Assembly: GCA_944358855.1 (NCBI GenBank)
Contig: CALVSC010000005.1
Coordinates: 1 to 42,321 of the forward strand
Origin: an uncultured Bacilli bacterium
GTDB lineage: Bacteria > Bacillota_I > Bacilli_A > RF39 > UBA660
Length of the DNA stretch: 42,321 bases
Reading direction: 5' to 3'
Position 1 is the stretch's first letter, and every line of letters starts with the position of its first letter. A model generated the notes under the pieces. That model searched no databases, was not told the DNA's origin, and saw only the letters and a list, made by a program, of their open reading frames with translations. Shown here in pieces: positions 1-42,321 of the stretch. The translations under genes and the position numbers were made by a program.

Positions 1-1234
1 TTCCACTACCAAATTCGCCACCACATTGCATCAAACGAACTTGTAAATCCGTAATTGTCATTGCTTGTGCAACATTACCACGACCTGAAATATAAAAACC
101 TTTTATTTCATAAACGCAAGAACCTAAACTAGCGCAATTAGAAGCCGTTGCTCCAATTAAACTAAAATAATCATCATAATATTGAAAAACATCATCCGCC
201 ATCGCTTCATAAGTAGATTGACTTTTTCCAGGAGCATACTTTGGAAAAATATTATCAATTAAATTTTGTTTAAACGTATCTTCAGAAAAACTACTGCCCG
301 AAAACATTGCATTAGCAATTTCAGTGATAACAGAAGTCGTCATATCATCATAAGATAATTTTGCCTCATTTTGATTTAATATAGCATAAACAGCAGAAAC
401 GTAAACAGGATCAAAAGATTTCCCTTGTGCTTGTAAACTATTCTTTACACTAGCTACTCTATCAAAAAAAGCTTGAGCTTCAGGACTAGAAGCTTCATAA
501 TCAACTCCACCCGTAGCTCCACCTGTAGCAGAACTAACACCAAAGGCATCATCATATCCTGCAATGACACCACTACCTTGTGCTAACACCAACACAAATA
601 TAATAATGAAGAAAATAATTCCTCCAAACAATAAAATACTAATACCAGCCGTCTTCGTTAAAGCCGTACCAGAAAACATACCAGAAGTAGGCTTTTCATT
701 TTCATCCTGAGAATTATCGTCATCTAAAAAATTAGGTTTAGAAGGTCCCTTTTTATCTAGGACACTATCTCCACCACTACCAGGGGAACCACCTTTTCCA
801 GCAGAAGTTCCTGCACCACCAGCAGAAGTTCCTGCACCACCAGCAGAAGCTGCTCCTCCACCAGATGCACCAGCACCTCCACTACCTGCAGTCGCAACAT
901 CAACACCTTTATTTAAAGCATCAATTCCACCACTGTCATTAGCTTTTGACATTACTTTTCTACCAATAGGATTTTTAGCTACATTTTCACCAATTTTTTG
1001 ACCAATTTTACTTTTTCCAATGGCGTCTCCTACTTTAGCACCAACTTGAGCTCCAGCACTTCCTCCAAAATAAGCACCAACAGCAGCACCTGCAGCCTTT
1101 CCTGCTTTTTGAGTTCCTTCTTTAGCAGACTGTTTTTCATGTTCCTTTTTTGCTGCTTTTTGTTCTGAATAACTCTGTGGCTGTTCAGCACCAGCAGACT
1201 GTGAATTATCAGAATTATATTTATTATCCGGCAC
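1..1234 (-). CDS. Gly/Ala-rich membrane-anchored protein, partial (C-terminus beyond window)
   Basis: The reading frame is open from a GTG at 1234 to the window edge, giving 411 residues without a stop, so the gene is cut at its 3' end. The GTG is chosen because AGGTGGTG lies 7 bases upstream; the ATG at 1241 in another frame stops after five codons. Residues 1-100 are charged and Gly/Ala-rich. Residues 115-155 are low-complexity Gly/Ala/Ser, encoded partly by 21-base tandem repeats. One strong membrane segment lies at about 196-218, followed by an exported part with three cysteines (near 367, 373 and 403). It is the last visible gene of the VirB4/VirB6 group, 22 bases after virB4. In Gram-positive type IV secretion loci this slot often holds a cell-wall hydrolase, but no catalytic domain is visible before the cut, so the function is unknown. 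Confidence 0.75.
   Translation of the reverse strand, partial: MPDNKYNSDNSQSAGAEQPQSYSEQKAAKKEHEKQSAKEGTQKAGKAAGAAVGAYFGGSAGAQVGAKVGDAIGKSKIGQKIGENVAKNPIGRKVMSKANDSGGIDALNKGVDVATAGSGGAGASGGGAASAGGAGTSAGGAGTSAGKGGSPGSGGDSVLDKKGPSKPNFLDDDNSQDENEKPTSGMFSGTALTKTAGISILLFGGIIFFIIIFVLVLAQGSGVIAGYDDAFGVSSATGGATGGVDYEASSPEAQAFFDRVASVKNSLQAQGKSFDPVYVSAVYAILNQNEAKLSYDDMTTSVITEIANAMFSGSSFSEDTFKQNLIDNIFPKYAPGKSQSTYEAMADDVFQYYDDYFSLIGATASNCASLGSCVYEIKGFYISGRGNVAQAMTITDLQVRLMQCGGEFGSG
800..849 (-). repeat. 21-bp in-frame tandem repeat (about 2.4 copies)
   Basis: On the plus strand the unit agcagaagttcctgcaccac plus one c occurs at 800-820 and 821-841 and starts a third time at 842-849. On the minus strand it encodes the seven-residue unit Ala-Gly-Gly-Ala-Gly-Thr-Ser in the linker before the membrane segment. 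The unit length is a multiple of three, so copy-number change would alter linker length without a frameshift. Confidence 0.85.
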
Positions 1235-1256
1235 TAAACATCACCACCTACACTAA

Positions 1257-3050
1257 CTAAAATCCACCACCTGAACCAAAGGAATCTAATTCATCCTTCG
1301 TAACGGCTACATTAATACGCATTCTCCTATTACCACATACAAATAATGCTTCACCTTGAGAATAACGTTTTATACTTTCTTTTTCACTATCATTTAAATC
1401 AATTAATAAACTTAAATCTTCGACAGCTTGCTTCTTTAATCCCATAACAAGATAATAAGAAGCATTATCAAAAATAGCTTTACCATGTACTAAAATCTTC
1501 TCACTTGCAACAAAATCACTTGGTTGTTGAGTAATAATGATTGTACCAGTATTATATTTACGTGCACGTCTTTGTACTTGTGCCAAGAACTCAGCACCAA
1601 GCTCATTATTTGCACCTAGTAATACATGTGCCTCATCAACCATAAGGACAGTATTAACATTAAAATCCAAGCAAAGTCCCCAGGCATACTTCAATACATT
1701 AAAAAATAATGCATCGCGTATATTACTATCTGTATTCATTAACTCTTTAATATTGAAAACCATAAAATCACTATCTCTACTGATAGTAGTATGTCCATCA
1801 AAATAGAATCGTAATTCTTTCGTAAACGGACGAATTCTTAATTCCAAACGTTCCATAACATCTCTTTCACGAGTTTGTTCAGTCATAGAAAGTAAACGAC
1901 CTTTTATCGTAGCATAAACATCAGAAAATGTTGGGTAGTCTTTAGATGTAAACTGTGAAAAATCTGTATTAAAATCAATACCAAAACGTTTATAAGTATC
2001 TTGAACAACATCACTAAACATTCCTAAAACATCATCTTCAATAGAAGGTGCATAATACTTTAAAAATGCTTTTAAAAATTGAATCGTACGAGTTAAAACA
2101 GTATAACCTAAACCTTGTTTAATTTCTTCTTCATCAGCATCAATAACTATTTCCAGTGGATTAATCATACCAAATTCTCCACCTTTACCAATATCAATAG
2201 TATCTCCACCATAAGTTTGCGTTATTTCTCTTAACTCATCTTCAGGGTCAATTGCAACAATCTGACATCCATTACGAATATGGGTACGAAGTAAAATCTT
2301 TGCAGCAGTACTCTTACCAGAACCAGACGTACCAAGAATAATCATATTAGCATTATTTCTATTATTTTCTTTACGGATACGATATAAAAATTGATTAAAT
2401 AAGATAACCCCTCCAGAAAAATCCACACCTAACAAAGTAGATAATCCCGGATCCTTGATACTATCAAAAATGAATGGATACATAGCAGCAATTGTAACAG
2501 ACGGAATTGGCGTACCAATTCGCTGTTCAATATCTTGCGGAGGAAAAATCGGTAAAATACTTTTTAAAACTTTCTCTTGTTCAAAACGTAGAGAAACCGC
2601 TTTTAACTCCATTGCATCTAAGTAGTTCTTAACATTAACTTTCTTTAACTCCAACTCTTCTTTTGTATCCGCTGTAATCATAATATGCATTTGAAAATCA
2701 AAAATACGAGCCTGACTACCAGCTAACATAGAGGTAAAGTATTCCAAACTTTCAGCATCCTGTCTATATCTTTCACGTACAGTCAAATCTCTTTCATGTT
2801 GATACTTTTCTTTTAAATCAGCAACTTGTCTGTTTAACATTTTAGCCATTGTTTGAAAAGGTACAGGAATGTGTTTTACAACAACTTTAATACCAGGCAT
2901 ATTGGTTAAAGAAGATAAATAACCAGGAGTTATATACTTAGGATAAGAAACGACTGTCATAATAGTTGCATACTTATCACTAATGAAAAAATCACTTGGA
3001 TTAAAACTTAATCCCTTAGGAGCAAGTTGACTTCTTATACTTGTACTCAT
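1257..3050 (-). CDS. virB4: VirB4/TrbE/TraE-family type IV secretion ATPase
   Basis: This 597-residue cytoplasmic ATPase is expected to power a type IV secretion channel at the inner face of the membrane. The Walker A motif GTSGSGKST is at 240-248. The Walker B motif VLMVDEAH is at 468-475, followed by the TIIITQQPSDF sensor segment near 503-513. Residues 1-200 resemble the middle CagE/TrbE region of VirB4. The usual N-terminal TraC-like part is missing here and appears to be supplied by the preceding gene, which it overlaps by four bases (ATGA). Gram-positive VirB4 proteins are usually about 800 residues, close to the sum of the two (781). The C-terminus is a short Gly-rich tail (FGSGGGF). 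No VirD4 coupling protein or relaxase is nearby, so a dedicated secretion or assembly role is more likely than conjugation. Confidence 0.93.
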   Translation of the reverse strand: MSTSIRSQLAPKGLSFNPSDFFISDKYATIMTVVSYPKYITPGYLSSLTNMPGIKVVVKHIPVPFQTMAKMLNRQVADLKEKYQHERDLTVRERYRQDAESLEYFTSMLAGSQARIFDFQMHIMITADTKEELELKKVNVKNYLDAMELKAVSLRFEQEKVLKSILPIFPPQDIEQRIGTPIPSVTIAAMYPFIFDSIKDPGLSTLLGVDFSGGVILFNQFLYRIRKENNRNNANMIILGTSGSGKSTAAKILLRTHIRNGCQIVAIDPEDELREITQTYGGDTIDIGKGGEFGMINPLEIVIDADEEEIKQGLGYTVLTRTIQFLKAFLKYYAPSIEDDVLGMFSDVVQDTYKRFGIDFNTDFSQFTSKDYPTFSDVYATIKGRLLSMTEQTRERDVMERLELRIRPFTKELRFYFDGHTTISRDSDFMVFNIKELMNTDSNIRDALFFNVLKYAWGLCLDFNVNTVLMVDEAHVLLGANNELGAEFLAQVQRRARKYNTGTIIITQQPSDFVASEKILVHGKAIFDNASYYLVMGLKKQAVEDLSLLIDLNDSEKESIKRYSQGEALFVCGNRRMRINVAVTKDELDSFGSGGGF

Positions 3051-3601
3051 ACAGGCATCACCGTCCCAAACTCAGTAGTCATACCACCATTTAAGAAATT
3101 ATCTAAAACAACTCTTAAATCATCATTCGTTGTTTGAGATGCATTAAGTCCACAACTAGCAAGTCCATTAATTAACATTCTAATTTTCTTCTGAACCATA
3201 TCATTATCTTTTTCCTTAAACAAGAAATAATATTCAGTATCAACAACATTGTTATTAATAAAACTATTACCCTTCTCGATGTCTTGCATAATAAGTTTAC
3301 GAATTGCAGGAGAAGATGTTTCATTATATAAAAGTTGCAACTGAGACATATAAACAGAAATATCTACAGGTCTATCGGCAACAACCAACCAAAATTCAAA
3401 ATCAAGCATGTTATAAAAATTTTTTAAACTAATTAATACATTATCTTGAGCTTGAGGATCTAATATAAAAATATTACGTGGCGCTATCTTTACACCAGAC
3501 ACCTTTAAATTATTATAAGTAATAATCATACCATTTTGAATAGCTTTAACCGGAAGCCAATTCTCAGTATAATTACTTCCTGATACTGTTTTCTTTTTCA
3601 T
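3047..3601 (-). CDS. TraC-like protein (split VirB4 N-terminal domain)
   Basis: A 184-residue soluble protein without membrane segments. Its fold pattern, with a substrate-like opening (WLPVKAIQNGMIIT), an FYNMLDF...FWLVVADRPVD strand-helix block and a C-terminal helical region, resembles the TraC-like domain found before or within Gram-positive VirB4 proteins. It overlaps the end of prgI by 29 bases and the start of virB4 by four, so the three should be translationally coupled. The likely role is to bind VirB4 and seat it on the membrane channel. The family call rests on context and pattern rather than a catalytic motif; the gene itself is certain. Confidence 0.72.
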   Translation of the reverse strand: MKKKTVSGSNYTENWLPVKAIQNGMIITYNNLKVSGVKIAPRNIFILDPQAQDNVLISLKNFYNMLDFEFWLVVADRPVDISVYMSQLQLLYNETSSPAIRKLIMQDIEKGNSFINNNVVDTEYYFLFKEKDNDMVQKKIRMLINGLASCGLNASQTTNDDLRVVLDNFLNGGMTTEFGTVMPV

Positions 3602-3893
3602 TCATGAAACACCAACCTTTCCAATGATACGTTTGCGGAGTAGTAAAATAATCATACATCTCAACAATAATTGTTAAAATATTATGATAATACGGTACAG
3701 GCATAACCAAAAAACCACAAAACACCGCAGGACTAAGAATAGCAATAGTTACCCAAGTATTGGTAAGAGGCATAAAAGCCAACAATATTACTGTAATCAT
3801 AACTCCCGTCATAAACAATATTAAATCGAAAGGTCGAAATAATCCTAAGATTAATTGACCTTTTTTTGTATTAGCAGGTATTAAATAATTCAC
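3573..3893 (-). CDS. PrgI-family (VirB3-like) membrane protein
   Basis: A 106-residue protein starting at a GTG codon. It has the PrgI layout: an N-terminal YLIPANTKKGQLILGLFR stretch, two closely spaced membrane segments (about 23-43 and 47-67), and a soluble C-terminal part. PrgI proteins are the Gram-positive counterparts of VirB3, small inner-membrane partners of VirB4. Position directly before the TraC-like and VirB4 genes is the standard order in Gram-positive conjugation-type modules. The ribosome binding site before the GTG is weak, and the gene starts 23 bases after the virB6-like stop, so re-initiation may matter. Confidence 0.85.
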   Translation of the reverse strand: MNYLIPANTKKGQLILGLFRPFDLILFMTGVMITVILLAFMPLTNTWVTIAILSPAVFCGFLVMPVPYYHNILTIIVEMYDYFTTPQTYHWKGWCFMNEKENSIRK

Positions 3894-3916
3894 TATATAT
3901 CACACTCACTTTCATT

Positions 3917-5983
3917 CTATGGACCAGGAGGAGGTCCAGGAGGAGGACCACCAGAGCCACCACCTGAAGAAGACCAACTATCATCATCTGTGGTTCCACT
4001 AAAGTTAGTAAGATCCCGTTCATGTCCTTGAATTGTACCAATAACATCGCTTTGGGCAGTTGGCGTTTGTCCAACACCCCTATTATTAACAGTAGTGAAT
4101 GGGTCATTAGTAACCGTTACAGGAGAGCGATAACTTCCCTCTTGGAACTCTGTTCCAAATGCTTCGTTTATACGATGACGTGCTGAATGTTTATTTACAC
4201 GCTTATCAGAAACACGAGGTGCAACACCCATTTGACCTCTATCCTTATCCATCTTATCCACAGTAGATTGGGTTTTAGCAGCTCTAGTTTGAAATTCTTG
4301 ATTTCTATCATACGCAGCTAAATAATCAGCTTCTGAAACTTCCCCTCTTTCATATTTTGCCTTAATATTATCAAAATCACGTTGTGCCTGTTGTGCTTCG
4401 GCCTTAGCAAACTTTGCAATATAATCTGCATCTGCAAGATCTTGACTTCCAATACCTAACATTCTTGCACGACGTTCACGAGTAGAAAAATTTAAATGAT
4501 CAAGTGCTTTACCCCAAAGGCCACCATGTGCATCTTTATCTCCTGTACGTATTTTTGCCATCAAATCACTGTTTTGACTCCAAGCAGATCCCAAAGAAAC
4601 CGGTTTACCTTGTGCCTGACCTTTAACAGCAGCATCGGTACCATTCATAGCACCCATAGCAAAGCCAGCAAGTCCACCACCACCAACAGCCATAGCAGTT
4701 CCACCTAAAATACCACTTAATCCAATATTAGACATACCAGCGCCTTTAAGACCAAGGGCATCCTTAATAAACTTAGGTGCCATCTTCGCAAAGAAGAACA
4801 AACCTAACATAATAAATACAAAGGATATTGGACCTACAAATCCACCAGCGTCACCAATAACAATACCATTGACAATCATATCTTGAATTAAGAAAATAAC
4901 AAAATATACAATTGCAAGTCTCAAGAATAAATCTAAATAAGTAGAAGTCAATGCTTTGACCCAGGAAGAAAACATTCCGCCATCTTTAGAAGACTTAGGT
5001 TCAATATAACTAATAACTGGAATCGGTGCAATTAATCTTAAAATTGCAAGCTTTATCGCACGAATTGCAATATCAAGAGTAAAACCAATAAGCACAACTA
5101 AGAAAACAATTCCCACAAAAAAGGCTGCAATCCAGTTAAACGCAAAAATATAACGACCATTTTCTATAAATCCACCAAAAATTGGAATAAATGAAAAGAA
5201 ATTACCAACACTATCTCCAAAGCTCTCATTCAATTCACAATCAGCAAGAACCATTTCATTACTCAATAAAGTAGATGGAGAAACATCTAACTGTTGATAA
5301 GTATTAATAGCGTTAACATCATCTTCATCCAAATCATGATCACAATACCAGTTCTCTCTCTCAGTCTCATCATCACTCGTACGCATTTCCGCCGGTTTCA
5401 AATTAATTCGATAAAACGTTTTTAAAACCGTCGATGTAAATACTCTTGACGATTGATCCAACTTTTGCGCCGTCGTAGTAGCATCATTGGACTCGTCTAC
5501 ACCTGTCGCATTATCTGTCGTACCGAGGATTAGCCGCCCCAGAGTATTATTAGACAAAATCCTATCTTGCAATGAATACAAAACACCAAATAATAATCCA
5601 TCATTATTTAAATACTTTTCAAAAGAATTACCACTAGCCGCATTTGGAATATTGATAGGCATTAAAGTAGTAAGTAGTGCTAAAGCAATTACAACTCTCG
5701 TAATAAAATTACCAATACCCTCCTTAGGATCTGTAAATTTATCCGGATTCATAATACCTTGTAATATTGTTATGGTTAATTTAAACACCATAAATACACC
5801 AATAATTAACTGAATACGTCCATAAAAATTCTTAATTGTCTCATTTTCAAATAATTGAGCACTAGCAACATTGAAAAACACTTGATACATCTGTTCCAAT
5901 AAAACATAAACACACCAATTCAATGCAAGACCAATTAGACGACTCAAATCACCAATTGTATTAGAATTTAAATTGTCAGTCAT
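3917..5983 (-). CDS. VirB6/TrbL-like polytopic channel protein
   Basis: A 688-residue integral membrane protein in the VirB6/TrbL position of a Gram-positive type IV secretion module. Membrane segments cluster at about 15-110, then 265-330 and 340-400, separated by a large acidic loop (about 120-260) with paired cysteines that is probably exposed. After the last helix comes a Gly/Ala-rich stretch (about 415-455) and a charged, Gln/Lys/Glu-rich coiled-coil-like region (about 520-600). The C-terminus is low complexity, ending GGGSGGPPPGPPPGP. VirB6-type proteins line the inner-membrane part of the channel. AGGTGATTATTA precedes the ATG. The long soluble tail and proline-glycine end are unusual for the family and may be a docking tail. 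Confidence 0.85.
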   Translation of the reverse strand: MTDNLNSNTIGDLSRLIGLALNWCVYVLLEQMYQVFFNVASAQLFENETIKNFYGRIQLIIGVFMVFKLTITILQGIMNPDKFTDPKEGIGNFITRVVIALALLTTLMPINIPNAASGNSFEKYLNNDGLLFGVLYSLQDRILSNNTLGRLILGTTDNATGVDESNDATTTAQKLDQSSRVFTSTVLKTFYRINLKPAEMRTSDDETERENWYCDHDLDEDDVNAINTYQQLDVSPSTLLSNEMVLADCELNESFGDSVGNFFSFIPIFGGFIENGRYIFAFNWIAAFFVGIVFLVVLIGFTLDIAIRAIKLAILRLIAPIPVISYIEPKSSKDGGMFSSWVKALTSTYLDLFLRLAIVYFVIFLIQDMIVNGIVIGDAGGFVGPISFVFIMLGLFFFAKMAPKFIKDALGLKGAGMSNIGLSGILGGTAMAVGGGGLAGFAMGAMNGTDAAVKGQAQGKPVSLGSAWSQNSDLMAKIRTGDKDAHGGLWGKALDHLNFSTRERRARMLGIGSQDLADADYIAKFAKAEAQQAQRDFDNIKAKYERGEVSEADYLAAYDRNQEFQTRAAKTQSTVDKMDKDRGQMGVAPRVSDKRVNKHSARHRINEAFGTEFQEGSYRSPVTVTNDPFTTVNNRGVGQTPTAQSDVIGTIQGHERDLTNFSGTTDDDSWSSSGGGSGGPPPGPPPGP

Positions 5984-5997
5984 TAATAATCACCTGC

Positions 5998-7242
5998 CTA
6001 ATTCAATACACAAATCGTATCTGTCGTAATACCAAATACATTTAATAACACACTCACAAGTGTAGGGATCAAGAAAATAGCAACTGCTAAAATTAGACGA
6101 ATAACTAATTTCCTTTCTGCTTTCTTCATATGATCATCATCACTTGAAATAATAGATTTAGCAAAATCTAAGCTACTAAGAATAACAACCAAAATAGGTC
6201 CTAATATTTTTACATAATTTAATATTTGTTGCAAAAGCCAAGCAACACTTTCTTCATCTTCTGTACTTCCTAATAAAGAACTACATTCATCAATTTCATC
6301 ACCAAACTCCAACTGTCCTTTTAAATCCTCAGTCGTTAAATCTCCAGATGGTTGTGTAAAACTATTACTACCATGTCCATTATCACCACTTGAACTTGAA
6401 TCACCAGAATTACTATCAGGTTCACCAAATGCACCGTTTGCATAAGTAGACCCAAATTCTTGTCCATCAACAGTACTTAACTCATCATTAGTACAAGATT
6501 TAGCATCTTTAGACAACTCATAAGAAAAGCCTTCATCATTTTGAACAACGCAACGATATATTTGAGTAGGACAACTAGTAGAAGACGCACCAAAAATACT
6601 CTTTAATAAAGAATTGTTAACGGAAATTGAAAATGCTTCTCCATCTACCTTACCAGAAATAGTTTTAGCAACAGAAAAGAACTGATTTCCATCCAAACTC
6701 CACTCTTGAGATCCATCATCTAAAAGTCTAAAATAAGGCATAATATAACTAGAACGATTAAAAAATCCCATACTTGGTGCAGCACAAGTAGAAACAACAG
6801 ATTTAGACTTTACATTCTTATCTTTTGCCCAGGATGTCAAAGTTAAATCAGCAGACGAAATATTATAACAATGTCCACTACATGAATCTCGATAAATAGG
6901 ATATGCGTAAACAGTAACACCTAAATCAGAATCTTGTACTCCAATAGTAGGACAAGTAATAGTAGAACTATTAATTTTAGATGCACTATAAAATTGTTTA
7001 CTAAAATCATCAGAATGATACCAAGACTTACCATCTCTAGCAAAAAGAGTTCCATCACTAAATGGTAATTTTATATCCCCATCATTATAAATATCATACT
7101 TTAACTTTATAAGTTTACCATTAGTATTTTCAAATTGATATTCACAACTAGCAACCTTATTATTCAAAGCATTGGTATTATATGGAAGGCAAAATATAAT
7201 TCCGACAACAAAAACTATTAAGAAAAATTTAAAAAATTTCAC
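5998..7242 (-). CDS. Secreted protein with C-terminal VirB2-like two-helix hairpin
   Basis: I start this at GTG 7242 (414 residues), because GGAG lies 8 bases upstream; the in-frame ATG at 7248 is only 2 bases from it. Residues 1-26 form a signal peptide or anchor (KFFKFFLIVFVVGIIFCLP). The middle is an exported, cysteine-containing region (TCPT, SCSGHCYN, SCPTQIYRC motifs) and a Ser/Gly/Asn-rich linker. The last 70 residues repeat the two-membrane-helix hairpin of the upstream small protein, including the shared core ISSD and AVAIF...TLV. This looks like a tip or adhesin module built onto a VirB2-type hairpin. It has its own predicted promoter after a terminator. The exported part has no recognised fold. 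Confidence 0.78.
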   Translation of the reverse strand: MKFFKFFLIVFVVGIIFCLPYNTNALNNKVASCEYQFENTNGKLIKLKYDIYNDGDIKLPFSDGTLFARDGKSWYHSDDFSKQFYSASKINSSTITCPTIGVQDSDLGVTVYAYPIYRDSCSGHCYNISSADLTLTSWAKDKNVKSKSVVSTCAAPSMGFFNRSSYIMPYFRLLDDGSQEWSLDGNQFFSVAKTISGKVDGEAFSISVNNSLLKSIFGASSTSCPTQIYRCVVQNDEGFSYELSKDAKSCTNDELSTVDGQEFGSTYANGAFGEPDSNSGDSSSSGDNGHGSNSFTQPSGDLTTEDLKGQLEFGDEIDECSSLLGSTEDEESVAWLLQQILNYVKILGPILVVILSSLDFAKSIISSDDDHMKKAERKLVIRLILAVAIFLIPTLVSVLLNVFGITTDTICVLN

Positions 7243-7263
7243 CGTCATCACTCCATATAAACA

Positions 7264-7292
7264 ATTATACAGAATAAGTATAACAAAATAAA
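7264..7292 (-). promoter_or_regulatory. Predicted promoter for the VirB2-fusion / virB6 / virB4 genes
   Basis: Perfect -10 TATAAT (7264-7269) with a 17-base spacer to a weak -35 TTTATT (7287-7292) that lies in the U-tract of the preceding terminator. A short leader of about 15 bases would carry the GGAG at 7251-7254. Confidence 0.5.
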
Positions 7293-7319
7293 AAAAAAAT
7301 AGCAATTACTTTGCTATTT
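7290..7319 (-). terminator. Rho-independent terminator after the VirB2-like gene
   Basis: Nine-base-pair stem AAATAGCAA / TTGCTATTT with a five-base loop, followed on the minus strand by a run of about seven T. It lies 13 bases after the stop at 7333 and would separate expression of the small hairpin protein from the downstream secretion genes. Confidence 0.85.
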
Positions 7320-7332
7320 ATTATCTATAAAA

Positions 7333-7689
7333 TTAATTAATACTGTTCCAGCAGTTTGCCCAACTATTAGTATCAGCTTCACCATCACCAGATTCAGCAC
7401 CAGTAGCAACTAAAGACATAATCAAAGTTACTAAAGTAGTGATAAAGAAGATTGCAACAGCATAAATACATCTCTTAATCAAACGACTTTGTGCTTGTTT
7501 TACTTCTTTCTCATCACTTGATATAACAGCCTTACCTAAATCAATAGTACCAAAAACAATTAATAAAATTGGGATACCAATTTGAACAATTGGGAAAACA
7601 CCTTTTTTAATAATTCTTACAATTGGTCCTAAACCGCCACAGTTGTCATTAATATTTCCAACAACTCCAATTTGAAATAAATTTGACAT
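7333..7689 (-). CDS. VirB2/TrbC-like two-helix pilin or channel subunit
   Basis: A 118-residue membrane protein. Start ATG 7689 is preferred because AAGGAGAG lies 7 bases upstream; a TTG two codons earlier is too close to it. Two hydrophobic helices (about 20-42 and 65-95) are joined by a short charged loop with the sequence ISSDEKEVKQAQSRLIKR, matching the size and topology of VirB2/TrbC subunits. The gene has its own good promoter and is followed by a terminator, which would suit a subunit needed in many copies. The same hairpin recurs at the end of the next gene and at the start of the NlpC/P60 gene at 27939-28826. Whether it forms a filament or a membrane ring cannot be told from sequence. 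Confidence 0.8.
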   Translation of the reverse strand: MSNLFQIGVVGNINDNCGGLGPIVRIIKKGVFPIVQIGIPILLIVFGTIDLGKAVISSDEKEVKQAQSRLIKRCIYAVAIFFITTLVTLIMSLVATGAESGDGEADTNSWANCWNSIN

Positions 7690-7714
7690 AAACAACTCTC
7701 CTTCGTTATAAATA

Positions 7715-7743
7715 ATATTATCTTAAAACAAAATATTTGTCAA
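7715..7743 (-). promoter_or_regulatory. Predicted promoter of the VirB2-like gene
   Basis: Consensus -35 TTGACA (7738-7743), 17-base spacer, -10 TAATAT (7715-7720). The -35 begins within a few bases of the stop codon of the cpaE-like gene. It is the best -35 match seen in this locus. Confidence 0.65.
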
Positions 7744-7745
7744 CA

Positions 7746-8750
7746 TTACCTACGAAATAAACCAAAAATTCTATTACTTTCTTTTTTATTATCTTTTTTA
7801 ACCAACAATCCCATCCTAGCTAAAAAATCATCTAAAATAGAATTCCTCTTTCTTTCATCTAAAGGTGGCATATTATAAAACACTCTTGTACGAGCCTCAT
7901 ATTCAAAATCACCAATATCTTTATTTGTTAACAAACTTTTATTTAAAATAATTGTTTTCTGTTGAAGTTTATTAAAGATATTACGATTTTTTTTCATTAA
8001 TCTATTCAACTTAATAATAGATGGTTCTATCAAGTACAACACATCCGTGCAAAAAGAATCATCATTGCAATCATTTAAGTCAACTAAAATTACAGGAGCA
8101 GCAGAATATTTAGATAACAAGCCCGCAATCTGATCAGTAGATACCGACATCATATTTTTTTCATTAAAATATTGAAAGTCATTCTTATTAAGTTCAATAG
8201 CAATAATAGTATCACCATAATGAATCTTAAGTTCACGCTTCAACATATAAATCAATGTTGTAGCTCCAGCATGACTTGTAACATTCCTAACCCCAATAAC
8301 TCTACAAACTCTACTAGGACTTGTAGTATTAACTATATCATTACTCATATTAGGCGGTGGACTACCAGCACCCATTTGCTGAATCTTAGCAACCTGTTTA
8401 TAATTATTAGGATGATCTAGTAAATACTTAACACCATCCAAATTAGTAGTAAAATTATAAATTCCCATAGATATTAGTCTAGATAAAAAACTAGAAGTAC
8501 AAACATCACTACCCTCAGGTAAGAAAAATACAATTTTTTCAACATCAAGCCCCATAGCTAAAGTCTGAAAAGTCTTAATATTATGAAAATTCTTTAATGC
8601 TGTAACGTCTAAAATCATTTTATTATAAAAAAAGTTTTTAAACATTTCAACAAGTTCGCTAGCTTCATACTCACCAGAAATACTTTTAATAACATCAATA
8701 TCTAAATTTGATAAAGCATTGCGTTGTGCATTACTGACTATAACGTTCAT
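7746..8750 (-). CDS. CpaE/TadZ-like pilus localisation ATPase homologue
   Basis: A 334-residue soluble protein in the TadZ/CpaE position of a Tad locus. Residues 1-125 look like a degenerate receiver-type domain; residues 150-310 match the MinD/ParA-like part. The P-loop region reads TSHAGATTL where MinD-type proteins have KGGVGKTT: the signature lysine and the P-loop lysine are both replaced, so hydrolysis is doubtful. The later VILVDLND segment occupies the Walker B-like position. TadZ/CpaE proteins place the pilus machine at a cell site and partner with the CpaF ATPase. AGGTGAG precedes the start. A catalytically dead scaffold is my inference. Confidence 0.75.
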   Translation of the reverse strand: MNVIVSNAQRNALSNLDIDVIKSISGEYEASELVEMFKNFFYNKMILDVTALKNFHNIKTFQTLAMGLDVEKIVFFLPEGSDVCTSSFLSRLISMGIYNFTTNLDGVKYLLDHPNNYKQVAKIQQMGAGSPPPNMSNDIVNTTSPSRVCRVIGVRNVTSHAGATTLIYMLKRELKIHYGDTIIAIELNKNDFQYFNEKNMMSVSTDQIAGLLSKYSAAPVILVDLNDCNDDSFCTDVLYLIEPSIIKLNRLMKKNRNIFNKLQQKTIILNKSLLTNKDIGDFEYEARTRVFYNMPPLDERKRNSILDDFLARMGLLVKKDNKKESNRIFGLFRR

Positions 8751-8762
8751 AGACTCACCTAC

Positions 8763-9218
8763 CTACTCAAACTTAGTTATTAACTTCGTATCTCCGGCAA
8801 CTTGGAAAATCTTTAAATTAGGCATAATTTTATTAACAATTGGAATATCAATTATAATCTGTGTAGCAATACGATAATATACTTGTGTCCTATGCTCATC
8901 AGTAGCACCAGTACTTGAATCAACTACATATTCCTTATAACAATATCCATCACTACAACTATCATACCCATCTAAATTAGAAACACTAGATTGATGATAT
9001 CCAACTTGCTTCATATAAGCCTGAATTTGTTGATTACAAACATTACTAGGATTATTAGGTTCACAATTACCTTCATATTGTTCAAATTTCGTGATAATGT
9101 AGTTCTTGACACGAAATGCCTTAGTATAATTAACATTAAATGCTAAATAACCAGTAACTAAAACCAAGAAAACAACAATCATAGCTAAGTTTACAACTCC
9201 ACCAAAAGCATCCCGCAT
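8763..9218 (-). CDS. TadE-like minor pilin
   Basis: A 151-residue protein with a very short N-terminus (MRDAFGG), one long hydrophobic helix (about 8-28), then an exported domain with four cysteines (NCEP, VCNQ, SCSDGYC). This is the TadE/TadF layout: a pseudopilin-like N-helix without a classical long leader, followed by a disulfide-capable head. It lies between the Flp-like pilin and the CpaE-like gene, as expected for a minor pilin of a Tad system. A similar single-helix protein is at 13513-13980. Confidence 0.72.
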   Translation of the reverse strand: MRDAFGGVVNLAMIVVFLVLVTGYLAFNVNYTKAFRVKNYIITKFEQYEGNCEPNNPSNVCNQQIQAYMKQVGYHQSSVSNLDGYDSCSDGYCYKEYVVDSSTGATDEHRTQVYYRIATQIIIDIPIVNKIMPNLKIFQVAGDTKLITKFE

Positions 9219-9249
9219 CTTCTACACTACCCTTCTTTTTTCTTTTTCG

Positions 9250-9420
9250 TTATTTATTAAAATGATCAACAACAATAGTACCACCACTATTAATATTAGC
9301 CCATTGACTATTAATAGCACTTTGAATACTTGGCCACATTAACCAGAAGAATCCAATAACCGCTGCAATAGCAATAAGAGTAATAACTGTTAAGTTTAAT
9401 TCACCAGTAGCTGCTTTCAT
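9250..9420 (-). CDS. Flp-like 56-residue pilin
   Basis: A very small gene with strong signals: AGGAAAGGATGTG before the ATG at 9420 and its own extended -10 promoter. The product has a six-residue leader-like start ending in Gly followed by Glu (MKAATG, then ELNLTVITLIAIAAVI), one hydrophobic helix (about 9-28) and a short polar tail. Flp pilins of Tad systems have this size and shape, and it sits between tadC and the tadE-like gene. The exact prepilin cleavage site is not canonical: Flp usually has Gly then Glu-Tyr at positions 5-6 of the mature helix, and there is no such pair here. It is the best candidate for the main filament subunit. Confidence 0.72.
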   Translation of the reverse strand: MKAATGELNLTVITLIAIAAVIGFFWLMWPSIQSAINSQWANINSGGTIVVDHFNK

Positions 9421-9457
9421 TAATAAAACACATCCTTTCCTATTCTCTACAATAAAT

Positions 9458-9486
9458 ATTATATCAACATAATTTTTATTTTACAA
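9458..9486 (-). promoter_or_regulatory. Strong predicted promoter of the Flp-like pilin gene
   Basis: -35 TTGTAA (9481-9486), 17-base spacer, extended -10 TGATATAAT with perfect TATAAT at 9458-9463. It lies in the 82-base gap after tadC, consistent with extra expression of the pilin. Confidence 0.7.
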
Positions 9487-9502
9487 TACAAATTAAATTA
9501 CT

Positions 9503-10288
9503 TTACATTTGGAACATCATCATCATAGATATTAAAATAATAACCATAGTACCTGCACCAGTAACTACAAGCATAACCATTGTCTGACTTTCCATATGAC
9601 CTAATCTCTCTTTATATTTTGTCTCACGAGCCTTATTTTGAAGATTAGAAACCGTTCTAGAAAACATCATCAAACGTTCTTGCTTTCTCTCCTGAGAACC
9701 TAATCCTAAACGATACAACAAACGCATCATTCTCATAGAATCTCTAACTGGATAAGTATTAGCAAACTCCATATAAGGATCAATAGAAGAATCACCAGAA
9801 TTTATACGTTCAATCAATCTCCTAAGACCAGGTTTAAAAATATCTGGAGCATCATCTATTGACTTACCTAAAGCAACAGGTACAGTATAATGCTGAATTA
9901 AAATTTCCAAACTCTTTAAATAGTATGGCAACATTACATCAATATCATGCAAATGTGCCTTATAAAAAGATTTTAACTGTGTATATGGCATTTTAAAAAC
10001 CAAAACAGCAACAACAATACAAAATACAATATTAAGAAAAGATAACTGATTTAAAAAGATAAATAAGAATACAATTGCAACAACTAATGCATACCAAATT
10101 CTCTTTCTAAACAATTGATTAGGATCAACTTCCTCACCATATCTTGCATAAACTAAAAAGTCATAATCATCTTCTCTTAAAATATTAAAATATTTTTCAT
10201 TATCTGCAATAAACTTATTTTTATCAATCGTATTATTATAAATTAATATAAAGATTATAATAGCACCAACAACAACAATTTCAAACAT
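9503..10288 (-). CDS. tadC: TadC-like pilus assembly membrane protein
   Basis: A 261-residue protein with an N-terminal helix, a hydrophobic pair at about 60-95, a helical cytoplasmic GspF-type domain (about 100-225) and a C-terminal helix rich in Met/Ile/Val. This is the T2SSF domain layout of TadB/TadC platform proteins. Start and stop overlap with tadB by one base (TAATG), so the two are coupled and probably form the inner-membrane platform moved by CpaF. Gene symbol by position as the second T2SSF gene of the Tad set. Confidence 0.82.
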   Translation of the reverse strand: MFEIVVVGAIIIFILIYNNTIDKNKFIADNEKYFNILREDDYDFLVYARYGEEVDPNQLFRKRIWYALVVAIVFLFIFLNQLSFLNIVFCIVVAVLVFKMPYTQLKSFYKAHLHDIDVMLPYYLKSLEILIQHYTVPVALGKSIDDAPDIFKPGLRRLIERINSGDSSIDPYMEFANTYPVRDSMRMMRLLYRLGLGSQERKQERLMMFSRTVSNLQNKARETKYKERLGHMESQTMVMLVVTGAGTMVIILISMMMMFQM

Positions 10289-11190
10289 TACTCAGCACCT
10301 ACATTCTCATTATAATATTTTTCACCTTTTAACAAGAAATAAGTATTAACTATCAAGACACCATGTAATAAAAGTTTAACATACCACCTATCAAGCATAA
10401 CCAGATAAGTTTCTCGTCCTAATAAATATTGTGTTAACATTACTAACAAATATAACATAATACCAAACTGTAAAAAGGATTTATGGAAAGTAGCACGTTC
10501 AATTCTATCTCGATAAACACTTTCAACTAACATATCGATATCTAGTTGCATATTATCCAAAGAATCCATCGCATTTTGTGCTCCTTCTTTAGTAATTTGT
10601 AAAAATAGTTGGTGCATATTCTTAACAATATAATATGGGTATAATTGACTCATATAATTAAGAGCATCATCGATACTTCCGTCTTGATAAGCTAATTCAA
10701 TCATATGATCAACGTCACTTTTTACAGGATCTTCCAAAATACCAGAATTACGAACACCCTCTAGTGCTTTAACAAAAGATTGTGTAGTGGCAAATTCCAT
10801 AATGGTATTAGAAGTATAAACCTGTATTTGCTCAAATATAAATTCGCTATAAACACGTTTACAACGTAAATATGATAAATATGGAACAAAAGATACAGCA
10901 ACAGCCATATAAATTAAAGAAATAAATAAATTGTAAAAATACAAATAGCTAACAACACCAGTAAACACCGCAATAACTACTACTTGTATTAAATATTGTC
11001 TAGGGGTATATTCTTGTCCCAATTCTTTTGTTTTCTCACGTACAACTTTAAAAGAATATGGTGCAAACTTATCATACATACCTTTAGCCTGAGAAGTAAT
11101 GAACTTGCCAACATTTTGTCCCTTATAATTACGATACAAAAAGATAACAAGGACTACAAATATGATAAAAATTAACTCCTCTAAATACAT
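10288..11190 (-). CDS. tadB: TadB-like pilus assembly membrane protein
   Basis: A 300-residue protein with an N-terminal membrane helix (about 5-22), a paired hydrophobic segment near 70-105, a cytoplasmic helical GspF-like domain with the EFATTQSFVKALEGVRN pattern, and a C-terminal hydrophobic stretch (about 240-290). It follows cpaF by 15 bases and is coupled to tadC. TadB and TadC act as the platform that transfers pilins into or out of the growing Tad pilus. Confidence 0.82.
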   Translation of the reverse strand: MYLEELIFIIFVVLVIFLYRNYKGQNVGKFITSQAKGMYDKFAPYSFKVVREKTKELGQEYTPRQYLIQVVVIAVFTGVVSYLYFYNLFISLIYMAVAVSFVPYLSYLRCKRVYSEFIFEQIQVYTSNTIMEFATTQSFVKALEGVRNSGILEDPVKSDVDHMIELAYQDGSIDDALNYMSQLYPYYIVKNMHQLFLQITKEGAQNAMDSLDNMQLDIDMLVESVYRDRIERATFHKSFLQFGIMLYLLVMLTQYLLGRETYLVMLDRWYVKLLLHGVLIVNTYFLLKGEKYYNENVGAE

Positions 11191-11205
11191 ATTATCACCC
11201 CTTTT

Positions 11206-12630
11206 TTAGCCTAAACTACCTAAAGTAGAAAAATCTACATTACCACTACCAGAATTAGTGGTATTATCTCCCGTTTCATTATCGGTAACACTAACAACCG
11301 GTTGTGTAACAGGTGTTGTTTCCGTAACAACAGGCTCTGCAGCCACTGCAGGAACCGTACCATCACTAGGAACTGTATTCGTAACAGGTGCAAGTGTTGG
11401 TGTATCATCAGTCTTTGGAACATCATCATTCACAACAACTGGCGCACCACCATCAGCAACTGATTGAATTACTGGTTCAACATTATTAACATTTGGAGTA
11501 TCAACTTTCTCATCAGTTTCCTTATTCTCCATAAACGCTTCTTTAGAAACATCATCCGTAAATGGTAAATCATCACTTAAATGTTCCGTAATAGCATTAA
11601 TATCAATATTTTGATTTTCCAAATATTCAATTAAATGTGGACTTGGTTTTCTCATCACAGGCTCTTTACCAAATAATTTTTGATAAATAATACGTGATTG
11701 TGGCTTATTATCCTCATCAACATAAAATTCACAAACCTCATCAACTTCACGATGAAATTTACCAAGTTTCTTACTATAATAAGCTTTAATATGAACACCC
11801 AATTGAATATAACGATAAATTGTGTTCAAAAACTGGTTAACATCCAAATCTGTCTCCATCAAACTATACATACGATAAGGAATTGCTGAAGCTTTATCAG
11901 CATGAATAGTAGATAAGATATTATGTCCAGATGAAATAGAGTTACGAACTGCAGAAACGGCTTCTGCACTACGAACTTCGGATAGTAAAATCCACTTTGG
12001 ATTCTGACGCATACAAGTAACCAAAACGTCTGTATAACTAGCAACATTATTAGTCTTCATCGCAACAATATCACGCTGAGGGAAAATCTTATCCAAATGA
12101 AGTTCCAAAGTATCTTCAATAGTAATAAGCTTTTCTTCTGTTTTAGTATGACTAGCTAAATACTTAACAAACTCAGTTTTACCAGAACCAGTTTCACCAC
12201 AAACAATAATATTACAATGTCCTTCAACACACTTGATTAAGATATCGTGAATATCTTGTGTGAAATAATCATCTTTAAGTAACTTCTCTTTTTCCAAACG
12301 AATCTTAGCTGGAGTTTTACGAATAACCATAGCAATACCATTAGTAGCAATAGAAGGATGCACAAAGTTCAAACGTAATTCAGCAGACTCAGCATCCAAA
12401 AAAGGTTTTGCATTATTAAAAGTTGTACCCATGACATTAGAACATTGAAATGCTAATTTTTCTACAAACTCAGGTGTAAGACCTTGAACTTCTACTCTAA
12501 GAGAGCCCTGGGTTAGAGAACGAATCCAAGTTTGTCCATTATTATCAAAAGAAATATCTGTAATATCATCATTATCAAGTAAAGGCCTTAAAGGACCAAA
12601 ATCTAATTTATCAAAAATATTTTCATTCAT
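11206..12630 (-). CDS. cpaF: CpaF/TadA-family pilus assembly ATPase with low-complexity tail
   Basis: A secretion ATPase of the VirB11/CpaF family. Start ATG 12630 (474 residues) is chosen because AGGAG lies 9 bases upstream; the ATG three codons earlier abuts it. The Walker A motif GETGSGKT is at 145-152, the Asp-box region at 170-176 (TIEDTLE), Walker B at 213-221 (WILLSEVRS) and the conserved His region at 241-245 (IHADK). From about 365 to the end is a Pro/Thr/Val/Asp-rich, disordered tail ending in Gly-Ser-rich sequence, which CpaF proteins normally lack. It should drive assembly through TadB/TadC. VirB11 also works with VirB4 in type IV secretion, so this enzyme could serve both halves of the locus; that is inference. 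Confidence 0.93.
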   Translation of the reverse strand: MNENIFDKLDFGPLRPLLDNDDITDISFDNNGQTWIRSLTQGSLRVEVQGLTPEFVEKLAFQCSNVMGTTFNNAKPFLDAESAELRLNFVHPSIATNGIAMVIRKTPAKIRLEKEKLLKDDYFTQDIHDILIKCVEGHCNIIVCGETGSGKTEFVKYLASHTKTEEKLITIEDTLELHLDKIFPQRDIVAMKTNNVASYTDVLVTCMRQNPKWILLSEVRSAEAVSAVRNSISSGHNILSTIHADKASAIPYRMYSLMETDLDVNQFLNTIYRYIQLGVHIKAYYSKKLGKFHREVDEVCEFYVDEDNKPQSRIIYQKLFGKEPVMRKPSPHLIEYLENQNIDINAITEHLSDDLPFTDDVSKEAFMENKETDEKVDTPNVNNVEPVIQSVADGGAPVVVNDDVPKTDDTPTLAPVTNTVPSDGTVPAVAAEPVVTETTPVTQPVVSVTDNETGDNTTNSGSGNVDFSTLGSLG

Positions 12631-12663
12631 CCAACCCATCTCCTATTCTTTATTTTATTATTT

Positions 12664-13482
12664 TTAACCAATACTTTCATCCCAATAAGTAACCGTTTCA
12701 ATCCAACTACGTAAACTATCACTGTCTAATTCCAAATCATCAGGATTATCTTTTAAACTTTCATTCGTTGGTACAGGAACTAACTCTGAATCATAAGATT
12801 GTAAATAACTAGCTTTCTTTAAAAGAATATAATATTCTTCAGGTAAGGCAAATACAATCATAGCTGGAGTTCTTTGCTCATCTAAATTAGAAAACACTGG
12901 TAAACCTGCAGAATCTTTAACTGCTAAAACTTTAACATTTTTCAAGAATCTACCATACTGCATTAATTCTGGATCTCCATTCGTAGTTGCAACACTATCA
13001 GCATCTTGAATTCTTGTAATTCTTAAATAGATATCAATATAATTTCCTGGATAAATAGAGTTACCATAAGTAGACTCAATATTAACAGGCATATTATATA
13101 AAACATAACCCTTTGGATAGTCCAAAATTATATTAGCTGGTAATTGTTCTTTTTCAACAACTTGTCTAGTATAGAATAAACTACCCTCTGGAATTAAAGT
13201 ATCAGCATTAGAATACTTATCAATAACATCAGCCTGGTTTGTAATGACATCTCCTTCAAGCATAGAAGGAGGTACTTCCCTAGTACCTACCATCGCTTCT
13301 GTAATTTGAACACCAGGATCAATTTGTTCTTTCGCATATGGAACAACAACTGGATTAACAGCAGACTGAACTCTCATATTATAAGCAATGTATAATATCA
13401 AAACAGCTGCTACTACACCAACAACTGTAACGGTGTTTTTATTTGATAAGAACTTCTTAAAACCAGTACCTAAATTACCCAT
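12664..13482 (-). CDS. cpaB: CpaB/RcpC-like SAF-domain protein
   Basis: A 272-residue protein with one N-terminal membrane helix (about 18-36) and an exported part beginning with a SAF domain (about 45-115; VVPYAKEQIDPGVQIT...REVPPSM). A RcpC/CpaB-type region follows, containing YVLYNMPVN...GNYIDIYL. CpaB/RcpC proteins are periplasmic or cell-wall-facing parts of Tad pili. It lies directly before cpaF with a normal ribosome binding site (GGAAGGAG). Confidence 0.85.
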   Translation of the reverse strand: MGNLGTGFKKFLSNKNTVTVVGVVAAVLILYIAYNMRVQSAVNPVVVPYAKEQIDPGVQITEAMVGTREVPPSMLEGDVITNQADVIDKYSNADTLIPEGSLFYTRQVVEKEQLPANIILDYPKGYVLYNMPVNIESTYGNSIYPGNYIDIYLRITRIQDADSVATTNGDPELMQYGRFLKNVKVLAVKDSAGLPVFSNLDEQRTPAMIVFALPEEYYILLKKASYLQSYDSELVPVPTNESLKDNPDDLELDSDSLRSWIETVTYWDESIG

Positions 13483-13512
13483 ATTATTTCTCCTTCCTTT
13501 TTATTCTCATTC

Positions 13513-13980
13513 TTAATTAACAACATTAATTTTACCTAAATCACTACTTGGATCATTTAATTCATCAGTAACATATTTATCATTCTGATATGTATTTTCA
13601 AGTATTGCATCAATCTGTGTTGACATTTCCAAGTTACTTTCTTCAAAACTTAAAACAGTAGAAGAATCCGCTTTAACACTTACTTTAGGAGGAACTTCAT
13701 TAATATCATAGAATGACAACTGATAATTTCTAGTTAAATCAACTGAATCAGCAAATCTTCTAACAAAACTTTCTACAAATTTTTCTTTATCCATTCTAAG
13801 TAAGCCGGTTTCACGATAATACTTAAGATCAAGCGCATCTACCATCGCAGCTTCTGAAGTTTCTTTCACCAGGTAGTAATCTAACTCACTACCTGATGAA
13901 TAGTTGGAAATGATATTAATCATAAGTAAAGCAGCTAAACTCAAAATGATAATACCAACAGTTAACATCGCTTTATTCAT
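13513..13980 (-). CDS. Small single-helix exported protein, minor-pilin-like
   Basis: A 155-residue protein with an N-terminal membrane helix (about 6-26) and a soluble, exported, cysteine-free domain rich in Asp/Glu. The layout resembles TadE/TadF minor pilins and the 151-residue protein at 8763-9218, but the exported part has no recognised motif. It lies between cpaB and the large cysteine-rich gene with short gaps, so it is almost certainly part of the apparatus. Function otherwise unknown. Confidence 0.6.
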   Translation of the reverse strand: MNKAMLTVGIIILSLAALLMINIISNYSSGSELDYYLVKETSEAAMVDALDLKYYRETGLLRMDKEKFVESFVRRFADSVDLTRNYQLSFYDINEVPPKVSVKADSSTVLSFEESNLEMSTQIDAILENTYQNDKYVTDELNDPSSDLGKINVVN

Positions 13981-13985
13981 AATAC

Positions 13986-16946
13986 CTATCTCCCTTCATT
14001 ATTTACACCTGGTGTACCACGTTCAAGAACAGCTCCACCAAGTCTATCAAGTAAATTACTATGATAATAAGTAAATGTATTATCTTCACTATCTGAAGAC
14101 TGTTTAATAGAACCATCATCAAAGTCTGAATATGACTTACCTTTATTGAACTCACGAATCTCGCGAAGAGCCTGATTATCTAATTGAATACGATAATCTA
14201 AGTAATTGTCATTATAAATACGATTACCTTCACTTTGAACTTTTTGAATATAAGCTAATGGATTAACAATATAACCATCATTCTTATTACTCATACTATT
14301 TTCAAGCAAACTAGCATCTGACATATTCTTTGAGCCCATGGTCCAGTTATAACCAGGTTGACGTCCTAAATTCAAACTATTAGCCGTTTCACTATCTAAC
14401 TTAACTTTATTTGCATCAGTTTCATTCTTCTGTGCAGGGAACAAATTACCAAGATCTACTACTCTAAATGTATAATCATCAAATCCAGTTTCATCACATT
14501 CATCACCAACACATGTAGAGTCTTCACAAATTAATTTATCATTCTCATCAAGTTCATAAGTCTCATTCTTCAAAGCATAGAAACATGAAATATCAAAATC
14601 CCATCCAAAGTAACCAAATTCCCTAGTACTAGCAAATATATTTTGATTACCAGCAACTTCTGCTTTAATTTGACTTTCAGTATAGCAATCACTATCTAAA
14701 ACAATCTTTTCCCACCATTTAGTATTAACGCTTTGAGCATCAAGTGGAATACAGAACTTATCTTCTTTTTCAGTCCATGCACCATCTGTAATAGGTTTAA
14801 ATGAAATTTCTCCAGTCTTATTATTAATCCATGTTCCAGGGAAACTCCATGCAGCTTGATAACGATCTAGTGCTGAACTTTCTTTATAACATCCAGTATA
14901 ACCATAATCTCCGTTTTCACCTAATGTTAAATCACTAGGAACAAAAATTGATTCGTTAAGGTTCTCACCATTACCACCATTACCAGGGGTTTTTACATTT
15001 GCTTTTCCGGTACTTAATGGGAATGTAACTTTTTGTGTCTTGCCTTCACCATCAACATATGAAGCACCAATTGTAAATGTAGATGTTCTTGTAGAACATG
15101 ATGCTGAAGCTTCACATTTAGCAATCGCAGCATTATAAGCATTCAAATTATTTAAATAATCTCTTGCAGCTTCACTATCATTTAAATATGAATAAGTACT
15201 ACAGCCACTCCAATAGCAAGGGTCTTGGCATAATCCACTTGTATAATGTTGAAGTTTAAATCCTTCACGACCTGGTAAATATAATCCAGCTCCAGCTTGA
15301 TTATAATAATCATGTTCAGCCTTTGTTCTAGCATCTTCATTTTCTTTATACCAACGTCCATATGTATTTCCCTTATTAGACCAACCGATATAACCATTCT
15401 TATTCATTGTATATTCACCTGCATATCCAGGAAATGGAATATAATCCATTTGAGCAGCTCTTGCCGTTGCCGTCTTAGCAGCTAATGGATCAGTTGTTGT
15501 ATTATCATCTCCATATACTTCTTCATAGCATTGTTTGCTACAAGCATCACTATATTTACCACCATCACAATTTTGAACACAAGAATCAAATGATTGATTA
15601 GGTCCACCTTGATGTGTTAATCCAGGAATATAGTTACAGAACGGAGTTGGTGAACAAACTCCAGGTTTAGTTGGAGGTGATGACTTAACATAAGAATCAC
15701 AAACAACTCTACTTGTTACACGAACTCTATATTCAAAACATAAACCTGCTTTTGAAACAACAGGAGGACCATATTCAACTACAACACTTTCCTCACAAAC
15801 CTTAGAACAAACATTGGCAGATTCAGATTTTGTATTTCCAGATGTATATGTATATTTATATGTAACTTTTTCTTCTGACTCTTCTTTAGCATAATAATAT
15901 TTTGTATTTTCTGGCTTGTAATATCCACCTGAACTTTCTGAAGTATCCACGCCATCTTTAGACATAGGAACTTCACAAGTTAATTTCTCAGTTTTTTCAA
16001 TAGAACCAGGTTTTTTAGAATCTGTATTCTTTTTTATGTACTGACTAAAATCATGGCCAGTAGCAAAAGCTTGTTTTTTAGCATAATTAAAGTCTGCCAA
16101 AAATTGGCTATCTGGAACATAATCAGGTTGCGTATTTTCAATTTCCTTAACATGTTCGATAGCAGAATAAATTAATTTAGCAGCAGTTTCATCTTCGTAA
16201 TTAAAAGCAACCCTCTCATTTAAACAATAATCAATTATTGTATCATAAGTTCCTTTTAATTCATCACTAACTGCATTATAGTTATATTGTTTAATCATAT
16301 CTTCAGAAACATGAGCTTTTTTTAATATACTAGCATAATCTGAATACCCTTCACCAGTTCTAAATACTTTACATAAACGATCATATTGTTCATTTGGAAC
16401 TGGATCACGAACTTCTTTAACAGGATTTATATCAAGTTCAACAGCTACTTGATAAGTGCCTACTTTTTGCCCAGTATCATCAGTAGTAGCTTCATCATAT
16501 GAAAGACAAGTATCATCTGTTTCAGCTAAAACCAAATTAACAGTAACAATAGCATTTACATTTTTAACTTCAACCTTTAACGGACTATCAGGAGTAATAA
16601 CAACACCATCTAGAGACGTAGAGATAGCATCACTTACACTACCAATATAATCTGAGTCATCTTCATTTCCATCTTTAACAGATGTTCCTTGCACTCTAAA
16701 CTTTCCATTATCAACAGAAATAGTTTGAGAAGTAGCACTTTTATCGACAACTGCAACACCATATTTTGTATCCATTTTTTCTGTAGGCGTACATTGCTTA
16801 CCATCTTTAGTTGGAGCAATGGTTTCATTTTTAGAAACTTCCGCAACATTTGTAGGTTTGTTAAAAGCTGTTCTAATACCAACAATTGCTGCAAATGCTA
16901 AAGCTATAAATAACACCCCAATGATTATTCTTTTACGCTTCATCAT
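13986..16946 (-). CDS. Large cysteine-rich anchored surface protein
   Basis: Start ATG 16946 (986 residues) has AGGTGGAG 6 bases upstream and overlaps the end of the sortase gene. After a short basic start (MMKRKR) comes one membrane helix (about 7-27); the rest is exported. I count 27 cysteines, concentrated in the middle (motifs VCSKVCEE, SCVQNC, ACSKQCYE, GLCQDPCYWSGC, ICEDSTCVGDEC), which suggests many disulfides. No LPXTG-like signal or C-terminal membrane helix is seen, so it is anchored at its N-terminus. It could be a stalk, tip or adhesin of the pilus. No family is recognised. Confidence 0.72.
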   Translation of the reverse strand: MMKRKRIIIGVLFIALAFAAIVGIRTAFNKPTNVAEVSKNETIAPTKDGKQCTPTEKMDTKYGVAVVDKSATSQTISVDNGKFRVQGTSVKDGNEDDSDYIGSVSDAISTSLDGVVITPDSPLKVEVKNVNAIVTVNLVLAETDDTCLSYDEATTDDTGQKVGTYQVAVELDINPVKEVRDPVPNEQYDRLCKVFRTGEGYSDYASILKKAHVSEDMIKQYNYNAVSDELKGTYDTIIDYCLNERVAFNYEDETAAKLIYSAIEHVKEIENTQPDYVPDSQFLADFNYAKKQAFATGHDFSQYIKKNTDSKKPGSIEKTEKLTCEVPMSKDGVDTSESSGGYYKPENTKYYYAKEESEEKVTYKYTYTSGNTKSESANVCSKVCEESVVVEYGPPVVSKAGLCFEYRVRVTSRVVCDSYVKSSPPTKPGVCSPTPFCNYIPGLTHQGGPNQSFDSCVQNCDGGKYSDACSKQCYEEVYGDDNTTTDPLAAKTATARAAQMDYIPFPGYAGEYTMNKNGYIGWSNKGNTYGRWYKENEDARTKAEHDYYNQAGAGLYLPGREGFKLQHYTSGLCQDPCYWSGCSTYSYLNDSEAARDYLNNLNAYNAAIAKCEASASCSTRTSTFTIGASYVDGEGKTQKVTFPLSTGKANVKTPGNGGNGENLNESIFVPSDLTLGENGDYGYTGCYKESSALDRYQAAWSFPGTWINNKTGEISFKPITDGAWTEKEDKFCIPLDAQSVNTKWWEKIVLDSDCYTESQIKAEVAGNQNIFASTREFGYFGWDFDISCFYALKNETYELDENDKLICEDSTCVGDECDETGFDDYTFRVVDLGNLFPAQKNETDANKVKLDSETANSLNLGRQPGYNWTMGSKNMSDASLLENSMSNKNDGYIVNPLAYIQKVQSEGNRIYNDNYLDYRIQLDNQALREIREFNKGKSYSDFDDGSIKQSSDSEDNTFTYYHSNLLDRLGGAVLERGTPGVNNEGR

Positions 16947-17739
16947 TGTATTCTCCACCTTTCATTACTTCATCAATTTCTTTATACTTATCCGTTTTTT
17001 CTACTGAATAGTTTCTCTTCATTTCACCATCACGTACTAATCTAGCATCGATTCTAATTTCACGATTTGGTTCATCGATAAACATTCTCGTACAAGTAAT
17101 TAAAGAAATTAATTTATCATTTTCGTCTACATCTATATTAAACTTAAAGATGCTATCTTTAAGGGATTGCTCAATATACTGTTTCATTTCTTTACTTGTG
17201 AAATCTTTTTCAACAAATACATTTGTATCTCCATGTTCAGGGAAAGAAACTGCATAAATCTTATATATGTAATTTTCCCCATTTACAGTATATTGAATAT
17301 ATTTATTTTCTTTAACAAAATCAAGATATACAAAACTCATCAAAGATTCAAAACGCATTGAATCCTCATCTGCCATTTTAGGATTAGCAGATAAATTCAT
17401 AAAATTATGACCTGATATCGTAATTCTATTTAACAATTTATCTGTCTTAATCTCATTCCAAGCAAAATTATCATTCATACCATCAAAATTAAACCCTGGG
17501 GCATAGACTACAGGAAAATCAATATTCGTTCCCTGTACTCTAATCCAACCGATTGTCTCATAATCTTCCGTATCTTTTTGTGCATACTCTTTTATCTTAT
17601 CAACCCTATCTTCTACAGGGTAATAATCATAAAACAGCATAAACATTACCGCACCTATTAAACACAAAAAAGATAGAATCCCTATCACTAGAAATACTTT
17701 CTTTTTTTGTTTTATTAACTTAACACTACTCTTTCTCAC
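16933..17739 (-). CDS. Class B-type sortase
   Basis: A 268-residue protein starting at GTG 17739 (AGGTGAG 7 bases upstream). One N-terminal membrane helix (about 14-36) leads to a sortase domain. Catalytic candidates are His111 in ITISGHNFM, Cys216 in SLITCTRMF, and an Arg within 226-233 (NREIRIDARLV). The extra helical insertion between His and Cys fits class B sortases, which attach pilins, haem proteins or other surface proteins to cell wall or to each other. It overlaps the cysteine-rich gene. No LPXTG- or NPQTN-type substrate signal was found among the visible neighbours, so its substrate is unclear. Confidence 0.88.
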   Translation of the reverse strand: MRKSSVKLIKQKKKVFLVIGILSFLCLIGAVMFMLFYDYYPVEDRVDKIKEYAQKDTEDYETIGWIRVQGTNIDFPVVYAPGFNFDGMNDNFAWNEIKTDKLLNRITISGHNFMNLSANPKMADEDSMRFESLMSFVYLDFVKENKYIQYTVNGENYIYKIYAVSFPEHGDTNVFVEKDFTSKEMKQYIEQSLKDSIFKFNIDVDENDKLISLITCTRMFIDEPNREIRIDARLVRDGEMKRNYSVEKTDKYKEIDEVMKGGEYNDEA

Positions 17740-17755
17740 TTCTTAACTCACCTGC

Positions 17756-19558
17756 CTACTTTGATATAACATATGGATCATCAAAAGTACCAGACCCATT
17801 AGAAATACTTACTTGTTTATCTAAATATCCAACCGGTCTAACACCATATGGAATATTATCATTAATGTATCCATACATAACAGTTCCAATCTCTGCCATA
17901 ACAGCTTTCGTATATTCTTCTTTAGATGAATTCAAGAACCAATAAGCTCCTAGACTTTCTGAATTAAAATCATACGCTGTGTATAAATCATAAATATTTG
18001 GAGCAGAAAATCTTACTTTATACTTTTTAGTATTACTTTCTTCACCATATTTAATATTACGTTTATAAATTGGAACCTCTATTTCTTTATTAACAAAGTA
18101 CTCGGTGTCAACATATTCAGGAGTTCTATTGTTAATGAAATATCCAACATTACCACGTTGTTTAGGGTTATATATTTTAGCTGTACTATTTGTTTCATAA
18201 ACAGTCATAGCTTGTACATCATTACTATCAGATAAAATGAAATCTCCAACCACTTTCGTAGTTCCATCACTTTCAGTTCCTATAATTCTCCATTTCATTC
18301 CTGAATAAGTTAGATATTCACCACTTTGACGAGTATTCAATTTATCTCCAACCTCTGCTCTTGCAAAATCGTCAATATCATATGGATTATCAATACTACC
18401 ATCACCATCAACTATTTTAGTATCACCTTTAATAGTAATTACTGGTCTAACACCAAAATTATAATTTTTATCAAAACTCATATAAGTAGACTGAACACCA
18501 AAGAAGACATCTCTTGTAGCAAAAGCATTAGTTGAATCTAATGAATTACGTATCCAAGAAATACTCATTGGATATAAATAACTATTACCATTCTCATCAC
18601 GTGCATTATTGTAATCTACTGCTGAAAGAATAGATACAGGAACACTCTTTGTCTCTTTACTACACTTTGTAATAGTAGAAATCTTATCATCTGTAGTTTT
18701 CATATTACAATATTTATTATCAACAATAAGTCTCTTAGAGGAATCAGCTAAATTATCATAATAATAATCTAACCACTCATCAATAGCTTGATAATTAACG
18801 TTACTAACATCTTGTTCAGCAACAATTCTAACATTATCACCATCAATATCTAATATACGGAACACATTACCAGAAAAATAAATATAATTATTAACATCTG
18901 CTCCCTGATAAACGCCATCACTTGTATTACGTTCTACCGTACTTTTTAAAGTAGCGATAACATTAACTTCTCTAGTGACTTCACTTTCGTTATTTAAACT
19001 ATCTGTTGCTGTATATCTAACTTTATAAGTTCCAGGATGATCTGTATCAACCTCGCTTGAATCGATTTCAACATCTTTAACATCCATCTTACCATCTGTA
19101 TTATCTACAACACTAGATACCCCCGGTTCTTTATATTTATCACCAACTTCTAGCGTAATCTTATCTTCGCCACTTAACATTATATCTGGTCCTCTATGAT
19201 CTACAGTTGAAGAAATAATACCACATTTTAAGTAAGCATAATATTTATATTCTCCATCCTCTTTACGAACCTTTACCCAACTCTCCGTAACAGAACATGG
19301 CTTTTTAGAAAATGGAATGTAAAAATCTTCTTTTAAATATGCTTGATCAAATAATTTTTGAACACTTAATGTCTTTACTCTAGTACCAGTTGGTAATTCT
19401 CTTTCATTAAGTTCATAATATCTCTTTGCCGCATCAATTGCCTGCTTTTCATAACCTTTGAAAGTAAGTAATGGTTGAATAACGAAAAACCACAATAACA
19501 AAGCAACTATAATAATGGCAACTGCAATTTTTAAATACTTAATAACCTTCTTATTCAT
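17756..19558 (-). CDS. Anchored surface protein: pseudopilin-like head, Ig-like domain, two repeat modules
   Basis: A 600-residue protein with an N-terminal membrane helix (about 9-30) and an exported region in three parts. Residues 35-115 resemble the head of the GFTLVE prepilin at 26436-27107 (AAKRYYELNERELP... ending YKYYAYLKC). Residues 125-205 form an Ig-like domain of the DUF5011 or bacterial Ig type (GDKYKEPGVSSV...PGTYKVRYTATDSLNN). Two copies of a module follow, each running from a YIYFSG/YLTYSG element to GVRPV and then DNPYDI/DDPYVI. The second copy ends the protein. Repeated modules of this type occur on surface proteins of gut Firmicutes; ligand binding is a guess. It is transcribed with the sortase and Tad genes. 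Confidence 0.75.
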   Translation of the reverse strand: MNKKVIKYLKIAVAIIIVALLLWFFVIQPLLTFKGYEKQAIDAAKRYYELNERELPTGTRVKTLSVQKLFDQAYLKEDFYIPFSKKPCSVTESWVKVRKEDGEYKYYAYLKCGIISSTVDHRGPDIMLSGEDKITLEVGDKYKEPGVSSVVDNTDGKMDVKDVEIDSSEVDTDHPGTYKVRYTATDSLNNESEVTREVNVIATLKSTVERNTSDGVYQGADVNNYIYFSGNVFRILDIDGDNVRIVAEQDVSNVNYQAIDEWLDYYYDNLADSSKRLIVDNKYCNMKTTDDKISTITKCSKETKSVPVSILSAVDYNNARDENGNSYLYPMSISWIRNSLDSTNAFATRDVFFGVQSTYMSFDKNYNFGVRPVITIKGDTKIVDGDGSIDNPYDIDDFARAEVGDKLNTRQSGEYLTYSGMKWRIIGTESDGTTKVVGDFILSDSNDVQAMTVYETNSTAKIYNPKQRGNVGYFINNRTPEYVDTEYFVNKEIEVPIYKRNIKYGEESNTKKYKVRFSAPNIYDLYTAYDFNSESLGAYWFLNSSKEEYTKAVMAEIGTVMYGYINDNIPYGVRPVGYLDKQVSISNGSGTFDDPYVISK

Positions 19559-19569
19559 AACTTTTCTCC

Positions 19570-21126
19570 TTATTTTAACCTATAAACATACTCCCGATCT
19601 CTAACTGTATATATCAACCGAATCTTACTAGCGTCACTCATCTTCTCAGGCACATCGAAATACATATAATTACCACTGTACTTTCCACGCAAGCTATTCT
19701 TGATAGTAACGTTATGCTTCTTACCTTTATTATCTATATAAACAATTTTACCATATTCTTCTGAAAAGTCAACGAATTCTTGGCCAGTAAATGTATCCGA
19801 AGTAAAGAATAATTCCAATATTTTTTTACCCTCTTTTGCATATAAATCATTAATATTTGCATAACAAGAATATCTAGTAGAACACTCCCTTGTTGTATAC
19901 GTTGTATAATCAACAACTTTAGCACTATCAATCGTAAAATTAACTTTATCATCACCAAAATGCAAAGTCTCATTTTCCGTTAATGTTTTTACTTTTTGTC
20001 TTTCCACTTGAGATACATCTTCAATATCTAATTTAATTTTTCTTAAATATGGTACTCCATCATTAAACTCTTGATAATATAAAACAAATTTATTAGGATC
20101 CAATTCTTTATCTACTTTAAAGATAAGTAAAAATCTCTGTTTTTCATCTCGGTCTAATGTAAGTTCTTCATAAGTAGTTCCCAAATCCTTAAAATCCGTT
20201 TCAAACGTACGATATGTCTGAGAATAATTTTCTGTTTTATTCATAATATGGAATCGATTTAAATTAACTTCTCTTTGTTCTAAAGTATTAGTTAATGTAA
20301 TATCTAAAACTACAAAATTACTATCTTTCGAAATAACATTACCTGTAAAATCTTTATCTGTAAAATAACTATGATGAATTTCTATTAAATAACCATCTGT
20401 TGGAATAACATCATTTTCATTATAAGATCTATGTGTAATAAAAATAAAACGATAAATAGAAACCACTAAAACTACAACAATTATAGAAATAATAATATTA
20501 CATATAAATTTATGCTCCTGATAAAAATAATTAATATTTCTAAGAAGTCGTTTAAACAACCTTTTAAAACTCTCTTTATCAACATTAACACTAATTTCTA
20601 TTTCTTCTCTATCATCTTTACTTAGTTCCAAAAACTCTTGATCAGATTTAAAATCAAACTTATTTAAATCAAGCCCAAAAATACGCACAAGAATGATAAT
20701 AATAATAACATATTGTGGTATTGTTCCCATGAACAGCAAATCATTAATTGCCCTTATACCCGTTGTTCCTGAATCTCTATCATATCCAGAGAAAAGTGTA
20801 ATAGCTAAAACAAAAGTAATAAATAAGAAAATATAAGAAAAGAATGGAACCACATATAACTTCCAAGGTTTCTTTTTATGCCTTAATAATACAATCAAAG
20901 TTCCTGATAAAAAGATTAAAATAATAATAGCCAAAATCGCCAAAACACTAGCATATTTAGTTATTGGTTCATAATAAGCATCGTAAGTTTCTAATTCCAA
21001 AAACTCTGTAATAAAAGAACGAGTTTGCATTGATTTATAATAAACAAAACAACATAAAAGTAACATAAAAACATGGATACGTTTAAAATGTTTAATTAAA
21101 AATGCATACGGTTTTCTAATAATCAT
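19570..21126 (-). CDS. Polytopic membrane protein with exported DUF4352-like domain
   Basis: A 518-residue protein, first gene of the apparatus locus after the greA terminator. Hydrophobic helices lie at about 16-32, 58-82, 92-118, 135-153 and 208-230. The remaining C-terminal half is exported. It contains a segment with the DUF4352-like pattern of a small immunoglobulin-like lipoprotein domain (SNFVVLDITLTNTLEQREVNL...DRDEKQRFLLIFKV). No enzyme motif is visible. It might be an envelope scaffold or sensor for the apparatus; the function is unknown. Confidence 0.7.
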   Translation of the reverse strand: MIIRKPYAFLIKHFKRIHVFMLLLCCFVYYKSMQTRSFITEFLELETYDAYYEPITKYASVLAILAIIILIFLSGTLIVLLRHKKKPWKLYVVPFFSYIFLFITFVLAITLFSGYDRDSGTTGIRAINDLLFMGTIPQYVIIIIILVRIFGLDLNKFDFKSDQEFLELSKDDREEIEISVNVDKESFKRLFKRLLRNINYFYQEHKFICNIIISIIVVVLVVSIYRFIFITHRSYNENDVIPTDGYLIEIHHSYFTDKDFTGNVISKDSNFVVLDITLTNTLEQREVNLNRFHIMNKTENYSQTYRTFETDFKDLGTTYEELTLDRDEKQRFLLIFKVDKELDPNKFVLYYQEFNDGVPYLRKIKLDIEDVSQVERQKVKTLTENETLHFGDDKVNFTIDSAKVVDYTTYTTRECSTRYSCYANINDLYAKEGKKILELFFTSDTFTGQEFVDFSEEYGKIVYIDNKGKKHNVTIKNSLRGKYSGNYMYFDVPEKMSDASKIRLIYTVRDREYVYRLK

Positions 21127-21155
21127 ATTGGCACCCTCTATCTTTATTCTCTACC

Positions 21156-21184
21156 AGTATAACTTATTTTTAGTTTTTTTTAAA
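21156..21184 (-). promoter_or_regulatory. Possible promoter of the apparatus locus
   Basis: -10 TATACT (21156-21161), 17-base spacer, weak -35 TTTAAA (21179-21184). It lies just downstream of the greA terminator and upstream of the first apparatus gene, where a promoter is expected. Confidence 0.4.
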
Positions 21185-21200
21185 TATAAAAAGTGAAAAA

Positions 21201-21236
21201 ATAGCAAAAAAAAATAGAGAAAAATCTCTATTTTAT
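21201..21236 (-). terminator. greA terminator
   Basis: Ten-base-pair stem AAAATAGAGA / TCTCTATTTT with a four-base loop and a following T-run. The greA stop codon lies in the hairpin arm. Confidence 0.85.
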
Positions 21237-21703
21237 TGAATAGCTGTAATTTCAACTTGATATGCTCCATTTGGACTATCTACAGTCACAACATCTCCTA
21301 CTTTATGATCAAATAAAGCTTGAGCAATAGGACTCTCATTAGAAATACGACTTTCAAATGGATCAGCTTCTTGACTTCCAACGATTTGGTATTCATCTTC
21401 CTCATCATCATCAATATATTTAATAGTTACTGTATTACCAATTCCAACAGAATCAGTAGATACATCAGTAATAATAGATGCATTCTCAAGCATTTTTTCT
21501 AATTGTTTAATTCTTGCTTCAATAACAGCTTGTTCATTACGAGCAGCATCATACTCAGCATTTTCTGATAAATCACCCAATGCACGAGCTTCTTTGATAG
21601 CTTGAACATTCTCAGGACGACGAACATTAATTAATTCATCTAATTCCTTTTTTAAATTATCCAAACCCTCTTGTGTTAAATAAACTGTATTTTTATTTTT
21701 CAT
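21233..21703 (-). CDS. greA: Transcription elongation factor GreA
   Basis: A 156-residue protein, the standard GreA length. The N-terminal coiled coil includes the hallmark GDLSENAEYDAARNEQ at about 48-63, whose acidic tip acts in the RNA polymerase secondary channel to stimulate transcript cleavage. The C-terminal FKBP-like domain includes ISNESPIAQALFDHKVGD. It is the last gene of a block that in Bacillus also ends with greA. TGAGGTGAT precedes the start and it has its own extended -10 promoter. Confidence 0.97.
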   Translation of the reverse strand: MKNKNTVYLTQEGLDNLKKELDELINVRRPENVQAIKEARALGDLSENAEYDAARNEQAVIEARIKQLEKMLENASIITDVSTDSVGIGNTVTIKYIDDDEEDEYQIVGSQEADPFESRISNESPIAQALFDHKVGDVVTVDSPNGAYQVEITAIQ

Positions 21704-21748
21704 AATAATATCACCTCATTATGTAATTTTTTAAATTCAACTTGCAAT

Positions 21749-21777
21749 AATATATCACATTTAAAAAATATATGCAA
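21749..21777 (-). promoter_or_regulatory. greA promoter
   Basis: -35 TTGCAT (21772-21777), 17-base spacer, extended -10 TGATATATT with TATATT at 21749-21754. The same -35 and spacer length occur before the acyl ligase gene at 37656-37661. Confidence 0.6.
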
Positions 21778-21800
21778 GCATTTAATTATTTAGAAGAAAA

Positions 21801-22469
21801 TTATTTATGATAAACAAATCCCAATTCAGCTTCTCTTTTTGCCCCTTTAACTAGACGATTAAACTCATCGTGAGAAATACCATCACCATCTATTTCAATA
21901 AGACCAAATGGATCTCTACCTTCTTTTTTCATTCCCTGAACTAAATCCATTCTTTCTGTCTTTTCATCCATAGTCTCTCCATTTAAATAACGATAAGCAT
22001 TAGGTGATTCATTTAAAAAAGTACCCATATCTTTTTGTTGCAGAATTCTTTGTTCTAAATTATTTGCCTCTTCTATCATTGGAGTCAATCTTTGAGAAGT
22101 TCTAATACCTGTAAGAATACCACCAAGAGAAAATAATGTTATTGGTATAGATGTTAAAGTTGGATCACCAGTAAACTGATATGTTAAAGCTCCTGTAACT
22201 CCAGCTAAAACTGGTCCTCCAATAAAACCTAAAATCTTACCAGTTTTACATTTATGAGATAACTTATAATTATTATCGACCGCTTCTGCAGCTTGACTCA
22301 TCAAACGTTCTTCGATAATTTCAGTGTTCTCAGGACAAATTGGAACATTTTCAAAAACATCCCCATTAGCAAATGTAATAGAGTAACTTTCATTCTCCTC
22401 ATCACGATCTACAGACAAAATATAAGTGCTCTTTTTATCTTCATCTTTTTTACTTCCGTAATAAAACAT
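21801..22469 (-). CDS. Small membrane protein of unknown function
   Basis: A 222-residue protein. ATG 22469 (MFYYGSKKDE) is chosen because GAGGGGG lies upstream and a good promoter ends just before it; a longer frame into the neighbouring dgt gene is unlikely. A polar N-terminal domain (about 1-80) is followed by a glycine-rich two-helix hairpin (about 85-130) and a charged C-terminus containing DGDGISHDEF, which resembles an EF-hand-like loop but is a single short match. No family is recognised. It lies between dgt and greA in a separate transcription unit. Confidence 0.7.
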   Translation of the reverse strand: MFYYGSKKDEDKKSTYILSVDRDEENESYSITFANGDVFENVPICPENTEIIEERLMSQAAEAVDNNYKLSHKCKTGKILGFIGGPVLAGVTGALTYQFTGDPTLTSIPITLFSLGGILTGIRTSQRLTPMIEEANNLEQRILQQKDMGTFLNESPNAYRYLNGETMDEKTERMDLVQGMKKEGRDPFGLIEIDGDGISHDEFNRLVKGAKREAELGFVYHK

Positions 22470-22501
22470 AATATTTTCCCCCTCACTTATAAAGTAGCAA
22501 A

Positions 22502-22530
22502 AGTATACCACAAAACGAAAAAAAAAGCAA
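22502..22530 (-). promoter_or_regulatory. Promoter embedded in the dgt terminator
   Basis: -35 TTGCTT (22525-22530), 17-base spacer, extended -10 TGGTATACT with TATACT at 22502-22507. The -35 lies in the 3' arm and T-run of the preceding terminator. Confidence 0.6.
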
Positions 22531-22546
22531 GTACTATCGTACTCGC
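22518..22546 (-). terminator. dgt terminator
   Basis: Eight-base-pair stem GCGAGTAC / GTACTTGC with a GATA loop, followed by nine T. The dgt stop codon (22534-22536) falls inside the hairpin. Confidence 0.88.
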
Positions 22547-23658
22547 CTAACCTCACTAATAAACAAGTCATCTGTCATTCCTGCTATAAAATCAATTACT
22601 TTTCTTTCATCTTTCGTGTTATCTAAATACCTCTGTGACTGACTATTTAGAAAAATACGATAAATAATACTATTGTTATTATTACTTTTAATATCATCTA
22701 AATAAACATGATACAACTTTTTCATACCATTTCTATAATATTCATAATCCTCTTTTGTCATACTCTTACTATAAATATTTTCACCATTAAACCTCTTAAG
22801 TTGAAATAAAGCATGATAAACGTCATCACTAAGAGCAATATATGGTTTATCCATACTATTTTCAATAATATCTAAAATAATAGTATTCATAATTTCGCTA
22901 TTTGTATTTCCTAAAACATCAGTTATTTCTTTTGGCAATTCACTTCTCTCAAAAAGTCCTAACTGAATAGCATCCTCTATATCTCGCCCAATATATCCAA
23001 CAATATCACTTATTCTAACAACACAACCTTCTAATGTCATAGGATGATGATGACTAGAAGTTACCAAATCATGATAACTATTTTTATATTGTTCTAAAAA
23101 CTCTTCCTTACTTTTTTTAACAGGAGTATATACATTAGACAACATTTCACCATTATGACACATAATACCATCTAAAACTTGTACACTAAGATTAAGCCCT
23201 TCACCATAATTTTCAACTTCCATATAGTGTCTAACCCCTTGAATATTATGTGCAAAATATTCACCAAGTTCACTTAACGATATCTCATTTAAAATAGCTT
23301 CCCCTGCATGACCAAGCGGAGTATGTCCAACATCATGTCCCAAAGCAATAGCCTCAATTAAATCACAATTCAAATTAAGGGCTCTTCCTATTGTTCTCGC
23401 AACTTTACTAACTAATTGCACATGTAACATTCTCTCACTAATATGATCATTCTTCTTAAAAGAATACACCTGTGTCTTATCTGCATACCTTGTATAACTA
23501 AGCGCATGAATAATTCTATCTACATCTCTAAAAAAAGGAGCTCGTATATCATCATCAATAGACTGAAAACGAACTGCCTCACTACTTTTAGTGGCATATT
23601 TAGAATAAGTTTCTTCAATTTTTAAAAAGTTTTCTTTCATCTTATCAAAAGAACTCAT
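22534..23658 (-). CDS. dgt: dGTP triphosphohydrolase-like HD-domain protein
   Basis: A 374-residue HD-superfamily enzyme of the Dgt type, which hydrolyses dGTP or other dNTPs to the nucleoside and triphosphate. Metal-binding motifs are visible: HISERMLHVQLV near 71-82, then ALGHDVGHTPLGHAGE near 105-120 containing the HD pair. Its length and the C-terminal helical region fit the family. It follows the P-loop gene with a 4-base gap and a GGAGAG site. In Bacillus no dgt sits at this place, so it is an addition to the conserved block. Substrate range within the family cannot be read from sequence. Confidence 0.88.
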   Translation of the reverse strand: MSSFDKMKENFLKIEETYSKYATKSSEAVRFQSIDDDIRAPFFRDVDRIIHALSYTRYADKTQVYSFKKNDHISERMLHVQLVSKVARTIGRALNLNCDLIEAIALGHDVGHTPLGHAGEAILNEISLSELGEYFAHNIQGVRHYMEVENYGEGLNLSVQVLDGIMCHNGEMLSNVYTPVKKSKEEFLEQYKNSYHDLVTSSHHHPMTLEGCVVRISDIVGYIGRDIEDAIQLGLFERSELPKEITDVLGNTNSEIMNTIILDIIENSMDKPYIALSDDVYHALFQLKRFNGENIYSKSMTKEDYEYYRNGMKKLYHVYLDDIKSNNNNSIIYRIFLNSQSQRYLDNTKDERKVIDFIAGMTDDLFISEVRRVR

Positions 23659-23662
23659 ATTA

Positions 23663-24307
23663 TCAACTCTCCATATAATCTGAAATTTTTTCCACTACAT
23701 TATAAATATCTTGTTTAAATTTATCTTCATCGTCTGTACGATTGATAACAAAATCAAACCAATCATCCTCCAAAGTGATTTCTTTCTGTTTCTTTATTTG
23801 CCAATAAACTTCTTCACTAAAATTACTAGCATAAAAGGCATTATCCCCAATGACTGATTTATCCTTCTTTTCATAATCCATTTTTCTTTCACGAATCGCT
23901 TTAATATTGTAATTGTCATCAGAATGAATACGTATTTTAAATATCTTAAAAGAATTATTCTTCAACTTTTTATATATCTTTTCATAACTCTTCATATTAT
24001 GAATATTATGATCATACACAAATGAAATACGATGAGAAATCAAAAAAGAAACTCTTTCATCATTCACTTTAGAAGACTCTTCTAAAATATCAAACTCTTC
24101 CTTTCCTTCAAGACTTAATTGATAATAATAATTACGTACATAATCATTACTTATTAAATAAATAGCTAATCCACTAGATAATTTTCTAGCAAGTTCAAAT
24201 TTTCCAGCACCAGCATCAGCTGTTATTAATATAGCAATTGGTGGAATATACTCTTTTACTCTACCAACTTCCTTTTCCATTTCATCAATAAAATCTTTCT
24301 TTTCCAT
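23663..24307 (-). CDS. Divergent P-loop kinase-like protein at the udk position
   Basis: A 214-residue soluble protein located where Bacillus has uridine kinase (udk), with a similar length. The P-loop region at 28-37 reads ITADAGAGKF: the first Gly is Ala and the Ser/Thr after Lys is Phe, so it departs from the canonical GxxxxGK(S/T). A kinase-like layout follows: a strand with an Asp (LISNDYVRNYY), a helical lid region and SFVYDHNIHN. The substrate motifs of uridine kinase are not recognisable. It could be a diverged nucleoside kinase, a zeta-toxin-like kinase or a non-catalytic relative. It is preceded by GAGGAGG and co-transcribed with trhP1-trhP2. Confidence 0.6.
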   Translation of the reverse strand: MEKKDFIDEMEKEVGRVKEYIPPIAILITADAGAGKFELARKLSSGLAIYLISNDYVRNYYYQLSLEGKEEFDILEESSKVNDERVSFLISHRISFVYDHNIHNMKSYEKIYKKLKNNSFKIFKIRIHSDDNYNIKAIRERKMDYEKKDKSVIGDNAFYASNFSEEVYWQIKKQKEITLEDDWFDFVINRTDDEDKFKQDIYNVVEKISDYMES

Positions 24308-24320
24308 AGTATCCCTCCTC

Positions 24321-25505
24321 TTAATGATGAAGTAATCGAATCATCGAATATTCCTCTATCAACACATCAGTATCTAAATATATATAATAGATATTATCTG
24401 GATGTCTCGCAACATCTATTAAATTTTTATCTTCATCATACAACTTTTGAACTGTAAAAGAAATTCTTTCTCCTCGTGGAGTAAATAGTTCCACAAAATC
24501 CCCAACAACGAAATAATTTCTTTCGTATATTTTCAGCAACTTATTATCATAATCATAAGAAATAACTTGTCCTAAATAGTCTTGATTACTAGCTTCATTA
24601 CGACCAGTATAATATTGATCACTTTCATCTGCTTCTTTTAACAAATAATGGGTGGAAACAGCCCTATTAGCAACTCTAGAAAGTCTTTCCTCCAGGACTT
24701 TTAATATATCTTCTGTCAAGGTATGCTTGTAATATCTATCAATAATCTCACGATAAGTACCAATAACTGTTGCTAAATAATATAAGGAACGCATTCTTCC
24801 TTCTACTTTCAAACTAGCAACACCAGATTCTATCAAATTACCAATATACCCTGATAAATTATTATCTTTCGTTGCAAAAGTAAAATCCGTTTTACCATCG
24901 ACACCAAATGCAAAGCGACAAACCTGAGCACAACCTCCACGATTAGCATCACGATTAGTAACATAATTAGAAAGAGCACATCTTCCACTATAACAAGTAC
25001 ACATAGCTCCATGTATAAAAACTTCTAAATCAATTCCCGTTTTATCATAAATATCTTTCATCTCAGAAAGAGACACTTCTCTAGCAAGTACCACTCTATC
25101 AACACCTTGCTTTTGAAAAAATTGTACTGTCTTATAATTAGTAGTAGAGTTTTGTGTTGATAAATGCACCTCAACCTGAGGATATTTTTCTTTTATATAA
25201 GAAATAATAAAAGGATCACTAACAATAAAAGCATCAATTCCTGCTTCTACAACAGAAGATATATAATCATAAACACCTTCCATATCTTCATTATGAAAAA
25301 CAATATTAAGTGTCAAATACACCTTCTTTTTCAACCGATGAGCAAAACGACAGCCTTCCTTTATTTGTTCTAAAGTAAAATTTGTAGCATTCGCTCTAAG
25401 TCCATATCGTTCTCCACCAATATAAACAGCATCTGCTCCATATAATAAAGTAACTTTTAAACGCTCAATATCTCCAGCCGGAGAAAGTAATTCTATTCTT
25501 TTCAT
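24321..25505 (-). CDS. trhP2: U32-family tRNA hydroxylation protein TrhP2 (YrrO-like)
   Basis: A 394-residue peptidase-U32-family protein. The hallmark LLSPAGDIERLKVTLLYGADAVYIGG is at the N-terminus, and a cysteine cluster fits an iron-sulfur site: Cys169, 171, 176, 192 and 196 in the HGAMCTCYSGRC and RGGCAQVCRF segments. In Bacillus subtilis, TrhP1 and TrhP2 use prephenate-linked chemistry to make 5-hydroxyuridine at tRNA position 34, which TrmR then methylates. It overlaps trhP1 by four bases (ATGA), the same pairing as yrrN-yrrO. Despite the family name it is not expected to be a protease. Confidence 0.9.
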   Translation of the reverse strand: MKRIELLSPAGDIERLKVTLLYGADAVYIGGERYGLRANATNFTLEQIKEGCRFAHRLKKKVYLTLNIVFHNEDMEGVYDYISSVVEAGIDAFIVSDPFIISYIKEKYPQVEVHLSTQNSTTNYKTVQFFQKQGVDRVVLAREVSLSEMKDIYDKTGIDLEVFIHGAMCTCYSGRCALSNYVTNRDANRGGCAQVCRFAFGVDGKTDFTFATKDNNLSGYIGNLIESGVASLKVEGRMRSLYYLATVIGTYREIIDRYYKHTLTEDILKVLEERLSRVANRAVSTHYLLKEADESDQYYTGRNEASNQDYLGQVISYDYDNKLLKIYERNYFVVGDFVELFTPRGERISFTVQKLYDEDKNLIDVARHPDNIYYIYLDTDVLIEEYSMIRLLHH

Positions 25506-26359
25506 TTCTTCACCCTATAGATAGTTTTCTTAAAAAAGAACCCTGTACTATCCCCTAACTTTTTATATTTTTCTACATAAGAATCCTGCTTACAACCATT
25601 CGCAATATATTCCTTAGTATCGGAAAGAAGCTCTATAAAGTCGCTAATGCCTTCTTCCCTAAATAATACATAGGAAACACCTGCTTGAAATAAGGGTTGT
25701 ATAACACCAGTACCGTTTAAAACCTCATCTAATAAAAAACCAGTACCCATATCTTCTTCTTTAACAATGTATTTTTGATTTGATATCTTTTCTAAAACAT
25801 GTAAAACTGGACTTTTCTCATCTTCCTCTAAATTTTCATAATAATTATGTACTAACTTTCTTCTACTATATCCAACACTTGGTAAACTAACAACTTCCAC
25901 TACAACACCAATAGAAGACTTTTTAGTTATTTCTATAATTTCATCCAAAGTAATTTCCTTAGATAACAAAGCATAAGAAACTCCCTGTTGATAATAATAA
26001 TCACAAGTACGACTATTGGTAACCATATGAGTTTGACTCCACACCAAAGGAATAGATAAAGACAATTCTTGCTTTAACTCTAAAATAGCCAAATCATAGA
26101 AAAAAACGCCAGAAATAGATAATTGATTTAATTTTTTTAATAACTCTTTAACATCATCAATTTCATCATTAAATAAGTTTTTATCCATTTTAACAAAAAC
26201 TTCTAAATCAGGAAAACGATTTACAATATCTTCTATTTCTTCAAAACTAAACGTAACAGAATTCAACACAGAAAAATCCTGAATACCTAACAACAACGCA
26301 TCACAGCAAAATTTATATCGAGTTATATCTTTATCTTTAGGTTCAACCAGAATCTTCAT
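25502..26359 (-). CDS. trhP1: U32-family tRNA hydroxylation protein TrhP1 (YrrN-like)
   Basis: A 285-residue U32-family protein without the cysteine cluster, as in YrrN. Recognisable family elements include DALLLGIQDFSV near the N-terminus, a TIM-barrel-like pattern of strands, and VGYSRRKLVHNYYENL near 165-185. It is the probable partner of the downstream trhP2 product in tRNA wobble uridine hydroxylation. GAGGTGACAT precedes the start. A terminator and a fresh promoter separate it from the three inserted envelope genes. Confidence 0.85.
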   Translation of the reverse strand: MKILVEPKDKDITRYKFCCDALLLGIQDFSVLNSVTFSFEEIEDIVNRFPDLEVFVKMDKNLFNDEIDDVKELLKKLNQLSISGVFFYDLAILELKQELSLSIPLVWSQTHMVTNSRTCDYYYQQGVSYALLSKEITLDEIIEITKKSSIGVVVEVVSLPSVGYSRRKLVHNYYENLEEDEKSPVLHVLEKISNQKYIVKEEDMGTGFLLDEVLNGTGVIQPLFQAGVSYVLFREEGISDFIELLSDTKEYIANGCKQDSYVEKYKKLGDSTGFFFKKTIYRVKK

Positions 26360-26380
26360 ATGTCACCTCTTCTTTTCTTT

Positions 26381-26409
26381 ATTATAATGCAAAACAGAAG
26401 AAAAATAAA
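26381..26409 (-). promoter_or_regulatory. Predicted promoter of trhP1-trhP2-dgt
   Basis: Perfect -10 TATAAT (26381-26386), 17-base spacer, weak -35 TTTATT (26404-26409) beside the U-tract of the preceding terminator. The elements and spacing are the same as at 7264-7292. Confidence 0.5.
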
Positions 26410-26434
26410 GAAAAAAACTTAGGTCACCCTAAGT
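26409..26434 (-). terminator. Terminator after the GFTLVE prepilin gene
   Basis: Seven-base-pair stem ACTTAGG / CCTAAGT with a GTGA tetraloop and a run of seven T. It starts two bases after the prepilin stop codon. Confidence 0.9.
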
Positions 26435-26435
26435 A

Positions 26436-27107
26436 TTAAACCATATCCGTTTTAGTAGAATAATTTCCAAATTCATCATAAACAGTAATAACCGCTTTAG
26501 AAACTCTACCGGCATAAGGAGAAACATCTATAGTATTATTATAATTCTTACCAGACTCAATTTCTGTACCATCTGAATTATAAACAATATTACCACTAGC
26601 ATCATATAAAGTAAATTGATATCCCGCTAACGTAGTAGTAGAAGATGAAAATTTCAAACTTAACGTTGTTCCAGCGATAGAAGAACTATTCGTCAAAGTT
26701 GCTTTTTTCAATACACTATCACCATCAATAGTTTTTGCTGGGCACTTTAGATGTAAATAATATTGATAATCATCACCTTTTTTTATGACATATACATAAC
26801 TCTCATCAAGATAACATTCTTCTTTTCCATAATCAACAATATCACCTTTTTTAAAATATCCTGTATTTTCTAACGTCTGCAAAGAAAGTTTTCTTCTTTG
26901 ACCAGGAACAGTAGGTAAAGATGCTCTATGATCTGCAAAATATGCTTGAGCAGTTGTAACAATATTCTTTTCTGCAGTATCATAAAACATTTCTCGATTT
27001 CGATCTAACATCCAAGACACGGAAGCAATACCAACTCCCATTAAAATACCTAATATAGTTATTACAGCAAGTAACTCAACTAAAGTAAATCCACGACGAT
27101 CTAACAT
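26436..27107 (-). CDS. Type IV prepilin / pseudopilin with GFTLVE signature
   Basis: A 223-residue protein with a textbook type IV prepilin start: a short basic leader (MLDRRG) then FTLVELLAVITILGILMGVG, with Glu at position +5. The exported head (about 35-115) has AYFADHRASLP, a YVYVIKKGDDYQYYLHLKC ending and paired cysteines. The last 90 residues look like an immunoglobulin-like strand domain (SYAGRVSKAVITVYDEFG style). Prepilin peptidase would cut after Gly6. The head resembles the N-terminal exported part of the 600-residue protein at 17756-19558. No ComG-like ATPase is in the window. It is the last of three envelope genes inserted between trmR and trhP1. Confidence 0.88.
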   Translation of the reverse strand: MLDRRGFTLVELLAVITILGILMGVGIASVSWMLDRNREMFYDTAEKNIVTTAQAYFADHRASLPTVPGQRRKLSLQTLENTGYFKKGDIVDYGKEECYLDESYVYVIKKGDDYQYYLHLKCPAKTIDGDSVLKKATLTNSSSIAGTTLSLKFSSSTTTLAGYQFTLYDASGNIVYNSDGTEIESGKNYNNTIDVSPYAGRVSKAVITVYDEFGNYSTKTDMV

Positions 27108-27135
27108 TCATATCACACCCTATCCATTTAATTTT

Positions 27136-27930
27136 TTATCCCTTAGCAACTACAAATTCAAAATCTTTATCTGTAAAATAATCTTCTTCACCATAAGCAG
27201 AATAAGTAGTAAAAGGCCTAAAAGCAATCAATTTTCCCCTTCTTACATAATAAGAAACAGAATCCAAATAATTATCTACTCCTCGCCATCCCAAGAAGCA
27301 TTCATAATCACATTCCTGAGACACTATATAACCCTTATATACTTCATCATCATAAAACTCCCGAAAACCTTCTTCTATCTTACTACTAACTTCATCTTCC
27401 GTAACTGAAAACAAAGAAAGTAATTCCTGATCACTTATTAATGATCTGCTACTTAAATTAAAATTATAAGTGTGAAAAGAAACCTCAGGATAAGAAAGAT
27501 CCTCACTATATGATGTCATTCTTAATACAACTGACAACACTTCACCATTTAACTCAGAATCATATACAAGAATATTATTACTATTTTCTTTAAAGAATTC
27601 TGTCACAAAATTAGAAATCGCAGCATTTACATTCCTAGCATCTTCACTATCAATATTAATATAAGGAACTTCACAAGTAAAGCCCTTTGTATTATTAAAA
27701 CTCTGAGAAGTATATACTAAATATTCTGACCTATCTTCTTTTAAATAATTATAATTACTATAGTATTCTTGATATAAAAAATATGCAACAACTAAAACAA
27801 CCGCAATAGCTACTCCACAATAGACAAAAAATCTCTTTGAAAAAAAGTTAGAAGGAAAAGAAAAAGAACTTTTCCTACGTGGTCTTTGATTACGCATTGA
27901 ATTGTTATTTTTTGTTTCTATATCAAACAT
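27136..27930 (-). CDS. Membrane-anchored DUF3298/RsiV-like protein
   Basis: A 264-residue protein with a basic cytoplasmic start, one membrane helix (about 34-54) and an exported domain. Residues about 85-250 resemble the paired DUF4163/DUF3298 fold seen in RsiV and PdaC: EVPYINIDSEDARNVNAAIS, then a beta-rich part, then a C-terminal region that starts after LISDQELL. These domains act as lysozyme sensors or as companions of cell-wall enzymes. It lies between the NlpC/P60 fusion and the prepilin with a GGAGGAG site, so a role in tuning or localising that hydrolase is plausible but unproven. Confidence 0.7.
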   Translation of the reverse strand: MFDIETKNNNSMRNQRPRRKSSFSFPSNFFSKRFFVYCGVAIAVVLVVAYFLYQEYYSNYNYLKEDRSEYLVYTSQSFNNTKGFTCEVPYINIDSEDARNVNAAISNFVTEFFKENSNNILVYDSELNGEVLSVVLRMTSYSEDLSYPEVSFHTYNFNLSSRSLISDQELLSLFSVTEDEVSSKIEEGFREFYDDEVYKGYIVSQECDYECFLGWRGVDNYLDSVSYYVRRGKLIAFRPFTTYSAYGEEDYFTDKDFEFVVAKG

Positions 27931-27938
27931 AACTCCTC

Positions 27939-28826
27939 CTAATTAACACCCTTAATTCTCATAATACCAAGAATTGGTTTATATTTATAAGTAGAAGACA
28001 ACTTTATACCATCGGTTGGATTCGAAGCATGAATAATTTCTTCACCATTTCCTGTAAGTATCGCAACATGTCCATCATACATTACTAAATCTCCTGCCTG
28101 TGGATTATCCGTAACCAAAGTATAAGAATCTGTATCAGCCCATTGAGCGCCTGTACTTCTTTCTAATTGAATCCCAAAATGTTTAAAAACACCTTGTACA
28201 AATCCACTACAGTCTGTTGCTGTATAAGGTTTTTCACCATTCCATGTTCCACCATAATAATAAGGTTGTCCCAAGAACTCTCGAGCATAAGCAACGATTG
28301 CTCTACCAGTTGCGCTACCTTGACCAACGCCTCCTTCTTGATGAGTAATAGAAGGATCATCATAATCTTCTGCTGTAAGAATAAAGTTCTTAGCTGGTTC
28401 ATCCGTCGTAGAAACATAAGTACTATTAGCATTCTTTAAAACTTCTCGAGAAATACGTGCCGTATCCCAACAAGCGCCTAATTGAAAACTCCCTATTTCT
28501 TCCGGCACTAAACTCAAAGATAAATTTACAAGAAACGGTACTAAAAAACATAAAACAGCTGCCACAAACTTATTCATTAATTTACGGCGCTTTTTCATTC
28601 CCTCTTGTACTTCGGATTGAGAAAACAAATTCATATCCGTCATATCAGGACTAATAATTAACTGAGTAAATTGAATAGCTAATGCTACCATTAAAACAAT
28701 AGGTGCGATTAATTGAATCAAATCTAACACTTGTCTCAAGACATCTAAAAGAGTTAATAAACCATAATCAGTACAACAAGTTCCCAGTGCCTGACTACAG
28801 TCTAAAACTTGAAACAAACGACTCAT
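27939..28826 (-). CDS. VirB2-like hairpin fused to NlpC/P60 peptidoglycan hydrolase
   Basis: Start ATG 28826 (295 residues) has GAGGTGG a few bases upstream. Residues 30-110 form a two-helix membrane hairpin of the VirB2-like type (APIVLMVALAIQFTQLIISPD ... CFLVPFLVNLSL), matching the small protein at 7333-7689. Residues 175-295 are an NlpC/P60 domain with catalytic candidates Cys206 (TDCSGF), His253 (DGHVAIL) and His266 (IIHAS). Enzymes of this family cut peptide stems in peptidoglycan. The fusion suggests a hydrolase carried on a secretion-channel-type hairpin, able to open the wall for the apparatus. It begins 11 bases after trmR, inside a housekeeping operon. Confidence 0.88.
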   Translation of the reverse strand: MSRLFQVLDCSQALGTCCTDYGLLTLLDVLRQVLDLIQLIAPIVLMVALAIQFTQLIISPDMTDMNLFSQSEVQEGMKKRRKLMNKFVAAVLCFLVPFLVNLSLSLVPEEIGSFQLGACWDTARISREVLKNANSTYVSTTDEPAKNFILTAEDYDDPSITHQEGGVGQGSATGRAIVAYAREFLGQPYYYGGTWNGEKPYTATDCSGFVQGVFKHFGIQLERSTGAQWADTDSYTLVTDNPQAGDLVMYDGHVAILTGNGEEIIHASNPTDGIKLSSTYKYKPILGIMRIKGVN

Positions 28827-28837
28827 AATACCACCTC

Positions 28838-29434
28838 TCACCTTTTATTACTTACAGAAATACCATCACCAACATCATAAAATTTTGTATCATATCGTTT
28901 ATTATCTTTCAAATAAGAAATATAATTTTTAATCTTACGAACCAATCCCCTTACATCACGACTCTGAATTTCCTCTTCTTTCTTTTCTACTAATCCGTGA
29001 AACTTCAAATTATCAGTAACAATAAAACCACCACGAATTAAATTACCTTCAAACTTTTCAAAAAAACGAATATTTTGAGCTTTAGCTGCATCAATAAAAA
29101 TTAAATCAAACTCTTCATCGCCAAGTTCAACATGAAAAGCATCATCATAAATTAAAGTAATTCTATCTTCTAATTGAAATTTTTTAATGTTCTTTAATGC
29201 CTCTAAATATCTTTTCTCATCTCGTTCTACTGTCGTAACAGTAACATTTGGATCAACTAAAGCCATCATAATAGCAGAATACCCAATAGCTGTTCCAATT
29301 TCTAAAACACGATGAATATGATGTTTTAATATAAAAGTAGTTAAAAAATTAATACCATCTTCTTGCATTATAGGAACATTATGAATGTTAGCATATTCTT
29401 TTATTTCTCTAATCATAGCATGTTTATCTACCAT
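28838..29434 (-). CDS. trmR: tRNA 5-hydroxyuridine methyltransferase TrmR
   Basis: A 198-residue class I SAM-dependent O-methyltransferase. The SAM-binding motif VLEIGTAIGYSAIMMA is near 40-55, the acidic residue after it in TTVERDEKR, and the metal or catalytic Asp in LIFIDAAKAQN near 110-120. In Bacillus subtilis TrmR (YrrM) methylates 5-hydroxyuridine in tRNA to 5-methoxyuridine and is encoded next to trhP1-trhP2; here they are separated by three envelope genes. It overlaps the mltG end by 7 bases. Confidence 0.92.
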   Translation of the reverse strand: MVDKHAMIREIKEYANIHNVPIMQEDGINFLTTFILKHHIHRVLEIGTAIGYSAIMMALVDPNVTVTTVERDEKRYLEALKNIKKFQLEDRITLIYDDAFHVELGDEEFDLIFIDAAKAQNIRFFEKFEGNLIRGGFIVTDNLKFHGLVEKKEEEIQSRDVRGLVRKIKNYISYLKDNKRYDTKFYDVGDGISVSNKR

Positions 29435-30498
29435 ATCCAGTCACCTTTATCTTTAATTTCTTGTACTTTAGCATCATGCTCAGCCAAAGTATTAGAATAA
29501 TATATATTGCCATTCTTATCCGCAACAAAATATAAATACGTACTATCTGTAGGCTCTATACTAGCCTCCAAACTAGATAACGTTGGATTACAAATAGGAC
29601 CTATCGGCATCTTTCCACCCATATTACTTGCCCTTGTATTATAAGGATTAATAGTAGCAAACTGTTCAGAAGTTAAATCACTTGTCATTGGATATTGTAA
29701 AGCATAATAAGTAGTGACATCACTACCTAAATTCATACCGGCATTCAATCTATTTTCAAATATACCAGCTATCATTTTACGATTTTCTGTATTAGTACCC
29801 TCAAGCTCCAACATAGAAGCCATAGTAATATAATAATGAACATTTCCTTCGATTTGACTTCGATAATCTTCTAACTCTTTTTCCATTTCATCTAACATCG
29901 TCTCTATTATAGTAGAAACACTGACATCTTTATTTTTAAACTGATAGGTATCAGGAGCCAAATAACCATCTAATGGATAATAAATACCATCCTGTAAAAT
30001 ATCATCAGTTAAAAACCAATACTTATCTATCAACTCATCTAAATAATCACGATCATTAATAATAGATAACACTTCTTCTTCAGAATGATTAGTATTTTCT
30101 ACAATATCATCCACATAATCCGTAATTCTTTCTCCCTCTTTAAAAGTAATATTAACCGCATCAGGATGATAAGTACTACCCTTCATTAATTCATCGATAA
30201 TCTCTTCCATTGACATATCCTGCCTAAACAAATAAGTAGATGCTTGCAAATACAAATGGCTTTTTGTTTTAACCGTAATTGTAAACACAAATTCACTACG
30301 AATTAATTCTTTCTCTTTTAATATTTTGGCAACACCACTAACACCAGTACCACTTGGAATAACAACTTCTATGTCTTTATGATTATTCTTATCAACAGGA
30401 CCTGATAAAAATAAGTAGATTGCTGCTAATAAAATTAAGAAAGAACCAAATAATACTAAAAAAATTAGTAATGGTTTCGGTCTTCTTCTCACTACCAT
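29428..30498 (-). CDS. mltG: Endolytic murein transglycosylase MltG
   Basis: Start ATG 30498 (356 residues) has GGAGGGG 6 bases upstream. One N-terminal membrane helix (about 10-32) is followed by a LysM-like region and the YceG/MltG catalytic domain. The catalytic Glu lies in ASMLELEG, followed by IAGIFENRLNAGMNLGSDVTTYYAL, the family hallmark. MltG cuts nascent glycan strands and helps set their length. Order ireB-ruvX-yrzB-mltG-trmR is as in Bacillus. Confidence 0.95.
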   Translation of the reverse strand: MVVRRRPKPLLIFLVLFGSFLILLAAIYLFLSGPVDKNNHKDIEVVIPSGTGVSGVAKILKEKELIRSEFVFTITVKTKSHLYLQASTYLFRQDMSMEEIIDELMKGSTYHPDAVNITFKEGERITDYVDDIVENTNHSEEEVLSIINDRDYLDELIDKYWFLTDDILQDGIYYPLDGYLAPDTYQFKNKDVSVSTIIETMLDEMEKELEDYRSQIEGNVHYYITMASMLELEGTNTENRKMIAGIFENRLNAGMNLGSDVTTYYALQYPMTSDLTSEQFATINPYNTRASNMGGKMPIGPICNPTLSSLEASIEPTDSTYLYFVADKNGNIYYSNTLAEHDAKVQEIKDKGDWIW

Positions 30499-30511
30499 AA
30501 AATACCCCTCC

Positions 30512-30537
30512 AAAAAAACAAAGAGCTATTGCTCGTT
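30512..30537 (-). terminator. Weak terminator-like hairpin between yrzB and mltG
   Basis: Short GAGC / GCTC stem with an AATA loop around the yrzB stop, then a run of seven T. It is too short to be a full stop signal and may only attenuate. Confidence 0.3.
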
Positions 30538-30816
30538 ATTTTGATTTGCTTTCTTTTTAACTTCTTCTTGTAAAGTGGATAATATTGTCTCTATTACCTT
30601 CCACTCTTTTTCTGTTTCGATTGGTCCTAAACTACTATGAGGATCATTCGGATCATAAGTAGAAGCATAAACCTCTACATTACCATCTTTATCTTTTGTA
30701 TTATCGGTATATACAATATAGTTCTTTTGAGTCTCTTCACTTTCAAAAGTAAACAATACATCATAAACAACCTCATTACCATTTTCATCTAATAAAATAA
30801 AACTATTTTTCTTCAT
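30526..30816 (-). CDS. yrzB: DUF1292 protein (YrzB-like)
   Basis: A 96-residue soluble protein matching the DUF1292 pattern: ILLDENGNEVVYDVLFTFESEETQKNYIVYTD near the N-terminus and an acidic end. Its function is unknown even in Bacillus, but position between ruvX and mltG is widely conserved. It overlaps the ruvX stop by 14 bases. Confidence 0.88.
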   Translation of the reverse strand: MKKNSFILLDENGNEVVYDVLFTFESEETQKNYIVYTDNTKDKDGNVEVYASTYDPNDPHSSLGPIETEKEWKVIETILSTLQEEVKKKANQNNEQ

Positions 30817-31234
30817 GCTTATTTTTCTCCTTATCTAAAAAAGTCTGTAAAATAATGGTTGCCGCCACACTATCTACCACTTTCTTTCTATTCTTTCTCG
30901 AAACATCAGCATATATTAGTACATTATTAGCACTTACTGTAGAAAGCCTTTCATCTTGTAAATAAATAGGAATAGACAATACCTCTTCTAATTGTTGTTT
31001 AAACTTTAGACTAAGTTCTCCCTTAGGACCAATAGAATTATTCATATTTTTAGGAAAACCTAAAACAATTGCTCCAACTTTTAATTCTTGAACCATCTTA
31101 ACAACTTCATTTACTAGCCTAGTATATTCTTCTTGATGTCTAATTACCTGATAACTAGTCGCGATTTTCCCATCAACATCACTAATAGAAACACCTAAAG
31201 TACGACTACCTAAATCTAAACCCAAATATCTCAT
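30803..31234 (-). CDS. ruvX: Holliday junction resolvase-like RuvX (YqgF)
   Basis: A 143-residue RNase H-fold protein. The family motif LGLDLGSRTLGVSISD is at 4-19, VGAIVLGFPKNMNNS near 53-67, DERLSTV near 92-98 and a late acidic residue in KVVDSVAA near 118-125. YqgF/RuvX acts in pre-16S rRNA 5'-end maturation and possibly in junction cleavage. It overlaps ireB by four bases (ATGA). Confidence 0.95.
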   Translation of the reverse strand: MRYLGLDLGSRTLGVSISDVDGKIATSYQVIRHQEEYTRLVNEVVKMVQELKVGAIVLGFPKNMNNSIGPKGELSLKFKQQLEEVLSIPIYLQDERLSTVSANNVLIYADVSRKNRKKVVDSVAATIILQTFLDKEKNKHEEK

Positions 31235-31485
31235 CTTGACTTTTTATAAAAATCCTGTAATAAAACTTCAATTATTTTAGCTCTATCAATCTCTTGAATT
31301 TTATTACGAGCATCTTGATAACTAGAAATATATCCTGGATCTCCACTAATTAAATATCCAACAATTTGATTACTAGGATTATAACCTCTTTCTTCTAAAG
31401 AATCCCAAACTTCGCTAAGAATATCGTGTACTAATTTACTATCGATATCTACAACATTAAATAGACTAGTCTTATCTTGTGACAT
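31231..31485 (-). CDS. ireB: IreB regulatory phosphoprotein (UPF0297)
   Basis: An 84-residue protein of the IreB/YrzL family with the conserved VHDILSEVWDSLEERGYNP and GYLISGDPGYISSYQDARN segments. In Enterococcus, IreB is a substrate of a PASTA kinase and a small regulator of envelope stress. It is usually next to alaS; here a rhomboid gene lies upstream instead. It has an extended -10 promoter and is the first gene of the block. Confidence 0.95.
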   Translation of the reverse strand: MSQDKTSLFNVVDIDSKLVHDILSEVWDSLEERGYNPSNQIVGYLISGDPGYISSYQDARNKIQEIDRAKIIEVLLQDFYKKSR

Positions 31486-31512
31486 ATAATCACCTCACTA
31501 CAATATATAATT

Positions 31513-31541
31513 ATTTTAACATTGATTAATAAGGAATACAA
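31513..31541 (-). promoter_or_regulatory. ireB operon promoter
   Basis: -35 TTGTAT (31536-31541), 17-base spacer, extended -10 TGTTAAAAT with TAAAAT at 31513-31518. It lies directly after the rhomboid terminator. Confidence 0.6.
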
Positions 31542-31543
31542 CC

Positions 31544-31570
31544 CAAAAAAACATTACCGAAGTAATGTTT
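31544..31570 (-). terminator. Rhomboid gene terminator
   Basis: Stem AAACATTAC / GTAATGTTT closed by a TTCG tetraloop, then a run of T. It overlaps the stop codon of the rhomboid gene. Confidence 0.92.
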
Positions 31571-32720
31571 ACGCTGCATAAATAAATGCCATATAGATAC
31601 AAAACGCTAAAAATATAGATGTAATAATCCAACCATTTACTTGTTCAAACCAACTACTCTTATCTTTAACTCCCATCGCAATAGCACTAAGACTACCACC
31701 AATTAAACCACCTATATGAGCAAAATTATCAATACCTGTCATCATAAATCCTAAAGCAAGGTTCAACAAAATTAAAGGAATAATTTGACTCTTTACAACA
31801 TTTCCTAAATAAACACGATAATGATAACCAAAATATACTAACGCTCCCATAAGACCAAAGATAGCTCCACTGGCACCAATACTTGCTGCATTATGATTAA
31901 AGATAACAGAGAACAAAGCTCCACTAATTCCAGCTACTAAATAAATAACTAAAAACTTAAATCGTCCCATAAAATTCTCAACTTGTGTACCAATAACATA
32001 AAGTGCATAACAGTTAAATAATAAATGCAAAATACCACCATGCAAAAAGATACCAGTAAACAAACGATAAGCTTCTCCCGACCTAACAGCCGGTCCCCAA
32101 ATAGCAAAATTATTAATTAAAGTATCATACTGTCCAAATAAAACTGGAACAACATATAAAATAACATTAACAGCTATAAGCCAATAAGTAATCATAGGAA
32201 ACTTATTTTTAAACACAGCATTAATCTTTTTAGCATCTTTTTTATTATGTTCATTAATATCACTTGTAATCTTAGCAAATAAAGCAATTCCCTTTTCATT
32301 AAATTTTAATTTACGTGTTAAATCAGGAAAAACCTTCTTAATAATAGAACTCTTCTTAATATCCGCCTCAGACTTTACCTTTACACATTCTATATGTGGA
32401 ATAGCGTGAATATCTTGAGATACATTATCACTTAAATCTAAGAAAATACTTAATGTATCAATACGAAGAGTAAGTGTTTTCTTTTTGATTTTTTTTACAA
32501 TTCTTTTTGTCTTAAACATATCGAAATTAAATTGTTCATCATTATGTATATATCCAGAAACAATACGCACTACTTTATAGTCTTCATCCAGATTTTCTAG
32601 CCAAATTTCGTTTTCTACCCCTTGTAAAATAATAGGATTATAATTTTTGTCTATAATAAAATAATGAAGTAATTTCATCACAAGAACATTCTTGTCATCC
32701 ATTAAAATTTCATCGTTCAT
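31569..32720 (-). CDS. Rhomboid-family intramembrane serine protease
   Basis: A 383-residue protein. Residues 1-165 form a soluble N-terminal domain like the one seen in Bacillus YqgP. The rhomboid core starts near 178, with FLHGGILHLLFNCYAL at 225-240, catalytic Ser284 in IGASGAIFGLMGAL and catalytic His335 in NFAHIGGLIGG. Six or seven membrane segments are apparent. Rhomboids cut single-pass membrane proteins within the bilayer; the many single-helix surface proteins in this window are possible but unproven substrates. GGAGGGATTAG precedes the start. Confidence 0.93.
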   Translation of the reverse strand: MNDEILMDDKNVLVMKLLHYFIIDKNYNPIILQGVENEIWLENLDEDYKVVRIVSGYIHNDEQFNFDMFKTKRIVKKIKKKTLTLRIDTLSIFLDLSDNVSQDIHAIPHIECVKVKSEADIKKSSIIKKVFPDLTRKLKFNEKGIALFAKITSDINEHNKKDAKKINAVFKNKFPMITYWLIAVNVILYVVPVLFGQYDTLINNFAIWGPAVRSGEAYRLFTGIFLHGGILHLLFNCYALYVIGTQVENFMGRFKFLVIYLVAGISGALFSVIFNHNAASIGASGAIFGLMGALVYFGYHYRVYLGNVVKSQIIPLILLNLALGFMMTGIDNFAHIGGLIGGSLSAIAMGVKDKSSWFEQVNGWIITSIFLAFCIYMAFIYAA

Positions 32721-32745
32721 CTAATCCCTCCAAAATACTACTAAT

Positions 32746-32755
32746 ATTATATACT
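32746..32755. promoter_or_regulatory. Overlapping divergent -10 elements
   Basis: Minus-strand TATAAT (32746-32751) facing the rhomboid gene and plus-strand TATACT (32750-32755) facing tspO share bases in the 66-base gap. The -35 regions are weak on both sides, so this is tentative. Confidence 0.35.
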
Positions 32756-32786
32756 AAAACATAAAATAAAGAAAGAGGTGTTTTTT

Positions 32787-33242
32787 ATGAAAAAAATAAT
32801 AAAATTTATAATAATATTACTACCTTGGTTTTTATCATCTTTAACTCCTATAGATAAATCTTACTATCAATCTCTTAATTTACCATTCTTTGCTCCTCCA
32901 CCACTTTTCTATGCAATTATATGGACCATTCTCTACATCTTAATTGCCACAACAATTTATCAAATAACAGAAAAGAAAAAGGATATACCAACCTCATACA
33001 AGTATACCCTAATTGTAAACTATATTGCAAATCAAAGTTTTCAACCATTATTCTTTCTATTTAAGAACAACTTTTTAAGCTTTGTATCTTGTCTAATTAC
33101 GTTTATATCTTCCCTATTCTTATATAAAGAAACAAAAGAAGAAATAACAACTTACAAACTACTAATTCCATATATTCTATTTTCTTTATTTGCAACTATT
33201 TTATCACTATCTATTTATTTAATGAATTTACATACTCTCTAG
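32787..33242 (+). CDS. tspO: TspO/MBR family membrane protein
   Basis: The longest plus-strand gene. ATG 32787 (151 residues) is preferred to the GTG at 32778, because AGAGGTG sits 6 bases before it. Five hydrophobic helices are visible. The family pattern [21 protein letters not shown] lies near 30-50 and [14 protein letters not shown] near 80-95. TspO proteins bind tetrapyrroles or cholesterol-like ligands and are linked to stress responses. Its end overlaps the 3' end of the convergent kinase gene by 32 bases. Confidence 0.85.
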
Positions 33243-35466
33243 CAACACTGACATATTTATCTAATGTTTTTTCAAGTAAAGAAAAATTATTTCTACAAAA
33301 ATCAATATCATTCTCTTTACTTTTTAACTCGTGTTGATAACAAATATCCGCTAACTCCATAAAACCTAAATACTTAGCATCACTTTTCATAGAATGTACC
33401 AACACAGCATAATTAGCCATGTCTTCCATATCTAAATATCCTTTTAATTCTTTATGCTTTCCATCAATTTCTTCTAAATAATCATGAAGTGTCATCTGAT
33501 ACATTTCCATATCACCCAAAAGCTCTAATGCATGTTCTAAGTCAACACCGTGATTTTTTAAATATTCCTCACCAGTTACCGGAGCCTCCTCCTCTAATAG
33601 CTCCGTATCTAAAACTTCTTCTTGTATATCTTCATCTTTCAAATTTAATATAGAAGCAAACACTCTAATCATTTCATCTTTTTCTATTGGTTTAGCTAAA
33701 TAATCATCAAAACCATCACTAATATATTTTTCTCTCATACCAGTAATAGCATTAGCTGTAAGTGCAACAACCGGCATTGAAAAATTAGGTAAAGCTTTTA
33801 ACTTTTTCAAAGTTTCAACGCCACTTAATTTAGGCATCATATCATCTAATAAAATAATATCATAGATTTCCCCTGACATTACTTTTTCTAAACAATGATA
33901 TCCACTATCAACACACTCAACATCCGCATGATATCTCTTCAACAACTTATCAGTAACTTTTAAATTTAAGGTATTGTCATCAACAACCAAAACTCTATAT
34001 CCACGTAAATTTAAATTAGCAACAGTCTTACTCTTTTCTTTTTTAATACTACACTCATCTTCAATTGGTTGATCCAAAATAATAGTAAACTTAGAACCTT
34101 CACCATAAACAGTATGGACAACCACTTTTCCTCCCATTAACTCTACTAATTGTTTTGTAATAGCTAGTCCAAGACCAGTACCTTCTACTGTAGTATTACG
34201 ATCTTCATCCAATCTTTGAAACTTCGTAAATAACTTATCAATATTTTCTTTCTTAATTCCTCTACCAGAATCCTCTACAGAAATAATTAAACGACAACGA
34301 TTTTGATTATTAACACAATTAACCTCATATCGTACAAAACCTTTATCAGTATATTTACTAGCATTACTTAATAAGTTAGTAACAACTTTCTTAATATTCG
34401 TATGATCTCCATACAAAGCCTTTGGTAAATCAGGAGCAATATAAACTTGAAAATCAAGTCCCTTCTCTACCATTCTAGGTTTAATTAACTTTGCTAAACT
34501 AGAAAACAACTCATAAGAATCATAAGGAGAATTCGTAATCTCTAGTTTTCCAGCTTCAATCTTAGAAATATCTAATATACCATTAACAAGTTCCAATAAG
34601 GTATTAGAAGCATTAATAATATCTTTCGCATTATCTTTAGCTTCATCCAAAGTATGGGCATTTTGAACACAATCGCTAAAGCCCACAATAGCATTTAAAG
34701 GTGTACGAATCTCATGAGACATACTAGATAAGAAATCTGTCTTAGCCTGATTTGCTTTATCTGCCTGTTCCTTTGCAAGCTCTAACTGATTAATCATCTT
34801 CATATCAGGATTTTCTATTGTATTATACATTAAAAAGATAAGAAACGTTTCCATAGAAGTTGCAATCGTTAAAGCTGGATTTAATCTTTGCACTACTGTT
34901 GTAATAATAATTCCTACAACAAATACAAATAAAGGTAAATAACGTTTCTTCTTAATATTACGAACATTACATATCATGGAAACAACACAAGTGACTGCAC
35001 AAAGGAAAGAAACTAAATATACTAAATTAGCAGCCATACCATAAGAGTAAGTAACGCCATTTCCAGAATGTAACTCTACTGGTAAACATAACAAAAGTAT
35101 TGCGCACAAAGCAAAAATACCAACAATAATTTTTCTTAAATTTAAATATTTACCAGGAGTAGAACTTTCGTCTATTTTAATAAATGTAACAAAAATAACA
35201 TATATACTAAATAAAAAGGCAAAACTCATCAAATATAACAAAAATAATTTATTAACAATAACAGTCCAAGTAGTAATAGAAAATATTAATAATGAATAAG
35301 TACACAATAACTCTAATAAAAGACCTATAAGATTACTAACAATTAAAATACTAAAGATACGATTTTCATAAGTATTAATATGTTTCTTAGTAAAATACAT
35401 AATATTTAACGTAATAGAATAAAACAAACTAATACAAATTAATACCACACTTACATTAACTTCCAT
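33211..35466 (-). CDS. Hybrid histidine kinase with receiver and HPt domains
   Basis: Start ATG 35466 (751 residues) has GAGGG 8 bases upstream. Residues 1-215 carry about seven membrane helices with few loops, a sensory membrane region. The HisKA domain has phospho-acceptor His251 ([10 protein letters not shown]). HATPase_c follows, with its N box near 360-372 and G boxes near 398-432 ([14 protein letters not shown]). The receiver domain at about 488-605 has acceptor Asp541 (LLDDMMP), and the HPt domain has His691 ([11 protein letters not shown]). This is a complete internal phosphorelay of the BarA/EvgS type, but no response regulator or output domain is nearby. It has its own promoter after the acyl ligase terminator. 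Confidence 0.93.
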
Positions 35467-35487
35467 AATACACACCCTCTAGTATAA

Positions 35488-35516
35488 ATTATAGTAAACT
35501 TTAAAAAATAAGTAAA
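35488..35516 (-). promoter_or_regulatory. Histidine kinase promoter
   Basis: -35 TTTACT (35511-35516), 17-base spacer, perfect -10 TATAAT (35488-35493). The -35 abuts the U-tract of the upstream terminator. Confidence 0.6.
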
Positions 35517-35542
35517 GAAAAAAGGATGAATAACATCCTTAT
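35517..35542 (-). terminator. Acyl ligase gene terminator
   Basis: Stem AAGGATG / CATCCTT with a TTATT loop and a run of seven T, starting next to the stop codon. Confidence 0.9.
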
Positions 35543-37506
35543 TATTTTTGTTTAACTTTAGCACTATCACGAGAAAAATATTGTTCTGGTGAAAGGAAGA
35601 GAACTTCACCATTTCGATATACTGGTTTAAAACACTTTTCACTAAGGCCCTCTTCTTTTAAACTATGAAAATCTCTTTTACCACTACCCGTAAGTGGATA
35701 GGAATCAGCAAAATGATGAAGACGGAAAAATACGCGATCAGAAACATCTTCACCCAATTCAGAAACGCAACGCAAATCAGAAGATACCAAAGCCTTCATG
35801 GTAGCATCTACAGATTTATCTACATCTGGTTGCAATTCAATATGAGCGACATAAACTGGTTCATCACAATCTTCACATTCTGTTGTTACTACTTCACAAG
35901 ATAAAACATTCTTAGTATCTCTCAAAATACTATCAGCAACCACAAAGGTTGGAATTTCATCTTCCTTATCAGGAATTCTACCTTTCATATAAATAGCACC
36001 ATTCTCATCTAAATAACCATAAACATTACAATCTCCCCAAGTTTTTCCATTCGCATCTTGAATGAAAAATTTTTGTGTTGCTTCTCTATTATTCTTATAC
36101 ATCTTCATATTACAAGGAGAATTCGCAACTAATCGTCCAATTTGATTCGCAGGAAGATGATTGCCATCACTATCTAAAACTGCTACTTCTACCATTTGAA
36201 AAGGATTCATACCATGTGGTTCCTTTTTAAATGCATAACCTGGAGTTTTACTTTGTAAAGAACGGAACAATAACCAAAAGATTCCACCATGTTCACAATC
36301 CCCTCCAGCAACGGACATCGTAACTGGAGAAACAGGTAAAGGAATTACATTCTTTCCTGCTTTTGCTTTACGCAATGCTTTATTCATCAATTTTTCTTCA
36401 TTCTTCTCAAGTGGTTCTCCAGCTGCAAAAGCAAGTAATAAATTTGGTAGTTGAATATTTCTTCCAGAATATAAGATATCTTTTGCTGCTTGAACCCAGA
36501 AACTACGTGTCGCAACAACATAAGTAGGTTGATTAATCAACAAAGTATCAATAAAGAAATTTTTATCATAAATTGGTTCCAACGCTAATTTTGATCCTTG
36601 CATCAAAGCATCAGAAATACTAGAAATGATATCAGTATTAGAATGAGTAGGAACCTGAGCTTGAATAGTAAAATCCTTCATAGAAGTTGTTTTCTGAACA
36701 TCTGGATCATGACATCTACCAATAGTAATCAAACTTCTAACAGCATGAACAATTGCTTTTGGACGTGAAGAATGAGTAGAACCACTTGTATAAGTAATAA
36801 GGAATTCATCATCTAAATCACAATCTGCAAACAAATCACCTTCATAACCTCTACCTGCTTTAACAAAATCAGAAATTGACATACATTTAGAATTATCTGC
36901 ACAAACCTCAGAAACAGTATTCTTAAAAGACCCGTGAACAGCATCCACTTCTTGATATGGATTTATACCATTTGGTAATGAATCTGTTAAAGAAGTAACC
37001 ACTACATGTGGAACATGACAATCACGAATAGCATCAGCAATCTTTGGATACTTTCCATCTTCAACAAACATTACCTTAGTATCACAATCAGCAATGATTT
37101 CCTTAATATAATCAGGATCAAAGCTATTAGCAAAGATATTAACTTTTGCTCCTACAATACTAGCAGCACCAAGTAAATAGACTAACTCTGGCGTATTAGA
37201 CATACAAACAGGAATTTCCATCCCCTTTTCAATACCCATATTTTTTAATGACATAGCATATTCTCTCATTTTAGAAAACATCTCTTTATAAGTAACTTCA
37301 CTACCACGATATTTCAAAGCCACATCATCTAAATTGTCTATATTTCGTACATAAAGCTCTTGATACCAAGAATGATTATGATTTTTTTCCAAATCATCCA
37401 ACACTCTCGCAATAAACTCTTCATTACTCTCTTTCATCTTTCCAATTTTACTTTTGAGTTTAACTTTAAGATCCGCAATCTTTTTCACTGCATCAAAATT
37501 AATCAT
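35542..37506 (-). CDS. AMP-forming acyl-CoA synthetase/ligase (ANL superfamily)
   Basis: Start ATG 37506 (654 residues) has GAGGGGG about 7 bases upstream. The adenylate-forming signature LITYTSGSTHSSRPKAIVH lies near 236-254, a later GRIPDKEDEI hinge region near 505-515, and the C-terminal catalytic Lys region TGSGKRDFHSL near 615-625. Enzymes of this type activate carboxylates with ATP, mostly to CoA thioesters. The substrate is not evident, and the usual Tyr-Gly-x-Thr-Glu motif is poorly recognisable. It is preceded by its own promoter and a structured leader and stands alone between terminators, so it may be separately regulated. Confidence 0.85.
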   Translation of the reverse strand: MINFDAVKKIADLKVKLKSKIGKMKESNEEFIARVLDDLEKNHNHSWYQELYVRNIDNLDDVALKYRGSEVTYKEMFSKMREYAMSLKNMGIEKGMEIPVCMSNTPELVYLLGAASIVGAKVNIFANSFDPDYIKEIIADCDTKVMFVEDGKYPKIADAIRDCHVPHVVVTSLTDSLPNGINPYQEVDAVHGSFKNTVSEVCADNSKCMSISDFVKAGRGYEGDLFADCDLDDEFLITYTSGSTHSSRPKAIVHAVRSLITIGRCHDPDVQKTTSMKDFTIQAQVPTHSNTDIISSISDALMQGSKLALEPIYDKNFFIDTLLINQPTYVVATRSFWVQAAKDILYSGRNIQLPNLLLAFAAGEPLEKNEEKLMNKALRKAKAGKNVIPLPVSPVTMSVAGGDCEHGGIFWLLFRSLQSKTPGYAFKKEPHGMNPFQMVEVAVLDSDGNHLPANQIGRLVANSPCNMKMYKNNREATQKFFIQDANGKTWGDCNVYGYLDENGAIYMKGRIPDKEDEIPTFVVADSILRDTKNVLSCEVVTTECEDCDEPVYVAHIELQPDVDKSVDATMKALVSSDLRCVSELGEDVSDRVFFRLHHFADSYPLTGSGKRDFHSLKEEGLSEKCFKPVYRNGEVLFLSPEQYFSRDSAKVKQK

Positions 37507-37522
37507 AAATTTCCCCCTCACT

Positions 37523-37574
37523 AAAAAAGCAGCATCAAAAAGGGGACAAAGACCCTATCGATACTGCTTTTTTT
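37523..37574 (-). terminator. Terminator-like hairpin in the leader of the acyl ligase gene
   Basis: Long stem: AAAAAAAGCAGTATCGA (37558-37574 on the minus strand) pairs with TTTGATGCTGCTTTTTT (37523-37539), with two G-U pairs. Inside it AGGG (37553-37556) can pair with CCCC (37542-37545). The 3' arm ends in six T, giving a terminator just 17 bases before the ATG. It is nearly symmetric and could also work on the plus strand. Confidence 0.7.
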
Positions 37575-37608
37575 GATGTATTAAATTGTAAGTAAGTTGA
37601 TAACTCAT
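37555..37608 (-). CDS. Possible 17-residue leader peptide (uORF)
   Basis: ATG at 37608 opens MSYQLTYNLIHQKKQYR and stops at a TAG (37555-37557) located in the 5' arm of the leader hairpin. GGAAGTGG lies a few bases upstream as a possible ribosome site. No other evidence of translation exists; a short frame like this can occur by chance. Confidence 0.3.
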   Translation of the reverse strand: MSYQLTYNLIHQKKQYR

Positions 37609-37632
37609 AGTACCACTTCCCAAACAACTAAT

Positions 37633-37661
37633 ATTTTACTAAATAATGTTTATTTATGCAA
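37633..37661 (-). promoter_or_regulatory. Promoter of the acyl ligase leader
   Basis: -35 TTGCAT (37656-37661), 17-base spacer, -10 TAAAAT (37633-37638), starting 3 bases after the rluD stop. Transcription would begin near 37626, giving a leader of about 120 bases. Confidence 0.55.
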
Positions 37662-37664
37662 GTC

Positions 37665-38558
37665 TTAAACTTTTTTTAAAGATTCAAGTGTATTCAAAAA
37701 CTCTTTTGGTGGTTCTACTTCAAAAAACATCTCTTTTTTCGTTTTTGGATGAACAAAGCGAATACTTTTAGAATGTAACATTTGTCCAAACTCCGTACTT
37801 TTTCCCCTACCGTACATAGGATCATTAGATACTGGATGACCAATATAAGCCATATGAACACGAATTTGATGAGTACGACCCGTTTCTAAAACACACTCTA
37901 CCAAACTATGATTAGTAAATGTTTCTAATACTCTAAAATGAGTAACTGCTTCCTTTCCATGAACATCAGTAACAGCCATTTTCTGCCTATTATTAGGATC
38001 TCTACCAATTGGTGCATCAATGGTACCCGTATCATGTTTAATAACCCCATCCACGATTGCTAGATAATGCCGTTCAACTTCCTTTTTCGCAATCATATTA
38101 GATAACGCCTCATGCATCTTTTCATTTTTAGCTACTAGCATTACCCCACTTGTATCTTTATCTAAACGATGAACAATACCCGGACGATACTTTTCACCAC
38201 CAGAAATTTGAAAACGATAAAGTAAAGCATTCACCAAAGTACCAGAATAATGACCAGGAGCAGGATGAACAACCATACCACTCGCTTTATTAATTACTAA
38301 TAAATCATCATCTTCATAAACTATATCAAGCAAAATATCTTCTGGCATAACAGAAATAGAATAATCTAAATCATCATCTACCAAAATATGATCTCCATTC
38401 TTTACAATATAACTACTAGAAACTTTTTTACCAGAAACAAGAACCAAACCTTCTTTAATTAATTTCTGTACTTTACTACGAGAAATATCTAAAGCATCAC
38501 TCAAATAAGAATCAATTCTGACTTCTTTTCCCGCTTCTACACTAACTTCTAAATTCAT
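37665..38558 (-). CDS. rluD: RluD-family 23S rRNA pseudouridine synthase
   Basis: A 297-residue protein with an S4 RNA-binding domain (about 12-60) and a pseudouridine synthase domain whose hallmark HRLDKDTSGVMLVAKN puts the catalytic Asp at 133. A further family motif, GRTHQIRVHMAYIGHPV, lies near 230-247. The RluD or RluA subgroup cannot be fixed from sequence alone, though lspA-rluD neighbours are typical of Firmicutes (YlyB type). Its start overlaps the lspA end by 17 bases. Confidence 0.93.
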   Translation of the reverse strand: MNLEVSVEAGKEVRIDSYLSDALDISRSKVQKLIKEGLVLVSGKKVSSSYIVKNGDHILVDDDLDYSISVMPEDILLDIVYEDDDLLVINKASGMVVHPAPGHYSGTLVNALLYRFQISGGEKYRPGIVHRLDKDTSGVMLVAKNEKMHEALSNMIAKKEVERHYLAIVDGVIKHDTGTIDAPIGRDPNNRQKMAVTDVHGKEAVTHFRVLETFTNHSLVECVLETGRTHQIRVHMAYIGHPVSNDPMYGRGKSTEFGQMLHSKSIRFVHPKTKKEMFFEVEPPKEFLNTLESLKKV

Positions 38559-39042
38559 GAATATCCCTCCTAAGAATATTAAGAGCTAATATGAAAAATC
38601 CAACCACAATACCAATATCTGCAACATTAAATACAGGGAAAGAATAACCAAAAAAGGAAAAAGATAAATAATCAACAACTGCCCCATATAACAAACGATC
38701 AACCAAATTACCAATAATTCCTCCAATCACAATACCTAGGCCAAACTTTCTCCACTTTGTCATCTCTTCATCATTAATAACATAAACATGTAAAAATGCT
38801 AAAACCAAAATACTTAAAACAATCAACAAAATCGTTGCTCCACTAAAGAAACTAAAAGCCCCACCTGTATTTTCTATATAATAAATAGAAAAGAAATTAG
38901 GAATAACTTCGATTTCATCATGTAAATCCATATGAGTACGAACTATAATTTTTATAATTTGATCAATCATTAAAAGTACACAAGCTACACTATATATCCA
39001 CTCTCTATTTTTTAATAACAATTTACTTTTCGTCTTCTTCAT
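38542..39042 (-). CDS. lspA: Lipoprotein signal peptidase II
   Basis: Start ATG 39042 (166 residues) follows AAGGTGG by 6 bases and overlaps the end of dnaE. Four membrane helices are seen. Catalytic Asp124 is in AVVDYLSF and Asp142 in FNVADIGI, with NTGGAFSFF (58-66) and GNLVDR (111-116) as further family motifs. It removes signal peptides from prolipoproteins, so the cell should make lipoproteins. Confidence 0.97.
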   Translation of the reverse strand: MKKTKSKLLLKNREWIYSVACVLLMIDQIIKIIVRTHMDLHDEIEVIPNFFSIYYIENTGGAFSFFSGATILLIVLSILVLAFLHVYVINDEEMTKWRKFGLGIVIGGIIGNLVDRLLYGAVVDYLSFSFFGYSFPVFNVADIGIVVGFFILALNILRRDIHEFRS

Positions 39043-41992
39043 CACTTTCCACCTTTTCCTTTAAATATTTTATTCTTTCAACAATTACCTGATATTGATC
39101 AAGCCTTTTTTCAACTTTACCACGTACCTTTATCAAGTCCCCCTTTTCAATTTGACTATACAAACGATACGTTTTAGGAAATAAAGTAAAATCCATAGTA
39201 CCAGTTTCATCACTACCAGTAAGAAACGCCATCTTATCTCCTTTTTTTGTGTTAATTACTTTTATTTTATCAACTAATATTAAACAGTCAACTTTTTTAC
39301 CAAAACATTTACAAATATCCACAATCGAAATAGCATAAGGATTATCTTTTTTATATGCCGTTGTTGGATGACTTGATAAATAAAAGCCAAACACTTCCTT
39401 TTCTTTTTCTAATAAATAACTATCTTCATATTCCGCTTTTTCTTCAATATCCGGTTGCATAACTAAACTAGGATCAATATCTTTCGTAAGTTCTGCATAA
39501 TTAAACAAACTATCTAAATTATAAATTAAAGTTGCACGATTATAAGAAAACTCATGAAAAACATCAGCATAAATTAAAACTTCTAAACTTTTTTTACCAA
39601 CACCAGCAATAAATAAACGACTAAAAGCATCATAAATACTCACGAAAGGCCCTTCTTCTCTAGCTTTTAAAATACTATTCGCAACTACAATACCAATAGA
39701 TTTAATATTAGAAACTGGATAGATAATCTTTTCATCGACAACAATATATCTTTTATCACTTAAATTAATAGAAGGACGTACAACCTCAATATGATTACTA
39801 CGAGCTTCCATAATATATTCATGTGTCTTCGCTTCACTTCCTATAACGTTAGTCAATAAATTAGAAAAGAAAATAGTTGGATAATGACTCTTTAAATATG
39901 CCATCTTATAAGCAATAATAGAATAAGCAACAGAATGAGAACGATTAAATCCATATCCCGCAAAATTTAAAATTAAATCAAATAACTTTTTACTAACATC
40001 TAAACTATGTCCTCTTTCTAAACTTTTAGATATAAACTTCTCTTCTTCATTTTTTAATAAATCAACCTTCTTCTTACTCATTGCCCTCCGCAAAATATCT
40101 GCTTCTCCTAAACTATAACCAGCAAAACTACTAGCCACTTGCATAATTTGTTCTTGATAAATAATAATACCATACGTATTCTTTAAAATAGGTTCCAAAC
40201 AAGGGTCTAAATAAGTAATTTTTTCTTCACCATGTTTTCTTCTTACATAAGAATCAATATTAACAGCCGGACCAGGTCTAAACAAAGCAATAGCCGCAAA
40301 AATATCTTCAAAACAATTAGGTTTTAAATTACGTAAAAAATTTCTCATACCAGTGCTTTCAAATTGAAAAATACCACTCGTATTCGCAACTTCAAAAATA
40401 TGAATCGCATCTTTATCATCCAATGGAATTTGATTAAATAAAATCTTTTTACCATACGCTTTTTCTATATCTTTTAAAATATTATATATAATTGTTAAAT
40501 TTTTAAGGCCTAAAAAATCCATCTTTAGTAACCCTAACTCCTCTAAATACTCCATAGAATATGCAGTAAGATACATTCCTTCACTAAATGTTAATGGAAC
40601 TACTTCATCCAAATCTTTCTGACACATAACAATACCTGCTGCATGGGAAGAAGTATGTCTAGGAAATCCTTCTAACCTTAGCGCCACCTTAAACATCTTA
40701 CTAAGTAACAAATCACTATCAACACGAGCCTTAAAAGCACTATTTTTCTTATAAAAATCTCCTAACTTATCCCTAGTAAAAGCTGGAATAAACTTACTTA
40801 ACCCATCTACTTTATAAGTAGGAATATTTAAAACACGACTAACATCACGAATAACTTGTTTAGCTCCCAATGTACCAAAGGTTACAATACCTGCCACTCT
40901 CTTCTTACCATATTTAGAAACCACATAATTAATAACCTCATCTCTTTTATCATCAGGAAAATCAGTATCAATATCAGGCATGGTTTTACGTTCTGGATTT
41001 AAAAATCTCTCAAACAACAAATCGTACTTTAAAGGATCAATCTCTGTAATCCCTAAACAATAAGAAACTAAAGAACCAGCTGCACTACCTCTTCCGGGCC
41101 CTACTAAAATATCATGCTGTTTAGCATACTTAATAAAATCATAAACAACTAAAAAATAATTAGAAAATCCCATTTCATCGATAATTTTTAATTCATAACT
41201 TAATCTGTTTTTATATTGTACGGAAACATTTCCATGAAGTCTCCGATTAAGTCCAGCCTTACTTAATTCAAATAAATACTGACTACTATCCTCACACTCA
41301 TAAATAGGAAGTAATAACTTTGCCTTAGGAAATTCCAAATTACACATTTCACTAATTTTTAAAGAATTCATAATTCCAACATTATCACTATATTGATAAA
41401 CATCACTAATCTCTAATTCATGGCCAAATAAATCATAATGAACGTCATCACTAACCGTTTTACCATCACGAATACGATATAAATAATCTAAAAACTCACT
41501 ATCAGAATGATATAAATATAAACTAAGAGGAAAAAACACCACATTTTTCGTTTCTAACAAAACTTCCCTCTCTTCACTTTTAGTACTATATCCCAAATAA
41601 ATATTAGAAAAAATAGAAACGAAATTTTGATAATAACTTTTACTAGAATAAGGGACAACACAAATAATATCACTACAATATTTTCTTAAATCTTCTATTT
41701 CAACTCTACGTTCACTTTGAATAGTAGATAACTTCATTAAATTCTGATACCCCAAATAATTTTTACTATATAAAACCACTTCACCACTATCCAAAATAAC
41801 ACTTAATCCAACAATAGGTTTAATTCCTTCTTTATTACACTTATGAATAAATTCCATCACACCATACATAGTAGTATCACTAAGTGCAATACTAGAGATT
41901 TTATGATGCACAGCAAAAGATACTAAATCATCAATAGACAACATACTAGAAAGTAAAGAATAGTAACTTTTATTATATAACGGTATATACAT
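39023..41992 (-). CDS. dnaE: DNA polymerase III alpha subunit DnaE
   Basis: Start ATG 41992 (989 residues) follows GAGGAGG by 6 bases. The polymerase core includes GPGRGSAAGS (298-307) and the metal-binding PDIDTDF at 339-345. Later parts contain the helix-hairpin-helix region and an OB-fold (about 900-975). The N-terminal PHP domain begins IPLYNKSYYSLLSS, where active PHP domains have an HxH-type motif, and has SDTTMYG in place of the usual TDH motif, so it has lost the usual metal ligands, as often in Gram-positive DnaE. It is shorter than typical DnaE (about 1100). A PolC gene is probably elsewhere. Confidence 0.95.
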   Translation of the reverse strand: MYIPLYNKSYYSLLSSMLSIDDLVSFAVHHKISSIALSDTTMYGVMEFIHKCNKEGIKPIVGLSVILDSGEVVLYSKNYLGYQNLMKLSTIQSERRVEIEDLRKYCSDIICVVPYSSKSYYQNFVSIFSNIYLGYSTKSEEREVLLETKNVVFFPLSLYLYHSDSEFLDYLYRIRDGKTVSDDVHYDLFGHELEISDVYQYSDNVGIMNSLKISEMCNLEFPKAKLLLPIYECEDSSQYLFELSKAGLNRRLHGNVSVQYKNRLSYELKIIDEMGFSNYFLVVYDFIKYAKQHDILVGPGRGSAAGSLVSYCLGITEIDPLKYDLLFERFLNPERKTMPDIDTDFPDDKRDEVINYVVSKYGKKRVAGIVTFGTLGAKQVIRDVSRVLNIPTYKVDGLSKFIPAFTRDKLGDFYKKNSAFKARVDSDLLLSKMFKVALRLEGFPRHTSSHAAGIVMCQKDLDEVVPLTFSEGMYLTAYSMEYLEELGLLKMDFLGLKNLTIIYNILKDIEKAYGKKILFNQIPLDDKDAIHIFEVANTSGIFQFESTGMRNFLRNLKPNCFEDIFAAIALFRPGPAVNIDSYVRRKHGEEKITYLDPCLEPILKNTYGIIIYQEQIMQVASSFAGYSLGEADILRRAMSKKKVDLLKNEEEKFISKSLERGHSLDVSKKLFDLILNFAGYGFNRSHSVAYSIIAYKMAYLKSHYPTIFFSNLLTNVIGSEAKTHEYIMEARSNHIEVVRPSINLSDKRYIVVDEKIIYPVSNIKSIGIVVANSILKAREEGPFVSIYDAFSRLFIAGVGKKSLEVLIYADVFHEFSYNRATLIYNLDSLFNYAELTKDIDPSLVMQPDIEEKAEYEDSYLLEKEKEVFGFYLSSHPTTAYKKDNPYAISIVDICKCFGKKVDCLILVDKIKVINTKKGDKMAFLTGSDETGTMDFTLFPKTYRLYSQIEKGDLIKVRGKVEKRLDQYQVIVERIKYLKEKVESDEEDEK

Positions 41993-42058
41993 ATAAAACC
42001 TCCTCACACTTATTCTATCATAAATCTATAACATTTTTTTGATATTTAGTAATTTTGT

Positions 42059-42087
42059 TTGACTTATAAAGCTTTTTATGTTAAAGT
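42059..42087 (+). promoter_or_regulatory. rpmB promoter
   Basis: -35 TTGACT (42059-42064), 17-base spacer, -10 TAAAGT (42082-42087), about 40 bases upstream of the start. It lies in the divergent dnaE-rpmB gap. Confidence 0.5.
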
Positions 42088-42125
42088 TATTAAGCAGAAA
42101 GAAAAAGAGCAAAGGAGGAAGAAAA

Positions 42126-42305
42126 ATGGCAACTAACGTATCAAATAGACAAGGAAATGTAAAAAACTTAAGATCTCACTCTTTAAGAGCTACTAAAAAG
42201 AGACAAAAATTAAACTTACAAGTTGTAAGACTTGAAGACGGAACAAAAGTAAGAATCTCAACTAAAGAAAAAAGAGATTTATTAAAAAATGCTAAAGCTG
42301 CTTAA
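42126..42305 (+). CDS. rpmB: 50S ribosomal protein L28
   Basis: A 59-residue basic protein starting at ATG 42126 after AAAGGAGGAAGAAAA. The L28 pattern is visible in GNVKNLRSHSLRATKKRQKLNLQ and VRISTKEKRDLL. The N-terminal cysteine pair of zinc-containing L28 forms is absent, so this is a cysteine-free form. The frame could extend upstream, but the ribosome binding site fixes this start. Confidence 0.88.
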   Translation: MATNVSNRQGNVKNLRSHSLRATKKRQKLNLQVVRLEDGTKVRISTKEKRDLLKNAKAA

Positions 42306-42318
42306 GCAGTTTTTTTTT
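42297..42318 (+). terminator. rpmB terminator
   Basis: Stem CTGC / GCAG with a TTAA loop that contains the stop codon, then nine T. Confidence 0.85.
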
Positions 42319-42321
42319 GCA

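Follow-up and report, generated by a model that had tools for sequence, protein, structure and literature searches.

The window analysed here is the whole stretch of 42,321 nucleotides of contig CALVSC010000005.1 (assembly GCA_944358855.1), from an uncultured Bacilli bacterium of the GTDB lineage Bacteria; Bacillota_I; Bacilli_A; RF39; UBA660. All window features described below lie on the minus strand. The window encodes a class B-type sortase of 268 aa with an N-terminal transmembrane segment (16933..17739), assigned from its sequence, family profiles and nearest structures, and a giant protein of 986 aa with 27 cysteines (13986..16946), delimited by its open reading frame and homologue alignment. 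The ATG of the giant is located at 16946, and its gene shares 14 nt with the sortase gene at the sortase stop; these coordinates and the overlap agree with the preliminary description of the locus. Upstream of the sortase lies psp600 (17756..19558), for which profiles and alignment indicate an N-terminal transmembrane segment with a pseudopilin-like segment, an Ig-like domain and two DUF6273-like domains. The head of the cassette is a 518-aa membrane protein (19570..21126), which is conserved with the cassette.

The cassette is joined to an operon that resembles Tad pilus and type IV secretion (T4SS) loci. Beyond the giant lies a DUF5411 protein (13513..13980; PF17424, E 1.3e-48) with a putatively TadE-like length and layout and a C-terminal extension, placed at residues 129-155 (13516..13596) by copy comparison. 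A CpaB/RcpC-like protein (12664..13482; PF16976, 23.3 bits against a cut-off of 28.8) and a CpaF/T2SSE-type secretion ATPase (11206..12639; PF00437, E 3.4e-27) follow, the CpaF-type ATPase being a feature of Tad/Flp pili. Two membrane proteins (9503..11190), named TadB/TadC-like from size and gene order, and a putatively CpaE-like protein (7746..8750) have no Pfam match; a small pilin-like membrane protein with four cysteines (8763..9218) was recognized from its sequence. Further genes encode a pair of proteins that carry T4SS-pilin-like segments, with 12 cysteines in the larger one (5998..7695; PF18895, below cut-off), a VirB6/pLS20_p028-like membrane protein (3917..5983; profiles below their cut-offs), and a PrgI-like protein, a 184-aa protein and a VirB4-type ATPase (1257..3893). 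This ATPase matches NF045975 with E 5.8e-107 and 358.5 bits, below the equivalog cut-off of 590, and matches PF19044 and PF12846 above their cut-offs, so that a type IV secretion feature is present.

The best family for the sortase is class B, with 61.1 bits for TIGR03064, below the curated cut-off of 153.75; PF04203 scores 24.8 bits, below its cut-off of 26.6. Among solved structures, too, the nearest are class B sortases. Homologue alignment places the catalytic His and Cys at H111 (17407-17409) and C216 (17092-17094), and an arginine at Cys+2, R218 (17086-17088). Of 89 distinct homologues, 88 retain both H111 and C216, the exception being a degraded second copy that lacks all three residues, and 83 retain R218. 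The canonical arginine position of strand β8 is basic in 4/89 homologues (17/89 over columns 226/227, with the neighbouring column allowed), whereas R or K occupies it in each of ten further class B-type family members. The window sortase carries R226 at Cys+10, the arginine spacing of S. aureus SrtB in the loop sequences given in PMC11987632. The stretch N115-R129 has a length of 15 residues in 89/89 homologues, and a tail of about 32 residues follows R236. The sortase is best read as catalytically competent and as a dedicated component of the pilus-operon cassette.

The giant carries an N-terminal hydrophobic segment and is therefore secreted or N-terminally anchored; in many homologues the segment, as we read it, resembles a cleavable signal peptide. 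An Ig/FN3-like domain spans about residues 56-174 and a cysteine-rich core about residues 308-806. The cysteine content of 2.74% is equalled by only a few other proteins of the same operon, and 26 of the 27 cysteines sit at alignment positions occupied by Cys in no fewer than half of 35 homologues. All 16 genomes of the host genus contain the giant, in each case with the sortase directly upstream. Structure prediction, proposed earlier as a check, gave an Ig/FN3-like N-terminal region, but the whole giant had no Foldseek match at E≤0.001; VIA-align returned Ig/FN3-like matches for residues 51-177 (approximately) only (best Z 5.9, rmsd 3.2, 89 aligned). Folded alone, the core reached a pLDDT of 78.2 and found nothing at E≤0.001 in the fold search (best Z 4.8), and the sequence profile of the giant gave no credible match among solved chains. 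The weak matches of these models are no evidence of a new fold. The thiol oxidase gene proposed as a further check was sought as the thiol-oxidation families VKOR and Thioredoxin_4, which had 0 matches in the genome of origin, itself 74% complete.

The pairing of sortase and giant is more than chance. The giant lies directly downstream of the sortase, in the order psp600-sortase-giant, in 77 of the 78 loci having sequence on both sides, and the sortase and giant frames overlap in 73 of 76, most commonly by 14 nt. The joint work of the two proteins proposed in the preliminary description is supported by this strict synteny, but weakened because giants also exist without a sortase, namely 29 in 31 sortase-less loci and four more, within the lineage that bears the sortase, in cassettes in which psp600 is followed directly by the giant. 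Three of these cassettes belong to genome G274, which has no sortase orthologue in the survey of 243 genomes, and one to G212, which has an active-looking sortase in another cassette. Over 55 loci, co-variation is strong among the giant, psp600 and the 518-aa protein (partial r 0.61-0.77) and weaker between the sortase and each of them (0.33-0.45).

In agreement with the preliminary description, no sorting signal, the feature by which sortases are defined, came to light among the 60 closed frames scanned in the window; the detector recovered six such signals at other loci of this genome. Near the sortase there is no substrate with the C-terminal signal that goes with class B (motif, hydrophobic stretch and basic tail). 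Among 100 sortase-bearing loci, 20 large loci gave 0 signals and the other 80 a single antisense false match; the scan covered closed frames and so missed genes cut by contig ends. In G163, a relative whose genome is 95% complete, the single sortase detected is the orthologue of the one described here, and no signal was found at E≤1 with a profile built from the six signals. Since no normal attachment tag lies nearby, the sortase probably links surface components through a non-standard recognition rule. A non-standard signal is the best-kept of the three options offered in the preliminary description, while its suggestion of a substrate encoded outside the window now appears unlikely for the rest of the genome.

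A candidate for such a signal is the tail of the giant, T978-P-G-V-N-N-E984 (13995..14015), in which alignment identifies NN as the conserved part. N982 is present in 78 and N983 in 75 of 84 giants, the C-terminal ends being otherwise variable; the count of 84 takes in three giants truncated or interrupted by N runs, which all belong to the six lacking the tail Asn. The NN pair lies a median of 13 residues from the C-terminal end, and the conserved tail reads (I/L/P/V)G(C/V)NN. Where cleavage would be expected the motif has no Thr; this position holds Cys in 52/84 and Val in 13/84 giants. The NN tail occurs in 0 of the 29 giants from sortase-less operons but does not depend on the sortase, being kept by all four giants of the sortase-less cassettes of G274 and G212. 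The motif FPGTW of the giant was rejected as a sortase site: its P is found in 77/84 but its T in 55/84, and the motif is missing from the most divergent sortase-linked giants.

Cassette order, His/Cys retention, the lack of ordinary signals around the locus and the sole detected sortase of G163 are the observed basis for interpretation. We tentatively favor a dedicated class B-type sortase that fixes a part of the apparatus, most likely the giant through its anchorless C-terminal tail. The cassette of 518-aa protein, psp600, sortase and giant would serve the Tad/T4SS-like pilus or secretion apparatus to whose operon it is joined. The giant would be exported by its signal peptide, fold through disulfides and form an exposed, adhesin-like part of the apparatus. 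The putative site of sortase action would most likely be its flexible tail, which has no membrane anchor and carries NN about 13 residues from the end, and a covalent link of the giant to the pilus or peptidoglycan may thereby be formed.

It is also possible, if somewhat less probable, that the sortase has as its substrate a different component of the machinery, be it psp600, a pilin or the DUF5411 protein, and that the giant is a mere neighbor. The linkage of psp600 is as tight as that of the giant, since it immediately precedes the sortase in 80 of 80 named-genome loci and occurs in all 39 genomes with a sortase orthologue among the 243 sampled; the sole cassette without psp600 carries the degraded sortase. 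The DUF5411 extension, too, measures at least 12 aa in 76/76 sortase-linked copies (with a Lys in 74) against 3/31 others. However, psp600 also occurs without a sortase, three times in G274 and once in G212, and its LPTG (residues 55-58), rejected as a sortase site, belongs to the N-terminal pseudopilin-like segment rather than to a C-terminal signal and is variable (T in 54/78, G in 63/78). A difference at P29 near the transmembrane segment of psp600, absent from 4/4 sortase-less copies, was set aside as well, being absent from 6/78 sortase-linked copies. The DUF5411 correlation amounts to one split in a tree of 27 taxa, in which sortase-bearing and sortase-less operons form two sister groups (the G184 locus with the degraded copy was removed first, and a locus entered the tree only if it had at least two of the three genes). 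A single origin, rather than a function in common, may therefore underlie the tail, the DUF5411 extension and psp600.

It is unlikely that the sortase is an ordinary one whose standard-signal substrates are encoded at other loci and whose position in the operon serves co-expression only. The genome of origin does hold six standard-type signals (LPVTG, LPNTG, VPPTG, NPETS, VPDTL and VPNTS), all outside the window, two of them at contig ends with no visible sortase, and it is only 74% complete. Against this, four of the six have one of the genome's other sortases (seven in total) within about 2 kb. Such motifs elsewhere, named previously as grounds for refutation, were thus found and do not decide against the finding, since G163 has a sole detected sortase and no detected signal. 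At E≤1 the NPETS signal escaped PF00746, and the search profile was therefore built from the six signals, which match it by construction in the genome of origin; in four other genomes it gave 11, 12, 5 and 6 matches. TIGR03063, the NPXTN family, had 0 matches over its cut-off in the genome of origin.

A more specific form of the preferred reading, in which the G(C/V)NN tail of a tip giant is welded to a Lys in the sortase-group-specific extension of the pilin-like DUF5411 protein as a covalent fiber cap and the substrate-clamping Arg has moved from β8 to Cys+2, is speculative and distinctly improbable. Still less probable is a sortase that merely binds or holds machine parts without catalysis, as the mostly non-basic β8 position and the one copy without H, C and R218 might suggest, because the retention of His/Cys and R218 in nearly all homologues is unexpected for a scaffold and the window sortase has the SrtB spacing at Cys+10.

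With a conserved lineage, His and Cys kept, no signal nearby and, in the near-complete G163, neither a second sortase nor a signal detected, a non-standard sortase reaction becomes testable. If the preferred reading is true, sortase chemistry would be joined with Tad/T4SS-type assembly, two fiber worlds thought separate. In sortase-assembled pili of Gram-positive bacteria the sortase is likewise dedicated to a surface fiber by gene linkage; in contrast, the present cassette lacks an LPXTG-type pilin, the machinery is Tad/T4SS-like and does without a sortase in the sister group. From Roseburia, Ruminococcus and Eubacterium an operon predicted to be related to secretion is described that contains CpaF, DUF5411 and a GspF-type protein (PMC9523054), in a paper with 0 occurrences of the word sortase, whereas the operon described here further contains VirB4-, VirB6- and PrgI-like genes together with the sortase cassette. 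A word-match search of open-licence PubMed Central found no paper that links this operon with a sortase. Class B sortases (SrtB, TIGR03064; 5b23, 4ux7, 1ng5) share with the window sortase the catalytic domain by sequence, the GHN and TC motifs and the N-terminal transmembrane segment; the window sortase differs in scoring below the family cut-off, in its 15-residue N115-R129 stretch and its tail after R236, and its group in lacking the conserved β8 Arg, with an Arg at Cys+2 instead, and a sorting-signal substrate nearby. A published precedent is the AbpA-SrtB locus of oral streptococci (PMC4974636), where the SrtB gene lies beside that of an adhesin and AbpA is anchored via LPKTS followed only by AVK, a short signal without a hydrophobic or charged tail. 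In that source AbpA is small and helical and ends in LPKTS-AVK, whereas the giant has 986 aa, is predicted to be disulfide-rich, belongs to a pilus operon and has the conserved (I/L/P/V)G(C/V)NN tail instead of an LPKTS-like motif. The AbpA tail shows that anchorless signals exist, and the giant could be a second, larger case, from uncultured gut bacteria.

The sortase at positions 16933-17739 (minus strand, 268 aa) is, judged by its sequence, a representative of a distinct class B-type subfamily whose β7-β8 region is changed and which forms part of a Tad/T4SS-like operon. Its best families are those of class B (TIGR03064, E 9.2e-17), yet the scores lie under the curated cut-offs; its nearest solved structures are also class B sortases. 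H111 and C216 are retained in 88 of 89 distinct homologues, the lone exception being one degraded second copy, and this retention argues for an active enzyme. R218, at Cys+2, is retained in 83/89, while the canonical β8 arginine column is basic in 4/89 (17/89 if the neighbouring column is allowed). By comparison, R or K stands at the β8 start in each of ten further, distinct class B-type sortases from the same family, eight of them found in relatives and two in the own genome. In the subfamily, therefore, the canonical position is not conserved and the Cys+2 Arg is; we infer that the latter may replace the canonical β8 Arg. By spacing alone, 25/89, among them the window sortase (R226, Cys+10), carry R or K between Cys+8 and Cys+10, the range in which PMC11987632 places the Arg of published SrtB loops. 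The N115-R129 region is of identical length in 89/89 homologues, and about 32 residues follow R236. The degraded copy, at locus L067 in the relative G184, is an intact-length sortase with the catalytic His, the Cys and R218 all replaced, and its cassette is without psp600.

The preliminary description had reported the sortase as overlapping a 27-cysteine giant, which is confirmed: the giant (13986-16946, minus strand, 986 aa, 27 Cys) starts with an ATG at 16946 and overlaps the sortase by 14 nt. No family of Pfam or NCBIfam matches it. Of the 27 Cys, 26 occupy alignment columns where half or more of 35 homologues have Cys. The AlphaFold2 model (pLDDT 73.7) contains an N-terminal Ig/FN3-like domain at residues ~56-174 (VIA-align Z up to 5.9); the rest of the model gave no strong structural match, nor did the core folded alone. 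The C-terminal end is variable save for an NN pair (within T978-P-G-V-N-N-E984), whose Asn residues, printed one lower as N981 and N982, are retained in 78/84 and 75/84 giants. NN is preceded by Cys in 52/84 and by Val in 13/84, at a median distance of 13 residues from the C-end. No membrane anchor follows it: in 19/20 giants the sole strong hydrophobic segment is N-terminal; the remaining giant has a weak internal one in addition.

The window is one whole contig (42,321 bases) of a 1.245 Mb genome that is 74% complete. Upstream of the sortase lie psp600 (17756-19558, minus strand), with an N-terminal TM, a pseudopilin-like segment and Ig-like and DUF6273-like domains, and a 518-aa membrane protein (19570-21126, minus strand). 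Downstream of the giant follow DUF5411 (13513-13980, minus strand), CpaB-like, CpaF-type ATPase, two TadB/TadC-like and small pilin-like proteins, then CpaE-like, T4SS-pilin-like, VirB6-, PrgI- and VirB4-like proteins; relatives repeat the same gene order. Tad-type (CpaF, CpaB, TadB/C-like) and T4SS-type (VirB4-, VirB6-, PrgI-, T4SS-pilin-like) genes share one operon at 1257-12639, together also in relatives, and possibly encode a hybrid surface machine. In the product of 27939-28841 an NlpC/P60 peptidoglycan hydrolase is joined to a T4SS-pilin-like membrane segment (below cut-off) at its N-terminus; this protein may serve the same machine by opening the wall. Outside the main operon, at 26436-27107, lies the gene for a type IV pilin-like protein whose signal is of class III (PF07963, TIGR02532). 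The gene at 5998-7305 encodes a second Cys-rich apparatus part: a secreted protein of 435 aa, 12 of them Cys (2.76%), with a weak C-terminal T4SS-pilin-like segment. In a relative (L056, 361-2688) the gene after VirB4 encodes a 776-aa SpoIID-like and C39-like peptidase protein, of which the window has only the start.

The giant was found in 16/16 genus genomes (own included), 5/44 other family genomes and 0/39 genomes outside the family by close search only, and the sortase is directly upstream of it in all 16 genus genomes. Sortase orthologues, set apart by a clean gap (E 3e-39 versus 1e-13), occur in 39 of the 243 family genomes sampled; DUF5411 occurs in 199/243. Full-length or near full-length psp600 is present in 39/39 genomes with the orthologue and, without it, in two further genomes, one cut by a contig end. 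From 157 loci found, 80 of named genomes were kept, some same-genus genomes among them being counted in other samples too. psp600 is directly upstream of the sortase in 80/80. Two loci end at the sortase; the giant is directly downstream in 77 of the remaining 78, the last having 249 residues before the contig end, and the sortase and giant frames overlap in 73/76. In a distance correlation over 55 loci, the giant, psp600 and the 518-aa protein gave partial r of 0.61-0.77, and the sortase less (0.33-0.45).

The gene order suggests that the substrate belongs to the cassette or the pilus, and the lack of ordinary signals points to a non-standard one. We tentatively favour the giant, on which the sortase would act by the C-terminal tail. 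The tail is the most plausible candidate site because SrtB of oral streptococci uses a short anchorless tail on a neighbouring adhesin (PMC4974636); the giant tail is likewise anchorless.

Action on another machine part instead of the giant is only somewhat less likely; psp600 and DUF5411 are nearly as plausible as the giant.

Sortase-less operons usually still have a giant: 12 were found at 11 loci (18-62 Cys each) and 17 at another 20 (26-60 Cys). Where the sortase would stand, 11/11 and 15/17 loci encode a signal-peptide/C-terminal-TM protein of ~200-260 aa. The NN tail occurs in 0/29 of these giants. A C-terminal extension of 12 aa or more is present in 76/76 sortase-linked DUF5411 copies (a further three lacked the C-end) versus 3/31 others. 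In a 27-taxon tree with midpoint root, the operons with and those without the sortase form two sister groups, so the tail and DUF5411 correlations may be a single event. Four cassettes inside the sortase-bearing lineage, three in genome G274 and one in G212, lack the sortase and have the giant directly after psp600. All four giants retain NN, and nothing else speaks as strongly against the tail as a signal used only by the window-type sortase. The three G274 loci (L211-L213) have shorter giants of 570-637 aa with 30-33 Cys, two with nearly identical C-ends. Another conserved C-terminal tail, GP plus two residues plus K/R (e.g. GPAWK), ends 11/29 giants of sortase-less operons (5/12 by eye, 6/17; L079-L083, L191, L192, L194, L197, L198, L201).

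Action on ordinary substrates is improbable. The preliminary description had seen no sorting signal among the window products, and this stands: a detector for a P-x-T motif, then a hydrophobic stretch, then a basic tail had no hit in the window (60 frames) or in 20 sortase-bearing loci (471 frames), and its single hit in the 80 loci (1,476 frames) was antisense and false. Elsewhere in the genome, which encodes seven sortases, the detector found six standard-type signals (LPVTG, LPNTG, VPPTG, NPETS, VPDTL, VPNTS), four within ~2 kb of another sortase and two at contig ends. In the relative G163 (95% complete) the window-type sortase is the only PF04203 match and nothing matches a six-signal profile at E<=1, so in G163, of which 5% is unseen, ordinary substrates are unlikely; the profile gave 11 matches in G000, 12 in G009, 5 in G250 and 6, weak (best E 0.03), in G133. 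The single weak PF00746 match of G163 falls on a 92-aa frame, at its hydrophobic N-terminal end. A non-catalytic role of the sortase is highly improbable, given the retained His and Cys.

No description of such a sortase in an operon was found in open-licence papers. A related CpaF/GspF/DUF5411 operon of Clostridia has been predicted to be secretion-related (PMC9523054); that paper does not mention sortases, whereas the operon of the window has one.
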